DNA from: Burkholderia cepacia
GTDB taxonomy: Bacteria; Pseudomonadota; Gammaproteobacteria; Burkholderiales; Burkholderiaceae
Direction: 5' to 3'
DNA length: 64,000 nucleotides
NCBI RefSeq assembly: GCF_029962485.1
Contig: NZ_CP073638.1
Span: forward strand, 434,001-498,000
The position numbers and the translations under genes are program-made. Shown here in pieces: positions 1-64,000 of this stretch (position 1 is its first letter; each line of letters opens with the position of its first letter). The notes under the pieces were generated by a model, which saw only the letters and a list, made by a program, of their open reading frames with translations, did no database searches and was not told where the DNA came from.

Positions 1-671
1 GCGAGCGCGACCCACGGGCCCCATGAGAACGCGCGGAGCGCGCGCGTCAGCCCGCCCTGGACGTAGCCACGGAACAGTGCTTCCTCGGCAAGCGTCACGA
101 GCAACAGGTTGTTCACAAGCCACAGCCAGCCCGACGCCGGCCACTTGGGCGCCCAGCCGACCATCCCGAACGCGAGCGCGCCGGCCAGGCACGCGGCGGC
201 CGTCGCGACGGCCGCCACCGCACCGGTGCGCAGCGCGCGCGACAGCGCGACGTCGGGGGCGATCCACGGCAATGCCCACAGCAGCCACAGGCCGATCAGC
301 GGCTTGTCGAGATTCAGGTACATCGTGAACGGCACGGCGTCCGGCGTGAAGCGCGTCGGGCCGATCACGAGCGGATTGTGGAATCCGGGGAGCAGGTGCA
401 GGCTCAGCGCGACCGCAAGCGCGGCAAACACGGCATGCGCGGCGATCCGCACCGCGAGCGGGCGCGTGGGCAACACCCCCCACGCCGCCGCGGCCAGCAG
501 CGCGAGCGGCGCCAGCGCGACTGCCCCGAGCTTGCCGAACGCCAGCGCGACGGCATAGCCGAACACGGCCAGGATGACGCTCAGGCCATGCAGCGGGCGA
601 TGCCACGCGAATGCGGCGGCCGCGAACAGGGCGAGCCAGATCGTGGCACACGGAAGGAGCGAAAGGGACAT
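1..671 (-). CDS. CPBP-family intramembrane protease (3' end outside window)
   Basis: I translated this by hand from an ATG at 671 on the minus strand; the frame stays open to the left edge, so only the first 223 residues are visible. The protein is almost entirely hydrophobic, with several membrane segments. Residues 196-197 form the EE pair of the CPBP (CAAX protease and bacteriocin-processing) family motif, in the context LAEEALFRGY. The conserved His and Asn motifs would lie beyond the edge. The family are membrane-embedded glutamic proteases or relatives; the substrate is unknown. No convincing ribosome-binding site precedes the ATG. It is a different protein from the second CPBP gene at 11394. 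Confidence 0.8.
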   Translation of the reverse strand, partial: MSLSLLPCATIWLALFAAAAFAWHRPLHGLSVILAVFGYAVALAFGKLGAVALAPLALLAAAAWGVLPTRPLAVRIAAHAVFAALAVALSLHLLPGFHNPLVIGPTRFTPDAVPFTMYLNLDKPLIGLWLLWALPWIAPDVALSRALRTGAVAAVATAAACLAGALAFGMVGWAPKWPASGWLWLVNNLLLVTLAEEALFRGYVQGGLTRALRAFSWGPWVAL

Positions 672-779
672 GACGGGCAAGGCTTGGGTCGGACGAGACG
701 CCGCGCATCATACAGCAGCCACCGTGACTGCCGCCGGGTCGTCGATGGAGGGGTGGTCGGGCGGGCGGCCGGCCGGGCG

Positions 780-1436
780 TCAGCGGCCGGCGGTTTCGGT
801 GACGCCGTTGCGGCCCGGGATGTCGACGCTATTGCGCACGCGCATCCGCCGCCGGTACCAGAAGGTCCACGCCAGCAGACAGCCGAACACGGTGTAGCCG
901 ACGATCGGCGACACGACGAGCACGCGTTCGACCGGCCAGGTCATCACCATCCAGCAGCGCAGCAGCATTTCCAGCGTCATGAAGCCGCCCCACACGAACG
1001 TCATCCGCCGCAGCATCTGCCGCAACCCCGGCTGTGCGGCCCAGACCGCTTCGAAGTGCGCGGCGCCGCCGTCCATCTCTCGGGCCACGGTCGCGCGAGC
1101 GAGATAGAAGATCAACGGGCGTTCGCGGAACAGCGACAGCAGGAACACGACGCCGATCGTGCCGGATGCGAGCGATTCGCGCATCAGCAGCGTGCGCGGG
1201 CTGCCGCCGAGCGCCATCCCGATGATCGACAGCGCGATGCCGAGCAGCACGATGGCCGCCACCGCGTCGACGCGGCGCGAGCGGACGAATTCGACGATCG
1301 ACCAGATGATCGGCGGCACCGCCGACGCGTACAGCGCGCCGGTTTCGCCGAAATGCGGTTGCGCGACCCGGTAGGCCACCCACGGCAGCACGAGGTTGAC
1401 GAAGAGTTCGAGGATCAGTCCGGCTCGCGGTTTCAC
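780..1436 (-). CDS. VC0807-family integral membrane protein
   Basis: A 218-residue hydrophobic protein with about five or six predicted membrane segments and a basic C-terminal tail. It resembles the VC0807 family of bacterial membrane proteins, whose function is not established. I chose the GTG at 1436 because a GGAA lies 9 bases upstream and the mature-looking sequence begins there (VKPRAGLILELFVN). The frame stays open to a TTG at 1502, but the extra 22 residues are not membrane-like and have no Shine-Dalgarno sequence. It lies 108 bases downstream of the CPBP gene start on the same strand, and there is no evident operon with the kinase upstream. Confidence 0.6.
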   Translation of the reverse strand: MKPRAGLILELFVNLVLPWVAYRVAQPHFGETGALYASAVPPIIWSIVEFVRSRRVDAVAAIVLLGIALSIIGMALGGSPRTLLMRESLASGTIGVVFLLSLFRERPLIFYLARATVAREMDGGAAHFEAVWAAQPGLRQMLRRMTFVWGGFMTLEMLLRCWMVMTWPVERVLVVSPIVGYTVFGCLLAWTFWYRRRMRVRNSVDIPGRNGVTETAGR

Positions 1437-1578
1437 GGTGCGCAATTCCACGCAGGCTGGGGCGAACGCTCGAAGGACGTGGTGGCCCCCGGCTGCCCCC
1501 AAAAGGGTTCGGTCCAGTATATCGAAGAATCGCGCGCGGCTGCGGCGTCGCGATCGGCGTTTGCCGCGACCGGTTTCG

Positions 1579-3510
1579 TCACGCGTTGGCGGCCGCCGGC
1601 AGCGTGATCGTGACCGTGGTGCCTTGCAACACGGCGCTCCGCACCTCGATCTTCCCGCCGTGCCGCTCGACGACCGCCTTGACGAACGCCATGCCGAGCC
1701 CGACGCCGCTGGTTTCCGGTTGTCCGGCGGTACGGAAGCGCCGGTAGCGCTCGAACAGCCGCGTCTGGTCCGCGCTGCTGATCCCGCATCCGCTGTCGCG
1801 AATCGTGCAGCGTATTGCGTTGCCGTCGGCGCTCGGCTCGACCCGGCATTCGACGCTCGTCAGCGACGCGCTGTACTTGATCGCGTTGTCCAGCAGGTTG
1901 ATCAGCGCGCGCGACAGCAGGGCCGGGTCGCCCAGCACGATCGTGTCGTCGCGTCGCGGCACGTCGTCGATCGACATGTGCTTCCGGTGCGCGAGCGGCC
2001 ACACCGCGTCGCGGGCTTCGTTCATCAGGTCGGCGAGATTGACGGGCACGTGCTCGTATTCGCTGGCCTCGGCACGCGACAGCTGCGCGAAACCGTCGGC
2101 CATCGCCAGCGTATGCCGCGCGAGCCTCGCGATTCTCGCGAACGGCCGCTGCGTCCGTGCATCGGTCGCGTGGTGCTCCTGCGCGTCGATCAGGATGATC
2201 AGCGACGTCAGCGGTGCGCGCATGTCGTGCGAGAACAGCGTCAGCATGTCGTTGCGCTGGCGCTCGAGCATGTCGCGGCGGACATGCGCGTTGCGCAACG
2301 TCTCCAGCGCTTCATGGATGCGGGCGATCTCGGGCCCGATGCCGCGCGGCATCGCGACGTGCGCCGTATCGCCGTCACTGAGCGCAATGATCCGGCGGCC
2401 GAGTACGTCAAGCGGCTTCGACAGCAGCCGCTGCGTGCCGCGTGCGAGCGAGATCAGGATCGCGACGCTGAGCGCGGTCGCGAACGCCGATATCGCGACC
2501 TTGACCCGGGCCGTGTTGCGGTCCGAAATGGCGTGACGCCGGGCGACGTCGATGACGCGGTCGCGCAGCAGTTCGCACGGCCGGAAATACGGGACGATCG
2601 TCCTCGAAAAATCGGCGGCACTCATCGCATAGGTGCCGGTCTGGCCGTTTGCGACGATCGTGTCGACGAGCGGGAGCAGGTGCGTGTCGAATGCCGTGTT
2701 GAGCTGCGCGTACTCGCGGGCCACGTCGGCGTCGTCGAGCTGCGGGCCGATTGCACCGTCGATCAGGGCGCGCAATTGCTCGATGCGTCCGCGCATCAGC
2801 ATGATGTCCGCGAACTGCGCGCGGTCGAGCGCCCTTTGCTTGAACATCGGCGCAATGAGCAGCGAGCCCGTGCGGCCCGCGTATTCCCGGAGATCGCTCA
2901 GGAGCCGCGCCAGCAGGATCGCACCCGATGTGTGCGGGTCGCGCATGGCCGTATCGGTCATCGCGCCGTCGATCAGCAGCGACACGGTGTCGACGACGCG
3001 GAACAGGCGCGACTGCGCGTGCTGGATGGCGTGAACGGTGCGTGACGCGAGCGGCTGGGCGTCGAGTGCATCGACTTCCGCGCGCGCATCGGCAAGCGTG
3101 ATCCGGATGGCATCGAGCGCGTGCAGCAGGTTGTTGCGCTCGCGGTTGTCGAGCGCGGTTGCCTGCCCGATGCCGGCACGAAAGCGCGCGAGCGCCTGGT
3201 CCGAACGGTCGCGGGCGGCGCGCAGGTTGCGTACTTCGGTCGCGTCGTCATTCCGCAGGCGCACCAGCAGGTCGTTCGTCGGGCCGCGCTCGGCCGAGAG
3301 CATGTTGGCGGCGATCATCGCGCCGTGGATGAATTCGAAGCTTTGCAGGTCGGCGTTTTCCTGCCGGTATTGCCGGAAACTTCCCCAGATGATCGTGCCG
3401 CACAGCACGGCCAGCAGCGTCGTGACGAGCGCGAAGCCGATATGGGTCTTCTGCTGGATCGTCAGCGTTCGAACGTTGTTTGCGTGATCCCGATGGAACG
3501 AGAGGGTCAT
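1579..3510 (-). CDS. Membrane sensor histidine kinase (orphan)
   Basis: A 643-residue protein. It has a short N-terminal cytoplasmic stretch, a membrane segment near residues 25-46, a roughly 290-residue helical periplasmic sensor region, a second membrane segment near 337-357, and a HAMP-like linker. The HisKA phosphoacceptor is in the context LFSHDMRAPL (His about 428). The HATPase_c domain has an N box (LINLLDNAIKYS) and a G box (SGVGLGMAFVK). It should autophosphorylate in response to a periplasmic or membrane cue. No response regulator gene lies on either side, so its partner is encoded elsewhere or the kinase feeds another system. The ATG at 3510 was preferred to an in-frame TTG at 3528; neither has a clear ribosome-binding site. 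Confidence 0.85.
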   Translation of the reverse strand: MTLSFHRDHANNVRTLTIQQKTHIGFALVTTLLAVLCGTIIWGSFRQYRQENADLQSFEFIHGAMIAANMLSAERGPTNDLLVRLRNDDATEVRNLRAARDRSDQALARFRAGIGQATALDNRERNNLLHALDAIRITLADARAEVDALDAQPLASRTVHAIQHAQSRLFRVVDTVSLLIDGAMTDTAMRDPHTSGAILLARLLSDLREYAGRTGSLLIAPMFKQRALDRAQFADIMLMRGRIEQLRALIDGAIGPQLDDADVAREYAQLNTAFDTHLLPLVDTIVANGQTGTYAMSAADFSRTIVPYFRPCELLRDRVIDVARRHAISDRNTARVKVAISAFATALSVAILISLARGTQRLLSKPLDVLGRRIIALSDGDTAHVAMPRGIGPEIARIHEALETLRNAHVRRDMLERQRNDMLTLFSHDMRAPLTSLIILIDAQEHHATDARTQRPFARIARLARHTLAMADGFAQLSRAEASEYEHVPVNLADLMNEARDAVWPLAHRKHMSIDDVPRRDDTIVLGDPALLSRALINLLDNAIKYSASLTSVECRVEPSADGNAIRCTIRDSGCGISSADQTRLFERYRRFRTAGQPETSGVGLGMAFVKAVVERHGGKIEVRSAVLQGTTVTITLPAAANA

Positions 3511-3895
3511 GACACACCATGTTTGCAAGCTATCCCGGTAGGCCCGTATTTTCGGCCTGTCGGCGCTGTCGCGCCGTGAGGTTCAACAGGTGTCCCGCCG
3601 TCACGCGGCGGCACCGATCGCGGCCGGGAAGCCGGATCGCGCGTTGCACAGGATCGCCTTGTGTCACGGTCCTGTCGACATCGGACGAAACGTGCTTGAT
3701 CGGGAGAAACCCTGATCGCGTGCCAGGCGGGTAATGTGTCCTGCCTGATTGTTGGGATTGCGAAAGTTCTTTAACGGCTTGTCAGGGGGAGGCGGGATGA
3801 GGTTCGGGTGACGGCGGGGAGGAGGCAGGAGGCGGCAATCGGTTACGTCGCCCGGTAATCGGGCGACGCTCAGCAGCGAAATGGCGATACGCGCG
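3511..3895. other. Intergenic region between kinase and dehydrogenase
   Basis: No gene is supported here. It must contain the promoter of the leftward sensor kinase, but I could not pick a convincing -35/-10 pair. Its only clear structure is the hairpin at 3846-3868, next to the end of the dehydrogenase gene. Confidence 0.6.
3846..3868 (-). terminator. Hairpin downstream of butanediol dehydrogenase
   Basis: A perfect 9-bp stem (CGTCGCCCG / CGGGCGACG) with a 5-base loop, 28 bases past the stop codon of the leftward dehydrogenase gene. It has no T tract, so it may be a weak terminator or an mRNA 3' stabiliser rather than a classical intrinsic terminator. Confidence 0.5.
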
Positions 3896-4996
3896 CTATC
3901 GGGAAACGGCAGGCTGAACGATGATCTTCACGTTCCGGTCCTTGTGGTTGACCAGTTCCTCGAACCCGTGCGCGACGATGTCGCCGAGCGCGATGCGTCC
4001 CGTGATGAGCGGCTGCACGTCGATGCGGCCGTCCGCGATGAAGCGGATCACGTCCGCGAATTCGCCGTTGTAGGCGAGCGAGCCGATCACTTCCTTCTCG
4101 GTCGACACGATGTCGAAGAAGTTGAACGGCGTCGGCTCCTCGAAGATGCCGACCATCACCGACTTGCCAGCCTTGCGGATCACGTCGATCGCGAGCTTCG
4201 CGGTGGCCGTGTGCCCGATGCACTCGAACGACACGTCGGCGCCATAACCGCCCGTCAACGCCTTGACTTCCGCGATCGCGTCGGCCGTCTTCGGATCGAT
4301 GACGACGCTCGCGCCGACTTCCAGCGCCTTCTGCTTGCGCGCCGCCGACATCTCCAGCGCGATCACGCGCCCGGCACCGGCCGCCTTTGCACACATGATC
4401 GTGCACAGGCCGATCGTGCCCGCGCCGACCACGACGACGGTCTGCCCGACGATGTTGCCGGCCTTCTTCACCGCGTGCAGCCCGACCGCGAGCGGCTCGA
4501 TCAGCGCGCCGGCCTCGGTCGGGAAGTTGTCGGGCAGCTTGTACAGCAACTCGGCCGGCACATTGACGAATTCGGCGAACGCGCCGTTGTTCATCAGCCC
4601 GGTGAACGCGAGGTTCTCGCAGATGTTGTACAGCCCGTGCCTGCAATACCAGCAGGTTCCGCAATGCTGGCACGCGTCGGCCGTCACGCGGTCGCCGACC
4701 GCGAAGCCAGATACGCCCGCGCCGAGTTCGGCGATCTCGCCGCTGAATTCGTGCCCGAGGATGCACTGGCCCTTCAGGCCCGTCAGCGGATGCGGCGCAT
4801 CGACCGGGATGAACACGGGCCCCGCGACGTATTCGTGCAGATCGGAGCCGCAGATGCCGCACCAGTGCACGCGAATCGTGACCCAGCCTGCCGGCGGGCG
4901 CTCCGGAACGGGAACCTCTTCGACGCGGATGTCGTGGCGGCCGCGCCAGACGGCGGCTTTCATGCTGCGGGCGGTGATCGGTGCCGGTGTACTCAC
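3896..4996 (-). CDS. bdhA: 2,3-butanediol dehydrogenase, zinc-type
   Basis: A 366-residue medium-chain zinc alcohol dehydrogenase. The N-terminal catalytic half has the active-site Cys in HWCGICGSDLHEY and the GHEFSGEI motif. The four-Cys structural zinc loop (ACQHCGTCWYCRHGLYNIC) follows. The Rossmann NAD site is VVVVGAGTIGL near residue 190. Length and the conserved substrate-side sequence fit (R,R)-2,3-butanediol/acetoin dehydrogenases, which interconvert butanediol and acetoin with NAD(H). I chose the GTG at 4996 because GGAG sits 8 bases upstream; the ATG 33 bases further in (MKAAVW) is the alternative. A sigma54-like promoter at 5079-5094 and TGAGACG repeats at 5242-5290 suggest control by an AcoR-type activator. 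The exact polyol substrate is inferred from family resemblance. Confidence 0.85.
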   Translation of the reverse strand: MSTPAPITARSMKAAVWRGRHDIRVEEVPVPERPPAGWVTIRVHWCGICGSDLHEYVAGPVFIPVDAPHPLTGLKGQCILGHEFSGEIAELGAGVSGFAVGDRVTADACQHCGTCWYCRHGLYNICENLAFTGLMNNGAFAEFVNVPAELLYKLPDNFPTEAGALIEPLAVGLHAVKKAGNIVGQTVVVVGAGTIGLCTIMCAKAAGAGRVIALEMSAARKQKALEVGASVVIDPKTADAIAEVKALTGGYGADVSFECIGHTATAKLAIDVIRKAGKSVMVGIFEEPTPFNFFDIVSTEKEVIGSLAYNGEFADVIRFIADGRIDVQPLITGRIALGDIVAHGFEELVNHKDRNVKIIVQPAVSR

Positions 4997-5078
4997 GTTG
5001 CTGTCTCCGTCAGGTTGTCGTCGGGCGTATGGCAGGGCTGCCGGGGCGCCCGTCGCGCGATTGCGCGCTCGACCGGTA

Positions 5079-5094
5079 TGCAGGAACGGGGCCA
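5079..5094 (-). promoter_or_regulatory. Candidate sigma54 promoter of the dehydrogenase gene
   Basis: Read on the minus strand, positions 5094 to 5079 give TGGCCCCGTTCCTGCA, with GG and GC separated by exactly 10 bases as in -24/-12 promoters (consensus TGGCACGNNNNTTGCA). It lies 83 bases upstream of the GTG start at 4996. The match is imperfect at three consensus positions. Confidence 0.5.
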
Positions 5095-5241
5095 GCGTGA
5101 ATCGGTGCTGGTTACGTTGATCGGGTGGAGGGTGAAGTGTGCGGCGCAGCATGCTTCTTTGTGTTGGCTGGGCGCCATTTGACGGGCAACGCGCGCGGAA
5201 TTTGCTGCATTGGCGAAGCGTCGGTTCAACAGCGGTTCGAG

Positions 5242-5290
5242 TGAGACGCCGGGACATTCGTCTCAAAGCAATGAGACGAATCGCGAGACG
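5242..5290. promoter_or_regulatory. TGAGACG repeats, candidate activator enhancer
   Basis: Four copies of a 7-base element occur within 49 bases: TGAGACG at 5242, its reverse complement CGTCTCA at 5259, TGAGACG at 5272 and CGAGACG at 5284. The first two form an inverted repeat with a 10-base gap. They lie about 150-200 bases upstream of the sigma54-like promoter, the usual place for enhancer sites of AcoR/NtrC-class activators. The rest of 4997-5322 holds no gene. Confidence 0.5.
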
Positions 5291-5322
5291 AATGGCAGCG
5301 CGTGGCGTGGTTCGATGCGTGC

Positions 5323-6063
5323 TCAGGCGACGACTTCGTCCACCGTGACCGGCGCGAGCGGCGTGAAGCCGGCGGCACGGTACAGCGGCTGACCGGCCTC
5401 GGTCGACACGAGCCACACGCGCTGCGCGCCACGTTGTCGCGCGTGCGCGACGATGGCGGCCAGCAGTTGCGTCGCGAGGCCGCGGCGCCGGTATGCGTCT
5501 GCCGTGCCGACGCGGTCGACGACGATATCGCGCGGCGACGCGAAGCCGTAGCGCGCGGTGGCGGCGATCCGCCCGTCGAGGCGGTGCGCGAACAGGAACG
5601 CGGCTGGATTCGGCTGGAACGGCGGGAAGGCGTCGCTGGCGTTGAACGCGTCGATGTCGTTCGGCGTGTGGCAGGCAAGCGCGTGCGCGAGCACATCATC
5701 GCCGGACAACACGTCGATATCGGCGGCCATGAAGGTTTCGTCCGACAGCCGGCGCGTCCTGCCGTGCAGCGCGGGCGGTAGCGGCACGGCGCCGTAGCGG
5801 GTGATCCACGCGCCGATCGCAAACGGGCCGTCGCCGGACACGGGCGCGCCCTCGATCACGAAATGCTCGAAAGGCCGGCCCATGCCGCCGTCGAACTGCA
5901 CGACCTGGCCGTCCGTGCTGTCGTGCAGCGGTGCATCGCGACGGTCGCGCGCCGCGCAGTACCCGGCAATGAATACGTGCACGGCAGCCTTGCGGCGCGG
6001 GAACGCCGACCAGGTTTCGTCGAGCGGGAACAGGGCGGCAGGAGCGGGGGAAGCGGTCGGCAT
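5323..6063 (-). CDS. GNAT-family N-acetyltransferase
   Basis: A 246-residue protein. Its C-terminal half carries the acetyl-CoA-binding GNAT motif A (DRVGTADAYRRRGLATQLLAA, roughly residues 185-205) and the later motif-B segment ending in LYRAAGFTPL. The N-terminal half (about 100 residues) is a less conserved substrate-recognition region. The acceptor is unknown. I chose the ATG at 6063; the frame continues upstream to 6198, but that stretch is arginine-rich and overlaps the divergent promoter region. It is divergent from the MFS gene at 6276, and the MerR-type palindrome between them could control one or both. Confidence 0.75.
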   Translation of the reverse strand: MPTASPAPAALFPLDETWSAFPRRKAAVHVFIAGYCAARDRRDAPLHDSTDGQVVQFDGGMGRPFEHFVIEGAPVSGDGPFAIGAWITRYGAVPLPPALHGRTRRLSDETFMAADIDVLSGDDVLAHALACHTPNDIDAFNASDAFPPFQPNPAAFLFAHRLDGRIAATARYGFASPRDIVVDRVGTADAYRRRGLATQLLAAIVAHARQRGAQRVWLVSTEAGQPLYRAAGFTPLAPVTVDEVVA

Positions 6064-6177
6064 GCGTCGGTGCACCACGTCGTCGGCGCGAAGCCGACAG
6101 CTTAGATCAGCGCGCCGCGGCTGTCGTGCGGACCGATTGCCGCGATCTCCGAAACGCATCGTTGCGCACATTACCCC

Positions 6178-6208
6178 TTTACTTGAAGTTAACTTCAATT
6201 TGTATCAT
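6178..6208 (+). promoter_or_regulatory. MerR-type operator and promoter
   Basis: A perfect 16-base palindrome, TTGAAGTTAACTTCAA, lies at 6183-6198 between the divergent GNAT and MFS genes. A possible -35 (TTTACT, 6178) and -10 (TATCAT, 6203) flank it with a 19-base spacer, the over-long spacing characteristic of MerR-family promoters. The core GTTAAC flanked by CTTGA-like arms resembles SoxR and NmlR/AdhR sites. No merR gene is present in this window. Confidence 0.55.
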
Positions 6209-6275
6209 GTGCGCGAGTCCGATTGCGGGCGCGTGAGACATCCCGTTGCACGCGGCCGCTTCAACGGAGGTGCGG

Positions 6276-7487
6276 ATGACCGAATCGCCTGTCGCGGCCG
6301 ATGCCGCCACGCTGCCGTCGCGCAGTTACCGGGCCGCTGTCGCGAACGTCGTGCTGGCGAGCATCGTATCGGCGTTGCACGTCGGCAAGGCGACGATCGC
6401 GTTGCCGTCGCTGCAGCACGAGTTCGGCGGCTCGCTCGCGTCGTTGAGCGGGATCATGTCGGTGTTTCCGTTCGTCGGCGTGTTCGGCGGGATCGCCGCC
6501 GGCCTGCTGGTGCGGCGCTGGGGCGACCGGCTGTTGCTGATGACGGGCCTCGTCATCCTCGGGCTGTCGAGCGTCGCCGGCGCGTGGGCGGGCAGCTTCG
6601 CGCTGCTGTTGGCCACGCGTTTTGCCGAAGGGCTGGGTTTCGTGATCGTGGTCGTTGCCGCGCCGGCCGTGTTGAATCGCGTGACGCCGCCCGAGCGGCG
6701 CAATTTCGCGTTCGGCCTGTGGAGCACGTTCATGCCGGCCGGCATGGCGCTGTCGATGCTCGTCGGGCCGCTGCTCGGCGGCTGGCGCAACGGCTGGCTC
6801 GCCGCCGCGGCATTGACGCTCGTCGCGGCGGTCGCGGTGCCCGTGACGACGTCGGCCGACGTCCCGTCGCGGCACGCGGCGGCGACACGCATCGGGCCGG
6901 CGCTGCGCGACGTGCTCGCGTCGCGTTCGACCACGCTGCTCGCGCTGGGCTTCGCGACCTACAACGTGCAGTTCTTTGCGGTGATGACGTTCCTGCCGGT
7001 GTTCCTGATGCAGCGCCTCGGTGTCGCGGTCGGCGCAGCGGGGCTGATCAGCGCGGCGATCGTCGCCGCGTGCGTGATCGGCAACCTGACGGCCGGCTGG
7101 CTGCTGTCGCGCGGCGCGCGGCCGGGCGTCGTGATGGCCGCGACGTCGGTTGCGATCGGCGCGGCCGGCGCAGGGCTGTTCAGCGCGGCGACGCCCGCGC
7201 CGCTCGCGGTCGCGCTGGGGTTTGCGTTCTCTGCGATGGCAGGAATGCTGCCCGCGACGATCCTCGCGTGCGCGCCGGGCTCCGCGCCTTCGCCGTCGCT
7301 GGCGCCACTCAGCATCGGCTGGGTCGTGCAGGGCAACTATCTCGGCCAGGTGATCGGGCCGCTGACGATCGGCGCGATCGTCGGCGCGTTCGGCTGGTCG
7401 GGCGGCATCGGGCTGATGCTCACGGCTGCCATGGCCGGTGCGGCGATCGGCCTGTCGCTGCTGCGCGAACCGATGGGCCGGCGCTGA
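6276..7487 (+). CDS. MFS transporter, probable efflux
   Basis: A 403-residue major facilitator superfamily protein with about 12 membrane segments. The conserved loop 2-3 motif is visible as GLLVRRWGDRLLLMTG near residues 80-95. The family moves small solutes by proton coupling; the CynX/drug-efflux-like organisation without a charged substrate pocket does not allow a substrate to be named. The ATG at 6276 is preceded by GGAGG at a good distance. An in-frame ATG 30 bases upstream exists but lacks a ribosome-binding site. The MerR-type promoter at 6178-6208 is about 70 bases upstream, suggesting induction by a small molecule or redox signal. DUF3331 follows closely. Confidence 0.8.
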   Translation: MTESPVAADAATLPSRSYRAAVANVVLASIVSALHVGKATIALPSLQHEFGGSLASLSGIMSVFPFVGVFGGIAAGLLVRRWGDRLLLMTGLVILGLSSVAGAWAGSFALLLATRFAEGLGFVIVVVAAPAVLNRVTPPERRNFAFGLWSTFMPAGMALSMLVGPLLGGWRNGWLAAAALTLVAAVAVPVTTSADVPSRHAAATRIGPALRDVLASRSTTLLALGFATYNVQFFAVMTFLPVFLMQRLGVAVGAAGLISAAIVAACVIGNLTAGWLLSRGARPGVVMAATSVAIGAAGAGLFSAATPAPLAVALGFAFSAMAGMLPATILACAPGSAPSPSLAPLSIGWVVQGNYLGQVIGPLTIGAIVGAFGWSGGIGLMLTAAMAGAAIGLSLLREPMGRR

Positions 7488-7495
7488 GTGCGCCG

Positions 7496-8011
7496 ATGCC
7501 TTTCAATCTGCACGGAAATTCGTCAAGCATGCTCAACACCATGGAAAGCCCGATCTGCGAAGAAGACGTGTCGTGCGATGCGCCTGCCTATGGCGAGCAC
7601 GAAGAGCAGCCGTCGCGCAATGGCGTTGTCGCGCATCCGCTCGTGACGATCGGCCGTGCGCCGGTTCCGGAGCACGCGGCGGCGGCGGTTTCGCCGTTGC
7701 GTCCGCAACTGTTCGTCACGGTGCTGGAGGCCGGAGACGACGGGCTGCTGATTCGATGGGTCGAGAGCGGCCGGTGCCATTACGGCGAGCAACGCTGGCG
7801 CTTGCGCGTCGCGCTGCAGCCGGGCCGCTGTGCGCTGTCGGGGCAGCCGATCGAGCCGGGCGAGCCGGTGTTCCGGCCGGTGCGGCGGCCCGTGCCGGCC
7901 AATGGCGACGAGATGATCTGCCCGGCGGCGGTGCCGGGTGCGGCCGACGCGATGCGGGACGTGGCGCCGGAGCACGACGACGCGCACGATCCGGCCGACG
8001 TGCTCGACTGA
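7496..8011 (+). CDS. DUF3331 domain protein
   Basis: A 171-residue soluble protein. The central part (about residues 70-130) has the DUF3331 pattern, including ISW/IRWVESGRCHYGEQRW and CALSGQPIEPGEPVFRP. The paired Cys residues in that region recall a small zinc-binding fold. Function is unknown; the family is largely confined to Burkholderia and relatives. The start may be the ATG at 7496 (used here) or the one at 7529, and neither has a strong ribosome-binding site. It lies 8 bases after the MFS stop codon and is probably cotranscribed with it. Confidence 0.65.
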   Translation: MPFNLHGNSSSMLNTMESPICEEDVSCDAPAYGEHEEQPSRNGVVAHPLVTIGRAPVPEHAAAAVSPLRPQLFVTVLEAGDDGLLIRWVESGRCHYGEQRWRLRVALQPGRCALSGQPIEPGEPVFRPVRRPVPANGDEMICPAAVPGAADAMRDVAPEHDDAHDPADVLD

Positions 8012-8039
8012 ACGGAACGCCGGCCGGCCGCGGATCGGC

Positions 8040-9242
8040 TTACTTCTTCAGATCGTGCCGGTACTGGATGAACCCCGCATTGTTCGCAAGCTTGTCGTAC
8101 AGCGCGCGTGCGGTCGTGTTGGTCTCGTGCGTGAGCCAGTACACGCGGCTCGCGCCGGCTTCGCGTGCGCGTTCGTACACGGCTTCGATCAGCGCGCCGC
8201 CCGCGCCTTGCCCGCGAGCGTTGGGCGCCGTGTACAGGTCCTGCAGGTAGCAGTACGGCCCGTCGGTCCAGCACGAGCGGTGGTAGATCGAGTGCACGAT
8301 CCCGACCAGCGCGCCCGACGCGTCGAATGCGCCCAGCACGAACATCGGTTCGGCCGGATCCATCAGGCGCGCCCACGTCGTCGCGAACACCGCGTCGCTC
8401 AGTGAGGTGTCGTAGAACTTCTGATAGCCCTGCCACAGCGGGCGCCATGCGGCTTCGTCGGCGGCGACGAGCGGGCGCACGGTGACGCGCGTGGCGTCGT
8501 TCGCGCGGGCCGCCGCATCGCGCGCGCCGGCCTGCGCGTGGCGGATCGCGGTGAGCGATTGGCGCTGGTTGCCCTCGGCGTCGAAGTTCTCCGATGCGAG
8601 CCACGCTTCGAACGCGGCGCGGACGTCCGGCCATTCGCCGTCGATGATCGAGAACCACGCGGTGTCGCGATTGCGGCCGCGGTAGATGATCGCCTGCCGG
8701 AACGTACCTTCGTAACGGAAACCCAGCCGTGCGGCCGCCTTGCGCGACGGTTCGTTGAGGTCGTCGCACTTCCATTCGTAGCGCCGGTAGCCGAGCGTGT
8801 CGAACGCGTACTTCATCAGCAGGAACTGCGCTTCGGTCGAGACCGGCGTGCGCTTGAGCAGCGGCGAGAACGTGACGGAGCCGACTTCGATCACGCCGTT
8901 GGCCGGATCGATGCGCATCAGCGCGAGCGTGCCGACCGCGCGACCGGTGGCGCGGTCGATCACCGTGTAGTGCAGCGGGTCAGGGCTCGCCTGCGCGGTG
9001 CGGGCGTAGTCGCGGTAGCTCGACTCGTCGGCGTACGGGCCGTGCGCGAGATAGGTCCAGTCGCTGCCGTCGGGTGCTTGCGAGTAGGCCGCGAACAGGT
9101 CGGCCGCATGGCGCTCGGCGTCGAGCGGTTCGAGCCGGCAGTAGCGGCCTTCGAGCGCGATGCGCTCCGGGCGCGGGCGCGCGGACCAGTCGGGAACGGG
9201 GTGACCGATGGATTGCTGGAAGGCGTTGGTGAGCGTGGACAA
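8040..9242 (-). CDS. Double GNAT acetyltransferase (RimJ/RimL-type plus GNAT)
   Basis: A 400-residue protein made of two acetyltransferase domains. Residues about 25-215 are RimJ/RimL-like (LEGRYCRLEPLDAERH; RKAAARLGFRYEGTFRQ). Residues about 245-400 form a second GNAT domain (YLQDLYTAPNARGQGAGGALI; TNTTARALYDKLANNAGF). Single-domain relatives of each half are common, and the fused form recurs in Burkholderia. Targets are unknown; the first half resembles enzymes acetylating N-terminal amines or similar small targets. I chose the TTG at 9242, which gives MSTLTNAFQQ; an ATG at 9284 in the same frame is the alternative. It is divergent from the MocR gene and probably regulated by it. Confidence 0.75.
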   Translation of the reverse strand: MSTLTNAFQQSIGHPVPDWSARPRPERIALEGRYCRLEPLDAERHAADLFAAYSQAPDGSDWTYLAHGPYADESSYRDYARTAQASPDPLHYTVIDRATGRAVGTLALMRIDPANGVIEVGSVTFSPLLKRTPVSTEAQFLLMKYAFDTLGYRRYEWKCDDLNEPSRKAAARLGFRYEGTFRQAIIYRGRNRDTAWFSIIDGEWPDVRAAFEAWLASENFDAEGNQRQSLTAIRHAQAGARDAAARANDATRVTVRPLVAADEAAWRPLWQGYQKFYDTSLSDAVFATTWARLMDPAEPMFVLGAFDASGALVGIVHSIYHRSCWTDGPYCYLQDLYTAPNARGQGAGGALIEAVYERAREAGASRVYWLTHETNTTARALYDKLANNAGFIQYRHDLKK

Positions 9243-9307
9243 GGTCGATCTCGCTTCGGTTGGCGGCCGGCGACATGCCGGCATGCAGACGATCGTAGTC
9301 CTGGCGA

Positions 9308-9390
9308 GGTACCATGAGAAGCGCCAGGGATCGGTAAATTTATGGTGCCACGATCGGGTGCCATCTTGGGTGCCATCACCTGGATGCCAC
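9308..9390. repeat. GGTGCCAT direct repeats in a MocR-controlled intergenic region
   Basis: Five near-copies of an 8-base word in the same orientation: GGTACCAT at 9308, GGTGCCAC at 9344, GGTGCCAT at 9357 and 9369, and GATGCCAC at 9383. The last four are spaced 12-14 bases. They fill the short gap between the divergent GNAT and MocR genes. MocR/PdxR-type regulators commonly bind direct repeats, so this is the likely operator array. Confidence 0.55.
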
Positions 9391-9420
9391 GCTCCGACAC
9401 TTTCACGCTGCGACGTTCCG

Positions 9421-10893
9421 ATGACGACTGCCTTTCCTTGCGGCGACGCGCCGTTGCTGCCGCTCGACGCGCCGCTGGCGCGCACGCCGGGCGCGCCTTC
9501 GCTGCAGCGCCAGTTGCTGCGCCGCGTGCGCGATGCGATTCTCGGCGGTGCGATGCCGGCCGGCACGCGGCTGCCCGGCACGCGCGCGCTGGCCGAGACG
9601 CTCGGCGTGTCGCGCAACACGACGGCCGCCGTCTACGAGCAGCTCGTCGCCGAAGGCTTCCTGCAGTCCGACCGTCGCGGTACGCGTGTGGTCGGGCTGT
9701 CGCGGCCGGCGCCGCCGCGCCGGCGAGCGGCGCCGCCGGCCGTCGCGCAGCGGCTCGGCCGGATTCGCCCGAGCCTCGTCGGCACCGGCGAGTCGGAGGG
9801 CTTCCGGCCGGGTGTGCCCGCGCTGTCGCATTTCCCGGTGGACGCATGGCGACACGCGATCGACCGTGCGCTGCGCCGCGCCGGCCGCGATCTGCTGGCG
9901 TACGGCGATCCGCTCGGCGAGCGAGCGCTGCGCGAATCGATCGCGCGCCACCTGGCCGTGACGCGCGGCGTACGCTGCGATCCCGAACAGATCATCATCA
10001 CGGAAGGCGCGCAGGGCGCCATTGCACTGTGCGCGCAACTGCTGACGAACCCGGGCGATACGGTGTGGGTCGAGGAGCCCGGCTATCGCGGCGCGCGTAC
10101 GGCGATGCAGGCGGCCGATCTCGACGTCGTGCCGATGCCGGTCGATGCGGAGGGGCTGCGCGCGGAAGAGGACGACTGGCGTGATCGGACGCCGCGCCTC
10201 GTATACACGACGCCGTCGAACCAGTTCCCGACCGGCGCCGTGCTGTCGATTTCGCGCCGGCTTGCGCTGATCGACGCGGCGCGCCGGCATCGTGCGTGGA
10301 TCATCGAGGACGACTACGACAGCGAGTTCCGTCACACCGGCGAGCCGATCGGCGCGATGCACGGGCTTGCGCCCGATTCGCCGGTCGTCTATCTCGGTTC
10401 GTTCAGCAAGACGATGTTTCCGGCGTTGCGGATCGGTTTTCTCGTGCTGCCCGAGGCGCTGCTGGCCGCCGTGCGGCCGGTGCTGCCGGAGATGCTGCGC
10501 GGCGGGACGCGTCACGTGCAGCTCGCGCTGGCCGATTTCATCGAGACGGGCGAGTATGGCCGGCATCTCGGGCGGATGCGCCGGCTGTATCGCGACCGGC
10601 GGCGTTTGCTGCTCGCCGCGCTCGACAGCAGCCTGGGCGTGCCGCATCAGGTCGAGGGCGGGCCGTGCGGGCTGCATCTCGCGTTGCGGATGCCGGCGCG
10701 CTATCGCGATCGTGCGATCGTCGAAGCGGCGCGCGCGCACGGCATCGGACCGTTTGCGCTGTCGGGATTTTCGATCGATGCGGCAGGAGCGGGCAACGGG
10801 CTCGTGCTCGGTTTCGGCAATACGTCGGCCGATGCGTTCGAGCCTATGTTGCGGATGTTGTCGTCGATTGCGGAGCGGGTGGGCCGCAGGTGA
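9421..10893 (+). CDS. MocR-type transcriptional regulator (GntR HTH plus aminotransferase domain)
   Basis: A 490-residue PdxR/MocR-like regulator. Residues about 20-85 are a GntR winged helix-turn-helix (GTRLPGTRALAETLGVSRNTTAAVYEQL). The rest is a class I aminotransferase fold. The PLP lysine is in YLGSFSKTMFPALRIGF and the aspartate is in IIEDDYDSEFR. Such proteins bind PLP or a PLP-aldimine and activate a neighbouring, often divergent gene. Here the neighbour is the double GNAT gene, with direct repeats between them. Residues 1-20 are variable; the ATG at 9421 was chosen because the upstream open frame overlaps the repeat array. Confidence 0.85.
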   Translation: MTTAFPCGDAPLLPLDAPLARTPGAPSLQRQLLRRVRDAILGGAMPAGTRLPGTRALAETLGVSRNTTAAVYEQLVAEGFLQSDRRGTRVVGLSRPAPPRRRAAPPAVAQRLGRIRPSLVGTGESEGFRPGVPALSHFPVDAWRHAIDRALRRAGRDLLAYGDPLGERALRESIARHLAVTRGVRCDPEQIIITEGAQGAIALCAQLLTNPGDTVWVEEPGYRGARTAMQAADLDVVPMPVDAEGLRAEEDDWRDRTPRLVYTTPSNQFPTGAVLSISRRLALIDAARRHRAWIIEDDYDSEFRHTGEPIGAMHGLAPDSPVVYLGSFSKTMFPALRIGFLVLPEALLAAVRPVLPEMLRGGTRHVQLALADFIETGEYGRHLGRMRRLYRDRRRLLLAALDSSLGVPHQVEGGPCGLHLALRMPARYRDRAIVEAARAHGIGPFALSGFSIDAAGAGNGLVLGFGNTSADAFEPMLRMLSSIAERVGRR

Positions 10894-11393
10894 CGCGGAT
10901 GGTATGGCTCCATCATTCAAGCAACCGGCAGCACGGTGTTTACGGGATGGTGCCGGTGACGATCAGCAAGGAATTTGCGTCGCGTTACCCGTGTGTCAAG
11001 TCACGGACGCAAGCCGGTGAAATGCAGCTCTGGTGGTCGTAGCCGGAAAAGCGACGGGCGGGTAGACATCCGGTCCCGTGGTCCGAACGTCGAGTGAGCG
11101 CAATGACGGCTTGCCGGCGCCCTGAATGGGCAGCGAAATATTGCATCAATAATTTAAATATTAAATATCTTGAAAATCAGGTTGATCACCGTCGATTCCT
11201 GGTTTCGCTCCTTGAGCGTATCAGCACTGCTGTTTCGATCGTCAAGAATGGTCAACGGTGCTTGCAAGTGCCAATGGGATAAGCGACGATGAATTCGCTG
11301 TAACAAACGGTTACTTCTCCACGCGTCGTGTGCGGTTTTACGTACTGGTCCGTGTTCATTGCATATACCGTTTGCGGAACCACATAGCGTCCC
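10894..11393. other. Intergenic region with AT-rich patch
   Basis: I find no supported gene. From about 11140 to 11180 the sequence becomes strikingly AT-rich compared with its surroundings, and the next gene is also lower in GC. The AT-rich patch may hold the promoter of the CPBP gene at 11394 and may mark the edge of acquired DNA. A 62-codon frame here has no family resemblance. Confidence 0.5.
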
Positions 11394-12239
11394 ATGAACT
11401 CCGATTCGAATCGATATTGCTTCCCGAACCTGCTGGAAGCGTTCTTCATCGTCGTCGTGCTGAACATGGTCGAGTATCTGATGAACTCGATCATCTGGTC
11501 GATCGGCCGAAGCGCCGGGCTCCAAATGATGGCGATCGCCAGTATTGGGCGCGTTCTCGCGAACGGGCTCGTATTCACCGTGCTGCTTTATCACGGCAAA
11601 TCGACCTACCGGAATCTGCTGCACGACAGTACCGATTCCTGGCGAACGACAATCGGGCAATTTATTGTTCCCGTCTTGCTGATCACACCGGGATTGCTGG
11701 TGGTGATGAGCGTGCTTGAAGTCGGAGTCGGGCAGTTTTTTCCGTTGAGCGGGAGCCGGGATGAGGCCCGCGAGGTTTATGTGAATGGCGGGCTCGGACT
11801 GATCGTGTTGACTTGCGTAATTGCGCCGCTGCTTGAGGAGATGCTGTTTCGCGGCGTGATGCTTCGCAGTTTTTTGCGACAGTATCCGGCTGGAACGGCG
11901 ATCGCGCATTCGGCCGCCGTATTCGGGCTTGCACATTTGAATGTCCATCAGTTCGTTCTTGCGTTCGGACTCGGCTTGTTGATTGGAAAACTGTACGCGG
12001 CCACACGTTCGCTGCTGCCCGGCATTTTGATTCATGCGTGCTACAACACAGCCGTGGTGATCGTCGCACTGAAATCGCCATTCGTGTTTTCCAGAGAGAG
12101 TCTTCTGGATATCTGGCCCACGGCGTGGTGGTTCGGTGCGCTGGTGTCGGGCGGCGTTGGTGCGTGGTTGCTGGTCAAGTCGATCGATGCGCTGCGAATC
12201 GGGCCGGCGGGTGCGACGAATCACGACAGCGTGAACTGA
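11394..12239 (+). CDS. CPBP-family intramembrane protease
   Basis: A 281-residue membrane protein with about eight hydrophobic segments. The family motifs are complete: EE at 148-149 in APLLEEMLFRGVMLR, His181 in FGLAHLN, and His214/Asn218 in ILIHACYNTA. These are the residues expected for a glutamic intramembrane protease (CAAX protease / bacteriocin-immunity type). The substrate is unknown. Base composition is lower in GC than flanking genes, suggesting transfer. No regulator or bacteriocin precursor is adjacent; a lipoprotein gene follows 41 bases later on the same strand. No strong ribosome-binding site is seen before the ATG. Confidence 0.85.
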   Translation: MNSDSNRYCFPNLLEAFFIVVVLNMVEYLMNSIIWSIGRSAGLQMMAIASIGRVLANGLVFTVLLYHGKSTYRNLLHDSTDSWRTTIGQFIVPVLLITPGLLVVMSVLEVGVGQFFPLSGSRDEAREVYVNGGLGLIVLTCVIAPLLEEMLFRGVMLRSFLRQYPAGTAIAHSAAVFGLAHLNVHQFVLAFGLGLLIGKLYAATRSLLPGILIHACYNTAVVIVALKSPFVFSRESLLDIWPTAWWFGALVSGGVGAWLLVKSIDALRIGPAGATNHDSVN

Positions 12240-12280
12240 GAGCACGCCATTATTTTTACAACGAGAAAATGAGGTGAAAC

Positions 12281-13186
12281 ATGCGGGGCAAGCAAGTCTG
12301 GTTGGCGAGTCTGACGAGTACGGTATTGATGCTGACAGGGTGCGGTGGTGGCGACGACGGAGGCGCTGCCAATACGGGTAGCAACGCGTCGAATAACAAT
12401 ACGGCGGGAACAACGCCGACCACAACGCCGACGACCCCGACGCCGGGTACTTCTACCCAGCCCTCCATACAAACGGCATGCAGACCGAACGGCAGCTTCA
12501 GCTACTCGGGTTCTGCGTCGCCGGTCGCGGCGAACAACGATCAACTGGCGGTGCTCGTGGTGCCGAATTTGCCGAGCGAATATGCGAAGAATCGCAACTT
12601 CACGGCGGCCAACGTGCCTGCGACGAGCCTGGTTCAGCAGGGAAGCGGTGCGTTTACGACGCTTGCATCGTCTGCGGCGGCGACCGACTGCCTTGGGCTC
12701 GACCATGGAACCGTCACCGACATCCAGGGTGTCGGCACCGACGTTGCGATCGGTCGCTGGATTCGCGCGATGGATACCGACGGCAATACCTATACCGATA
12801 CGCAAGGCGTTCACTACGCGGTCGGTACGCCGCTGTCGTTGCCCTCGACGGGCGGCCCGCTCGCGTGTACGCAGGTGATCGCCGACACGGTGGCGAGCAA
12901 CGACGGCAGCACGTCCGGTACGCTCGTTTCGGGTTCGGCCACGCTGGATCCCAGTACGCGCGTGCTCGCCACGCTGAACCTGACGATCAAGCTCGCGAGT
13001 GCGCAATATGGGCTGACGTACACGCAAGTGCCGTTGAACGGTGTGTTGAAGACTACTGGGCCCGCCACGATTCAGTCGATCGTCGTCGGACACGACGCGA
13101 CACAGCCGCTGGTGGCTGTCGGTTACTCGGCCGCATTGCCGAACACGCAAGGGGTGGGCGGCGTGGTGGTGTTGTCGTGCCACTGA
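12281..13186 (+). CDS. Putative lipoprotein of unknown function
   Basis: A 301-residue exported protein. The N-terminus is a lipoprotein signal (MRGKQVWLASLTSTVLMLTG followed by the lipobox Cys, about residue 21), then glycine/aspartate and a Thr/Pro-rich linker (residues 25-65) and a roughly 230-residue globular part with no motif I recognise. A good ribosome-binding site (GAGGTGAAAC) precedes the ATG. No Asp follows the lipobox Cys, so outer-membrane sorting is plausible. It lies 41 bases after the CPBP gene and may share its transcript. Function cannot be assigned. Confidence 0.7.
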   Translation: MRGKQVWLASLTSTVLMLTGCGGGDDGGAANTGSNASNNNTAGTTPTTTPTTPTPGTSTQPSIQTACRPNGSFSYSGSASPVAANNDQLAVLVVPNLPSEYAKNRNFTAANVPATSLVQQGSGAFTTLASSAAATDCLGLDHGTVTDIQGVGTDVAIGRWIRAMDTDGNTYTDTQGVHYAVGTPLSLPSTGGPLACTQVIADTVASNDGSTSGTLVSGSATLDPSTRVLATLNLTIKLASAQYGLTYTQVPLNGVLKTTGPATIQSIVVGHDATQPLVAVGYSAALPNTQGVGGVVVLSCH

Positions 13187-13561
13187 CCGGGTCCGGGGCA
13201 GGCTTGTCGACGGGCGAAGGCCGATAACGAACAGGCCGCGGTCTGCGTGCCGTCTGTCCGTGAGGCGTGACAGGCGGACAATCCATAGCAGACCGCAACG
13301 TTCGCATTCGCCACTACCGGCAACGATTCTCAGCTCGCGCTCGCGTCGATGCGTGGTGGATGTGCGGATTGACGAAAGACGCACCTTGTTCGGAACGAAC
13401 GCCATCGCGGCTCTGCCGCTCCCGTACCCCCCGGCATACGGGTTTCGATTCGTATGTTCGAACAGGCCGCTTGGACTATAAATGGATGCGTGTACCGGTG
13501 CTTGTCGGGCGCCTGCGCGTCTCGCGCAGGTCGTCGCCGCGACTGCCGGGGGAGGTGCACC
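13187..13561. other. Intergenic region before the HtrA-like gene
   Basis: No gene is supported. It contains the ribosome-binding site (GGGGGAGG) just before the GTG at 13562 and a TATAAA-like word near 13476 that could be part of a promoter. An inverted pair TGTCCG / CGGACA near 13255-13281 could end the lipoprotein transcript. Both are weak. Confidence 0.4.
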
Positions 13562-15184
13562 GTGGTTCGCCAGACGCTTGCTCGCGCCGTGCTTCGCACC
13601 GCGTTGATCGGGGGCGTGTTTGCCGCTTTGTTGCCGCCGCCGGATGCCATTGCCGCCACCGTCGCGCCGCCCGCCACGCCACGCACCCTGAAGCAGAGGG
13701 CGCCCGCCGTGCCTAATGCGATGCCGGTCGATTTTCCGGCGATCGTCGACCGCTACGGTCCGGCGGTCGTGACCATCATGGCCACCGCGCCCGACCCGCA
13801 AACGGGCGGCCCGTCCTTCGCGATCCTCGATCCCGACGATCCGCTCGCCGCATTCTTCCGGCACGACGCGCCACCGCCAGCGCAGGGGCCTGCGCCGGGG
13901 CCACAGGCGCCACCGGCACCGCAGGTGCCGGCGCCCGACACGGCGCCGCGCGCGGTATCGGGTAGCGGCTCGGGCTTCATCATCAGCGCCGACGGCCTGA
14001 TTCTAACGTCGGCCCATGTGGTCGACGAAGCGACCGACGTGACCGTGCGGCTGACCGACCGCCGCGAATTCAAGGCGACCGTGCTGGCCGTCGATCCGCA
14101 AAGCGACGTCGCCGTGCTGCGCATCAACGCGACGAAACTGCCGTTTGTGCGTGTCGGCGATTCGTCGAAGGTCCGCGCTGGCGAACCGGTGATGACGATC
14201 GGCGCGCCGGACGGATCGGGTAACACGGTCACGGCCGGCATCGTTAGTGCGACGTCGCACCGGTTGCCGGACGGCAGCGCATTCCCTTTCTTCGAAACGG
14301 ACATCGCGCCGAATCCCGACAACTCGGGCGGCCCCGTGTTCAATCGCGCGGGCGACGTGATCGGCATCGCGGTGCAGGTCTACACGGGCAACGATCGCTA
14401 CGCGAGCATGACGTTCGCGATTCCGATCGCATTCGCGGCAAAGGTGCGCGCGCAGTTGCAGGCGCAACAGCAGGCACAGATGCAGGCGCAACAGGCTCAG
14501 GCGCCAGCGTCCGGTGCGCCGTCCGGCAACGCGTTCGGCGTCGACGTGCAGGACGTCGGCGTCGGGCTGGCCGCGGCATTCGGGCTGCCGCGGCCGGCGG
14601 GCGCGCTCGTCAACGGCGTCGCGCCGGGCTCGCCGGCCGCCGCGGCCGGCCTGAAGCCCGGCGACGTGATCGTGAAACTCGGCGACAAGGCGATCGGCCA
14701 CTCGGCAGAACTGAACGACCTGGCCGCCGCGCTGCCGCCCGGCGAGAAGGCGCCGCTGCGCGTGATCCGCAACCGCGCGCCGGTGATGCTGACGATCACG
14801 GGCGCCGACGAAGCGGTCGGGAACGCAGGCTCTGCCGCCGGGACGGCCGCGCCGAAGCTTGCCGCGCGACCGGGGCCGGGTCCGGGGCCGGGCCCGGGCC
14901 CGGGGGCGGGCGACCGCGGCGACCGCCTCGGACTGACGATGCACGCGCTGAGCGACGACGAGCGTCGTTCGACGGGGCTCGCGGTCGGAATGATGGTGGA
15001 CGCGGTGCACGGCCCGGCCGCGACCGCGGGCATCCAGCCGGGCGATGTCGTCCTGGAGCTCAACGACACGCTGCTCGAGACGCCGGACGACGTGCCTTCG
15101 CTCGAAGCGAGCGGCGGCAACGTGATCGCCGTGCTGATCCAGCGCAACAATGCGCGGAAGTTCGTGTCGGTGCGCGCGCGTTAG
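13562..15184 (+). CDS. HtrA/DegP-like periplasmic serine protease with altered oxyanion motif
   Basis: A 540-residue exported protein: signal peptide (residues 1 to about 32), trypsin-like domain (about 50-290), and two PDZ domains (about 325-425 and 455-540) separated by a Pro-Gly repeat linker. The catalytic triad looks intact: His152 (LTSAHVVD), Asp182 (PQSDVAVL) and Ser255. The usual GNSGGP signature reads DNSGGP here, with Asp253 replacing the glycine two residues before the serine. That glycine normally helps build the oxyanion hole, so activity may be reduced or the protein may act mainly as a chaperone. The GTG at 13562 is chosen because of the strong GGGGGAGG ribosome-binding site. 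The gene stands alone. Confidence 0.85.
   Translation: MVRQTLARAVLRTALIGGVFAALLPPPDAIAATVAPPATPRTLKQRAPAVPNAMPVDFPAIVDRYGPAVVTIMATAPDPQTGGPSFAILDPDDPLAAFFRHDAPPPAQGPAPGPQAPPAPQVPAPDTAPRAVSGSGSGFIISADGLILTSAHVVDEATDVTVRLTDRREFKATVLAVDPQSDVAVLRINATKLPFVRVGDSSKVRAGEPVMTIGAPDGSGNTVTAGIVSATSHRLPDGSAFPFFETDIAPNPDNSGGPVFNRAGDVIGIAVQVYTGNDRYASMTFAIPIAFAAKVRAQLQAQQQAQMQAQQAQAPASGAPSGNAFGVDVQDVGVGLAAAFGLPRPAGALVNGVAPGSPAAAAGLKPGDVIVKLGDKAIGHSAELNDLAAALPPGEKAPLRVIRNRAPVMLTITGADEAVGNAGSAAGTAAPKLAARPGPGPGPGPGPGAGDRGDRLGLTMHALSDDERRSTGLAVGMMVDAVHGPAATAGIQPGDVVLELNDTLLETPDDVPSLEASGGNVIAVLIQRNNARKFVSVRAR
14870..14910 (+). repeat. GC-only hexamer-like repeat encoding Pro-Gly linker
   Basis: About 40 bases of CCGGGN-type units encode alternating Pro-Gly between the two PDZ domains (from about residue 436). 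Unit changes in multiples of six would lengthen or shorten the linker without a frameshift. Confidence 0.7.
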
Positions 15185-15188
15185 GGCG

Positions 15189-15218
15189 TTGACGCGGCGG
15201 GTGTCGCCCGCCTAACAT
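15189..15218 (+). promoter_or_regulatory. Sigma70-type promoter for the leader and exporter transcript
   Basis: TTGACG at 15189-15194 and TAACAT at 15213-15218 are separated by 18 bases. Transcription would start near 15225, about 40 bases before the leader peptide start codon. It overlaps the end of the protease gene by a few bases only. Confidence 0.6.
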
Positions 15219-15265
15219 CGGTCGATATCGCGGGCAGTCAGCCCGGCATTCAGGAGCCATTCGGC

Positions 15266-15316
15266 GTGAAAACGGCTTGCTTCATCGTAGTAGTCCACAG
15301 GCGCAGGGTCCGGTAG
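15266..15316 (+). CDS. Leader peptide of the Bcr/CflA exporter gene
   Basis: A 16-codon frame, MKTACFIVVVHRRRVR, begins at a GTG preceded by AGGAG at a normal distance and ends at TAG. It lies between a promoter and an intrinsic terminator that precedes an efflux gene, the layout of a transcription attenuator. It is rich in codons rare in this genome (GTA GTA, AGG twice). The FIVVV run recalls the stalling region of ErmC-type leaders, and RRR/RVR fits the Arg-X-Arg motif known to arrest macrolide-bound ribosomes. Function as a drug-sensing leader is inference. Confidence 0.6.
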   Translation: MKTACFIVVVHRRRVR

Positions 15317-15342
15317 CGGCACCGCGCCGGCACCCATGCGCC
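15300..15342 (+). promoter_or_regulatory. Candidate antiterminator hairpin
   Basis: GGCGCAGGGTCCGG (15300-15313) can pair with CCGG, ACCC and TGCGCC (15327-15342) in a 14-bp helix with two single-base bulges. The 5' arm is the HRRRV-coding part of the leader; the 3' arm takes three bases of the terminator stem. Folding it would therefore compete with the terminator, and a ribosome on the Arg codons would block it. Confidence 0.5.
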
Positions 15343-15368
15343 CCCGACTTGTTCGGGGGCTTTTTTTT
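15340..15368 (+). terminator. Intrinsic terminator in the exporter leader
   Basis: Perfect 8-bp stem GCCCCCGA / TCGGGGGC with a 5-base loop, directly followed by eight T residues. It lies after the leader peptide and 43 bases before the exporter start codon, so transcription must read through it to express the exporter. Confidence 0.85.
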
Positions 15369-15410
15369 GTATTGCGCACGGCCGTTCGGTTGGTGCGCGG
15401 AGGTATCCGC

Positions 15411-16622
15411 TTGCAATCGAACCTGCCGATCGATTCCGCCGCGACGTCGCCGCGACACGCGACGCTGATCCTGCTGTGTGCGCTCTCGGTGCTGCCGCTG
15501 AGCCTGTTCCTGCCGTCGTTGCCGGCGATCGCACGCGACCTGCACGCCGACTACGCGCTCGTCGCGCTGTCGCTCGGCGGTTACGCGGCGGTGGCCGCGT
15601 CGCTCGAGTTCGTGATGGGGCCGCTGTCGGACCGGTTCGGGCGGCGGCCGATCGTGCTGACGAGCGTCGGCGTGTTCGCGCTCGGTTCGCTTGGCTGCGC
15701 GATGGCGACCGATATCCGCGTGTTTCTCGCGTGCCGGCTGATGCAGGCGGCGATCACGTCGGTCTATCCGGTGTCGATGGCGACGATCCGCGATACCGGT
15801 GGGGGCGCGCGCGTGGCGAGCCGAATCGGCTATGCGGCGATGGCCGCCGCGTTCGCGCCGATGCTCGGCCCGACGCTCGGCGGCGCAATCGACCAGACGG
15901 TCGGCTGGCGGGCGAGCTTCTGGCTGCTCGGTGCGGTCGGCATCGCACTGTTCTGCTGGTGCGCATCCGATCTCGTCGAAACCCATACGAACCGGTCGTC
16001 GAGCTTCCGGCAGCAGCTTCGCGCGTATCCGGCGCTGCTCCGCGCGCGTCGTTTCTGGGCCTATGCGCTTTGCATGGCGTTTTCGACGGGCTCGTTCTAC
16101 GCGTTCCTCGCCGGCGCGCCGCTCGCCGCGAAAACGCTGTTCGGCATTGCGCCGGCGGAGATCGGTTTTTACATGGGGACGATCACGGCCGGTTTCGTCG
16201 GCGGCAGCTTTCTGGCCGCGCGTATCGCGGGCCGCCACGCATTGGCCACGACGATTCTGTACGGGCGCATCGTCGCATGTGCGGGGCCATTGATCGCGCT
16301 CGGGCTGGTGTTCGGCGGCGCGACGCATGCGCTCGCATGGTTCGGGCCGTGCGTGCTGGTCGGCGTCGGCAACGGGCTGACCAATCCCGGCGCGCATGCC
16401 GGTGCGGTGTCGGTGCGCCCGGAGCTGGCGGGCAGCGCGTCGGGGCTGACCGGTGCGATGACGATCGCCGGTGGCGCCGCGCTGTCGTCGCTGACGGGCG
16501 CAGTGCTGACCGCCGGCAACGCGGGTTATGCACCGCTCGCGATGATGCTGATGTCGGCATCGATCGCGCTGGCGGCCGCCGTCTGCGTACGGGTGTTCGA
16601 TGCGCGGGATGCCGCGCGATGA
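15411..16622 (+). CDS. Bcr/CflA-family MFS drug exporter
   Basis: A 403-residue, 12-segment MFS protein of the Bcr/CflA drug:H+ antiporter type. The loop 2-3 motif is GPLSDRFGRRPIVLTS, and GPTLGGAIDQTVGWRASFW fits the drug-exporter motif C region. Relatives export bicyclomycin, chloramphenicol or other antibiotics; the substrate here is not known. I chose the TTG at 15411 because GGAGG sits 7 bases upstream. The longer open frame would start inside the terminator hairpin. Expression seems to be attenuated by a leader peptide and terminator immediately upstream. Confidence 0.85.
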   Translation: MQSNLPIDSAATSPRHATLILLCALSVLPLSLFLPSLPAIARDLHADYALVALSLGGYAAVAASLEFVMGPLSDRFGRRPIVLTSVGVFALGSLGCAMATDIRVFLACRLMQAAITSVYPVSMATIRDTGGGARVASRIGYAAMAAAFAPMLGPTLGGAIDQTVGWRASFWLLGAVGIALFCWCASDLVETHTNRSSSFRQQLRAYPALLRARRFWAYALCMAFSTGSFYAFLAGAPLAAKTLFGIAPAEIGFYMGTITAGFVGGSFLAARIAGRHALATTILYGRIVACAGPLIALGLVFGGATHALAWFGPCVLVGVGNGLTNPGAHAGAVSVRPELAGSASGLTGAMTIAGGAALSSLTGAVLTAGNAGYAPLAMMLMSASIALAAAVCVRVFDARDAAR

Positions 16623-16748
16623 CCGCGGGTGCGGCCCGGTACCGTGGTACGGCCGATTGGCGGACAATCCGTTGCATACCGGGAGACGACGCGCCCGCCG
16701 CGAGCCGTCTTCCCCGACGCGCGCGACGGGGGACTGGACGAGGATGCG

Positions 16749-17294
16749 ATGAGCGATTTTTCAGATTTCCAGCGGGACATCGCCGATGCCGCGAGGGCAA
16801 CCTTCAAGGCACTGCGGGCGTTGCACCCGGACGAGCATTTCTACGCGTTCGCGCTCTATACGGACAGCGGCGCAATGACGGTGGTGCCGGCCGCCAATTC
16901 GATCGAAGGGCTGCGCCGTATCCGCGCGCAACGGGCGATCGCGGACGACGATCCGGCGCCGTGGTACACATGGGGTTCTGCCGAATGGGCGTACGAGGCG
17001 GCGGAGGCTTCGCCGTTCAACGCGATCTGCGGCAGGCTGGCGGACGAAGTGCTGAGTCCGCAGTTCGTCCCGTCGCGATTCGCGGAATTCTCGCGGCAAC
17101 TGCAGGCCGACATGATCGAGGCATTGCGGCTGCTCGACCGCGAGGGCCTGTTCGGCGCGGGCGACGAACGGGCGGCCATCACGCTGTTCGTGTCGATCAG
17201 CGACGACGATGCAGCCAGGGCGCTGGAAAACGCATCGGCGAAAACACTGAATCCACCGGCCGTCGCCGACGCATTCCTGCGCCGTTTCGGCTGA
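16749..17294 (+). CDS. DUF4303 domain protein
   Basis: A 181-residue cytoplasmic protein matching the DUF4303 pattern: an N-terminal helix, then HFYAFALYTDSGAMTVVPAANSIEGL, WYTWGSAEWAYE, and a C-terminal helix with TLFVSISDDDAARALENASAKTLNPP. Members occur as single proteins of unknown function and also near polymorphic-toxin loci, so an immunity-type role is possible but unsupported here. GAGG precedes the ATG at 16749. It ends 56 bases before the convergent hydrolase gene, with a hairpin between. Confidence 0.7.
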   Translation: MSDFSDFQRDIADAARATFKALRALHPDEHFYAFALYTDSGAMTVVPAANSIEGLRRIRAQRAIADDDPAPWYTWGSAEWAYEAAEASPFNAICGRLADEVLSPQFVPSRFAEFSRQLQADMIEALRLLDREGLFGAGDERAAITLFVSISDDDAARALENASAKTLNPPAVADAFLRRFG

Positions 17295-17310
17295 CCGGCA
17301 TCGGGATACC

Positions 17311-17341
17311 GCACGGCGGCCTGGGCGGGCGGCCGCCGTGC
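17311..17341. terminator. Bidirectional hairpin between convergent genes
   Basis: An 11-bp perfect stem, GCACGGCGGCC / GGCCGCCGTGC, with a 9-base loop lies between the convergent DUF4303 and FAH-hydrolase genes. There is no T tract on either side. Confidence 0.5.
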
Positions 17342-17349
17342 GTGCTGCA

Positions 17350-18048
<699 letters not shown>

Positions 18049-18174
18049 CGGATGGCCTCGTTCGGTGGGAAGACGGATGCCGGCGCCCGTGCGGCGCACG
18101 GGCCGGCATGCGTGCAACGATACCCGACGCGTGTACGGCCGGATGCGACGCAACTGCGTTTTACCGGGACAAAA

Positions 18175-19116
18175 CTACGCGTCGGCGGCCGGCGGTGCGT
18201 CGTCGCTGTCCGGCAGCGCGGCGTTCGCGTCGCGGTACGCCTTCGGCGACACGCCGACGCGCGCACGGAAGCGCCGCGCGAAATACCCTTCGTCGCGGAA
18301 GCCGACCGAGCGCGCGATGTCCGCGATGCGGCGGCTCGTGTGGGCCAGCAGCGATTGCGCGAGCGCGATCCGGCGCTCGGTCACGAGATCGGTAAACGTG
18401 CTGCCGGTTTCCTTGCGGACCAGGTGTGCAAGGTAGTTCGGCGACAGGAACGCGGCCTCGGCGGTCGCGGCGAGCGTCAGGTCCTCGCGGGTCAGGTTCG
18501 CGCGGACGTGCCGCAGCACGCGCGCGAGCGCATCGCGCCGGCCCGCACGCTGGGCGCCGCGCTGCGCGAGCTTGTCGAGCGCGCCCGCGTACTGCGTGCA
18601 GACGAGCCCGATCAGCTGCAGCAGGTAGCCGCGCAGCAACGTGGTCGAGCCGAAGGTACGCACGCGATCGGTGTCGAGCATGCACAGCGCGAGGCGGCGT
18701 GCTTCCTCGTACGTGTCGCCGGTCAGGATGAAGTCGAGATGTTCCTGGAAGCGGAACGGTGTCAGCTCGGGGAAGCGGTGCGCGGGGACGTCCTCGAGAT
18801 CGAGTGGATCGACGTCGAGATCGGCGCGCAGGAACGCCTGGCTGAAGTTGATCACGATGAAATGCGCGCCTTCCGGATGCGGGATCAGGTGTTCGCGGTG
18901 CGGCAGCACGAACGCGAGCGCGCCGCGCGGAAACGGCCGCGTGACACCGCCGATCCGCTGCTCGGTGTCGCCGCCGAGGTTGAACTGGATCTGGAAATAC
19001 GCGTGCCGGTGCGGCTCGGTGATCGCCTGGCGCGACGCCTGGTCGCGGATGTAGAAGTCGAGCCGGTCGCTGCGTTCGGGCATCCCGTACAGGCGCGGCG
19101 GGGCGGTGGAGGGCAT
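18175..19116 (-). CDS. AraC-family transcriptional regulator
   Basis: A 313-residue regulator. The N-terminal part is a cupin-like sensing domain (HRHAYFQIQFNLGGDTEQRIGG). The C-terminal part (about 210-300) has two helix-turn-helix motifs, LAATAEAAFLSPNYLAHLVRKE and IADIARSVGFRDEGYFARRFR. It probably responds to a small organic ligand and may regulate the FAH-family hydrolase 126 bases downstream. The ATG at 19116 is the first in frame with the conserved start. Confidence 0.85.
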   Translation of the reverse strand: MPSTAPPRLYGMPERSDRLDFYIRDQASRQAITEPHRHAYFQIQFNLGGDTEQRIGGVTRPFPRGALAFVLPHREHLIPHPEGAHFIVINFSQAFLRADLDVDPLDLEDVPAHRFPELTPFRFQEHLDFILTGDTYEEARRLALCMLDTDRVRTFGSTTLLRGYLLQLIGLVCTQYAGALDKLAQRGAQRAGRRDALARVLRHVRANLTREDLTLAATAEAAFLSPNYLAHLVRKETGSTFTDLVTERRIALAQSLLAHTSRRIADIARSVGFRDEGYFARRFRARVGVSPKAYRDANAALPDSDDAPPAADA

Positions 19117-19215
19117 GAAGGATTCTGCTGTTGGTGACGCGGTTGAGCCGCGATGGTACAGCGAACCGGGCGCGGCCGGAACGTGCGGGCACGCCGCGGC
19201 GTGGCGGCGTGGCGA

Positions 19216-20004
19216 TCAGGCGTCCGGATGGAAGCCGAGATAGCGTGCGTGCGGGCCCGCGCCGGCGCCGGCAAGCGCGCTCGATGCCCCGACCGACACG
19301 AGCGTTTCTACCGTGGGCGCGCGGTTCGACACCAGCTTCCATTCGGTCGCATCGCCGCCGGCCGCGGGTGACGGGGCGCGCAGGTCCGTCAATGCGGCGA
19401 GCAAGGTGGCGGCGGGCGGCGCATGGACCACGAATCCTTCATTGGCGACGGCCGCCGTGTCGATGCCCAGCGCCGCGCACAGCCGCGCGCGCAACGGCGT
19501 CTCGGCCTCGCTCGCGGTGCGCGAGCGTGCGATGTTCTCGCGCGTCGCCGCGTCGACGAGCATGCCGCCACGGATGAGCGGTGCGTGCTGCCAGGCGTCG
19601 GGCGGGCATTGCTTGCCGCCGGGCATCAGCGGCACGAACGGATTGATTTCGGCCGGATAGATCCGGCACACGAGCGGGCGCTCGTCGTAGATCCCGCAGC
19701 GCAGGTCGTCGCGCAGGTTCGGGCACGGGCCGGCATGGGACGCGGTGAGCACGGCCGTGATGCGCACGGGCAGCGAACCGCTCATCGCGGGTGTCGAACG
19801 CGCGCGCTTGTACGCAGCGAACGCGTCGCCAGGCTCGGGTTCGACGGGCCACGGCATGGCGTCGCACAGCAATTCCACGTGGCCGCCGCGCTGCAGCCAC
19901 GCGATCGCTTCGTCGAGCGTTAGAGGAATGCGCAGGTCGCGGCAGCATGCGCCGCATCCGGTGCAGGCAAAGTCGATGTCGAGGTCGGTCGAGGTGGTAT
20001 TCAT
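19216..20004 (-). CDS. YkgJ-family cysteine cluster protein
   Basis: A 262-residue protein with the YkgJ metal-binding cysteine cluster at its N-terminus: CTGCGACC near residues 14-21, then CPNL near residue 94, RCGIY, and RPLVCRIYP. The family coordinates Zn or Fe-S; no molecular function is assigned. The C-terminal 90 residues are variable and Ala-rich. It is followed on the same strand by the AraC gene after a 99-base gap. Confidence 0.8.
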   Translation of the reverse strand: MNTTSTDLDIDFACTGCGACCRDLRIPLTLDEAIAWLQRGGHVELLCDAMPWPVEPEPGDAFAAYKRARSTPAMSGSLPVRITAVLTASHAGPCPNLRDDLRCGIYDERPLVCRIYPAEINPFVPLMPGGKQCPPDAWQHAPLIRGGMLVDAATRENIARSRTASEAETPLRARLCAALGIDTAAVANEGFVVHAPPAATLLAALTDLRAPSPAAGGDATEWKLVSNRAPTVETLVSVGASSALAGAGAGPHARYLGFHPDA

Positions 20005-20065
20005 GAAGGTGATGCGGAAACATCGGGCGGGACACGAAGCATCGCGATGCCGCCGGTGATTGCGT

Positions 20066-20665
20066 TCATCGGTCGAGCAGCGGGGCCACCCGGCGGCGGA
20101 GTTCGGGCACGACGTCGGCGTCGAACCACGGATGGTGCTTGAACCACGCCTGATTGCGCGGCGACGGGTGCGGCAGCGGCAGCACGCCCGGGCCGTAGTC
20201 GCGCCACGCGTGCACGGTGTCGGTAAGCGTCGCCTTGCGCGTGTCGCGCAGGAAATGCCGCTGCGCGTACTGGCCGATCAGCAGCGTCAGGCGGATCGAC
20301 GGCAGTTCGGCCAGCAGCCGGTCGATCCACAGGGGCGCGCATTCGGGGCGCGGCGGGTTGTCGCCGCTCGCGCCGCGGCCCGGGTAGCAGAACCCCATCG
20401 GCACGATCGCGAAGCGCGTTTCGTCGTAGAAGGTGTCGGCGTCGACATCGAGCCAGCCGCGCAGCCGCTTGCCGCTCGCGTCGTCCCACGGGATGCCGCT
20501 CGCATGGACGCGTGCGCCGGGCGCTTGCCCGACGATCAGGATGCGTGCATCACGATGGGCGCGCACGACGGGGCGCGGGCCGAGCGGCAGGTCGGCTTCG
20601 CAGGCGCGGCACGCACGGATTTCGGTGAGCAGCACGTCGAGCGGCGCGCGCGTTCGTTTCGGCAT
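20066..20665 (-). CDS. Uracil-DNA glycosylase family protein
   Basis: A 199-residue protein of the UDG superfamily, of the YgiN/YqfB-like small type. Visible are the first active-site motif GQAPGARVHASGIPWDDASG, the central MGFCYPGRG segment, and the second motif HPSPRNQAWF. An N-terminal C-x2-C pair (CRACE) is present, but I do not see the full four-Cys set of family 4/5 Fe-S enzymes. It probably acts in base excision repair or in a related nucleic-acid activity. It sits between the nitrate sensor genes and the YkgJ gene without evident coupling. Confidence 0.75.
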   Translation of the reverse strand: MPKRTRAPLDVLLTEIRACRACEADLPLGPRPVVRAHRDARILIVGQAPGARVHASGIPWDDASGKRLRGWLDVDADTFYDETRFAIVPMGFCYPGRGASGDNPPRPECAPLWIDRLLAELPSIRLTLLIGQYAQRHFLRDTRKATLTDTVHAWRDYGPGVLPLPHPSPRNQAWFKHHPWFDADVVPELRRRVAPLLDR

Positions 20666-20792
20666 CGATTCGGATCGGGGACGGAGTGGTCATGCAGTGT
20701 CGCCCGGGCGGTGCGCGCGGATGCCGCCGGGTGGGCCCGGATCGGCGTGGCGCGGCCCTGGAGCGCGCGCCCGCGGCTTCATGCGGCACGCA

Positions 20793-21854
20793 TTACGCGT
20801 GCGACGGGCCCGATGCGCCGCCTTCGGCGACCGCAGCATCATACAACGCGGTCTGCGCGATTGCCGCGGCGATGGCCGCATCGTCGTGCGGGCCGTCGAG
20901 CATCCCCCAGCGCCGGTATTGGGACAGGAACCAGCGCCCTTCGTGTGGATCGGGCCGGTTTACGGCGCCGCCGTCGTGGAAGCGGATCGGCAGCGGCGGT
21001 GCGGCGAACGGCCCCGCGCCGTAGTCGCCGAGCAGGCGCGGCGCGATCAGCCGGGCCGGCACGCCGAGCGCGTCGGGCGACGCGAGCCAGTCGGCCGCCT
21101 CGCGGCGGTGCGCGGCGCTGTCGAGCCACGCGCACGCATCGACGAGCGTACGGATCAGTGCGCGCGCGGTGGCAGGATACAGCGCGACGAAGTCGCGCCG
21201 GGCGGCCAGCACCTTCTCCGGATGATCGGGCCAGATCTCGCTCGTGACCGCGACGGTCCGGCCCGCGCCGCACGCGTCGGCCACCGCGTGCCACGGCTCG
21301 CCGGAACAGAAGCCGTCGAGTTCGCCGCTGGCGAGCGCGGCGACCATCTCGGGCGGCGGGATCACGACGCTGCGCACGTCGCGCAGCGGATCGACGCCGT
21401 GCGACGCGAGCCAGTGGTTCAGCCACATTGCGTGCGTGCCGGTCGGGAACGTCTGTGCGAGCAGCGGCTTGCGGCCGAGCGTCGCGAACACGTCGCGCAC
21501 GCTGCCGCTTTCGCGATAGGCGTCGGCCAGGCCGCGCGACAACGTGATCGCCTGGCCGTTGCGGTTCAGCACCATCAGCGCGGCCATGTCGGCCTGCGGG
21601 CCGCCGATGCCGAGCTGCAGCCCGCTGACGAGGCCGTACAGCGCATGCGCGGCGTCGAGCTCGCCGCTCAGCAGCTTGTCGCGCACGGCAGCCCAGGACG
21701 GCTGGCGGCTCGGTTCGAGCGTGAGGCCGTGCCGCGCGCCGAGGTTCAGGCGCTGCGCGACGATCAGCGGGGCCGCATCGCTCAGCGCGACGAAGCCGAG
21801 GCGAAGATGCGCGCGTTCCGGCGCGGCGGGAGGGGAAGTATCCATGGCAGTCAT
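20793..21854 (-). CDS. nasS: NasS nitrate/nitrite sensor (NrtA-like)
   Basis: A 353-residue protein of the NrtA/CmpA substrate-binding family (LRLGFVALSDAAPLIVAQRL; SGELDGFCSGEPWHAVAD). It lacks a signal peptide or lipobox, as expected for the cytoplasmic sensor NasS rather than a transporter subunit. NasS binds nitrate/nitrite and, when empty, sequesters the antiterminator NasT. The ATG at 21854 overlaps the nasT stop by four bases (ATGA), giving translational coupling and 1:1 production; MDTSPP at 21845 is a less likely start. An ANTAR target RNA lies before the nitrate operon at 23922-24046. Confidence 0.85.
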   Translation of the reverse strand: MTAMDTSPPAAPERAHLRLGFVALSDAAPLIVAQRLNLGARHGLTLEPSRQPSWAAVRDKLLSGELDAAHALYGLVSGLQLGIGGPQADMAALMVLNRNGQAITLSRGLADAYRESGSVRDVFATLGRKPLLAQTFPTGTHAMWLNHWLASHGVDPLRDVRSVVIPPPEMVAALASGELDGFCSGEPWHAVADACGAGRTVAVTSEIWPDHPEKVLAARRDFVALYPATARALIRTLVDACAWLDSAAHRREAADWLASPDALGVPARLIAPRLLGDYGAGPFAAPPLPIRFHDGGAVNRPDPHEGRWFLSQYRRWGMLDGPHDDAAIAAAIAQTALYDAAVAEGGASGPSHA

Positions 21855-22447
21855 GACTGGGGTGATGCGTCGAGCAATTGCCGCGCGACGTCGACGATGC
21901 GCAGGCCCTGGTCCATCGCGCGCTTGCGCAGCGCCGCATAGGCATCGTGCTCGGACAGCTTGCGCTGGTCCATCAGCGCGCGTTTCGCGCGGTCGATCAG
22001 CTTGCGTTCCGCGAGTTCGCGCTCGACGTCGGCCAGCCGGCGGCGCAACGCATCGTCGTGCGAGAAGCGCGCGAGCGCGACTTCGAGAATCGGGGCGAGA
22101 CGCTCGGCCGACAGGCCTTCGACGAGATACGCGCTGACGCCCGCGCCGACCGCCGCACGGATCAGTTCCTGGTCGGCGTCGTGACTGAACATCAGCACGG
22201 GGCGCGGCGCGGTCACGTGCATCACTGCGAGCTGTTCGAGCGTGTCGCGCGACGGCGAGTCGGTATCGATGATCACGACGTCGGGACGCTGCTCCTCGAC
22301 GGCTGCCGGCAGGCGCGCGGGTGTCGCGACGTCGTTCAGCATCTCGTAGCCGAGGCGTGCGAGTGCGTCGCCGAGCTCGCCGATCGGCTTGTCGGTGTCG
22401 GTGACGAGCAGCACGCGCAGACGGGTGGGAGAAGCAGGCGTACTCAT
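21851..22447 (-). CDS. nasT: NasT ANTAR-domain antiterminator
   Basis: A 198-residue response-regulator-like protein. Residues about 10-125 are a receiver domain (LRVLLVTDTDKPIGELGDALA; VVIIDTDSPSRDTLEQL). Residues about 135-190 are the RNA-binding ANTAR domain (ERKLIDRAKRALMDQRKLSEHDAYAALRKRAMD). NasT binds paired hexaloop hairpins in nascent mRNA and prevents termination in nitrate assimilation operons. The coupled nasS downstream is its inhibitor. The candidate target is the leader of the divergent nitrate operon, 1.5 kb away. No kinase is needed in the NasS/NasT scheme. Confidence 0.9.
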   Translation of the reverse strand: MSTPASPTRLRVLLVTDTDKPIGELGDALARLGYEMLNDVATPARLPAAVEEQRPDVVIIDTDSPSRDTLEQLAVMHVTAPRPVLMFSHDADQELIRAAVGAGVSAYLVEGLSAERLAPILEVALARFSHDDALRRRLADVERELAERKLIDRAKRALMDQRKLSEHDAYAALRKRAMDQGLRIVDVARQLLDASPQS

Positions 22448-22612
22448 GATGCGAACGGCGGCGGCGAAACCGTGGCGCGATGTGCGGATCGGGGGCGGCG
22501 GCCCCGTGCGTGCGTGGTGCGGGTGCTGTCCGCGGCGACCCGGCGGCCGATGCGCACGGTGCCGCTGTCTTCATGATAGGTGGGCGGCCGGTGCCGCGTG
22601 GTGTCGCGCATG

Positions 22613-23392
22613 CTATGCGGCCCGGGACAAAGCCGTTTCGGTCGCGGCCAGCGCTGCGCTCGCGCCCGCCACATCCTGCACGGCGGCTTCGCCGATCGCC
22701 CCGCCGACGAGGATCACGGCCGGGCTGCCGAGCCGCGCGGCCTCGATACCGTGCGCGAGCGTGCCGAGCGTGCCGGTCCAGCGGCGTTCGTCTGGCGTGC
22801 CGGCCCATTGCACGGCGGCTGCCGGCGTCGATGAAGGCAGCGCGGCGAGCAGGCCGGCCGCGATGCTGTCGACGCGGCTCATGCCCATGTAGATCGCGAG
22901 CGTGGTGCCGGTCGCCGCGAGCCGCGCCCAGTCGGGTTCGCCATGATCCTGGCGGTGGGCGGTGACGAACGTGACGCCCTGGCAGTGCTCGCGGTGCGTG
23001 AGCGAGATGCCGAGGCTCGCGGCGGCCGCGAATCCCGACGAGATGCCGTTGACGATCTCGACCGGAATCGCGGCGGCGCGCAGCGTCGCGAGTTCCTCGC
23101 CCGCGCGGCCGAACAGCAGCGCATCGCCGCCTTTCACGCGCACCACGTGCGCGCCGCGCAGCGCGTAGCGGCGCATCAGTTTTTCGATGAATGCCTGCGG
23201 CGTGGAGCGGCAGCCGCCGCGCTTGCCGACACGGATCACACGCGCCTGCGGCGCGAGTTCGACGATGCCGGGCGCGACGAGATCGTCGAGCAGCAGCACG
23301 TCGGCGGCGGCCAGTGCCTTCACAGCCCTCAGCGTGAGGAGATCGGGGTCGCCGGGGCCGGCGCCCAGCAGCGTGACTTTGCCAGTCGTCAT
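22613..23392 (-). CDS. cobA: Uroporphyrinogen-III C-methyltransferase
   Basis: A 259-residue SUMT enzyme that adds two SAM-derived methyls to uroporphyrinogen III to give precorrin-2, the precursor of siroheme and cobalamin. Motifs: VTLLGAGPGDPDLLTLRA at the N-terminus, VVRVKGGDALLFGRAGEE, and GISLTHREHCQGVTFVTAH. Single-domain (no CysG oxidase/chelatase). It lies in the same cluster as nirB and would feed siroheme to nitrite reductase. The ATG at 23392 has GGAA 6 bases upstream; one at 23404 is the alternative. It is divergent from the nitrate operon. Confidence 0.9.
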   Translation of the reverse strand: MTTGKVTLLGAGPGDPDLLTLRAVKALAAADVLLLDDLVAPGIVELAPQARVIRVGKRGGCRSTPQAFIEKLMRRYALRGAHVVRVKGGDALLFGRAGEELATLRAAAIPVEIVNGISSGFAAAASLGISLTHREHCQGVTFVTAHRQDHGEPDWARLAATGTTLAIYMGMSRVDSIAAGLLAALPSSTPAAAVQWAGTPDERRWTGTLGTLAHGIEAARLGSPAVILVGGAIGEAAVQDVAGASAALAATETALSRAA

Positions 23393-23779
23393 GTCGTGTT
23401 CCATTGCCGCATGCGTGTGTGCGGCGTCGATAACGGGTGGTCTGCGCGGCGGCGGCGGGCGGTCGAAACGCACCGGCATCCGGCCGTGCCGCGCACGGAG
23501 GGACGCCGTTGTCCTGACGGGCCCGCCGTGAAGGGCGGGCAAGGTTTGCGGGGACTGCCCACCGGCGCCGTTGCCGGTGTGATGCACGAGATCGAGCAAT
23601 ATCCGGGCCAACCGGCGCACGGCCCGGCACGCGCAGCGCGCGATGCACCGTGTGACGGGCGCACCGACGGGCGCCCACGTGCAGGCGGCCGCCGCGCGCG
23701 GGCAGCCGCAACGCCGCATCGGCGTGCATCGTGCCCTGCCAGTGCGCACCGCGATGTCGCACGGCGACAGTGCTGCAGC

Positions 23780-23794
23780 GCACCACATCTGTGC
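23780..23794. promoter_or_regulatory. Candidate NtrC enhancer site
   Basis: GCACCACATCTGTGC has the two NtrC half-sites GCAC and GTGC with the standard 7-base gap. It lies about 100 bases upstream of the sigma54 promoter at 23896. A second, weaker GCAC-N7 half-matching site is at 23746-23760. The remainder of 23393-23895 holds no gene I can support. Confidence 0.5.
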
Positions 23795-23895
23795 CTTGCT
23801 GCCTCATCGCGCATCGCGCGGCAGGTGTCGTCGTGCGCGGCACACCGGCCGGCGAGCCTTGTGCGACGGGGCCGAAGGCCCGATCGGCGGCGACA

Positions 23896-23911
23896 TGGCA
23901 CGGCGTTTGCG
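23896..23911 (+). promoter_or_regulatory. Sigma54 promoter of the nitrate assimilation operon
   Basis: TGGCACGGCGTTTGCG matches the sigma54 consensus TGGCAC-N5-TTGCW at all but the last base, with GG and GC exactly 10 bases apart. Transcription would start near 23922, giving a leader of about 140 bases before the transporter start codon. Confidence 0.8.
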
Positions 23912-23921
23912 TAAGCTGACT

Positions 23922-23947
23922 CGGGCGGATCAATGGCGATTCGTCCG
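23922..23947 (+). promoter_or_regulatory. ANTAR target hairpin 1 (hexaloop AAUGGC)
   Basis: A 10-bp stem, CGGGCGGATC / GATTCGTCCG (two G-U pairs), closes a six-base loop AATGGC with A at position 1 and G at position 4, the published signature of ANTAR-protein target hairpins. It begins at the predicted sigma54 transcription start. Confidence 0.7.
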
Positions 23948-23986
23948 CAGTACCGATTACTAGACGCGCCCGGCAACGGGCTTCAT

Positions 23987-24000
23987 GGGCAACGGCGTCC
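23987..24000 (+). promoter_or_regulatory. ANTAR target hairpin 2 (hexaloop AACGGC)
   Basis: GGGC / GTCC (one G-U pair) closes the loop AACGGC, again with A1 and G4 and nearly identical to hairpin 1. The stem is short, but eight of its bases (23993-24000) are also the 5' arm of the terminator, so the two structures are mutually exclusive. A GCCCG-GCAA-CGGGC tetraloop hairpin (23968-23981) lies between hairpins 1 and 2. Confidence 0.6.
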
Positions 24001-24046
24001 TACGCATCGGGTCTCGACGAGACCGGGTGCGCAGGACGCCGTTTTT
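23993..24046 (+). terminator. Intrinsic terminator in the nitrate operon leader
   Basis: A long stem: CGGCGTCCTACGCATC-type 5' arm (23993-24015) against 24019-24041, with only two mismatches and one wobble, a 3-base loop, then TTTTT at 24042-24046. It ends 15 bases before the transporter ATG and overlaps ANTAR hairpin 2, so binding of NasT would free downstream expression. Confidence 0.8.
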
Positions 24047-24061
24047 CGTTTGGCGGATGAC

Positions 24062-25387
24062 ATGACCGACAAAGCTACCCGTATCGATCTCTTCAGTTTC
24101 CGCACCGCGCCGATGCGCGCATTCCACATGACGTGGATGGCGTTCTTCGTGTGCTTCTTCGCGTGGTTTGCGTGCGCGCCGCTGATGCCGCTCATCGCGC
24201 GTGAATTTCACCTGACGGCGGCCCAGGTCGCCAACATCAACATCGCCGCGGTGGCCGCGACGATTGCCGTGCGGCTGCTCGTCGGCCCGCTGTGCGACCG
24301 CTTCGGCCCGCGCCGCGTGTATGTCGGCCTGCTGCTGCTCGGCGCGATTCCCGTGTTCGCCGTGTCGTTCACGCACGACTACCTGTCGTTCCTGATCTGC
24401 CGGCTCGGCATCGGCGCGATCGGCGCGGGCTTCGTGATCACGCAGTACCACACGTCGGTGATGTTCGCGCCGAACGTCGTCGGCACCGCAAACGCGACGA
24501 CGGCCGGCTGGGGCAACGCAGGGGCCGGCGCGACGCAGGCGCTGATGCCGCTGCTCGTCGCCGCCGGCCTGATGCTCGGCTTCGGCGAGGACTCGTCGTG
24601 GCGCATCGCGCTGGTCGTGCCGGGCGTCGCGATGCTCGCGATGGCCTGGGCGTACTGGCGTTTCACGCAGGACTGCCCGCAAGGCGACATCCTCGCGCTG
24701 CGCAAGGAAGGCGTGACGGCCGACAGCGGCAAGAAGGGCGGCTGGGCGAGCTTCTTCGCCGCATGCGCCAACTATCGCGTGTGGATGCTGTTCGTCACGT
24801 ACGGCGCGTGCTTCGGCGTCGAAGTGTTCATCCACAACATCGCCGCGCTGTACTACGTCGATCACTTCAGCCTGTCGCTGAAGGATGCCGGTTTCGCGGT
24901 CGGCCTGTTCGGGCTGCTCGCGCTGTTCGCCCGTGCGCTCGGCGGCTGGCTGTCCGACAAGATCGCCGCGCGCCGCAGCCTCGACGTGCGCGCGGCGCTG
25001 CTGTGCGCGCTGATCGTCGGCGAAGGGCTCGGGCTGATCTGGTTTTCGCACGCGCAAAGCATCGGCATCGCGCTCGTCGCGATGCTGACCTTCGGCCTGT
25101 TCACGCACATGGCGTGCGGCGCGACCTACGCGCTGGTGCCGTTCATCGACCGCAAGGCGCTCGGCGGTGTCGCGGGGATCGTCGGTGCGGGCGGCAACGT
25201 CGGAGCTGTCGCCGCGGCCTTCCTGTTGAAGGGCGTGGGCGACGTGCAGCAGACGCTGAGCCTGCTCGGCCTCGCCGTCACCGCAACCGCGCTGTGCGCG
25301 ATGGCCGTGCGCTTCAGCGAAGAGCACAAGGCACGCGAAGCCGAACTGCGCGACCGCGCGCTGGCCGCCGCCACGGCCGCGAACTGA
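24062..25387 (+). CDS. NarK/NasA-family nitrate/nitrite transporter
   Basis: A 441-residue, 12-segment MFS protein of the nitrate/nitrite porter family. Conserved pieces include AVRLLVGPLCDRFGPRRVYV (loop 2-3), GAGFVITQYHTSVMFAPNVVGTANATTAGWGNAGAG with the nitrate signature glycines, and the second-half GIVGAGGNVGAVAA signature. It imports nitrate for assimilation. The ATG at 24062 follows GGCGGA. It is the first gene of an operon with nirB (21-base gap), nirD and the nitrate reductase, behind a sigma54 promoter and an antiterminated leader. Confidence 0.9.
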   Translation: MTDKATRIDLFSFRTAPMRAFHMTWMAFFVCFFAWFACAPLMPLIAREFHLTAAQVANINIAAVAATIAVRLLVGPLCDRFGPRRVYVGLLLLGAIPVFAVSFTHDYLSFLICRLGIGAIGAGFVITQYHTSVMFAPNVVGTANATTAGWGNAGAGATQALMPLLVAAGLMLGFGEDSSWRIALVVPGVAMLAMAWAYWRFTQDCPQGDILALRKEGVTADSGKKGGWASFFAACANYRVWMLFVTYGACFGVEVFIHNIAALYYVDHFSLSLKDAGFAVGLFGLLALFARALGGWLSDKIAARRSLDVRAALLCALIVGEGLGLIWFSHAQSIGIALVAMLTFGLFTHMACGATYALVPFIDRKALGGVAGIVGAGGNVGAVAAAFLLKGVGDVQQTLSLLGLAVTATALCAMAVRFSEEHKAREAELRDRALAAATAAN

Positions 25388-25408
25388 TCGACCGAAGGAA
25401 CCGTCACC

Positions 25409-28006
25409 ATGAAACTCATCGTCATCGGCCACGGCATGGTCGGCCACAAGCTCCTCGAATGCGTCGCGGCGGAAGCCGGCACGGCGGGTGCGCTGCAGGT
25501 CACCGTGCTCGGCGAGGAGCCGCGCCCGGCCTACGATCGCGTGCACCTGTCCGAGTTCTTCGCGGGCAAGTCTGCGGACGACCTGTCGCTCGTCGAACCG
25601 GGCTTCTTCGAGCGTCATCCGCAGTTCGATCTGCGCCTGAACGCGCAGGTCGCGTCGATCGACCGCGCCGCGCATACGGTCAAGCTCGCATCGGGCGAAA
25701 CGCTTGCGTACGACAAGCTGGTGCTCGCCACGGGCTCGCGCCCGTTCGTGCCGCCGGTGCCGGGGCGCGATCGTGCAGGCTGCTTCGTGTACCGGACGAT
25801 CGAGGACCTCGAAGCGATGCAGGCGTGCGGCGCGCACGCGAAGCGCGGCGTCGTGATCGGCGGCGGGCTGCTGGGCCTTGAATGCGCGAAGGCGCTGCGC
25901 GACATGGGGCTCGACACGCACGTCGTCGAATTCGCACCGCGGCTGATGGCCGTGCAGGTCGACGACGGCGGCGGGCGGATGCTGCGCGCGAAGATCGAGG
26001 CGCTCGGCGTGACCGTGCATACGGGCAAGAACACGCTGGAAATCGTCGATGGCGAGGAAGGCGCGCACCGGATGGCGTTCGCCGACGGTACGCATCTGGA
26101 CGCCGACATGATCGTGTTCTCGGCCGGCATCCGCGCCCGCGACGAGCTGGCGCGTGCATGCGGGCTCGACACCGGCGCGCGCGGTGGCGTCGCGATCGAC
26201 GACGCATGCCGCACGAGCGATGCCGATATCTACGCGATCGGCGAATGCGCAGCGTGGAACGGCATGGTGTACGGCCTCGTCGCGCCCGGCTACGACATGG
26301 CGCGCGTGGTGGCGAAGCAGCTTGCAGGCAGCGCTGATGGCACGGGCGCGGCTGCATTCGCGGGCGCCGACATGAGCACGAAGCTGAAGCTGATGGGCGT
26401 CGACGTCGCGAGCATCGGCGACGCGCACGGCACGACGGCCGGCAGCCGCACCTACCAGTACGCGGACGAGCGCCGCCAGGTCTACAAGAAGCTCGTGGTG
26501 TCCGACTGCGGCAAGTTCCTGCACGGCGCGGTGATGGTCGGCGACGCGGCCGAATACGGCACGCTGCTGCAGATGATGCTGAACCGCATCGAGCTGCCCG
26601 AGTCGCCCGAATTCCTGATCCTGCCGTCGTCGGACGGCGTCGCGAAACCGGCGCTCGGCGTCGACGCGCTGCCTGACGGCGCCCAGATCTGCTCGTGCAA
26701 CAACGTGTCGAAATCGCAGATCTGCACGGCCGTCGCCGACGGCGCGACGAGTCTCGGCGCGCTGAAGACGTGCACGGGCGCCGGCACGTCGTGCGGCGGC
26801 TGCGTGCCGCTCGTCACGCAGATCATGAAGGCCGAGATGAAGAAGCAGGGTCTCGCGGTCAACAACCACCTGTGCGAACACTTCCCGCATTCGCGCCAGG
26901 AGCTGTTCCACCTGATTCGCGTCGAGCGCATCACGACCTTCGACGAACTGCTCGCGAAGCACGGCCACGGGCTCGGCTGCGACGTGTGCAAGCCGGCGGT
27001 GGCGGGCATCCTCGCGTCGTGCTTCAACGAGTTCGTGCTGAAGAAGGAACACGCGAGCCTGCAGGATTCGAACGACTACTACCTCGCGAACATCCAGCGC
27101 GACGGCACGTACTCGGTCGTGCCGCGCATGCCAGGCGGCGAAGTCACGCCGGAAGGGCTGATCGCGGTCGGCCAGGTCGCGCAGAAGTACGGGCTCTACA
27201 CGAAGATCACGGGCGGCCAGCGTGTCGACCTGTTCGGCGCGCGCGTCGAGCAGCTGCCGTCGATCTGGGAAGAACTGATCGCGGCCGGCTTCGAATCGGG
27301 TCACGCCTACGGCAAGGCGCTGCGCACCGTGAAGTCGTGCGTCGGTTCGACGTGGTGCCGCTACGGCGTCGACGATTCGGTCGGCCTCGCGATCGACTTC
27401 GAGAATCGCTACAAGGGGCTGCGCGCGCCGCACAAGATCAAGTTCGGCGTGTCCGGCTGCACGCGCGAGTGCGCGGAAGCGCAGGGCAAGGACGTCGGGA
27501 TCATCGCGACCGAAAAAGGCTGGAACCTGTACGTGTGTGGCAACGGCGGGATGAAGCCGCGCCACGCCGAACTGCTCGCGTCCGATCTCGACCGCGCGAC
27601 GCTGATGCGCTACATCGATCGTTTCCTGATGTTCTACGTGCGTACGGCCGACCGGCTGCAGCGCACGAGCGTGTGGCGCGACAACCTCGAAGGCGGCCTC
27701 GACTACCTGATCGACGTCGTCGTGCACGACCGGCTCGGGATCGGCGCCGAGCTCGAAGCCGACATGCAGCACGTGGTCGACACCTACGAATGCGAATGGA
27801 AGAAGGCCGTGACCGATCCCGACACGCGCAAGCGCTTCCGCCACTTCGTGAACAGCGACGCGCCGGATACGACCATCGAATTCGTCGAGACGCGCGGCCA
27901 GATCCGCCCCGCGACGCCCGGCGAGCGCGCGGGTGGTAAGCCCGTGTCGATTCCCGTCGTCGCCGAAAGCGCGGCGCAAGCCGTGACCGAACCCGCAACC
28001 GTTTGA
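25409..28006 (+). CDS. nirB: Assimilatory nitrite reductase large subunit
   Basis: An 865-residue NAD(P)H nitrite reductase that reduces nitrite to ammonium. Order: N-terminal FAD/NADH reductase domain (VIGHGMVGHKLLE; VVIGGGLLGLECAKALRD), a BFD-like [2Fe-2S] domain with Cys pairs near residues 428-430 and 458-465 (CSCNN; CGGC), then the siroheme reductase half. The [4Fe-4S]-siroheme ligands are CVGSTWC (about 644-650) and CTREC (about 684-688). Length is normal for the family, and AAGGA precedes the ATG. It works with NirD downstream, and cobA nearby supplies the siroheme precursor. Confidence 0.95.
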   Translation: MKLIVIGHGMVGHKLLECVAAEAGTAGALQVTVLGEEPRPAYDRVHLSEFFAGKSADDLSLVEPGFFERHPQFDLRLNAQVASIDRAAHTVKLASGETLAYDKLVLATGSRPFVPPVPGRDRAGCFVYRTIEDLEAMQACGAHAKRGVVIGGGLLGLECAKALRDMGLDTHVVEFAPRLMAVQVDDGGGRMLRAKIEALGVTVHTGKNTLEIVDGEEGAHRMAFADGTHLDADMIVFSAGIRARDELARACGLDTGARGGVAIDDACRTSDADIYAIGECAAWNGMVYGLVAPGYDMARVVAKQLAGSADGTGAAAFAGADMSTKLKLMGVDVASIGDAHGTTAGSRTYQYADERRQVYKKLVVSDCGKFLHGAVMVGDAAEYGTLLQMMLNRIELPESPEFLILPSSDGVAKPALGVDALPDGAQICSCNNVSKSQICTAVADGATSLGALKTCTGAGTSCGGCVPLVTQIMKAEMKKQGLAVNNHLCEHFPHSRQELFHLIRVERITTFDELLAKHGHGLGCDVCKPAVAGILASCFNEFVLKKEHASLQDSNDYYLANIQRDGTYSVVPRMPGGEVTPEGLIAVGQVAQKYGLYTKITGGQRVDLFGARVEQLPSIWEELIAAGFESGHAYGKALRTVKSCVGSTWCRYGVDDSVGLAIDFENRYKGLRAPHKIKFGVSGCTRECAEAQGKDVGIIATEKGWNLYVCGNGGMKPRHAELLASDLDRATLMRYIDRFLMFYVRTADRLQRTSVWRDNLEGGLDYLIDVVVHDRLGIGAELEADMQHVVDTYECEWKKAVTDPDTRKRFRHFVNSDAPDTTIEFVETRGQIRPATPGERAGGKPVSIPVVAESAAQAVTEPATV

Positions 28007-28046
28007 CCCTGACCGATACCCGCATTTTTTTGCGAAGGAGCCCATC

Positions 28047-28394
28047 ATGAACGATCGTCTTCCGCTGTCCTGGACCCGCGTGTGCCCGCTCGACGACATC
28101 GTGCCGAACACCGGCGTGTGCGCGCTCGTCAACGGCGAGCAGGTCGCGGTGTTTCACGTCGCGCATGCCGAAGAAGGCGGCGTGTTCGCGATCGACAACG
28201 TCGATCCGGTATCGCAGGCGGCCGTGATGTCGCGCGGGCTGATCGGCAGCCTCGGCGAGCGCGTCGTCGTCGCGTCGCCGCTGTACAAGCAGCACTTCGA
28301 CCTGCGCACCGGCGAATGCCTGGAAGCGCCCGAGCAGTCGGTGAGCGCGTATCCGTCGCGGGTCGAGGACGGCTTCGTGTGGATCGCGGCCTGA
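28047..28394 (+). CDS. nirD: Nitrite reductase small subunit
   Basis: A 115-residue Rieske-like fold protein. It starts WTRVCPLDDIVPNTGVCALVNGEQVAVFHV and has the conserved PLYKQHFDLRTGECLEAPEQSV segment. As in other NirD proteins, the Rieske Cys/His cluster ligands are not all present, so it is a structural/activating subunit of NirBD rather than an electron carrier. GAAGGAG precedes the ATG at 28047. It lies 40 bases after nirB and 16 bases before the nitrate reductase gene. Confidence 0.92.
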   Translation: MNDRLPLSWTRVCPLDDIVPNTGVCALVNGEQVAVFHVAHAEEGGVFAIDNVDPVSQAAVMSRGLIGSLGERVVVASPLYKQHFDLRTGECLEAPEQSVSAYPSRVEDGFVWIAA

Positions 28395-28410
28395 CCGTCC
28401 CGGAGCGCGC

Positions 28411-31400
28411 ATGACCGCCACCCCCGTCAAGAGCGTGTGCCCGTACTGCGGCGTCGGCTGCGGCATGGTGCTGCACGTCGAGGATGGCGAAGTCGTCAAG
28501 GTGTCCGGCGACTCCGACCATCCGACCAACTTCGGGCGGCTGTGCACGAAGGGTTCGTCGGCGCACGTCGCGCTGCGCCGCTCGGGGCGGCTCGACCGTG
28601 CGTTCGTGCGCCGCGCGCGCGAGGACGACCTCGTGCCGCTGCCGGCGCGCGACGCGATCGCCGAAACCGCGCGTCGCCTGCGCGCGGTGCTCGATACGCA
28701 CGGGCCGGACGCGTTGTCGTTCTACGTGTCGGGGCAGATGTCGATCGAGGCGCAATACCTCGTCAACAAGCTCGCGAAGGGCTTCGTCGGCACCAACAAC
28801 ATCGAGTCGAACTCGCGTCTCTGCATGGCGAGCGCGAGCACCGGCTACAAGCAGTCGCTCGGCGCGGACGGCCCGCCCGGGTCGTACCAGGACTTCGATC
28901 GCGCGAACCTGTTCTTCGTGATCGGCGCGAACATGGCCGACTGCCATCCGATCCTGTTCCTGCGGATGATGGATCGCGTAAAGGCCGGCGCGAAGCTGAT
29001 CGTCGTCGATCCGCGGCGCACCGGCACCGCCGACAAGGCCGACCTGTTCCTGCAGATCCGGCCGGGCACCGATCTCGCGCTGACCAACGGGCTGCTGCAC
29101 CTGCTGCATGCGAACGGTCGCACCGATGCCGCGTTCATCGACGCATACACGGAAGGCTGGGACGCGATGCCGGCATTCCTCGCCGACTACACGCCCGAGC
29201 GCGTCGCGGCGATCACGGGGCTCGCGGAAGCCGATCTCCGCACGGCCGCGCAATGGATTGGCGACGCGCAGGAGTGGATGAGCTGCTGGACGATGGGGCT
29301 CAACCAGAGCACGCACGGTGTGTGGAACACCAACGCGATCTGCAACCTGCATCTCGCGACGGGCAGGATTTGCCGCGCCGGCAGCGGGCCGTTTTCGCTG
29401 ACCGGCCAGCCGAACGCGATGGGCGGGCGCGAGATGGGCTACATGGGCCCGGGTTTGCCGGGCCAGCGCTCGGTGGCTTCCGACGACGATCGCCGTTTCG
29501 TCGAGAACCTGTGGTGCGTGCCGGCCGGTACGTTGCGCAAGGAAGTCGGAAAGGGCACGGTCGACCTGTTCGAACGGATGGCGGCCGGTGACATCAAGGC
29601 GTGCTGGATTATTTGCACGAACCCGGTTGCCACGGTGCCGAACCGGCAGAACGTGATCGCCGGACTGCAGGCCGCGGAACTCGTGATCGCGCAGGACGCA
29701 TTTCTCGATACCGAGACCAACCGCTACGCGGACATCCTGCTTCCCGGTGCGCTGTGGGCCGAAGGCGACGGCGTGATGGTCAACTCCGAGCGCAACATGA
29801 CGCTGATGCGCGCCGCAGTTGCGCCGCCGGGCGACGCGCTGCCCGACTGGCGCATCGTCGCGGAGGTCGCGCGTGCGATGGGCTTCGGCGATGCGTTCGA
29901 CTACGCGTCGGCGGCCGACGTGTTCGACGAGATCGTGCGTTTCTCGAATCCGGCGACCGGCTACGACCTGCGCGGCGCGAGCCACGCGGCGCTGCGCGAC
30001 GGCCCGGTGCAATGGCCGGTTGCGCCGGGCACCGCGCGCGAGCGGCACCCGATCCGCTACCTGAACGACGGCGTGAGCCAGACGCCGCTCGCGGCCGCCG
30101 ACGGCAACGGCGCACCGCGCATCGCGTTCCCGACGCCGTCGGGCAAGGCGCGCTTCTTCGCACGGCCGCACGTCGATCCGGCCGAGCTGCCCGACGACAC
30201 GTTCCCGATCGTGCTGAACACCGGGCGACTGCAGCATCAATGGCACACGATGACGAAGACGGGCAAGGTCGCGATGCTGAACAAGCTCAACCCGCGCCCG
30301 TTCGTCGAGCTGCACCCGGACGATGCAAGCGCGCTCGGCATCGCCGCGAAGGACAGCGTCGAAATCCGTTCGGCGCGTGGCCGCGCGGTGTTGCCGGCCG
30401 TCGTGACCGAGCGCGTGCAGCGCGGCAACTGCTTCGCGCCGATGCACTGGAACGACGTGTACGGCGACGACCTGTGCATCAACGCGGTGACGAACGACGC
30501 GATCGATCCGGAATCGCAGCAACCCGAACTGAAATATTGCGCGGTCGCGCTGCAACGCGTCGACACGGATGCGTTCGCGTCCGCCGACGACGAGACGGCG
30601 CAACCCGATGCCCGCGCCGCCGACGCGCGGCCCGCGCCGGCGATGGTGCAGGCCACTGCTTCACAGGAATCCGACATGGCAGACATCGACACTTTCGCGG
30701 CCGCGCTCGGCGTCGCCGATCTCGCGCCGCCGCCGTTGACCGACACCGAACGGCTGTATGTGGCTGGCCTCGTCAGCGGCCTGAAGGCTAGCGCCGGCCG
30801 GCGCGAGGGCAGCGTGCCCGTGCTGCCGGCTGCTGCGCCGTTGACGCCGCCGGTGCGGTTCTGGCTCGACGGCATGCTCGCGGGCCTGTTCAGCCGTTCG
30901 CTGCCTGCGCATTCGCCGGCGGCCGCGACGGCCGCGCTGCCGGCAGATGCCGCCGCGTCCGGCGGCGTGCGGATCGTGCGTACACGCCCGAAGGTCGTGC
31001 TGCTGTGGGCGTCGCAGACCGGCAACATCGAATCGTTGACCGAGGATTACGCGACGCAATTGATGAACGCGGGCTTCGAGATTCGCACCGCGTGCATGTC
31101 CGACTATCCGGTCGCATCGCTCGCCGGTGCGCAATACGTGCTGCTGATGACGAGCACGTTCGGCGACGGCGATGCGCCCGACAACGGCACCGAGTTCTGG
31201 GACGCGCTGCAGGCCGGCAGCGCCGCGCGCCTCGACGGCGTGCATTTCGCGGTGCTCGCGTTCGGCGACCGCAACTACGACCAGTTTTGCGGTCACGGCC
31301 GACGCCTCGACGCGCGGCTTGCGGAACTCGGCGCGGCGCGCCTGTGTGCGCGCGTCGATTGCGACGTCGAATTCCAGCACGATGCCGACCAGTGGCTCGA

Positions 31401-32598
31401 ACGCGTCGTCGCGCGGATCAAGGAAGCCGATGCCGCGCTGCACGCGGTGCCGTCCGGCGGGATGAGCCCTTCGGGGCTGCTGCCGACGAAGGCGCATCCG
31501 GCGCCGTCGAAGCTCGTTGCGAACCTGCGGCTGAACCGTCCGGGCGCCGCGAAAGATACGCGCTACGTGTCGCTGTCGACCGAAGGCGCGAACCTCGAAT
31601 ACGAAACCGGCGACGCGCTCGGCGTATGGCCGACCAATTGCCCGGAGCTGGTCGACGAGCTGCTGTCGGTCACCGCGCTGAAAGCCGACGCACCGGTGTC
31701 GATCGCGGGCGTCGGCGACGTGCGCCTCGGCGATGCGCTCGCGCGTCATTTCGACATCACGCGGCCGCATCCGGACGCGCTCGCGTTCATCGCGTCACGC
31801 AGCGCGAACGGCGCGCTGAAGTCGCTGCTCGGCGACGAGCGCAAGGGCGACCTGAAGCAATGGCTGTGGGGGCAGCAGCTCGCGGACGTGCTGCACGAGT
31901 TTCCGGTCGAGCTGTCGGGCACGGAGCTGGTCGGCATGCTCAAGCGCATGCAGCCGCGCCTCTATTCGATCGCGTCGAGCCCGAGCGCGCACGAGGGCGA
32001 GATCCACCTGACCGTGTCGGCCGTGCGTTATCACAACGGCCGGCGCGCACGCAAAGGCGTCGCGTCGACGTTCCTCGCCGATCGCGCGGACGACGGCCGC
32101 GTGCCCGTGTTCGTGCAGAAGTCCGCGCATTTCCGGCCGCCGGTGAACGGCGACGTGCCGATCGTGATGGTCGGCCCCGGCACCGGCGTGGCGCCGTTCC
32201 GCGGCTTCCTGCACGAGCGGCAGGCGCGCGGCGCACGCGGGCGCAACTGGCTGTTCTTCGGCGAACAGCACGCGCAGACCGACTTCTATTACGGCGACGA
32301 GTTGGGCGCGATGCACGACAGTGGCTTCCTCACACGGCTCGATCTCGCGTTCTCGCGCGACCAGGCCGACAAGATCTACGTGCAGGACCGGATGCGCGCG
32401 CAGGGCGCCGAGCTGTTCGCGTGGCTTGAGGAGGGCGCGCACTTCTACGTGTGCGGCGACGCCGCGCGGATGGCCAAGGACGTCGATACCGCGCTGAAGG
32501 CGGTTGTCGCCGAGCACGGCGGGATGTCGGACGAAGCCGCGAACGACTACGTCGCGCGGCTATCGAAGGCGCGGCGCTACATGCGCGACGTGTACTGA
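28411..32598 (+). CDS. Assimilatory nitrate reductase fused to a CPR-type flavoprotein
   Basis: A 1395-residue fusion. Residues 1 to about 680 are a molybdopterin oxidoreductase (NasA/NapA type) with an N-terminal [4Fe-4S] site (C10, C13, C17, C45) and a MoCo dinucleotide-binding domain near 560-680. A variable linker (about 680-860) follows. Residues about 861-1005 are a flavodoxin-like FMN domain (LLWASQTGNIESLTEDYA), and about 1030-1395 a FAD/NADPH reductase module (RLYSIASSPS; VMVGPGTGVAPFRGFL; C-terminal RYMRDVY). Electrons can pass NADPH-FAD-FMN-FeS-Mo inside one chain, replacing a separate ferredoxin or NasB-type partner. It is the last gene of the nitrate operon; GGAG precedes the ATG. 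Confidence 0.92.
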   Translation: MTATPVKSVCPYCGVGCGMVLHVEDGEVVKVSGDSDHPTNFGRLCTKGSSAHVALRRSGRLDRAFVRRAREDDLVPLPARDAIAETARRLRAVLDTHGPDALSFYVSGQMSIEAQYLVNKLAKGFVGTNNIESNSRLCMASASTGYKQSLGADGPPGSYQDFDRANLFFVIGANMADCHPILFLRMMDRVKAGAKLIVVDPRRTGTADKADLFLQIRPGTDLALTNGLLHLLHANGRTDAAFIDAYTEGWDAMPAFLADYTPERVAAITGLAEADLRTAAQWIGDAQEWMSCWTMGLNQSTHGVWNTNAICNLHLATGRICRAGSGPFSLTGQPNAMGGREMGYMGPGLPGQRSVASDDDRRFVENLWCVPAGTLRKEVGKGTVDLFERMAAGDIKACWIICTNPVATVPNRQNVIAGLQAAELVIAQDAFLDTETNRYADILLPGALWAEGDGVMVNSERNMTLMRAAVAPPGDALPDWRIVAEVARAMGFGDAFDYASAADVFDEIVRFSNPATGYDLRGASHAALRDGPVQWPVAPGTARERHPIRYLNDGVSQTPLAAADGNGAPRIAFPTPSGKARFFARPHVDPAELPDDTFPIVLNTGRLQHQWHTMTKTGKVAMLNKLNPRPFVELHPDDASALGIAAKDSVEIRSARGRAVLPAVVTERVQRGNCFAPMHWNDVYGDDLCINAVTNDAIDPESQQPELKYCAVALQRVDTDAFASADDETAQPDARAADARPAPAMVQATASQESDMADIDTFAAALGVADLAPPPLTDTERLYVAGLVSGLKASAGRREGSVPVLPAAAPLTPPVRFWLDGMLAGLFSRSLPAHSPAAATAALPADAAASGGVRIVRTRPKVVLLWASQTGNIESLTEDYATQLMNAGFEIRTACMSDYPVASLAGAQYVLLMTSTFGDGDAPDNGTEFWDALQAGSAARLDGVHFAVLAFGDRNYDQFCGHGRRLDARLAELGAARLCARVDCDVEFQHDADQWLERVVARIKEADAALHAVPSGGMSPSGLLPTKAHPAPSKLVANLRLNRPGAAKDTRYVSLSTEGANLEYETGDALGVWPTNCPELVDELLSVTALKADAPVSIAGVGDVRLGDALARHFDITRPHPDALAFIASRSANGALKSLLGDERKGDLKQWLWGQQLADVLHEFPVELSGTELVGMLKRMQPRLYSIASSPSAHEGEIHLTVSAVRYHNGRRARKGVASTFLADRADDGRVPVFVQKSAHFRPPVNGDVPIVMVGPGTGVAPFRGFLHERQARGARGRNWLFFGEQHAQTDFYYGDELGAMHDSGFLTRLDLAFSRDQADKIYVQDRMRAQGAELFAWLEEGAHFYVCGDAARMAKDVDTALKAVVAEHGGMSDEAANDYVARLSKARRYMRDVY

Positions 32599-32621
32599 GC
32601 GCGGGCGGCGCGACTTGACGC

Positions 32622-32641
32622 GGCCCGCCGGCATGCGGGCC
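32622..32641 (+). terminator. Hairpin after the nitrate operon
   Basis: GGCCCGC / GCGGGCC forms a 7-bp stem with a 6-base loop 24 bases after the nitrate reductase stop. There is no T tract, so termination efficiency is uncertain. Confidence 0.4.
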
Positions 32642-32766
32642 CGGCTTCGGCGACGGGTTGGCCTGCGGTGGTTCGAGCCGTCGGGACGGCTGGCGACGGC
32701 GAACGCGACACGCCGGGCGGCGGGCGTCGCGTTCCTGCGTGAACCACCGGCCGCCGCCGGTTTACA

Positions 32767-33543
32767 TCACTGCTGACGGTCCCATGCGCGCGCCTGTTCG
32801 GCGCGGACGAAGGTTTCCGACGACTGCGGCAGCAGGTTGCGGAATGCGCCGCCGTCGCTTTCGATCACGTCGACCATCTTCGCGATCATCTCTTCCGGAT
32901 CGTGCTGTTCGAGCGGGAACGTCAGCCGCTCGGGCGTCACGGTATGGACGGCCGGATCGTGCCAGCGCCGCGTCGTCTCCATCATCCGGTCGTTGAAGCC
33001 GGTGCTGTACGGGCCGGGGTTCACGGTCGCGACACGGATCCCGTGCGGCGCCAGTTCCGCGTGCATCGCCTCGGCCACCGATTCGACCGCATGCTTCGAC
33101 GCGCAATAGGCGCCCGTGAACGGCCCGGTGATCAGGCCCGCGATCGACGACACGAACACGATCTTGCCGTGCCGGCGCGCCAGCATGCCGCGCGCGATTT
33201 GCTGCGTGAGTTCGAGCGGGCCGAACACGTTGACGTCGAACAGCTCGCGGACGATCTCGACCGGCAGGTCGACGAGCGCACCGGCTTCGCCGACGCCCGC
33301 GTTGTTCACGAGCACGTCGAAGTCGAGCTCGGCCGCACGGGCGCGATCGTGCGCCGACGTGACGTCGAGCTTGATCGCGCGCAGTGCGGTGCCGCGTTGC
33401 GCGGCGGCGTCCGTCAGCGCATCGATCTCGACGGTGACGCGTACGCCGGCCGTCACGTCGTGACCGCGCTCGGCGAGCCGTAAAGCGACTTCGCGGCCAA
33501 AGCCGGTGCCTGCGCCGGTGATGAGGATGCGTTTCTGTGTCAT
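32767..33543 (-). CDS. Short-chain dehydrogenase/reductase
   Basis: A 258-residue classical SDR. The NAD(P)-binding motif is ILITGAGTGFGREVALRLAERG, the structural motif VNNAG, and the catalytic Ser in VSSIAGLITGPFTGAY with Tyr-x3-Lys (YCASK). The Arg-free N-terminus and TGFNDRM loop do not define a substrate. AGGG precedes the ATG at 33543. Only four bases separate it from the GlcG-like gene upstream, so they form an operon that faces the LysR gene and is probably regulated by it. Confidence 0.85.
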   Translation of the reverse strand: MTQKRILITGAGTGFGREVALRLAERGHDVTAGVRVTVEIDALTDAAAQRGTALRAIKLDVTSAHDRARAAELDFDVLVNNAGVGEAGALVDLPVEIVRELFDVNVFGPLELTQQIARGMLARRHGKIVFVSSIAGLITGPFTGAYCASKHAVESVAEAMHAELAPHGIRVATVNPGPYSTGFNDRMMETTRRWHDPAVHTVTPERLTFPLEQHDPEEMIAKMVDVIESDGGAFRNLLPQSSETFVRAEQARAWDRQQ

Positions 33544-33547
33544 GTGC

Positions 33548-33991
33548 TTACCCTGTGGTTTGGAGGTGGAGCGTTGCCGGAAAGCGGTCGCGGCCGTGTT
33601 GCGCGATCGCGGTGTCTTCGTCGACGCTGCCGCCCGAGACACCGATCGCGCCCACGCAGCGCCCGTTGCCGTCGAAGAGCGGTTCGCCGCCGCCGAACGT
33701 GACGAGCCCGCCGTGGCTGTGCTCGATGCCGCGCAGCGGACCGTCGCCCGACATCGCGCCGAGTGCGCCGGTCGAGGCGCGGAAGCGGACTGCCGTCAGC
33801 GCCTTGCGCTGCGCGAGATCGATCGCACCGAGGAAGCAATCGTCGGTGCGTACGAAGGCGAGCAGGTTTGCACCGGCATCGACGATTGCAATGGCGATGC
33901 CGACGACTTGCAGCGACGCGGCATGCGCGAGGGCGGCATCGATCGTGCGACGGGCGGCCGCGAGCGGCAGTGCGGCGGTGAGCGGGTCCAT
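33548..33991 (-). CDS. GlcG/HbpS-like heme-binding family protein
   Basis: A 147-residue protein of the DUF336 / GlcG-HbpS family: AARRTIDAALAHAASLQVVGIAIAIVDAGANLLAF at the N-terminus and GGEPLFDGNGRCVGAIGVSGG near residue 105, followed by DEDTAIA. Members bind heme or small cofactors or act as accessory proteins to oxidoreductases. The ATG at 33991 has GGAG about 6 bases upstream. It is the first gene of the two-gene operon with the SDR. Confidence 0.8.
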   Translation of the reverse strand: MDPLTAALPLAAARRTIDAALAHAASLQVVGIAIAIVDAGANLLAFVRTDDCFLGAIDLAQRKALTAVRFRASTGALGAMSGDGPLRGIEHSHGGLVTFGGGEPLFDGNGRCVGAIGVSGGSVDEDTAIAQHGRDRFPATLHLQTTG

Positions 33992-34058
33992 GCAAGGCTC
34001 CGATGGGACGACAGCGCCAGTGTAGGCAGTAGCGGTATATGGGAGAATCCACATTCCA

Positions 34059-34075
34059 CTCGAAAGAGTTTCAAG
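34059..34075. promoter_or_regulatory. Candidate LysR regulator binding site
   Basis: CTCGAAAGAGTTTCAAG is an imperfect 17-base inverted repeat (6 of 7 arm bases match) lying 11 bases before the LysR start codon, in the 95-base gap between the divergent genes. Confidence 0.4.
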
Positions 34076-34086
34076 TTTTTCTAAAG

Positions 34087-35001
34087 ATGAGCCGACGCGA
34101 TCCGATGGCCGGGCTGCACGTGTTCATGACCGTTGCGACCGCCGGCAACTTTACGCGCGCGGCCGCCGCGCTCGGCCTGACGCCGGCTGCCGTCAGCCTC
34201 GCGATCGGGCAGCTCGAGGGCGAGCTGAACGTGAAGCTGTTCAACCGCAGCACGCGCGGCGTGAGCCTGACGGAAGCCGGACAGCGCTATTGGCGGCAGA
34301 CGGAGCCCGCGTACCGGCAGGTCATGCAGGCGCGCGACGAGCTGAAGGATGCGCGCAGCGAGCCGAGCGGCGTGTTGCGCGTGACCGCGCTGCCGCTCGC
34401 GCGCGCGCTCGTGATCGCGCCGGTGCTCGCCACGTTTCGCGAGCGTTTTCCGAAAGTGCGGCTCGAGATCCGCTACGAGAACGAGCTGGTCGATATCGCG
34501 AAGGACGGGTTCGATGCGGGGATTCGCCTCGCCGACCGGCTGCAGCCAGGGACGATCGGCGTGCGCATCGCGCCGGCGCTTTCGTGCGCGCTGGTCGCAT
34601 CACCCGGTTACCTCGCGCGGTACGGCACGCCCGCGTCGATCGCCGAGCTCGAGCTTCATGCCTGCGTCCGCTTCCGGTTCTCGGAGAGCGGGCGGTTGCA
34701 CAAATGGCTGCTGCATGACGGGCGCCGTGATGTCGATCTCGATCCGGAAGGCGTATTTGTGACGAACGATGCCGATGCGGTGATCGACGCGGCGCGCGCC
34801 GGTGTCGGAATCGCGTTTGCGTTCATGCGCGAACGGATCGAGCAGGACCTGCGCGACGGCACGCTCGTCGAGGTGCTGCCGGGCGCGTGCCGGACGCTGC
34901 CACCGATGTGGCTGTATTACGTGAATCGCAAGCACGTGCCGGCGAAGCTGCGCGCGTTCATCGACGTGCTGCGGGAGCGCGACGGCGCGGATGCGACGTA
35001 A
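34087..35001 (+). CDS. LysR-family transcriptional regulator
   Basis: A 304-residue LTTR. The N-terminal winged helix has FMTVATAGNFTRAAAALGLTPAAVSLAIGQLE; the rest is the periplasmic-binding-protein-like effector domain (VTALPLARALVIAPVLATF; VDIAKDGFDAGIRLADRL). Its structure resembles the CrgA/YafC type that regulates nearby oxidoreductases. It is divergent from the GlcG-SDR operon, which it probably controls. I chose the ATG at 34087 (MSRRDPM); the frame continues 48 bases upstream but that part overlaps the presumed operator. Confidence 0.85.
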   Translation: MSRRDPMAGLHVFMTVATAGNFTRAAAALGLTPAAVSLAIGQLEGELNVKLFNRSTRGVSLTEAGQRYWRQTEPAYRQVMQARDELKDARSEPSGVLRVTALPLARALVIAPVLATFRERFPKVRLEIRYENELVDIAKDGFDAGIRLADRLQPGTIGVRIAPALSCALVASPGYLARYGTPASIAELELHACVRFRFSESGRLHKWLLHDGRRDVDLDPEGVFVTNDADAVIDAARAGVGIAFAFMRERIEQDLRDGTLVEVLPGACRTLPPMWLYYVNRKHVPAKLRAFIDVLRERDGADAT

Positions 35002-35081
35002 TCGCATCGGCCGGATGACTGCAGCAATCGCTGTGGCGGCGCATGATGGCGGCTCGAGCCACCAAGCCTTGGAGTCGCGTC

Positions 35082-35516
35082 ATGACGGCATCCCCGTATT
35101 TCCCGATTCGAACCCTCGTGATCGCCGCCGCGCTGGCGGCCGCCGCGATCTGGTGCGCTCCAGCCATCGGCCAGACGTCGAGCGTGCCGGCCGGCTCGGC
35201 CAATGCGACGCCTGACAACGCGATATTGCTGACGGTTTTCCTGAAACACGACCAGTCGCGGCCGCTTGCCGAGCTGAATGCGCAACTCGCGAAGCAGGGG
35301 TTCTACAAGGCGTTTCCGCCGCCGGGCGTCGAAGTGGTGAGCTGGACCGTGACGATGGGGATCGGGCAGATCGACGTGCTGCGGCTGCCGGCGTCGCGGC
35401 TGCGTGAAATCAATCGGGTGCTCGAGGATACGGCGTGGGGTGCTTATCGGACGGAGTTCTATCCGACTTACGACTACAAGGCGATCGCGTTGGGGGAGCG
35501 TGAGCGGGGGAAGTGA
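35082..35516 (+). CDS. Exported protein of unknown function
   Basis: A 144-residue protein with an N-terminal signal peptide (LVIAAALAAAAIWCAPAIGQ, cleavage near residue 32) and a compact mature domain: LLTVFLKHDQSRPLAELNAQL, SWTVTMGIGQIDVLRLPASRL, TEFYPTYDYKAIA. I do not recognise the family; the mature part looks like a small alpha/beta domain acting in the periplasm. GGAG precedes the ATG at 35082. The LysR gene ends 80 bases upstream, and no operon is evident. Confidence 0.65.
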   Translation: MTASPYFPIRTLVIAAALAAAAIWCAPAIGQTSSVPAGSANATPDNAILLTVFLKHDQSRPLAELNAQLAKQGFYKAFPPPGVEVVSWTVTMGIGQIDVLRLPASRLREINRVLEDTAWGAYRTEFYPTYDYKAIALGERERGK

Positions 35517-35869
35517 GTTTGCGCGTGCGTGCTGCGTCGTCCCGTAAGCATGCAAATCGAGGCCGAATCTCCTGATGCGGCGAATTGTCTGAAACATATT
35601 TTAACTGTTTCCCGATTATCGCCACGCAACGTGATATCTGGTGGATTCTTAACTGTGGCGAAGAGAATCGAGAGTCAATACTGGCGAATTCTGATTAATT
35701 TCAGTCAAAACAAGATGAATTAATTTGAGATAGAAGGGGGCAGAATTATCCCAAAAATACATTGCGTCACGTCCTTACAATGCTTGGTAATTGCTGACAG
35801 TCATCCTATGGTTTTATGACGACTGCTTTGCTAACGTTCATCGATCTGAAAGAAGTCCAATAAAGAACG
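35517..35869. other. AT-rich upstream region of cdiA
   Basis: About 350 bases, markedly AT-rich from 35580 to 35860, with no gene I can support. It must contain the cdiA promoter. CTGACA near 35797 followed by TATGAC is a possible but weak pair. The cdiA ribosome-binding site is a poor AAAGAA. Confidence 0.45.
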
Positions 35870-38800
35870 ATGAATCAGAAGACCTACCGTCTGGTGTATT
35901 CCAGACTCCGGGGAATGGTGGTGGCTGTTGAAGAGACGGCTGCTGCTTCGGGGAAAACAGCGTCCGGCGAGCGCCGTGCCGGCCGCCGTGCGCTTGGCGG
36001 TTCGGGCTGGCTGATCGCGGCCGCATCGCTGGCCGGCGCGCCTTCGCTCGCGCCGGCGCAGATCGTGCCGACGCCGGGCGCGCCCACCCACGTGATCCAG
36101 ACGCAGAACGGTTTGCCGCAGGTGAATATCGCCAGGCCCTCCGGCGCCGGTGTATCGGTCAATACCTATAACCAGTTCGACGTTCAGAAGAACGGCGCGA
36201 TCCTGAATAACTCGCCGACGCTCGTCAATACGCAGCAGGCCGGTTATATCAACGGGAATCCGAATTTCGGGCCCGGCCAGTCGGCCCGGATCATCGTCAA
36301 CCAGGTGAACAGCGCGAACCCGTCGCAGCTTCGCGGTTATGTCGAAGTCGCCGGAAATCGCGCGGAAGTGGTGCTGGCCAACCCGGCCGGTATCGTCGTC
36401 GACGGCGGCGGCTTCATCAATACATCGCGTGCCACGCTGACGACCGGGCAGCCATACTACGGCGCGGACGGTTCGCTTGCCGGCTACAACGTCAACCGTG
36501 GCCTCGTTACCGTGCAGGGCGCGGGGCTCAATGCGGCGAACGTCGATCAGGTCGACATCATTGCCCGCGCCGTGCAGGCGAATGCGGCGATCTACGCGAA
36601 GAACCTGAACGTCGTCGCTGGAGCTAACCAGGTCAATCACGACACGCTGGCAGCGACGCCGATCCAGGGCGACGGCGCCGCGCCAGGCGTCGCGATCGAC
36701 GTCAGCCAGCTCGGCGGGATGTACAGCGAGCGGATTTATCTGGTCGGCACCGAAGGTGGCGTCGGCGTGCGTAACGCCGGCACGATCGCGGCCCAGGCCG
36801 GTGACATGACGCTGCAGTCGAACGGCCGGCTCGTGCTGACCGGCATGACCACGGCGACCGGCGATCTCGCGATGTCGGCGGCGGGCGGTATCGACAACAG
36901 TGGCACGGTCTATGCGCAGCAATCGGTATCGGCGAACACGGCGGCCGATCTCGTAAACAGCGGCACGTTCGCCGCGCAACAGAGCGCGACGATTGCGGCG
37001 GGCTCGGTGAACTCGACTGGCACGCTCGGCGCGGGCGTGAACAACGACGGCGCGGTCGGGCACAGCGGCGACCTGAACGTCACGACGTCGGGGCAACTGA
37101 CGGCGACCGGCCGGAACCTGGTCGGCGGAGATGCGTCGCTTACCGGTGGTAGCGTGAATCTTGCCGGCAGCCAGACGGCTGCGAACGGCGCGCTCGCGTT
37201 GAGTGCGACGGCGGGCGACCTCAATCTGCCAGACGCGAAGACGAGTGCGCAGGGTGCCATTACGGCGAATGCGACCGGTACGCTTGTCAACGATCGCGGC
37301 AGCGTGTCGAGCGACAGCGGCATTACGCTCAGGGGCGGCAATGTATCGAACCAGGGCGGCAAGGTGTCGGCGCAAGGGCCGCTGCTGGTGCAGGCGGCCG
37401 GGCAGCTCGCCAACCAGTCGGGCACACTCGTGTCGCAAGCTGCCGCGGAGGTGCGCGGCGACTCGATCCTGAACAACCAGGGAACGATCCAGAGCGCCGC
37501 AGGGATGACGGTGGCCGGTGGGGCGCTGGACAACTCCGGCGGGCGCGTCACGTCGCTGAATGGCGACGGGTTATCGGTGACGACGACGGGGCTGCTGACG
37601 AATGCAGGCGGTACGACAGCGGGTGGTGTGCAGGGTGGCGTAATTGGCGGTAACGGCGACGTCACGCTCCAGGCTGGTCAGATGGTCAATCACGGTACGG
37701 TGACCGCCCGGCAGGACCTTCGTGCGACGAGCCGGGCGCTCGATAATGGCGGCGGCACGCTGTTAGCCGGGCGGAATGCGAACCTCGATGCCGGCGCAGC
37801 ACTGACGAACGCCGCCGGCAGTATCGCAGCGGGTCAGGCGGCGGCCATCAAAGCGACGTCGCTCGACAACGGCGACGGTTCCATCAACGCAGCGCAACTG
37901 GCACTGACTGCCAGCGATCTTGCGAACCGCGGCGGGTCGATCACGCAAACCGGCACGGGCGCCATGCTCGCGGCCGTCTCCGGGATGTTTGACAACACCC
38001 GCGGCACGCTGCAAACCAACAGCACCGACCTGATCCTTTCGCCCACCGCACTGGTCAACGACCAGGGCAAGATCGCGCACGCCGGCAGCGGCACGTTGTC
38101 GATCGCGACCGGCACGCTGTCGAACAACGGCGGGCAGATCGCAACGAACGGTGCACTCGCGCTGCAAGCGGCCGCGCTCTCGAACCAGGCCGGCACCTTG
38201 AGTGCGCAGCGGCAGGCGTTCGTTGCCGTCCAGTCGCTGGACAATCGTGCGGGAGGTTACGTCGGAGCCGACAGCGTCAGGCTGAATTCACAAGGCCGGA
38301 TCGATAACGGTGGCGGCACGATCGAGGCGAACAACGGGCTGACGGTGGCGGCCGACAGTCTCGCGAACGACACGGGTTCGATCAAGAACATCGGTGTGAG
38401 CAGTCTGAGCGTGACGTCGACGAACGCGTTGTCGAACACGGCCGGCGGCACGATCGGCGGCAATGGCGATGTAGCGGTCCTGGCGGGCAGCGTCGACAAC
38501 TCGACCGGCTCGCTGTTGTCGGCGCAGGCGCTTACGCTGTCGTCGAACGGCGCGTTGACGAACACCGCAGGCCTGATTCAGGCCAACGGCAACCTGGGCG
38601 TTCACGCCCAGGGGATGATCCGCAATACCGGCGGCCAGATCGAGGCGAACGATGCGACATCAACGCTGGCGCTTTCCGGCAGCAGCATCGACAACAGTGA
38701 TGGCCGGGTCGTCAACGTCGGGACAGGTGCGACGACGATCGATGGCGGCGCGTCGATCACGAACGGCAATGCGGCAGGCAAGCCCGGCGCGGGCGTGATA

Positions 38801-41800
38801 GGCGGCAACGGCGATGTGACGGTCACTGCACAATCGCTGGCGAATACCCAGGGGGCCCAGGTGCTGGCGGGACGCGATCTGATGCTCGCCGTTGCAAACC
38901 GGCTCGACAATTCGAACGGCGTGCTGTCCGCTGCGGACAATGCAACGCTGAACGGCTCGAACACGGTGCTCGTCAACCAGGCGGGGTCCATTCGCGCGAA
39001 CGGCGCGCTAGGGCTGACCACCGCCTCGATCGACAACACGAACGGCAAGATCGGCAACGACGCAGGTAGCGGCGGCAGTGTGGCGTTGAATACCGGTGCG
39101 CTGGTCAACCAGGGCGGCGCGATCGGCAGCGACCGGGACCTGACGCTGACAGCCGACTCGCTGAGCGGCGCCGGGTCGGTCGTCGCGGGTCGCAACGGTA
39201 GCGTGTCGCTCGCAAGCGATTACACCCATATCGCCGCGAACAAACTGCACGCGAACGGCGATCTGACGTTCTCCACGTCGGGCAAGCTGACGAACCAGGG
39301 CACGCTCGACGCCAACGGCGCGCTAACCGTCAACGCAGCTAATGTCGACAACCAGGTGGGCGCCGATCTGAACTCGGCAAACACGACAGTCAATGCGAAC
39401 GGCGGAACGATCGATAACGCGGGCCGAATCGAGGGCGATACGGTCGCGACGAACAGCGCGACGCTGAACAATACGGCGACGATCATCGGCCGCGACGTCA
39501 CGGTGAATGCTGGCGTCATCTCGAATGCCGGGGCGGCGGCCGTGATCGCTGCAGCCAATCGGGCGAACCTGTATGCGTCGAACCGGTTGTCGAACACCGG
39601 CGGGGCGAGCATCTTCAGCGTCGGCGACATCAACATCGCGGCGAATGGCCAGCGAGACGCCGACGGGTTCCTCGCCAATCGCGCGCCGACAGTGCTGAAC
39701 GACCAGTCGTCGATCGAGGCGCTGGGCAGCGTCGAACTGGCGGCCGATACGTTCACGAATACGCGCTCGGCTCCCGTGATCGACACCGAGACGACCAGCG
39801 TCGAAAAAAAGCGCGAGACGAAGCGCAGCAAGTACATCGGTTGCCCGACCGGCAACGCGGCGCCGAATCACGGTGTTTGCTCCGATGCGACGTGGCGCGG
39901 GCCGTACAAGACGCCGCAGACCGCGACGTATTCGAGCAGCCAGATCGTCTCCAGCACAAACGGCGACAATGCGGTCGATCGCGTGCTCGTCGTCGACGTC
40001 AACGGCCAGCCGCAGACGATCTACTACAACACGCTGACCGACAACGGCAACGGCACGCTCACGGCCGTCTATTGGGACGGCTACGACCCGCATGTCAACT
40101 ACGATCCCGCCAGCGAATACGCGACCCGCAGCGACGGCCACAATGGCTACCAGCGCGTCGAGATCGCGCGCGACACCACGACGACGATCCGGCAGGACAA
40201 GGTAACGAGCCAGGCGCAGCAGGCGCAACTCGTCGCCGGCGGCAATATCGTGATGAAGAATGTCGGCACGATCAACAACGAATACAGTGTGATTTCGGCA
40301 GGCAGGTCGATCAAGATCGGCGATGCGGACGTTGCTGGAAGCGCAGGCTCGGGCGGCTACGGCGGCACGACGGTCAATAACGTCGGGCAGACACTGTATC
40401 AGTACCAGCGGGACGACATCGTCTCCACTTATGCGTGGAACGAGAACACCAGCTCGGACGTCGGCAAGATCGTGCAGCCGTCGCGGGTGTACACGCCGGT
40501 CGCGATCGGCAATACCGGCGGCACGATCGTTGCGAACCAGTCGATCAACATCGATGCGAAGGACGTGAACAACCGCAACGTCGCAGCGGAAAACTCGGCG
40601 ACGGGTGCGACTGGCGGCACGCTCGGCGCGAACCAGGCCAATGGCGGCGTGACCGGCACCGGGCAGTCGAAGGTCGGCCCCGCGACAGATCAGAAGCCGG
40701 TCGACGCAGTGCAGTCGGTGGTGAGCCCGACCGGCGTGCTGCCCGACCTGAAGCTGCCGACGAGCGGCCTCTACTCGATCAATCCGGCACCCGGGCAGCC
40801 GTATCTGATCGTCACCGACCCGCGCCTCACGAGCTACACGAACTTCATCTCGAGCGATTACATGCTCGGCCAGCTCAACCTGAATCCGGCGAGCATCGAG
40901 AAGCGTCTCGGCGACGGCATGTATGAGCAGCAGATGGTGCGCAACCAGATCACGCAATTGACTGGGCGCACGTTCCTGCCGGGCTATGCGAGCGCCGAGG
41001 ACGAGTATCGCGCGCTGATGACGAGCGGCGCGAATTACGCGAAGCAGTTCGGCATGGTGCCGGGGATGACGCTGTCCGCCGCGCAGATGGATGCGCTGAC
41101 GAGCGACATCGTGTGGCTCGTGAACCAGGTCGTAACGTTGCCGGACGGCAGTACGACGCAGGTGCTGGCGCCGGTCGTATATCTGGCGAAGACGCATGCG
41201 AACGATCTTCAACCGACCGGCGCGCTGATCGCGGCCGACGACGTCGAGATCCGCGCAGCCGGCAGCACGACGAACAGTGGCGTGATCAAGGGCGGCACTA
41301 AGACGGTCGTGACTGCGACGGACATCCTGAATCGCGGCGGCACGATCGCAAGCGACGGGACGAACGGCACGACGGTGGTGTCGGCGAGCAACGACGTCGT
41401 GAACGCGTCGGGGCAGATGACCGGCAACCGGGTGGCGGTGCTGGCCGGGCGGGATGTGGTCAATACGACGCTGGTGGATGCGGTCGGCGTTAGCGGGGCT
41501 GACGGCGCGAGCAAGGTGAGCCAGAGCCTGATCGGCCAGCAAGGGACGATCGCGTCGACGGGAGATCTCGCCGTGCAAGCCGGGCGGGATCTGTCGATTC
41601 ATGGCGCGAATCTTTCGGCGGGCGGTGATGCGCTCGTGACGACCGGGCGCGACATCAATGTCGATACGGTTCAGTCGAAGACGGATCAGTCGTTGTATCT
41701 GAACGACCAGCATCATTGGGAAGAGTCGACGACGACGCATGTGACGAGCGGTGTTGGCGTTGGCGGCAACCTGACGATGCAAAGCGGCAACGACGCGTCG

Positions 41801-44800
41801 TTCAAGGGAGCGACCGTGACGGCCGGGAAGGATCTGTCGGTCGTGGCGGGCGGGAATCTGACGGCGACGGCGGTAACCGACGAGCATCAACTGAACAACG
41901 TCGCGGTCGACGGCCGTGCGCGCAAGGAGGTCGATCGCACATACGATCAGCAGGCTGTCGGGACGACCTTCAGTGCTGGCCAGAATGCCACCCTCGGGGC
42001 AGTCAACAGGACTGACGCGACCAAGGGCAACGTGACGTTGACCGGTTCGTCGGTGACAGCCGGTACGAACGCAGAGACGGCTGGCGGCGTGACGATCGCG
42101 GCGTCCAAGGACGTGACAATCACAGAAGCCCGCGAAGAGCACGACAGCTACCAGAACGTGCAGGTCAAGCGCGGCAGTTTCGTGTCGGGTACGGCGACGA
42201 AGGAATCGCACGATACGCGCGCGAATATCGGCGTGGCGAGCACGGTGTCCGGCGATACGGTGCAGATCCAGGCGGGCAGGGATCTCACGGTTCAGGGCAG
42301 CAACATCGTCGGCACGAACGATGTAAAGCTTGGTGCAGCGAACAACGTCGCGATCAGGACTTCTCAGGATACCGTCCAGTCGGCGAACAGCTACGAGAAG
42401 AAAGAATCCGGGTTCATGTCGAACGGCGGGTTGTCCGTATCGGTCGGCACGCGTTCAATGTCGGATCAGCAGCATTCGACAGACGTTAGTAACACGGGCA
42501 GCATGGTCGGTTCGCTGAACGGGAATCTGACGGTCGCGACGGGCAACGACCTGCACGTAACTGGTAGCACGCTGCACGCTGGCAATGATGTGAACCTCGC
42601 CGGTAAGACCGTCAAGATCGATGCTGCGACCGATACGACGAATTTTGCGGAGCAACAGCAGTTCCGCCAATCCGGATTGACGGTGGGCGTGACGAACCCG
42701 GTTGTCGCGGCGGTACAGACGGGCCGGCAATTGGCGAACGCGGCGCAGAGCGTGGGCAGCGATCCGCGCCTGCTTGCGCTTGCGGCGGCCACATCGGGGC
42801 TTGCGGCGAAGAATACCTATGACGCGGTGAAATCGGTCGGTGGCAATCCGGTGACGGCGGTGGCCAGTGTCGGTATCAACGTATCGGTTGGGGCGAGCAA
42901 GAGCGACAGCCAGATGCAGGCACAGTCGAGCACGGCGGTGGGGAGCACGGTGTCGGCGGGTCGGAATGTGACGATTGCGGCCGCTGGTGCCGGCGAGGAC
43001 AGCAATATCGACGTGATCGGAAGCACGATCTCCGCAGGCAAGAACGCGATGCTTGCCGCCGAAGGCGATGTGAATCTTCAAGCGGCTCGGAATACGAGCA
43101 GTCAGCACAGTACGAATAGTGGGTCGAGCGCTTCGGTAGGTGTTTCGTTCACCGTTGGCGCAAAGACTGGGGTTGCCCTCACGGCAGGAGTGGCAGGGAA
43201 TCGTGGTAACGCTGACGGTGATTCGTCGACATCGACGAATACGCACGTAACCGCAGGCAACCAACTCACCATTCAGTCAGGTGGAGATACGAATCTGAAG
43301 GGCGCGGTCGCATCTGGCAAGCAGGTGGTTGCGGACGTTGGCAGCAACCTGAATATTGAAAGCCTGCAGGACAAGGATCGCTACGATTCGAAGCAGCAGA
43401 ACGCAGGCGTATCGGTGAGCGTGTGTCCCCCGCCGTGCGTATCGAGCGTGGTGGGCAATGTCGGCCAGACGAAGATGAGCAGCGACTACGCCAGCGTGAA
43501 CGAGCAATCGGGGATCAAGGCGGGCGATGGCGGTTTCCAGGTCGATGTGAAGGGCAACACCGATCTCAAGGGCGGCGTAATCGCGAGCAGCGACAAGGCC
43601 GTGCTGGACGGTGTGAACAGTCTGACTACGGCGACGCTGACGCATAGCGATATCGAAAACCATGCGTCATACGATGCCTCGCAAGTCGCGCTGAGCGGTG
43701 GCTACAGCTTCGGTGGGGATAGCGGTTCGGATGGCAACAAGAGCGGTATTGGTAAGGACCAGAAGGGTACGGCCGACAATGTGAATCCGGTTCCCGGGAC
43801 CGAGTTGCCGAAGGGTGATGGTGGATTCTCGGCAGCGACCCCAGTTGCGCTGGGCGCATCGGGCGACGCGAATTCGACCACGCGAAGCGGGATCAGCGGC
43901 GGCGCGTTGACGATTCGTGACGATTCAGCGCAACAGCAACTCACCCGTCAGTCCGCCGCTGAGACTGTCGCGAGCATCAATCGGGATACATCGGATACCG
44001 GCGGCGCACTTGCGCCGATCTTCGACAAGGGGAAAATTCAGGCCGGGTTCGACATCACGAGTCAGTTCATCAATCAGGTCGGAACCTTTGTTACGAATCG
44101 TGCGACCGAAGTCGATGCAGCGAAGAAGGCTGCGGGCGACGCGAGTCTGACGCCGGAACAGCGTGCGGCGGCGCAGCAGCGCGCGGATCAGTTGTCGGCG
44201 GAATGGGGACCGGGCGGGACCTATCGTCAGGTGTTGACGGCGCTTGCGGTAGCGGCGGGCGGTAACGTGACTGGAGGCGCGGGCCAGTTCGCGCAAAACG
44301 CGACAGTGGCGTATCTGCAGGAACTTGGGGCGAATGGGGTTAAGCAGATTGCGGATTACCTCAGCAAAGACAGTTCGGCGGGTGGCGAGACGGCCCGTGC
44401 TGCGATGCACGTCATTGTAGGTTGCGCGGGGGCGGTAGCGAGCAGTCAGAGGTGTGGTGCTGGCGCGATGGGCGCTGCTGCAAGTTCGGTGTTGGGTAGT
44501 TTGCTGAAACCGGCGGACGGTTTGTCCGCCTCGGACCTCGAAGCCCGCGTGACCTTGGTGAGCAACTTGGTCGCAGGCATCGCGACGGCAGGCGGACTCG
44601 ATGGCGCAACCGCAAGCAGCGCTGCGAGAATCGAGGCAGAGAATAACCAAGTGGCGCCGATGGCGCCCGTTCCGGGCTGGCTTGCAGGATTCAACTTGCC
44701 AGGTTATGTCGGGCAAAGCCGTAGCAAGGATGATAGCGTGATTGTTGACCCTGCTACGGAGCTTGATCCATCGATGAAAGGCGGTGCTCTTGGAACACCG

Positions 44801-45181
44801 AATCCGGGGCCCGGAGTGATTGATGCGTTGGTGACGGCGGTTGTGCCGAGGTGGATTCAGAGTCTCTTGAGCGGTGTGATCACGGCGGATAGCAAGCCAG
44901 TCATAGACTCGAAGATTAGTGATCAGCTTGTAGATCGGGGGTGGACCGAGAGCGAAATTCAGGCGGTCGTCAAGAATGGCGCTACCGGCACTAGTATTGA
45001 TAAGCGATCCGCAAAAAAATCGCCCGACGGTGTGGCGAGAGATGATCCGGCAACGGTATATGGGGCACCAAATGGTTATATTGTTGTGAATGATAGAACT
45101 GGAGAGGTGGTTCAAGTCAGTGATAAGAATGATCCGAGTTGGACTGTTGATGGTCGAGTTAAATGGAGTAGTTCAAAATGA
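35870..45181 (+). CDS. cdiA: CdiA/BcpA contact-dependent inhibition effector with colicin E5-type nuclease tip
   Basis: A 3103-residue TpsA protein. Residues 1-75 are an extended signal (ESPR, MNQKTYRLVYSRLRGMVVAV). A two-partner secretion domain follows (about 75-340; NTYNQFDV, NPAGIVVDGGGF). Long FHA-type beta-helix repeats come next, then a central non-repeat region (about 1320-1780) and further repeats with a pre-toxin region. The VENN-like junction is AENN at 2923-2926. The C-terminus (about 3011-3103) matches colicin E5 RNase closely: RGWTESEI, NGATGTSIDKRS, DDPATVYGAP, VVNDRTGEVVQVSDK. Colicin E5 cuts the anticodon of tRNA-Tyr, -His, -Asn and -Asp. The final ~500 bases are lower in GC, a sign of toxin exchange. 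CdiI overlaps by four bases. Confidence 0.95.
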   Translation: MNQKTYRLVYSRLRGMVVAVEETAAASGKTASGERRAGRRALGGSGWLIAAASLAGAPSLAPAQIVPTPGAPTHVIQTQNGLPQVNIARPSGAGVSVNTYNQFDVQKNGAILNNSPTLVNTQQAGYINGNPNFGPGQSARIIVNQVNSANPSQLRGYVEVAGNRAEVVLANPAGIVVDGGGFINTSRATLTTGQPYYGADGSLAGYNVNRGLVTVQGAGLNAANVDQVDIIARAVQANAAIYAKNLNVVAGANQVNHDTLAATPIQGDGAAPGVAIDVSQLGGMYSERIYLVGTEGGVGVRNAGTIAAQAGDMTLQSNGRLVLTGMTTATGDLAMSAAGGIDNSGTVYAQQSVSANTAADLVNSGTFAAQQSATIAAGSVNSTGTLGAGVNNDGAVGHSGDLNVTTSGQLTATGRNLVGGDASLTGGSVNLAGSQTAANGALALSATAGDLNLPDAKTSAQGAITANATGTLVNDRGSVSSDSGITLRGGNVSNQGGKVSAQGPLLVQAAGQLANQSGTLVSQAAAEVRGDSILNNQGTIQSAAGMTVAGGALDNSGGRVTSLNGDGLSVTTTGLLTNAGGTTAGGVQGGVIGGNGDVTLQAGQMVNHGTVTARQDLRATSRALDNGGGTLLAGRNANLDAGAALTNAAGSIAAGQAAAIKATSLDNGDGSINAAQLALTASDLANRGGSITQTGTGAMLAAVSGMFDNTRGTLQTNSTDLILSPTALVNDQGKIAHAGSGTLSIATGTLSNNGGQIATNGALALQAAALSNQAGTLSAQRQAFVAVQSLDNRAGGYVGADSVRLNSQGRIDNGGGTIEANNGLTVAADSLANDTGSIKNIGVSSLSVTSTNALSNTAGGTIGGNGDVAVLAGSVDNSTGSLLSAQALTLSSNGALTNTAGLIQANGNLGVHAQGMIRNTGGQIEANDATSTLALSGSSIDNSDGRVVNVGTGATTIDGGASITNGNAAGKPGAGVIGGNGDVTVTAQSLANTQGAQVLAGRDLMLAVANRLDNSNGVLSAADNATLNGSNTVLVNQAGSIRANGALGLTTASIDNTNGKIGNDAGSGGSVALNTGALVNQGGAIGSDRDLTLTADSLSGAGSVVAGRNGSVSLASDYTHIAANKLHANGDLTFSTSGKLTNQGTLDANGALTVNAANVDNQVGADLNSANTTVNANGGTIDNAGRIEGDTVATNSATLNNTATIIGRDVTVNAGVISNAGAAAVIAAANRANLYASNRLSNTGGASIFSVGDINIAANGQRDADGFLANRAPTVLNDQSSIEALGSVELAADTFTNTRSAPVIDTETTSVEKKRETKRSKYIGCPTGNAAPNHGVCSDATWRGPYKTPQTATYSSSQIVSSTNGDNAVDRVLVVDVNGQPQTIYYNTLTDNGNGTLTAVYWDGYDPHVNYDPASEYATRSDGHNGYQRVEIARDTTTTIRQDKVTSQAQQAQLVAGGNIVMKNVGTINNEYSVISAGRSIKIGDADVAGSAGSGGYGGTTVNNVGQTLYQYQRDDIVSTYAWNENTSSDVGKIVQPSRVYTPVAIGNTGGTIVANQSINIDAKDVNNRNVAAENSATGATGGTLGANQANGGVTGTGQSKVGPATDQKPVDAVQSVVSPTGVLPDLKLPTSGLYSINPAPGQPYLIVTDPRLTSYTNFISSDYMLGQLNLNPASIEKRLGDGMYEQQMVRNQITQLTGRTFLPGYASAEDEYRALMTSGANYAKQFGMVPGMTLSAAQMDALTSDIVWLVNQVVTLPDGSTTQVLAPVVYLAKTHANDLQPTGALIAADDVEIRAAGSTTNSGVIKGGTKTVVTATDILNRGGTIASDGTNGTTVVSASNDVVNASGQMTGNRVAVLAGRDVVNTTLVDAVGVSGADGASKVSQSLIGQQGTIASTGDLAVQAGRDLSIHGANLSAGGDALVTTGRDINVDTVQSKTDQSLYLNDQHHWEESTTTHVTSGVGVGGNLTMQSGNDASFKGATVTAGKDLSVVAGGNLTATAVTDEHQLNNVAVDGRARKEVDRTYDQQAVGTTFSAGQNATLGAVNRTDATKGNVTLTGSSVTAGTNAETAGGVTIAASKDVTITEAREEHDSYQNVQVKRGSFVSGTATKESHDTRANIGVASTVSGDTVQIQAGRDLTVQGSNIVGTNDVKLGAANNVAIRTSQDTVQSANSYEKKESGFMSNGGLSVSVGTRSMSDQQHSTDVSNTGSMVGSLNGNLTVATGNDLHVTGSTLHAGNDVNLAGKTVKIDAATDTTNFAEQQQFRQSGLTVGVTNPVVAAVQTGRQLANAAQSVGSDPRLLALAAATSGLAAKNTYDAVKSVGGNPVTAVASVGINVSVGASKSDSQMQAQSSTAVGSTVSAGRNVTIAAAGAGEDSNIDVIGSTISAGKNAMLAAEGDVNLQAARNTSSQHSTNSGSSASVGVSFTVGAKTGVALTAGVAGNRGNADGDSSTSTNTHVTAGNQLTIQSGGDTNLKGAVASGKQVVADVGSNLNIESLQDKDRYDSKQQNAGVSVSVCPPPCVSSVVGNVGQTKMSSDYASVNEQSGIKAGDGGFQVDVKGNTDLKGGVIASSDKAVLDGVNSLTTATLTHSDIENHASYDASQVALSGGYSFGGDSGSDGNKSGIGKDQKGTADNVNPVPGTELPKGDGGFSAATPVALGASGDANSTTRSGISGGALTIRDDSAQQQLTRQSAAETVASINRDTSDTGGALAPIFDKGKIQAGFDITSQFINQVGTFVTNRATEVDAAKKAAGDASLTPEQRAAAQQRADQLSAEWGPGGTYRQVLTALAVAAGGNVTGGAGQFAQNATVAYLQELGANGVKQIADYLSKDSSAGGETARAAMHVIVGCAGAVASSQRCGAGAMGAAASSVLGSLLKPADGLSASDLEARVTLVSNLVAGIATAGGLDGATASSAARIEAENNQVAPMAPVPGWLAGFNLPGYVGQSRSKDDSVIVDPATELDPSMKGGALGTPNPGPGVIDALVTAVVPRWIQSLLSGVITADSKPVIDSKISDQLVDRGWTESEIQAVVKNGATGTSIDKRSAKKSPDGVARDDPATVYGAPNGYIVVNDRTGEVVQVSDKNDPSWTVDGRVKWSSSK

Positions 45182-45537
45182 ATGCAGGTCGAGCCAGAAA
45201 TACGCTCGTTGATCGATCGAAGCGTTACACCAATCCCGAGGAGTTTTTCTCACTTCACGGAAGTGTGGTCATGAAGCTCTCTCCCGAGGCGGCGATTGCT
45301 GTATGTGAGCAGGCGGCGCATAGGGGCTTACTCGTTGCCCGCGTCGAAGGTGGAATTTGGCATAACTCAAAATTTGAAGCGCGCATTGACTGTATATGGG
45401 ATGGTGCGGATCCGCCGTTAGATGCAGAGGCTGCACACGTAAACAATCTGTCTGCTGTCGAATTCATCCGATCCGAATTTCCTGAGCATAGTGCTTTCAT
45501 TATTACAGCTCCGCCAATAACTGGATGGGAGCGGTAG
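45178..45537 (+). CDS. cdiI: CdiI immunity protein, ImmE5-like
   Basis: A 119-residue protein. From residue 32 on (MKLSPEAAIAVCEQAAHRGL, GGIWHNSKF, SAFIITAP) it resembles the 83-residue immunity protein of colicin E5, which blocks the nuclease by mimicking its RNA substrate. It should protect the producer from the CdiA tip. The start at 45178 overlaps cdiA in an ATGA junction and has GGAG 9 bases upstream; a second start at 45271 with GGAA would give a protein of ImmE5 length. The 31-residue extension is therefore uncertain. Lower GC than neighbours, like the toxin region. Confidence 0.88.
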   Translation: MNAGRARNTLVDRSKRYTNPEEFFSLHGSVVMKLSPEAAIAVCEQAAHRGLLVARVEGGIWHNSKFEARIDCIWDGADPPLDAEAAHVNNLSAVEFIRSEFPEHSAFIITAPPITGWER

Positions 45538-45653
45538 TTTGAATTGGCTGCGTGGGGGGACTTGTGCGTGTGTCGCGTCTCCGACGCAGGATAAAACAGT
45601 GTGGCCGACGGTGAATTGAGAAATCGGCGCCGACACTGAGCGAATTTAGATAA

Positions 45654-47093
45654 ATGCGAGAGACCGGAAAACTACCGCTTGTCGTCGACCTCGACGGCAC
45701 GCTGACCCCATCGGACACCCTGATGGAATCAGTGATCCACCTGGTAAGACGCAAGCCTTCAAACCTGCTGCGATTGCCTTTCTGGCTTGCCGGCGGGCGC
45801 GCCGCGTTCAAGGCCAAAGTTGCAGAACACGCCGATTTTCGAGCTGAGACACTCCCGTATCGCGAACCGCTTGTCGACTATCTCGAGAGCGAACGCGAAA
45901 GTGGCCGCAAGATCGTGCTCGCAACTGCCGCGCATCGTTCGATCGCCGAGCAGGTGAACGCGCATCTCGGTCTGTTTGATTGCGTCATCGCAACTACCGG
46001 CAACACGAATCTCAAGGGCGAGACCAAACTGGCCGGCATTCGCCGGCAGGTCGGCGACGACTTCGTGTATGCGGGTGACAGCAAAGCCGATCTGCCGATC
46101 TGGGCAGGTGCGAAAGGTGCAGTCCTTGCCGGCGTTACGCATGGTGTTGCGGCGAATGTCCGTAGTCGTATTCCGGTTGAGCGAGAGTTTTCGAACGTGC
46201 GCGCGGGCTTCGCCACATGGTGCAAAGCGCTGCGTGTTCACCAGTGGCTGAAAAACCTGTTGCTGTTCGTTCCGCTGCTGACTGCGTTTGCGTTCCTCGA
46301 CACCGACAAGGTTGCCACACTCGCACTCGCCTTCCTGTCGATGTCGCTTGGCGCGTCGGCCACCTACATCGGCAACGATCTCTGGGATCTGGACGACGAT
46401 CGCCGACACCCTCGTAAGCGCAACCGCGCATTCGCAAGTGGCACGCTGTCGATTGTGCAGGGGCTCGGTTGCGCGGCACTGCTGCTGACTCTGGCGTTTG
46501 CGCTGGCATTCGTGGTGTCGCCCGAATTTGCCGGCATGTTTGCGCTCTATCTGCTGCTCACAACCGCATATAGTTGGCGCCTGAAATCGATCGTGCTGCT
46601 CGATGTCGTCGTGTTGTCGTTGCTGTACACATATCGAATCATCGCCGGAGCCGTCGCTGCGGAAATCACGGTCAGCCGCTGGTTACTCGCGTTTTCCGTA
46701 TTCGCGTTCCTGAGCCTCGCGCTCGTAAAGCGCTGCTCCGAGCTGGTGCTTTTGCGTCAGCACAACAAACGCGCTTCGGCAGGCCGCGACTACCGCGTGA
46801 GCGATCTCGAAGTGCTCTGGCCGTTCGGTATCGGTGCATCGCTTGCCGCAGTGGTCGTCTTCGGCCTCTTCATCAACGCCCCTGAAACCGCAGCACGCTA
46901 CGCGATTCCGCACTTGCTCTGGTTCGTGCAGATCGGCCTGATCTACTTGTTCGGCCGACTCTGGATCACCACGGTTCGCGGCGCGATGCACGACGATCCG
47001 ATCGTTCATATCCTCGAAAATCGCGGCAGCTTCGCCATGCTTTGCGTCATGGTGACGATCGTGTTGGCCGCTCACTTCCTGCCGGCACCGTAA
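45654..47093 (+). CDS. HAD phosphatase-UbiA prenyltransferase fusion, DPPR-synthase type
   Basis: A 479-residue bifunctional protein. Residues 1 to about 190 are a HAD phosphatase: DLDGTLT (nucleophile and acid Asp), ATAAH and AGDSKADLPIW. Residues about 190-479 are a UbiA-type membrane transferase with eight or so segments; NDLWDLDDDRRHPRKRNRAFASG contains the NDxxDxxxD prenyl-phosphate/Mg site and matches decaprenyl-phosphate phosphoribosyltransferase (Rv3806c type). A plausible reaction is polyprenyl phosphate plus PRPP to polyprenyl-phosphoryl-5-phosphoribose, with the HAD domain removing the 5-phosphate. Product and lipid length are inference. It starts an operon with the next three genes, and no epimerase genes (DprE1/2) are present in the window. 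Confidence 0.8.
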   Translation: MRETGKLPLVVDLDGTLTPSDTLMESVIHLVRRKPSNLLRLPFWLAGGRAAFKAKVAEHADFRAETLPYREPLVDYLESERESGRKIVLATAAHRSIAEQVNAHLGLFDCVIATTGNTNLKGETKLAGIRRQVGDDFVYAGDSKADLPIWAGAKGAVLAGVTHGVAANVRSRIPVEREFSNVRAGFATWCKALRVHQWLKNLLLFVPLLTAFAFLDTDKVATLALAFLSMSLGASATYIGNDLWDLDDDRRHPRKRNRAFASGTLSIVQGLGCAALLLTLAFALAFVVSPEFAGMFALYLLLTTAYSWRLKSIVLLDVVVLSLLYTYRIIAGAVAAEITVSRWLLAFSVFAFLSLALVKRCSELVLLRQHNKRASAGRDYRVSDLEVLWPFGIGASLAAVVVFGLFINAPETAARYAIPHLLWFVQIGLIYLFGRLWITTVRGAMHDDPIVHILENRGSFAMLCVMVTIVLAAHFLPAP

Positions 47094-47107
47094 GCGGCGA
47101 CAACCCT

Positions 47108-48298
47108 ATGACGGAAAAGAACCAACACCGGGTGCGAGCCTTCTGCCGTTTCGCCATCGTCTACGTGCTGCTGTTCATCTGCGCCGGAAACATCACGAAC
47201 AGCATGCTGCTGAAATGGGGTTTCCGCGACGATCAGAAGGGTGACTTTGCAACGAGCTACAGCCTAGTCGGCATGATGAACGGCGACGCACCGAGGCCTT
47301 ATGTCTACCGGTCGTCGTTTCCGACTGCCGCCAAGTGGATTGCCGAGCAGCTTGACCAAACCAGGCAGGACAAGCTGTTCAAATCGATCAAGCGACATGA
47401 CTCACTGCGCAACGCCTATTTCACGAGCGTTCCGGAGGAATACTGGACGCCTGTCACGGCGCTCGTCTATCACGTGACGTATATCGCGATCGTACTGTCG
47501 ACCCTCTTTGCGCTTCTGCTGATCTACAAGCTGGCCAGGATGCACGGACTTGGCTTCGGGCATTCCGTCGGCTTTCTGGCTGCGTTCAGTTTCGTCTATC
47601 CGTTGACGTTTCAGCAGGGTGGCTACTACTACGATTTCTTTGAACTGCTCGGCGTGCTGGGTGCGTGCTACTTCCTGATCAAGAGGCGAATGCTCGCATG
47701 CACGCTGATGATTGCCGTCTTCTCCCTGAACAAGGAAACGTTCTTTCTCGTACCGCTCGCGTTGTTCCTGTTGCACGAGCGGGACGTCGCAATGTCGAAG
47801 CGCGTTGCGTGGCTCGTACTGCAGCTCGGGATCTGCATCGCGACCCGGCAGTTCATCATGAGCGGATATAGTGAAAACGCTGGCGGATTCGTCGAATATC
47901 ACGTGTGGGACAACCTGAAGTTCTGGGTGAATCCCAAGTCCTATTTGTCCTTCTACAACCTCATCGGCAAAGGCATCTTCACGCCGAGCCTGGAAAATCC
48001 GCTGATGCTCGTGCCACTTGCCGTGTTCTTCCGGGCAGCCTGGCGAGCGACGCCAACGCGCTACCGAAGCTACTTCTTTGCGGCATTCCTGCCCGTACTG
48101 GTGCTGTTCATCTTTTTCGGTTATCGGGACGAGGCGCGCAATTTCTCGGTCGTGTTTCCCGCGGTCGTGTTGATTGCGCTGCACGGCGCGAACCGGTTCA
48201 ACGCAATTTTCAGCAGCAGTACAGATTCATCGGGTGGCAGTCGTGTCTCGCCCAATCGTCGGGCGGATATCGCGGTGGCGACGGAGGCGGCGCGATGA
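47108..48298 (+). CDS. Polytopic membrane protein, GT-C glycosyltransferase-like
   Basis: A 396-residue protein with about nine or ten hydrophobic segments and a large loop after the first one (residues about 45-115) containing RPYVYRSSFPTAAKW and acidic positions. SLNKETFFLVP near residue 210 resembles a motif of GT-C-fold transferases that use polyprenyl-phosphate sugars. I could not name a family with certainty. It lies 14 bases after the HAD-UbiA gene and overlaps the next gene by four bases, so a job in making or using a prenyl-linked sugar is likely. It could transfer the sugar in the periplasm to a surface acceptor. Confidence 0.55.
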   Translation: MTEKNQHRVRAFCRFAIVYVLLFICAGNITNSMLLKWGFRDDQKGDFATSYSLVGMMNGDAPRPYVYRSSFPTAAKWIAEQLDQTRQDKLFKSIKRHDSLRNAYFTSVPEEYWTPVTALVYHVTYIAIVLSTLFALLLIYKLARMHGLGFGHSVGFLAAFSFVYPLTFQQGGYYYDFFELLGVLGACYFLIKRRMLACTLMIAVFSLNKETFFLVPLALFLLHERDVAMSKRVAWLVLQLGICIATRQFIMSGYSENAGGFVEYHVWDNLKFWVNPKSYLSFYNLIGKGIFTPSLENPLMLVPLAVFFRAAWRATPTRYRSYFFAAFLPVLVLFIFFGYRDEARNFSVVFPAVVLIALHGANRFNAIFSSSTDSSGGSRVSPNRRADIAVATEAAR

Positions 48299-48633
48299 AC
48301 TGGCTGATCGTTGTCGCGAGTGGCGTGTTCGGCGGGCTCGCCAGCGTATTGCTCAGGGTTGCTGCGCTCAAGGAAATCTCACTTGGCGAGTCGAACGTAC
48401 TGCCATGGATTGCGCGCGGTGCCGCCGTTGCCGCTTACGGCGTCGGGTTCGTGCTTTACGCGGCCGCATTGCGCAAGACAACCCTCGGCATTGCCTATCC
48501 CACCATGGTGGCGATCTCCATGCTCGTCGTGCTGTCGTTCACAGCAATGCATGAGCAACTATTGCGGCCGATGCAGGCGGCCGGCGCATTCGTCATCCTG
48601 ATCGGCGTTTGGATGATCACGCGGTACGCGTAA
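48295..48633 (+). CDS. EamA/SMR-like small membrane protein, possible flippase subunit
   Basis: A 112-residue protein with four membrane segments and the EamA/SMR fold pattern (GVFGGLASVLLRVAAL; GFVLYAAALRKTTLGIAYPTMVAISMLVVLSF). Relatives of this size include ArnE/ArnF, which flip prenyl-phosphate aminoarabinose, and SMR exporters. Because it is translationally coupled (ATGA overlap, strong GGAGG) to the GT-C-like gene and follows a prenyl-sugar synthase, a flippase for the polyprenyl-phosphate sugar is the best guess. It lies 17 bases before cdiB. Multidrug export is the alternative. Confidence 0.6.
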   Translation: MNWLIVVASGVFGGLASVLLRVAALKEISLGESNVLPWIARGAAVAAYGVGFVLYAAALRKTTLGIAYPTMVAISMLVVLSFTAMHEQLLRPMQAAGAFVILIGVWMITRYA

Positions 48634-48650
48634 TCCAGAGAAACCAGCAT

Positions 48651-50396
48651 ATGAAGAAAAAAATCCGGGGAGCCAACCTCGTCGCGGCTTCGGTACTGCT
48701 CGCATCGGCCGGAGTCGCGGCGCAATCCGCTTCGCCAGGCACGCTACCGGCAAGCAATGATCAGCGCGCTCGCGAGCAGGAAGAAGCGCGTGAACGCGAA
48801 AGAACCGTTTCTGCTCCTGCGGTTCGTTCATCGATGACCGAGCGTGTCGCGTTCCCGTCATTGCCGACCGAATCGCCATGTTTCCGCATCGACCGTTTTG
48901 CACTCGACGTACCCGATTCGCTGCCCAACACGGTGAAAGCCCAGGGCGCGTCCACGTTGCCGATGGATCGCTTCGCCTTCGCGCGCGAGTGGCTCGGTCA
49001 CTATGAAGGGCAGTGCGTTGGCAAGCAGGGCCTCGATGTGCTCGTGAAAGGGCTGTCCCAGGCTATCCTTGCGCGCGGCTACATCACGACGCGCGTGCTT
49101 CTGCCCGAGCAGAGTCTGTCCGCAGGGACGCTCAAGCTGGCGTTGATCCCCGGCGTCGTCCGCCACGTGCGCTTCTCCGACGAGAAACTCCGCGGCACCT
49201 GGAAGACCGCCTTCCCCACCCGCGACGGCGACCTCCTGAACCTGCGCGACCTCGAGCAAGGCCTCGAGCAAATGAGGCGCGTCTCGAGCCAGGACGTCTC
49301 GATGCAGATCGTCCCCGCCGACACGCCGGGCGAAAGTGACGTCGTGCTCGACATCAAGCGCGGCAAACCCTGGACCGTCGTCGCCTCGATTGACAACTCC
49401 GGCACTCGCGCCACCGGCCGCCTGCAAGGCAACCTGTCGGTCGGCATCGACAACCCGCTCGGCCTGAACGATATCTTCAACATCGGGGTGAGTCAGGATC
49501 TCGAACTCGGCGACAAGCGTCTCGGCTCGCACGGCTGGAACGGCTTTTATTCGATTCCGTGGGGCTACTGGACCGCGACGCTGTCGGCCTACACGAACAC
49601 GTACTACCAGCAGATTGCCGGTGTGAACCAGACCTTCGTCGTGAGCGGCAACTCGAAGACCATCGACTTCAAGCTGAACCGCGTGCTGTCGCGCAGCCAG
49701 AACGACGTGCTCGGCGCGCAATTCCGGCTGTCGCGCCGCTTCGGCCAGAGCTTCATCGAAGACACGGAAATCCCGCAGCAGCGCCGCAACAACACGTTCG
49801 TCGAGATCGGCCTGACCGATCGTCACTACTTTGGCGGCGCGCAGTTCGACGGGATGCTCGCGTACCGGCAGGGCATCGGTGCATTCGGCGCGCAGGAGGA
49901 CATCCAGGTGGCCGAAGGCGGTCCAACCTACCGCTACCGGATAGCCGTGCTCGACGCGAACCTGCAGGTGCCGTTCGTCGTAGCGAAACAGCCGTTCCGC
50001 TATGTCGGCACCGTCCACGGCCAATACACGGGCAATTCGCTGTACTACATCGACGACCTGACGATCGGCAGCCGCTACACGGTGCGCGGTTTCGATGGCG
50101 AGACGATGCTGGCAGCCGCACGCGGCTTCTATTGGCGCAACGAGTTGCAGATGCCGATCGGGCAGACGGGGCAGGCCGTCTACGCAGGGCTCGATTACGG
50201 TCGCGTGTGGGGGCCGCAGCCTGTCGCGCTGGTCGGCACGCAACTGGTCGGTGCGGTGATCGGCGTGAAGGGAAGTGTCGGTACGCGATTCGGCGCTTAT
50301 GCGTACGACCTGTTCGCGGGTACGCCGGTCTACAAGCCATCGGGTTTCCCGACCGCGCGCGTGACGTTCGGCTTCCAACTGACGGCGCAGTTTTGA
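48651..50396 (+). CDS. cdiB: CdiB/TpsB outer-membrane transporter
   Basis: A 581-residue Omp85-superfamily two-partner secretion transporter. Signal peptide about 1-26, then POTRA domains with the ShlB/FhaC pattern (ESPCFRIDRFALD; GLSQAILARGYITTRVLLPEQSLSAGTLKLALIPG), and a 16-strand barrel ending in Phe (TFGFQLTAQF). SRYTVRGFDGE contains the RG-F lid-lock motif. It exports CdiA across the outer membrane. In AIOB-type Burkholderia CDI loci it is the last gene, as here. It shares a compact operon with the three membrane genes upstream; the ATG at 48651 has a weak ribosome-binding site. Confidence 0.92.
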   Translation: MKKKIRGANLVAASVLLASAGVAAQSASPGTLPASNDQRAREQEEARERERTVSAPAVRSSMTERVAFPSLPTESPCFRIDRFALDVPDSLPNTVKAQGASTLPMDRFAFAREWLGHYEGQCVGKQGLDVLVKGLSQAILARGYITTRVLLPEQSLSAGTLKLALIPGVVRHVRFSDEKLRGTWKTAFPTRDGDLLNLRDLEQGLEQMRRVSSQDVSMQIVPADTPGESDVVLDIKRGKPWTVVASIDNSGTRATGRLQGNLSVGIDNPLGLNDIFNIGVSQDLELGDKRLGSHGWNGFYSIPWGYWTATLSAYTNTYYQQIAGVNQTFVVSGNSKTIDFKLNRVLSRSQNDVLGAQFRLSRRFGQSFIEDTEIPQQRRNNTFVEIGLTDRHYFGGAQFDGMLAYRQGIGAFGAQEDIQVAEGGPTYRYRIAVLDANLQVPFVVAKQPFRYVGTVHGQYTGNSLYYIDDLTIGSRYTVRGFDGETMLAAARGFYWRNELQMPIGQTGQAVYAGLDYGRVWGPQPVALVGTQLVGAVIGVKGSVGTRFGAYAYDLFAGTPVYKPSGFPTARVTFGFQLTAQF

Positions 50397-50409
50397 CGGC
50401 GACGGCCAT

Positions 50410-50634
50410 GTGACGGAAGGCGGGTTCAGGCCGCCAGAGGGGATGACCCTGAACTTCACGTCGAACCTCATCCCCGATCCGTTCCCGCCGGTTGTTGAAC
50501 TGGCAGACGTATCCGGCGGAACTGTCACGTACAAGCCAGCAATCCAGGGCAACCTCATTTCGACTCCGCCGAATTTCAGCCTGAGCGTCCATCCGAACGC
50601 TCCCGGTTTGTATGTGGTTCGCCTGAAACGGTAG
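50410..50634 (+). CDS. Small hypothetical protein or gene remnant
   Basis: A 74-residue frame from a GTG 13 bases after cdiB. Codon use looks coding, and the sequence (FTSNLIPDPFPPVVELADVSGG; GNLISTPPNFSLSVHPNAPG; VVRLKR) is protein-like, possibly a fragment of a beta-rich protein. I see no signal, membrane segment or family motif. It may be a remnant of a longer gene. The frame is open in a neutral region, so it could also be chance. Confidence 0.3.
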   Translation: MTEGGFRPPEGMTLNFTSNLIPDPFPPVVELADVSGGTVTYKPAIQGNLISTPPNFSLSVHPNAPGLYVVRLKR

Positions 50635-51174
50635 GCACTGCGCCTGGCCGTGGCGAGCGTCCGGTTTCGTCTGTCCGACGACTTGGTGCGTCGAGCCGCG
50701 GCCATCATGGCGTCACTATTCAGTTGATATCGGATCGTCCCGGCATCCCGGCACGCTTGGGCAGTGAAGGGCCGGCAAAACAGGATCAGCTTGCCCGAAA
50801 ACATCCGACCCTATCAATGAAGCCCGGTCGGACTTGCGATTCGTGCTCGTCGCGGCGCATCGTTCGGGCAATTTTCTCCCAAATGCATCACAAGTCATTC
50901 ATCCAATGAAAAAACCACGTCAGTTCCCGGTATGATGCGCACCTCGCGCGTGATCGGCCGTCGAACTTTGATGCGACATTGATACACGCAGCGCTACAAA
51001 TCCGCACAACGAGCGCGTGAAAGATTTTGTAATATAAGACCCGTATACTTGTAAGTTCTGATCCAGGCGCCACCTGCCTCCGTCTTCGGCTGACCGCCCA
51101 CGCAGAACAACCAGATTCGTCGCCGCCTGGCCTTCTTGCGCCGCGACACGCTATGCACCACCACTGAACAACTT
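50635..51174. other. Intergenic region before mprF
   Basis: No gene is supported. The last 150 bases become AT-richer and contain TATACT near 51043 as a possible -10 element for mprF, with no good -35. I see no strong terminator for the CDI operon here. Confidence 0.45.
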
Positions 51175-53769
51175 ATGTCTTCCCGCCACTCAGGTTCGCC
51201 CGGCCGTGCCGCGGCGGTGATCGCCCGTGTCCGGGCGCTGATCCGCAACGAGCGCGTGCTGTCGCCGCTGCTCGCGCTCGGCATCGGCCTGCTGCTGATC
51301 GTGGTTTTCCAGCATCTGTCGGAATCCGTCGACTACCGGTCGGTGATCCGCCAGTTGCGTCACATGTCCGTCAGCGAGTGGGGCGCGTCGCTGGCCGCGA
51401 CGGCCCTCAGCTATCTCGCGCTCGTTGCCCGTGACGCGGTCGGCCTGCGCTATGTCGCCGCGAAGGTGCCGCGCGTCGCGTTGTGGATCGGCGCGATCGC
51501 CGGTTCCGCACTCGGCAACGCAACCGGCTTCGGCGCGCTGACGGGCGGCGCGGTCCGCGCCCGCGTGTACGGCGTGTCGGGTGTCACGCCCGCGCAGATC
51601 GGCCGGATGACGGTGTTCACGAGCGGCACGCTGGCGCTCGCGATGGTGTTGATGACGGCAGTCGGCATGGTCTGCGTGCCGGAGGCGCTTGCCGCGATGC
51701 TGCACGTCGCGCCCGGCGTGCTGACGTGGGGCGGCGCCGCGCTGCTCGTGATACTGGCCGCGATGGTCGCGATGTGCGGCAGCACGGCGCGACCGGTCGT
51801 CACGCGCTTCAAGTGGCTGTCGTTCGACGTGCCCGCGCGGCGCGATCTCGTCGCGCAGGTCGTCTACGCGGTGCTCGACGTCGTCGCCGCGGGCCTGACG
51901 CTGTGGGTGCTGCTGCCGGCGGCACCGGTCGGATTCCCGACTTTCATCACCGTCTACGCAGCCGCGCTGCTGCTCGGGATGATCGGCCATACGCCGGGCG
52001 GGATCGGCGTGTTCGAAGCCGCGATGGTGTTCACGCTCGGCCGCGAAGTGCCCGCGCACGCGATGGTCGCCGCGCTGATCGCGTATCGCGCAATCTACTT
52101 CGGCGTGCCGCTCGTGCTGTCGGCCGGCCTGCTGGCCGGTTTCGAGGGCCGCGCGCTGCGACGTCGCCTCGTCACGCGGCAGGCCGTGCGCGTGTCGCAG
52201 CTCGCACCGGTGTTCCTGAGCCTCGTGACGTTCGCGGTCGGCGGGATGCTGGTGATCTCGAGCGCGACGCCCGCGTTCTGGCACCGGATCGCGATCCTGC
52301 GCCATATCGTGCCGTTGTGGGTGCTCGAAGGCTCGCAGGTGATCTGCAGCGTGCTCGGCGTCGCGCTGCTGTTCGTCGCGCGTGGGCTGCTGCGGCGGCT
52401 CGACGGCGCGTGGTGGATGACCTTCGCGCTGACGCTCGCGAGCCTTGCGCTGTCGCTGGCGAAGGGCCTCGCGTTCGTCGAGGCCGGCGTGCTCGGCACG
52501 CTGCTCGTGCTGCTGCTCGTCAGCCGCCGCCGTTTCAACCGCCATTCGTCGCTGCTCGCCGAGCGCTTCACGGTGAGCTGGTTCGTGTCGGTGACGATGG
52601 TGCTGATGCTGGCCGTATGGGTGCTGTTCTTCGCGTTCCGCGACGTGCCGTACACGCGCGAGCTGTGGTCGCATTTCTCGTTCGACGCGCGCGCGCCGCG
52701 TGCGCTGCGTGCGACGCTTGCGTCCGGCGTGTTCGTTGCGCTGTTCGCGCTGTGGCAATTGCTGCGCCCGGCGCCCGGCCGGTTCGTGAAGCCCGTGCCG
52801 CAGGACCTGTTCGACGCCGAACGGATCATTCGCGCGCAGGAGTGCAGCGATGCGGGCCTCGCGCTGATGGGCGACAAGTCGTTCCTGTTTTCGGAATCGC
52901 GCCAGGCCTTCCTGATGTATGCCAAGAACGGCCGCACGTGGGCCGCGCTGCACGACCCGGTCGGGCCGCGCGAGGAATGGCCGGCGCTGATCAGCAAGTT
53001 CATCGCGCTCGCACACGCGCACAGCGGTCGCGCGGCGTTCTACCAGGTGCGCGCGAACGCGCTGCCGCTGTATCTCGACGCAGGCCTCACGCTGATGAAG
53101 CTCGGCGAGGAAGCGCATATCGCACTCGACCGATTCGACCTGAAGGGCTCGAACCGGTCGCACCTGCGCTACGCGCTGCGCCGCGGCGACAAGGACGCGC
53201 TGGCGGTCGAGGTGATCGCGCCGGGCGACGTGCCGGCCGCGCTGCCGGCGCTGCGCGATATCTCCGACGGCTGGCTCGACAGCCGCGATGCGCGCGAGAA
53301 GAGTTTCTCGGTGGCCGCGTTCCATGACGGCTATCTCGCGACGCAGTCGGTGATGCTGGTGCGGCAGGCCGACAAGCCGATCGCGTTCGTCACGTTCATG
53401 ACGACCGACCTCAACACCGAGGCGACGGTCGGCGTGATGCGCCATCTGCCGGACGCGTCGCCGTACGCGATGGAATATCTGTTTACGCAGCTCGCGCTGC
53501 ATCTGAAGGAAGCGGGTTTCCGCAAGCTGAGCCTGGGCATCGCGCCGTTCTCGGGGATGGGGGCGGCGAAGATGCCGTCGCCGTGGCACCGGCTCGGCCT
53601 GATGGTCTGGCGCTTCGGCGGCCGCTTCTACAACTTCCGCGGCTTGCGCGCTTTCAAGAGCAAGTTCGAACCGCACTGGGAGCCGCGTTATCTCGCGGCC
53701 TCGGGCTCGGTCGGCGTGTTCGTCACGCTTGCGGATCTGTCATTGCTGGCTGGAGGTCGGCGTTCATGA
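51175..53769 (+). CDS. mprF: Bifunctional aminoacyl-phosphatidylglycerol synthase/flippase MprF
   Basis: An 864-residue protein. About 14 N-terminal membrane segments (to about residue 540) form the flippase; LIGMIGHTPGGIGVFEAAMVF-type sequence is characteristic. The C-terminal DUF2156 domain is an aminoacyl-tRNA-dependent synthase (GLALMGDKSFLFSESRQAFLMY; AALHDPVGPREEW; NTEATVGVMRHLPDASPYAMEYLFTQLAL). It adds lysine or another amino acid to phosphatidylglycerol and moves it outward, reducing negative surface charge and sensitivity to cationic peptides. The amino acid is not predictable here. The stop overlaps the acvB start (ATGA), so the two are coupled. Confidence 0.92.
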   Translation: MSSRHSGSPGRAAAVIARVRALIRNERVLSPLLALGIGLLLIVVFQHLSESVDYRSVIRQLRHMSVSEWGASLAATALSYLALVARDAVGLRYVAAKVPRVALWIGAIAGSALGNATGFGALTGGAVRARVYGVSGVTPAQIGRMTVFTSGTLALAMVLMTAVGMVCVPEALAAMLHVAPGVLTWGGAALLVILAAMVAMCGSTARPVVTRFKWLSFDVPARRDLVAQVVYAVLDVVAAGLTLWVLLPAAPVGFPTFITVYAAALLLGMIGHTPGGIGVFEAAMVFTLGREVPAHAMVAALIAYRAIYFGVPLVLSAGLLAGFEGRALRRRLVTRQAVRVSQLAPVFLSLVTFAVGGMLVISSATPAFWHRIAILRHIVPLWVLEGSQVICSVLGVALLFVARGLLRRLDGAWWMTFALTLASLALSLAKGLAFVEAGVLGTLLVLLLVSRRRFNRHSSLLAERFTVSWFVSVTMVLMLAVWVLFFAFRDVPYTRELWSHFSFDARAPRALRATLASGVFVALFALWQLLRPAPGRFVKPVPQDLFDAERIIRAQECSDAGLALMGDKSFLFSESRQAFLMYAKNGRTWAALHDPVGPREEWPALISKFIALAHAHSGRAAFYQVRANALPLYLDAGLTLMKLGEEAHIALDRFDLKGSNRSHLRYALRRGDKDALAVEVIAPGDVPAALPALRDISDGWLDSRDAREKSFSVAAFHDGYLATQSVMLVRQADKPIAFVTFMTTDLNTEATVGVMRHLPDASPYAMEYLFTQLALHLKEAGFRKLSLGIAPFSGMGAAKMPSPWHRLGLMVWRFGGRFYNFRGLRAFKSKFEPHWEPRYLAASGSVGVFVTLADLSLLAGGRRS

Positions 53770-55046
53770 GTTTGAAGAAGGGAATCGCGCGGGCGGCAGC
53801 CGCCTGCGCGGGAATGATGCTGGCCGGCGCCGCGTGCGCCACGCAGCCAGCCGCCGTGAAAGCCGAAACCGTGTCGGGCGGTCGTTATGGGCCCGTCACC
53901 GTGACCAAGCCGAGCGGGCCGCTGCGCGGATTCGTCGTGCTGTTCTCGCGTGAGGCCGGCTGGAATGCGGCCGATCAGCAGGCGGCCGACGCGCTCGCGA
54001 AAGCCGGTGCGATGACGGTCGGCGTCGATTCAGAGCGTTACGCGATGAATCTCGCCGCGAAGCAGGAGACCTGCCACCACCTCGACGGCGACGCCGAGGC
54101 GGTCAGCCACCAGCTCGAACGTCTCGCGCAGTCGTCGCGTTATTTCACGCCGATCGTCGCGGGTGTGGGCCAGGGCGGCGCGATCGCGAAGCAGATTCTG
54201 TCGATGGCGCCGGAGAACACGATTGCCGGCGTCGTATCGGTCGACCCGGCCGCGAAGCTCGATCCGCGCTTCAAGCCGTGCCCGCCCGATCCGACGATCG
54301 TGCGCCGCGCAATGCCGGGCTTCGTCGAAACGGCGGCCGCGGGCGACAACACGAAGCTCGTGTCGCTCGTCACGGCGCACCTGCGCGACACCAGCAGCGG
54401 CGACGAACTCGACGTGTCGGATCTGCCGCTCGTCGAGCTGCCGGCCAAGGGCGGCAGCGACCGGCTCGCGATCGTGATCTCGGGCGACGGCGGCTGGCGC
54501 GATCTCGACAAGACGATCGCGGAGGCGCTGCAGCGCGACGGCGTGTCGGTGGTCGGCATCGATAGCCTGCGCTATTTCTGGAGCGAGAAGCCGCCGGCGC
54601 AAGTGAGCCGCGATCTCGCACGCGTGATGCGCACGTACATGGCGCGCTGGCATGCGAGCCGCGTGGCGCTGGTCGGCTACTCGTTCGGCGCCGACGTGAT
54701 GCCGTTCGCGTACAACCGGCTGCCGGCCGACTTGCGCGACAAGGTCGCGGTGATGTCGCTGCTCGGCTTCGCGCCGTCCGCCGATTTCCAGATCCGCGTG
54801 ACGGGCTGGCTCGGCATGCCCGCGAGCGACAAGGCGCTGAAGGTCGCGCCGGAAATCGCGAAGGTGCCGCCGCAGCTCGTGCAGTGCTTCTACGGCGCGG
54901 AAGAGAAGGACACGATGTGCCCGGCGCTGGTGAACACGGGCGCCGACGTGATCAAGACGCAGGGCGATCACCACTTCGGCCGCGACTACCTCGCGCTCGA
55001 GAGGAAGATTCTCGGCGCGTTCGGCAAGCCGGTGGCGGCGCGCTGA
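53766..55046 (+). CDS. acvB: AcvB/VirJ-like periplasmic aminoacyl-PG hydrolase
   Basis: A 426-residue exported protein. Signal peptide about 1-27 (AACAGMMLAGAACA). The N-terminal half is a hydrolase-like domain lacking the nucleophile (GVGQGGA). The C-terminal half (about 225-426) is the VirJ domain with the nucleophile in LVGYSFGADVMPFA and a late His in TQGDHHFG. In Agrobacterium, AcvB hydrolyses lysyl-phosphatidylglycerol made by LpiA/MprF. Here it is coupled to mprF in the same way, forming an lpiA-acvB-like pair often linked to acid tolerance and host interaction. It is not evidence of a type IV secretion system. Confidence 0.85.
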   Translation: MSLKKGIARAAAACAGMMLAGAACATQPAAVKAETVSGGRYGPVTVTKPSGPLRGFVVLFSREAGWNAADQQAADALAKAGAMTVGVDSERYAMNLAAKQETCHHLDGDAEAVSHQLERLAQSSRYFTPIVAGVGQGGAIAKQILSMAPENTIAGVVSVDPAAKLDPRFKPCPPDPTIVRRAMPGFVETAAAGDNTKLVSLVTAHLRDTSSGDELDVSDLPLVELPAKGGSDRLAIVISGDGGWRDLDKTIAEALQRDGVSVVGIDSLRYFWSEKPPAQVSRDLARVMRTYMARWHASRVALVGYSFGADVMPFAYNRLPADLRDKVAVMSLLGFAPSADFQIRVTGWLGMPASDKALKVAPEIAKVPPQLVQCFYGAEEKDTMCPALVNTGADVIKTQGDHHFGRDYLALERKILGAFGKPVAAR

Positions 55047-55100
55047 ACGCCGGCGCCCGCGTCACGGCGGGTACCGGCCGGATTGCTTCCGGTTCTTCGT

Positions 55101-55132
55101 ACGGGCGGCCAGTGTGCCGCCCGTTTCATTTT
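55101..55132 (+). terminator. Terminator after mprF-acvB
   Basis: A 9-bp perfect stem, ACGGGCGGC / GCCGCCCGT, with a 6-base loop, followed by TTCATTTT. It lies 54 bases past acvB and just before the end of the convergent DUF934 gene, so it may act on both transcripts. Confidence 0.7.
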
Positions 55133-55559
55133 CCGGCCGGCCCTGCCGCACCCTGCGGCGGCATCGCCGCTCTCGCATCGCGCTGATAGAAGCCCGGAAA
55201 CCGGTCGAGTTGACGCCGTGCGGCCGCGATATCGGTGTCGTCGCCGAGCACGGCGCTCGAAAACCCCGTGCGTTCCATCAGCAGCAACTGGTCGACCAGC
55301 ACTTCGCCGGTCGCGCGCAGGTCGCCCGTGAAGGCGTAGCGCTTGCGCAGCAGATAAGCCTGGCTGTACGCGCGGCCGTCGGTGAACGACGGAAACTGCA
55401 GGTCGATGCGCGTGGCTAGTGCGATTTGCGCGGCGAGCGGCGGCAATTCCTCGTCGTTGCCGATCGTCAGCGTCGCGTGGTCGTGTGGCCGCGTGTCGCC
55501 GGCGTGTTCCGCCGGCGTCAGCAGGCGGATGCGCGCGTGTGTGTTCGACGTTTCCTGGT

Positions 55560-55563
<4 letters not shown>
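55126..55563 (-). CDS. DUF934 protein associated with siroheme reductase
   Basis: A 145-residue protein of the DUF934 family: IDLQFPSFTDGRAYSQAYLLRKRY followed by GEVLVDQLLLMERTGFSS and DIAAARRQLDRFPGFYQ. The family regularly follows nitrite/sulfite reductase genes in beta-proteobacteria and is thought to be an accessory factor; its role is not established. The start ATG overlaps the reductase stop by four bases. The first 45 residues are variable. It ends within the region of the convergent terminator. Confidence 0.85.
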
Positions 55564-57344
<1,781 letters not shown>

Positions 57345-57549
57345 GACGTGATACGCGAGAAGCGCCGCGACGCGGAGTGCGCGCGGCTCGGACTGACGTT
57401 GCGACGGGTGTCAGGCAACGGAAGACAGCGTAGGGAACGCGAGGCGGCGGGACAAGCAGCAGATCGGGACGAAAAAGGCGCAGCAGATGGCCGACGGCAT
57501 GCCGGCGTCGGCGGGGGAGACCGGGCATGCGACCATGCCCGTGGCGCGG

Positions 57550-57945
57550 TCAGACGCTGGCGTCGACGACGAGCGCGGGATCGAGCGCGCGGATGCGCTG
57601 ATCGATGAAGTAGCCGCCGCCTTCCTGGTAGCGCAGGAACAAACGACCGCACGAGCGGCAGCGGCTGACGGTGCAGCGGTTGTACGGGAAATGGCGCAGG
57701 GCGATCGGTGCGTCGTCCGACGCGTAGCGCGTGCCGGCCGGATGATGTTCCGCATAGGTCGGCTCGGCGTCGTCGGGCGGCGCGAGCGTGGCGACTTCGA
57801 TCAGTTGCGCATCCTGCAGCGACAGCGGCAGGGTCGTCCATCCGGCGAGCGAAGTCTTCGTGCACGTGCACGACTGCGTGACATGCGCCGCTTCGGTCGC
57901 CAGTTTCAACAGTGCGTCGTGATCGAGGTAAGGCAGTTGGCTCAT
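57550..57945 (-). CDS. Small zinc-ribbon-like protein of unknown function
   Basis: A 131-residue soluble protein. CTCTKTSLAGWTTLPLSL near residue 33 and RCTVSRCRSCGRLFLRYQEGGGYF near residue 95 supply five or more cysteines, with CRSC forming a zinc-knuckle-like C-x2-C. HFPYNRCTVSRC adds another. The last 20 residues are acidic-hydrophobic. I do not recognise a named family. It is 101 bases downstream of the MocR-like regulator's end and 205 bases upstream of the reductase, all on the minus strand, so it could belong with the reductase genes. Confidence 0.55.
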   Translation of the reverse strand: MSQLPYLDHDALLKLATEAAHVTQSCTCTKTSLAGWTTLPLSLQDAQLIEVATLAPPDDAEPTYAEHHPAGTRYASDDAPIALRHFPYNRCTVSRCRSCGRLFLRYQEGGGYFIDQRIRALDPALVVDASV

Positions 57946-58046
57946 GGAAAATCGTGAAGGAGCGGCGGGATCAGCAATGTAACCCGCGCGCGGATTGCCT
58001 GCATGGCCGCGACGCGGGCGGCGCGCACCGCACCTGCCGTGAACGG

Positions 58047-59480
58047 TCAACCTGCCTTGCGGACCGAAGGCTGCGCGACCAGTTCGCCGAGCACGCGTAT
58101 CGCCTGCTCGATGTCGCGGCTCCACGGATGGCCGAAGTTCACGCGCACGCAGCGCTCGAAGCCGTGCGCGGCCGAAAACAGCGGCCCCGGCGCGAAGCTG
58201 ATCCCGCGTGCGATCGCCTGGCGATGCAGCTCCATCGCGTCGATCGCGTCGGGAAACGCGAGCCACAGGAAGTACCCGCCATCGGGCCGCACCCATTCGA
58301 CGCCGGGCGGCAGCCAGCGCCGCAGCGCGTCGTCCATCCGGTCGAGCTGCGCGTGCAGCGCGCCGCGCAGCTTGCGCAGATGGCGGTCGTAGCCGCCATG
58401 CTCGAGATAGTTCGCGATGCCGGCCTGCGCGGGAATGCTCGCCGACAGCGTCGTCATCAGCTTGAGCCGCTGCACCTTCTCGGCGAAGCGGCCGGCGGCG
58501 GCCCAGCCGATCCGGTAGCCGGGCGCAAGCGTCTTCGAGAACGAACTGCAGTGCATCACGAGGCCGTGTCGATCGAACGCGCGTGCCGGCAGCGGATAGT
58601 CGGGGCCGAAATGCAGCTCGCCGTACACGTCGTCCTCGATCAGCGGCACCTCGCGCGCCGCGAGCATGTCGACGAGCGCGCGTTTCTTGTCGGCGGACAG
58701 CGTGACGCCGGTCGGATTCTGGAAATTGGTCATGAACCAGCACGCACGGATGTCGTGCCGGTCGAGTGCGTTTGCAAGCGCATCGAGATCGAGGCCCGTA
58801 CGCGGATCGACGGGAATCTCGACGGCGCGCAGGTCGAGCCGTTCGATCGCCTGCAGTGCCGCATAGAAGCCGGGCGCTTCGACCGCGACGACGTCACCGG
58901 GTCGCGTGACGGCCATCAGGCACAGGTTCAGCGCTTCGAGCGCGCCGTTCGTGACGACGATCTCGTCGATCGGCTGCGAGATGCCGGTGGCGAGATAACG
59001 TCGCGCGATCTGCTGGCGCAGCGCCTCGTTGCCGGGCGGCAGGTCGACGACCGTGCTCCACGGGCTCACGAGCCGCGTGGCCTGCGCAAGCGATTTCGCC
59101 AGACGCGGCAGCGGAAACAATTGCGGCGCGGGGAATGCGGAACCGAGCGGCACGATGCCGGGTTGAGTGGCCGCATCGAGAACGGAGAACACGAGGCTGC
59201 TGATGTCGACCTTGCGCGTGGCGCCGGCGCGGCTCGAGCGGCGCTTCGCGGCGGGGCCCGGCTCCGGCTTGGCGCCCGGCGCAACGTAGTAGCCCGAGCG
59301 TTCGCGGGCACGAATCAATCCCCACTGTTCGAGCAGGTAATACGCGCGAAACACCGTCGACTGGCTCACGCCATGCTGCGCGATGATCTGCCGCAGCGAC
59401 GGCAGGCGCGTGCCGACGGCAAGGTTGCCGTTGCGGATGTCGTCGGCGATCGTATGGGCGAGGGTTTCGTAGCGTTTCAT
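58047..59480 (-). CDS. MocR-like PLP-dependent regulator/aminotransferase
   Basis: A 477-residue GntR-aminotransferase fusion. Residues about 1-75 are the winged helix-turn-helix (GTRLPSLRQIIAQHGVSQSTVFRAYYLLE). The rest is a class I aminotransferase fold (TNFQNPTGVTLSADKKRALVD; PLIEDDVYGELHF; PLP lysine in HCSSFSKTLAPGYRIGW). It has the layout of a regulator such as PdxR or TauR rather than a metabolic aminotransferase. Target genes are unknown; the nearest candidates are the zinc-ribbon and reductase genes downstream. The terminator of the preceding MFS gene separates it from the uxuA operon. Confidence 0.85.
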   Translation of the reverse strand: MKRYETLAHTIADDIRNGNLAVGTRLPSLRQIIAQHGVSQSTVFRAYYLLEQWGLIRARERSGYYVAPGAKPEPGPAAKRRSSRAGATRKVDISSLVFSVLDAATQPGIVPLGSAFPAPQLFPLPRLAKSLAQATRLVSPWSTVVDLPPGNEALRQQIARRYLATGISQPIDEIVVTNGALEALNLCLMAVTRPGDVVAVEAPGFYAALQAIERLDLRAVEIPVDPRTGLDLDALANALDRHDIRACWFMTNFQNPTGVTLSADKKRALVDMLAAREVPLIEDDVYGELHFGPDYPLPARAFDRHGLVMHCSSFSKTLAPGYRIGWAAAGRFAEKVQRLKLMTTLSASIPAQAGIANYLEHGGYDRHLRKLRGALHAQLDRMDDALRRWLPPGVEWVRPDGGYFLWLAFPDAIDAMELHRQAIARGISFAPGPLFSAAHGFERCVRVNFGHPWSRDIEQAIRVLGELVAQPSVRKAG

Positions 59481-59563
59481 CGGCTGGGCGGAGCGCGCCG
59501 TCGCCGCGCACGGGCCGAAGTGGCGCCGCGCCGGCAGGCGCGGGTCATTGTCCGACGGGCGGG

Positions 59564-59600
59564 AAGAAAAGGAAAGCGCGCGGTGCCGGCCGCGCTTTCC
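59564..59600 (-). terminator. Intrinsic terminator of the uxuA-MFS operon
   Basis: On the minus strand, GGAAAGCGCG and CGCGCTTTCC (59600-59591 and 59580-59571) form a 10-bp stem with a 10-base loop, followed by TTTTCTT. It starts 8 bases after the MFS stop codon at 59608. Confidence 0.85.
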
Positions 59601-59607
59601 CTAAGCA

Positions 59608-60918
59608 TCAGGCCGCGCTCGGCTCCGCATTCCGCCTGTTTGCGCCGCCACGCAGCGGCGGCAGCGGCTCGACCTTGCCGACGATGAACAGGTACGACAG
59701 CGCGCCGACGACGCACAGCGCGCCGGCCACCGCGAGCGGTACGACGAACGAGCCTTTCGTGATCGACAGCATCACGCCCGTGAACGTCGTGATGAAGATC
59801 CCCGCGAGATTGCCCGCGAAGTTCTGGATGCCGCCGAGCGACGCGACATGGGCGGGTGTCGGCGCGACTTCGCCGACGAGCGTCCACACGTTGGCGCCGG
59901 CGAACGACAGGCTGGCATACGCGAGTGCGAACAGCCCGAGGCACGCCCACACATTTTCGACGAACGCCGACAGCGCGATCGACGACGACAGCAGCATCCC
60001 GAGCACGAGGCAGGTCTTGCGCGCGGCGGTCGCGCTCCAGCCGCGGCGGAACAGGCTGTCCGACACGTAGCCGCCGAGCCAGCCGCCCGGAATCGCGAGC
60101 AGCGCGGGCAGCATGCCCCACGTGCCGAGCGACGCGAGCGAGAAGCCGCGCGACTGCAGCAGGTAGCTCGGGAACCACGTGATGAAGAAGTAGATCGCGA
60201 AGTTCAGGCAGAACAGGCCGATCATCATCCCCCACACGGTGCGGTAGCGGAACAGGTCGAGCCACGACACCTTCGGGCCGTCGGTTGCGTCCGCAACGGC
60301 TGGTGCGGCGCGTTGCGCGAGCAGCGCATCGACGGCATCGGGCGCGATCGCGCGGTAGCGTTCCGGGTCGCGATAGACGAACCACCACGCCAGTGCCCAC
60401 ACGATGCCGATGCCGCCCGTGATCACGAACGACCCACGCCAGCCGACGATCGAGATCAGCCACGCGACGAGCGGCAGCGACAGCGCGGAGCCGACGCGCG
60501 AGCCGCTGTCGAAGATGCTGCTTGCGAGCCCGCGTTCGCTGCGCGGGAACCAGTTGAACGCGACCTTCGCGAACGACGGGATCGCGGCCGCTTCGCCGAC
60601 GCCGAGCATCAGCCGCACGCCGACGAGTTGCGCGAGGCCGCGCGCGGCGCCCGTCGCGACGGTGAACACCGACCACCAGCCGACGGCCAGCGCGAGGCTC
60701 ACGCGCACGCCGACCTTATCGATGAACCAGCCGGCCGGCAGTTGCAGGAACGCGTAGGTCCAGAAGAACGCGCTCAGCACGAGCCCCATGCCGACCGCGT
60801 CGAGGCCGAGGTCGGCGCGAATGCTGGGCGCCGCGATCGCGAGGTTCGCGCGGTCGATGAAGTTGATGACGTTGGCCAGGAAGCACATCAGGATCATGGC
60901 CCATCGGATGCGTGGCAT
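59608..60918 (-). CDS. Hexuronate-type MFS transporter
   Basis: A 436-residue, 12-segment MFS protein of the anion:cation symporter group (ExuT/GudP-like): FIDRANLAIAAPSIRADLGLD at the start, FLQLPAGWFIDKVGVRVSLA in the loop 2-3 position, and FNWFPRSERGLASSIFDSGSRVGSALSLPLVAWL, the family's conserved loop 4-5 segment. It follows uxuA by 71 bases on the same strand, so a sugar acid such as mannonate, fructuronate or a hexuronate is the likely substrate. GGAG precedes the ATG at 60918. Confidence 0.85.
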   Translation of the reverse strand: MPRIRWAMILMCFLANVINFIDRANLAIAAPSIRADLGLDAVGMGLVLSAFFWTYAFLQLPAGWFIDKVGVRVSLALAVGWWSVFTVATGAARGLAQLVGVRLMLGVGEAAAIPSFAKVAFNWFPRSERGLASSIFDSGSRVGSALSLPLVAWLISIVGWRGSFVITGGIGIVWALAWWFVYRDPERYRAIAPDAVDALLAQRAAPAVADATDGPKVSWLDLFRYRTVWGMMIGLFCLNFAIYFFITWFPSYLLQSRGFSLASLGTWGMLPALLAIPGGWLGGYVSDSLFRRGWSATAARKTCLVLGMLLSSSIALSAFVENVWACLGLFALAYASLSFAGANVWTLVGEVAPTPAHVASLGGIQNFAGNLAGIFITTFTGVMLSITKGSFVVPLAVAGALCVVGALSYLFIVGKVEPLPPLRGGANRRNAEPSAA

Positions 60919-60989
60919 GCGGTGTCTCCGTGCGGAATGTCGTGACGGGCGACCGGCGATCCGCTGCGCCGGCCGCCTCGATGGGCGGA

Positions 60990-62051
60990 TTACCGTGCCG
61001 CGTGCGGTGCGGTGTCGAACTTCGCGAGCGCTTCCCACAGGCCGTTCAGGTACACCGCGCCGAGCGCGCGGTCGTACAGGCCATAGCCGGGCTTGCCCGT
61101 TTCGCCCCAGATCATGCGGCCGTGGTCGGGGCGCACGTAGCCGGTGAAGCCGGTGTCGTGGTATGCCTTTACGATCGCGGCGATGTCGAGCGAGCCGCAG
61201 TTCGACAGGTGCGCGGTTTCCTCGAAATTGCCGTTCGCGTCGACCTTCACGTTGCGGATGTGCGCGAAGTGGATGCGGCCCATCGCGCCGAATTCGCGCA
61301 CCAGCGCTTCGACGTCGTTTTGCGGGCCTGCGCCGAGCGAACCCGAGCACAGCGTCAGCCCGTTCGCGGGCGTGTCGACGATGCGCAGGATCCGTGCGAG
61401 ATCGTCGCGGTTCTTCACGATGCGCGGCAGCCCGAAGATCGGGCGCGGCGGGTCGTCCGGGTGGATCGCCATCTTCACGCCGGCTTCCTCGGCCACCGGG
61501 ATGATCGCTTTCAGGAAGTACTCGAGGTTGGCCCACAGAGCGGCTTCGTCGACGTCGCGATAGTCGGCGAGCAGCGCCTGCAGCTGTTCGGGCCGGTAGC
61601 TCGAATCCCAGCCGGGCAGCGCGATGCCGTCGTTCGGATCGATCCGGTCGACCGCGTCGGTGCTGAACGCGAGGCAGGTCGAGCCGTCGTCGAGCGTCTT
61701 CGACAGCTCGGTGCGGGTCCAGTCGAACACGGGCATGAAGTTGTAGCAGATGACGCGGATGCCGGCCGCGCCGAGGTGGCGGATCGTCTGCCGGTAGTGG
61801 TCGATCAGGCGGTCGCGGCCCGGCTTGCCGAGCTTGATGTCCTCGTGGACGGGCACCGATTCGACGACTTCGAACTGCAGGCCGGCGCGCTCGATCGTCG
61901 CCTTCAGCGCATCGATCTTGTGCGCGGGCCAGACTTCACCCACCGGTTCGTCGTAAATCGCGGACACGATATGCGTGACGCCCGGGATCTGGCGGATGTA
62001 TTGCAGCGAGACCGGATCGGACTCGCCGTACCAACGGAAAGACATCTTCAC
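60990..62051 (-). CDS. uxuA: Mannonate dehydratase
   Basis: A 353-residue UxuA-type enzyme that dehydrates D-mannonate to 2-keto-3-deoxygluconate in hexuronate degradation. Conserved pieces: [23 protein letters not shown] (N-terminus), [49 protein letters not shown] (metal region), HIRNVKVD and [14 protein letters not shown]. Shorter than the 394-residue E. coli protein, as in other bacteria. The GTG at 62051 is preferred to the ATG at 62045 because AGGAG lies 8 bases upstream of it. No fructuronate reductase gene (uxuB) is in the window. UxuR-type operators lie upstream. Confidence 0.9.
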
Positions 62052-62131
62052 TGGAGCGGCTCCTGGCTGGCGGTTCATGCACGGACGACCGGGCGGCATC
62101 GTGCCGGCCCGTCGTCGGTGTGCGGATTATG

Positions 62132-62170
62132 ATTGGTATGCCAGTTGTGGTGGATAGTGGTTTACCAGTT
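62132..62170. promoter_or_regulatory. Two UxuR/ExuR-type operators
   Basis: Core palindromes TGGTATGCCA (62134-62143) and TGGTTTACCA (62158-62167) share the TGGT-N2-RCCA pattern and are 24 bases apart. They resemble the UxuR consensus AAATTGGTATACCAATTT. They lie just upstream of uxuA and probably overlap its promoter. Confidence 0.7.
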
Positions 62171-62251
62171 ATCCACGCAAGCGCTGGCCAACGTAATGTT
62201 TCCGGGGATGGACTGTAACCTTGGTCGAACGGCCAATCCGGATGCCGGCCG

Positions 62252-62269
62252 AAATTGGTGTACCATTTT
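62252..62269. promoter_or_regulatory. Third UxuR-type operator, close to the regulator gene
   Basis: AAATTGGTGTACCATTTT has the core TGGTGTACCA and matches the UxuR consensus best of the three sites. It lies 50 bases before the GntR gene start and may serve autorepression. A looser TTGG-N8-CCAA pair is at 62221-62236. Confidence 0.7.
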
Positions 62270-62318
62270 GGTGATCCGGTGCCGCGACGGCGCCAGCCAG
62301 CCCGTTGCGAGCCTTTCG

Positions 62319-63041
62319 ATGACCGATCTTTCCAGCCTGCCCGCCAGCCGTGACACCGACGCCGCGGACCGCTCCTATATCGGCCTTGCGCGGCAGATCC
62401 ACGCAATGGTGGCCGCCGGCGCGTTCGAAGCCGGCGCGCGGCTGCCGTCGGAGCGCAGCCTGGCCGACCAGTTCGGCGTGAGCCGCACGCAGGTGCGCGA
62501 GGCGATCATCGCGCTCGAGGTGCAGGGGATCGTCGAAGTGCGGATCGGCTCGGGCATCTATGTATCGGCAGCCGATGCCGCGCGGCCGGTGACGTTCGAG
62601 GTGCCGCGCGGCCCGGGGCCGATCGAGACGCTGCGCGCGCGCGGGCTGATCGAGGCGGAAGTCGCGGCGCTCGCGGCGACCGAACGCAAGGACGCCGATC
62701 TCGACCGCCTGTTTTTCTCGCTGACGACGATGCGCGAGCAGATGGACGACAAGGCCGCGTACGACGCAGCCGATCGCCAGTTTCATCTGCGGATTGCCGA
62801 ATCGACCGGCAACACGGTGCTGCTGCACATGGTTACTGCGATGTGGGACTGCGCGCGCAGCGATCCGCTGTGGGACAAGATCGAGGAGCATTTCCACTCG
62901 ACCGCGCTGCGCGAGGCGTCACAGGAGGATCACCAGCGGATCTTCGCAGCGATCATGGCGCGTGACGCAACCGGCGCACGTGAAGCGATGCGTGCGCACC
63001 TGTCGCGCGTGATCGCCGAGTTCACGCAAGCGTGGCGTTGA
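62319..63041 (+). CDS. FadR/UxuR-type GntR repressor
   Basis: A 240-residue GntR-family regulator of the FadR subfamily. Residues about 20-90 are the winged helix-turn-helix (AGARLPSERSLADQFGVSRTQVREAIIALE). The helical C-terminal FCD domain has conserved metal-ligand-type residues (DRQFHLRIAESTGN and a later His in EEDHQRIFAAI). It faces uxuA, with three UxuR-like operators between them, so it should repress the uxuA-transporter operon until a hexuronate intermediate such as fructuronate binds. No clear ribosome-binding site precedes the ATG at 62319. Confidence 0.85.
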   Translation: MTDLSSLPASRDTDAADRSYIGLARQIHAMVAAGAFEAGARLPSERSLADQFGVSRTQVREAIIALEVQGIVEVRIGSGIYVSAADAARPVTFEVPRGPGPIETLRARGLIEAEVAALAATERKDADLDRLFFSLTTMREQMDDKAAYDAADRQFHLRIAESTGNTVLLHMVTAMWDCARSDPLWDKIEEHFHSTALREASQEDHQRIFAAIMARDATGAREAMRAHLSRVIAEFTQAWR

Positions 63042-63203
63042 CGTTCGTTTTCACGGCCCGAAGCGGGCCGGAGTAACTGCGTCGCATTCCGACGCCGACG
63101 CCGGTGAACGTGCATGCCGCGTACGGCTTCTTCCAATTGCGCGACCGTACGATTTATGGTCTCGTTGCGTGATATCGCATCGGCTCGAAAAAGGACAGTC
63201 GAA

Positions 63204-64000
63204 TGCAGCCGGGGGATTCACACGGGGTCCGATTGATCAGGGGAATCGGTGCGCGCATGCGTGCATGCGGTGCCGTGCTCGGGCTGCTCATCGTATTGAC
63301 AATGGGCTTGCTTGCGCCCGTTCCGCCGGCTTTCGCCACCTCTCCCGAAACCGTCAACGACAACGTGCTGCGCGTGCTCGCGTGGCCCGGCTATGCGGAC
63401 AGCGACGTCGTCAGCGCGTTCGAGGCCCAGTTCCACGCGCGCGTCGAAGTGACGTTCGTCGATTCCGACGAAGCGCTGTGGTCGCGGATGCACAGCGCGT
63501 CGCCGCCGCCGTACGACGTGCTGGCCGCGAATACGGCCGAGATCCAGCGCTATGCACACGAACGGCTGCTCGCGCCGATCGACCTGGCGCGCATCCCGAA
63601 CCGGCGGCGGCAGTTGCCGAACTTCCAGCAGCTCGCGACGATCGGCGGGCTCGTGCAGGACAGCGAGACCTACGCGATCCCGTTCACGTATTCGTCGATG
63701 GGGCTGATCTACGACCGCAAGCAGGTACCGGCCGCGCCGCGCTCGATGCGCGAGCTGTGGAATCCGCGCTACCGCGGCAAGGTGCTCGACTTCAACAGCG
63801 CGCAGCACAATTTCTCGTTCACCGCGCTCGCGCTCGGCTATTCCGATCCGTTTCGGCTGTCGTCCACGCAGACGCTTGCGGTCGCGCGCAAGCTGATCGA
63901 CCTGCGCCGCAACCTGCTGACGTATTACACGCTTCCGGAAGAGGCGACCGCGCTGTTCGTCCAACATCGCGCGGCGCTGATGTTCGGCAACTACGGCACG
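63204..64000 (+). CDS. ABC substrate-binding protein, polyamine type (3' end outside window)
   Basis: Translated by hand from an ATG with AGGA 7 bases upstream; the frame is open at the right edge, so about 265 residues are visible. Signal peptide about residues 1-44, ending in PPAFA. The mature part begins NVLRVLAWPGYADSDVVSAFEAQF and continues with YDVLAANTAEIQRY, YAIPFTYSSMGLIYDRK and ELWNPRYRGKVL, the pattern of PotD/PotF-like spermidine/putrescine-binding proteins. Whether it continues as a plain binding protein or is fused to a signalling domain cannot be seen. It follows the GntR gene on the same strand after 162 bases. Confidence 0.8.

What the first reader, a model, noticed from the sequence alone, without database searches (positions are those of the whole stretch)
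35870..50396. CDI locus with a polyprenyl-sugar gene cassette between cdiI and cdiB
The locus keeps the A-I-(O)-B order of AIOB-type Burkholderia CDI systems, but the small lipoprotein slot is filled by three tightly packed membrane genes: a HAD-UbiA fusion like DPPR synthases, a GT-C-like membrane protein and an EamA/SMR-like subunit. Gaps are 14 bases, a 4-base overlap and 17 bases to cdiB, so they are one transcript with the transporter. The trio could make, flip and transfer a pentofuranosyl-phosphoprenol. One idea is that it decorates the secreted CdiA or the cell surface CdiA meets; another is that it simply neighbours a glycan locus. I know of no described CDI system with such a module.
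Basis: partly seen in the sequence, partly recalled or inferred. Interest (0 to 1): 0.85.

Follow-up and report, generated by a model that had tools for sequence, protein, structure and literature searches.

The report
Sugar-adding cassette inside CDI toxin operon
A bacterial contact-killing operon carries a three-gene machine that probably puts a five-carbon sugar on the cell surface; in such operons it was seen only beside one receptor-binding type of the killing protein, which suggests that the weapon comes with a way to alter the surface it binds to.

Summary
In a Burkholderia genome, a complete CDI locus (cdiA with a colicin-E5-type end, cdiI, cdiB) carries three packed membrane genes between cdiI and cdiB: a HAD-UbiA polyprenyl-phosphoribose synthase, a GT-C-like protein and a small SMR/EamA-like protein. 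The synthase motifs are kept in 23 of 23 homologues examined. The module resembles a published kind, three-component pentofuranose systems (PMC11127046); no DprE1 was found in this genome, so the sugar is probably ribofuranose.

The trio tracks the receptor-binding class of CdiA rather than toxin, immunity or CdiB: among the 65 genomes 8 of 15 readable class-T loci carry it, against 0 of 24 class-n loci read. Yet 7 of 17 trios stand alone, one at this chromosomal site, all intact. No CdiA position marks trio-bearing loci. This favours a surface glycan (LPS is needed for Burkholderia CDI) over CdiA as acceptor. Best reading: a cassette that changes the glycan class-T CdiA docks on, a CDI counterpart of phage O-antigen conversion. 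Acceptor and role in CDI are inferred.

The parts
35870..45181 (+). cdiA (3103 aa): ESPR, TPS domain, FHA repeats, C-terminal colicin-E5 RNase domain (residues 3011-3095), EAENN junction at residue 2922
   Evidence: Pfam hits; motif scan
38120..41719 (+). CdiA residues about 751-1950, including the region where the receptor-binding domain is expected: 'class T', the part that co-varies with the trio
   Evidence: 150-aa-bin identities; class assignment and tree (residues 1251-1800); genus search
45178..45537 (+). cdiI, colicin-E5 immunity type (PF11480)
45654..47093 (+). HAD-UbiA fusion: predicted polyprenyl-phosphate phosphoribosyltransferase plus 5-phosphatase (polyprenyl-P-ribofuranose synthase); DLDGT at 12, GDSKAD at 141, NDxxDxxxD at 241, KRxxE at 359
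   Evidence: Pfam; NCBIfam NF006088 624.5 bits (cut-off 351); PDB 8j8j E 1.7e-25; motifs in 23 of 23 homologues
47108..48298 (+). GT-C-like membrane protein (396 aa): one hydrophobic segment, then a 95-residue loop, then further segments; predicted pentofuranosyl transferase
   Evidence: alignments; hydropathy; weak NF046093 hits
48295..48633 (+). SMR/EamA/ArnF-like protein with four hydrophobic segments (112 aa): predicted lipid-linked-sugar flippase
   Evidence: all family scores below curated cut-offs
48651..50396 (+). cdiB, two-partner secretion transporter, 17 bp behind the trio
   Evidence: gap; tree
45653..48639 (+). 2.98-kb unit shared with trio copies that stand without cdi genes
   Evidence: blastn
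35517..50840 (.). whole insertion (CDI plus trio); in the genome of the same species 94 bp lie between the matching flanks

Best explanation
The three genes are a self-contained three-component pentofuranosylation cassette inside a CDI operon. [quoted passage not shown] Step 2 (inferred): the SMR/EamA-like protein flips the lipid-linked sugar. Step 3 (inferred): the GT-C-like protein transfers the sugar, probably ribofuranose, to an acceptor in the periplasm. The acceptor is most likely a cell-surface glycan, LPS first of all (inferred). Because the cassette was found in CDI loci only beside one receptor-binding class of CdiA and is also kept without CDI, its job is most likely to change the glycan that this class of CdiA docks on in the cell that carries it: the producer is less bound by its own and its rivals' class-T CdiA, whatever toxin they carry, much as temperate phages convert the O antigen of their host (inferred).
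For: Chemistry: NF006088 at 624.5 bits, DPPR synthase 8j8j as PDB match; catalytic motifs 23 of 23; spacing equals that of the tested residues of C. youngae ORF15. Donor: no DprE1 match (E 1e-30 or better) in this genome; DprE1 in 5 of 65 genomes, each within 400 bp of a different HAD-UbiA (40-43% id.). CDI link: 10 of 17 intact trios in CDI loci, at several chromosomal sites, and in at least two genera. Receptor class: all 11 trio loci with a readable region are class T; 0 of 24 class-n loci have a trio. Counting only the 65 genomes, which removes three loci found through the trio itself, 8 of 15 readable class-T loci against 0 of 24 (p 1e-4); with them 11 of 18 (p 7e-6); neither corrected for relatedness. 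Trio-bearing and trio-free loci are interleaved in the receptor-region and CdiB trees. Toxin and immunity differ among trio loci. Surface acceptor: trio alone at 7 of 17 places, open frames intact, dN/dS 0.06-0.30 in 11 pairs per gene, one exception of 0.44 in the short third gene; trio intact where CDI is decayed (L035) and alone at the same site (L036); two annotated records with distant GT-C-like kin show polysaccharide genes around them. LPS changes block Burkholderia CDI (passages of PMC9487645 and PMC4364669).
Against: 7 readable class-T loci have no trio (6 with near-full cdiB, L118 with a decayed one), so the cassette is not needed for class-T CDI. Lone-trio genomes lack class-T CdiA (0 of 7), but so do most of the 65, so this is no evidence by itself. 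That LPS is the acceptor, or that class T binds LPS, is untested. In Caballeronia (L070, L073, L098) the GT-C-like gene has no HAD-UbiA or SMR gene nearby, unexplained. Not every distant relative lies among glycan genes (L103, L104, my reading). The GT-C fold was not confirmed (model pLDDT 52.7).
Confidence: 0.4

Rival explanations
1. The trio glycosylates the secreted CdiA (or CdiB) in the periplasm, like modifying enzymes encoded in other CDI operons (CdiC acylates the receptor-binding domain of class IV CdiA).
For: Operon position 17 bp before cdiB; association with a CdiA region, class T; CdiC precedent (passages of PMC8510554).
Against: No column of class-T CdiA separates trio-bearing from trio-free loci (0 of 2,093 at a difference of 0.8 or more; best 0.73, reached by 36 of 300 label shuffles), whereas class IV CdiA is reported always to keep the acylated Lys where cdiC is present. 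Sister receptor regions with and without trio are 90-97% identical in the four pairs compared. The trio is kept intact without cdiA nearby. CdiB was not tested for a signature.
Confidence: 0.15
2. The trio makes, rather than hides, the glycan that class-T CdiA recognises, so that toxin delivery is aimed at kin carrying the same cassette.
For: Same association with the receptor-binding class; CDI acts mostly among kin (recalled).
Against: Class-T CDI loci persist in genomes without this trio (6 of 7 such genomes have no HAD-UbiA match, G023 only the 43% kind). Sequence cannot otherwise tell making from hiding.
Confidence: 0.15
3. The trio is an LPS-variation cassette that rides in CDI islands without any functional link to CDI.
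For: 7 of 17 trios stand alone; the cassette is a discrete 2.98-kb unit; one lone copy lies next to genes that look like rmlBAC (L072; names from my reading of the sequence).
Against: Trios inside CDI loci were found only with class T (8 of 15 readable class-T loci of the 65 genomes against 0 of 24 class-n loci), in several CdiB lineages and at least two genera, in the same slot each time; a rider should also have hit class-n loci, of which I read more than of class T.
Confidence: 0.25

Closest known systems
Three-component pentofuranose systems (C. youngae O1/O2 ORF15-ORF14-ORF12, GT136; PMC11127046)
   Same: HAD (PRP)-UbiA synthase with the same motif spacing, separate flippase and GT-C-type transferase, no epimerase needed for ribofuranose
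   Different: Flippase is SMR/EamA-like, not MATE; GT-C-like protein is only 396 aa with no separate C-terminal domain seen, GT136 membership not tested; sits in a CDI operon, not an O-antigen locus
Mycobacterial DPPR synthase / decaprenyl-P-arabinose pathway (Rv3806c, PDB 8j8j)
   Same: UbiA domain matches 8j8j at E 1.7e-25
   Different: No DprE1 found in the genome; phosphatase is a fused HAD domain
Burkholderia bcpAIOB CDI (PMC3415462, passages)
   Same: Gene order A-I-x-B; extra gene material between I and B
   Different: No BcpO lipoprotein; three predicted glycan genes in its place; CdiA junction EAENN. PMC10449530 (passages) reports another large I-B gap, bcp-4 of B. dolosa, but with transposases and uncharacterised genes
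Class IV cdiBCAI with CdiC (PMC8510554, passages)
   Same: An optional modification gene in a CDI operon, tied to one receptor-binding class; that class uses LPS core
   Different: CdiC is an acyltransferase acting on CdiA; here no acyltransferase family was hit and no conserved acceptor position in CdiA was found
Phage gtrABC O-antigen conversion (general knowledge; listings)
   Same: Three-gene make-flip-transfer cassette that alters the surface of its carrier (by analogy)
   Different: UbiA-type donor synthase instead of GtrB, SMR/EamA-like instead of GtrA; the GT-C-like protein has no match in 50,697 phage records

Membership tests
Three-component pentofuranose glycosylation system | Polyprenyl phosphoribose synthase with PRP (HAD) domain and intact active-site motifs | tested here: met
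   (sequence level; activity not assayed)
Three-component pentofuranose glycosylation system | MATE-family flippase (as in the prototype) | tested here: not met
   SMR/EamA/ArnF-like protein instead, all scores below cut-off; the paper notes an SMR-type transporter in M. tuberculosis
Three-component pentofuranose glycosylation system | GT-C-type transferase (GT136 in the prototype) | tested here: inconclusive
   Topology fits; 22 of 74 members hit NF046093 weakly, best 4.7e-5; 1 of 74 hit PMT_2 at 0.0087; fold model too poor; GT136 not compared
Three-component pentofuranose glycosylation system | Pentofuranose transferred to a polysaccharide side chain | not testable with these tools
   Needs chemistry
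CDI (cdiA/cdiI/cdiB) | TpsA with C-terminal toxin domain, immunity gene, TpsB | tested here: met
   growth inhibition itself not testable
Burkholderia bcpAIOB | BcpO lipoprotein between I and B | tested here: not met
   No further gene was placed between 45537 and 48651 beside the trio; no lipobox program was run
Burkholderia bcpAIOB | Nx(E/Q)LYN junction in CdiA (motif recalled) | tested here: not met
   EAENN at 2922, no NxELYN in the last 600 residues
Class IV cdiBCAI | CdiC acyltransferase gene in the operon | tested here: not met
   No such family among hits of the operon's proteins
Phage gtrABC cassette | GtrA and GtrB homologues, phage-borne | tested here: not met
   No GtrA/GtrB family hit; no phage match for the GT-C-like protein

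The most novel reading that the evidence does not exclude
Some CDI systems carry a second, toxin-independent kind of immunity: a built-in glycan-modifying cassette that masks the receptor of their own receptor-binding class, so the carrier is shielded from all class-T CdiA whatever the toxin; cells that lose the weapon keep the shield.
Probability: 0.28. Interest if true: 0.88.

Novelty: new variant of a known kind. Interest (0 to 1): 0.68.

Why it matters
According to PMC9487645 (passages), LPS is the only recipient surface molecule tied to Burkholderia CDI so far (2022). A sugar-adding cassette that tracks one receptor-binding class names a class of CdiA and a surface change to test together. 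If it is a shield, CDI would have receptor-based self-exclusion beside immunity proteins, and orphan cassettes would be defence genes against contact-dependent killing.

Tried and rejected
Trio as neighbour of an ordinary glycan locus: of 13 window genes flanking the operon that were scanned with Pfam, none hit a glycan-synthesis family (3, 10; two of the latter had no family). Epimerase that would make arabinose: DprE1 not found here; DprE2 not searched for separately. Cdi remnants near lone trios: none in the 8 Burkholderia loci examined (L036, L003, L043-L048), one in L069; L044 is a contig of only 5.9 kb, so its context is little known. Tie to CdiB lineage or toxin junction instead of receptor class: trios occur in several CdiB lineages and with EAENN-like and other junctions. 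CdiA acceptor signature: none. Phages: no match. Fold of the GT-C-like protein: the only model (14 close sequences) is too poor, mean pLDDT 52.7, so no fold search was made; the deeper alignment A3 (74 rows) was never folded. My first SMR query was in the wrong frame; corrected from then on. Literature: the listings showed no paper on glycan genes inside a CDI locus; most subscription papers and preprints are not in that library. Rows dropped: five of the 50 loci had no readable receptor region (L035, L042, L076, L081, L090); L119 and L120 end at contig ends, and L121 is probably the other half of L042's locus, so these three were left out of the 11-of-18 count; L002, L071 and L096, found through the trio, were left out of the 8-of-15 count. 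The broken copy in G020 (L052) was left out of trees and motif counts.
Full report
WHAT IS THERE. The window is G000:C2:434001-498000, from a 7.7-Mb genome in three contigs; the genus, Burkholderia, follows from named relatives. cdiA, cdiI and cdiB are complete. Between cdiI and cdiB lie three genes with gaps of 116, 14, -4 and 17 bases. The simple scan finds no sigma-70-like site in 45000-51300 (shuffles: mean 2.0) and four terminator-like sites (shuffles: mean 5.8), so it says little. Across 23 loci the first gap is 4-26 bases; the second is a 4-base overlap in 15, -1 in 5, 2 in 2 and 130 in L072. From the third gene to cdiB there are 16-17 bases in 10 CDI-linked loci, 19 in L039 and an overlap in L071. 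Co-transcription is likely but not shown. Thirteen flanking window genes scanned with Pfam are ordinary metabolic, regulatory or unnamed genes and a lysyl-phosphatidylglycerol-synthase-like gene.

WHAT THE THREE PROTEINS ARE. The first passes NCBIfam NF006088 (624.5 bits, cut-off 351), a UbiA family model; its UbiA part matches mycobacterial decaprenyl-phosphate phosphoribosyltransferase (PDB 8j8j, E 1.7e-25). The HAD motifs, the NDxxDxxxD motif and the KRxxE motif are kept in 23 of 23 homologues. They have the same spacing as residues tested in Citrobacter youngae ORF15, a HAD-UbiA polyprenyl phosphoribofuranose synthase (PMC11127046; I read the abstract, section 7, the first part of section 12, and passages). 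The second protein has no Pfam family; 22 of 74 aligned members hit 'cell surface glycopolymer formation' NF046093 weakly (best 4.7e-5). By hydropathy it has one segment followed by a 95-residue loop, as expected of GT-C enzymes, and its invariant residues include P64, R68, D176, E179, N208-E210, E342 and R344. The third has four hydrophobic segments and sub-threshold ArnF, EamA and SMR hits.

WHICH SUGAR. DprE1, which helps to turn the ribose lipid into arabinose, is found (E 1e-30 or better) in 5 of 65 Burkholderia genomes, in each within 400 bp of a different HAD-UbiA (40-43% identity), and not in this genome. In L099, a related genome, HAD-UbiA, DprE1-like, DprE2-like and GtrA proteins lie together (the DprE1-like and DprE2-like ones score below NCBIfam's cut-offs for those names). 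So other HAD-UbiA proteins keep company with the arabinose pathway, and the CDI trio, without DprE1, most likely ends at ribofuranose. This is inference.

HOW OFTEN IT IS WITH CDI. Of 65 Burkholderia genomes (G000 included) 25 have some HAD-UbiA match. Seventeen have the trio with all three frames open. Ten of the 17 lie between cdiI and cdiB (G000, G008, G014, G040, G048, G052, G054, G058, G059, G064), the CDI genes being decayed in G058; seven are alone (G010, G022, G024, G025, G027, G051, G062). G051's contig is only 5.9 kb long. G020 has a broken copy beside a cdiA end. By my count, 9 of the 72 best CdiB places (73% identity or more, about 480 residues or more) adjoin a trio, plus the truncated CdiB of G058. 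Among 398 family genomes, which include part of the genus, 39 match the GT-C profile. Of the seven strong matches outside the genus, one is a full CDI arrangement (L096), one has a cdiA remnant (L069), one is next to cdiB but lacks the two partner genes (L098), and four have no cdi genes within the stretch read (L070, L073, L099, L100). P. podalyriae (L071), found by another scan, has the arrangement with a broken cdiA, and a fragment resembling a CdiB start just before the trio. In 369 genomes of the class only G000 matched at 1e-60; no phage record matched; a Legionella contig has a lone GT-C-like gene (L075).

THE TRIO FOLLOWS THE RECEPTOR-BINDING CLASS. Aligned in bins of 150 residues, CdiA proteins fall into two classes between residues about 750 and 1950: class T, 45-98% identical to the window protein bin by bin (mostly above 60%), and class n, 12-46%. 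Receptor-binding domains lie between the two FHA repeat regions in E. coli CdiA (stated in PMC9487645, passages); I did not locate the domain by structure. Of 13 trio loci read, 11 have a readable region and all 11 are class T; of 24 class-n loci none has a trio. Ten class-T rows had no trio (Fisher p 3.5e-5); three of these stop at contig ends, one being probably half of a trio locus. Without them the count is 11 of 18 against 0 of 24 (p 7e-6). Three of the 11 (L002, L071, L096) were found through the trio; the genus search for class T itself (17 full-length loci in 16 of 65 genomes) gives 8 with trio, 7 without and 2 cut off by contig ends, so 8 of 15 against 0 of 24 (p 1e-4). I did not fetch every CdiB locus, but one search shows no further intact trio in these genomes. 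The tests do not correct for relatedness. Trio-bearing and trio-free loci are, however, interleaved in the tree of the receptor region (L039 with L116, support 100; L041 with L117, 92; L037/L040 with L110/L109, 99) and of CdiB, so the pairing was not made only once. The toxin end and immunity protein differ among trio loci.

WHAT HAPPENS WITHOUT CDI. Eight Burkholderia stretches with lone trios share about 2.98 kb with the window's cdi region (45653-48639) and show no cdi remnant. At the window's own site, the genome of the same species has 94 bp between flanks that match the window at 35516 and 50840. By my reading, 23 of 65 genomes have the two flanking genes within about 550 bp, which suggests an empty site; I read the bases in two of them (L126, L130). 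G027 has the trio alone there, G058 an intact trio with decayed cdiA and cdiB, and G050 and G030 short CDI remnants without trio; G055 has about 2.5 kb of other sequence. dN/dS is 0.06-0.30 in 11 pairs per gene, with one value of 0.44 for the short third gene. So the cassette appears to be under selection with and without CDI. In its tree, CDI-linked and lone copies are interleaved, though several inner nodes are weak (21-51).

HOW IT PROBABLY WORKS. A cassette that needs only PRPP and polyprenyl phosphate, transfers a pentofuranose in the periplasm, was found in CDI loci only with one receptor-binding class, and survives the loss of CDI, is best explained by modification of a surface glycan that this class docks on. 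LPS is the candidate: LPS mutants resist two B. dolosa systems and the CdiA-II of B. pseudomallei 1026b (PMC9487645, PMC4364669; passages only). I rate the make-flip-transfer chemistry at about 0.85, a surface glycan as acceptor at about 0.6, and protection of the carrier at about 0.4. Against it: 7 readable class-T loci have no trio; nothing shows that class T binds LPS; in Caballeronia the GT-C-like gene lacks its partners nearby.

WHY NOT CdiA ITSELF. In class IV CDI the co-operonic enzyme CdiC acylates a Lys that is reported always to be kept where cdiC is present (PMC8510554, passages). A like test here finds no such position: 0 of 2,093 columns differ by 0.8 or more between 11 trio-bearing and 9 trio-free class-T proteins; the best, 0.73, was reached in 36 of 300 label shuffles. 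This does not exclude diffuse glycosylation, or glycosylation of CdiB, which was not tested.

NOVELTY. Both halves are known kinds: CDI, and three-component pentofuranose systems. The held main text of PMC11127046 has no occurrence of Burkholderia, contact-dependent or hemagglutinin (its supplement was not read), and none of the listings pointed to glycan genes in a CDI locus. The combination, and its tie to a receptor-binding class, appear new within what I could search.

Noticed in passing
G000:C2:2000084-2000647 and 2007422-2008546: A second, partly decayed CDI locus in the same genome: a CdiB fragment and a CdiA whose receptor region is only 37% like class T.
   Followed up: no
L071:8217-8465: A fragment resembling the start of CdiB (44 aa, 68% to L095 CdiB) directly before the trio, as if a trio-cdiB block had replaced an older cdiB.
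   Followed up: partly
L099:14164-19466: HAD-UbiA, a membrane protein, GtrA, DprE2-like and DprE1-like genes together: a likely arabinofuranose system in a relative.
   Followed up: partly
L070:9986-11227, L073:9989-11215, L098:12718-13839: Caballeronia-type stretches keep the GT-C-like gene without HAD-UbiA or SMR nearby, once right behind cdiB.
   Followed up: no
L124, L125: Distant GT-C-like kin: on a Caballeronia replicon among annotated polysaccharide genes and on a Sphingomonadaceae plasmid beside a UbiA gene.
   Followed up: no
window 11001-12000: A dip in GC to 0.54, outside the finding.
   Followed up: no
P0101: A metagenome protein joining a TPS domain to the end of the GT-C-like protein; assembly chimera or deletion.
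   Followed up: no
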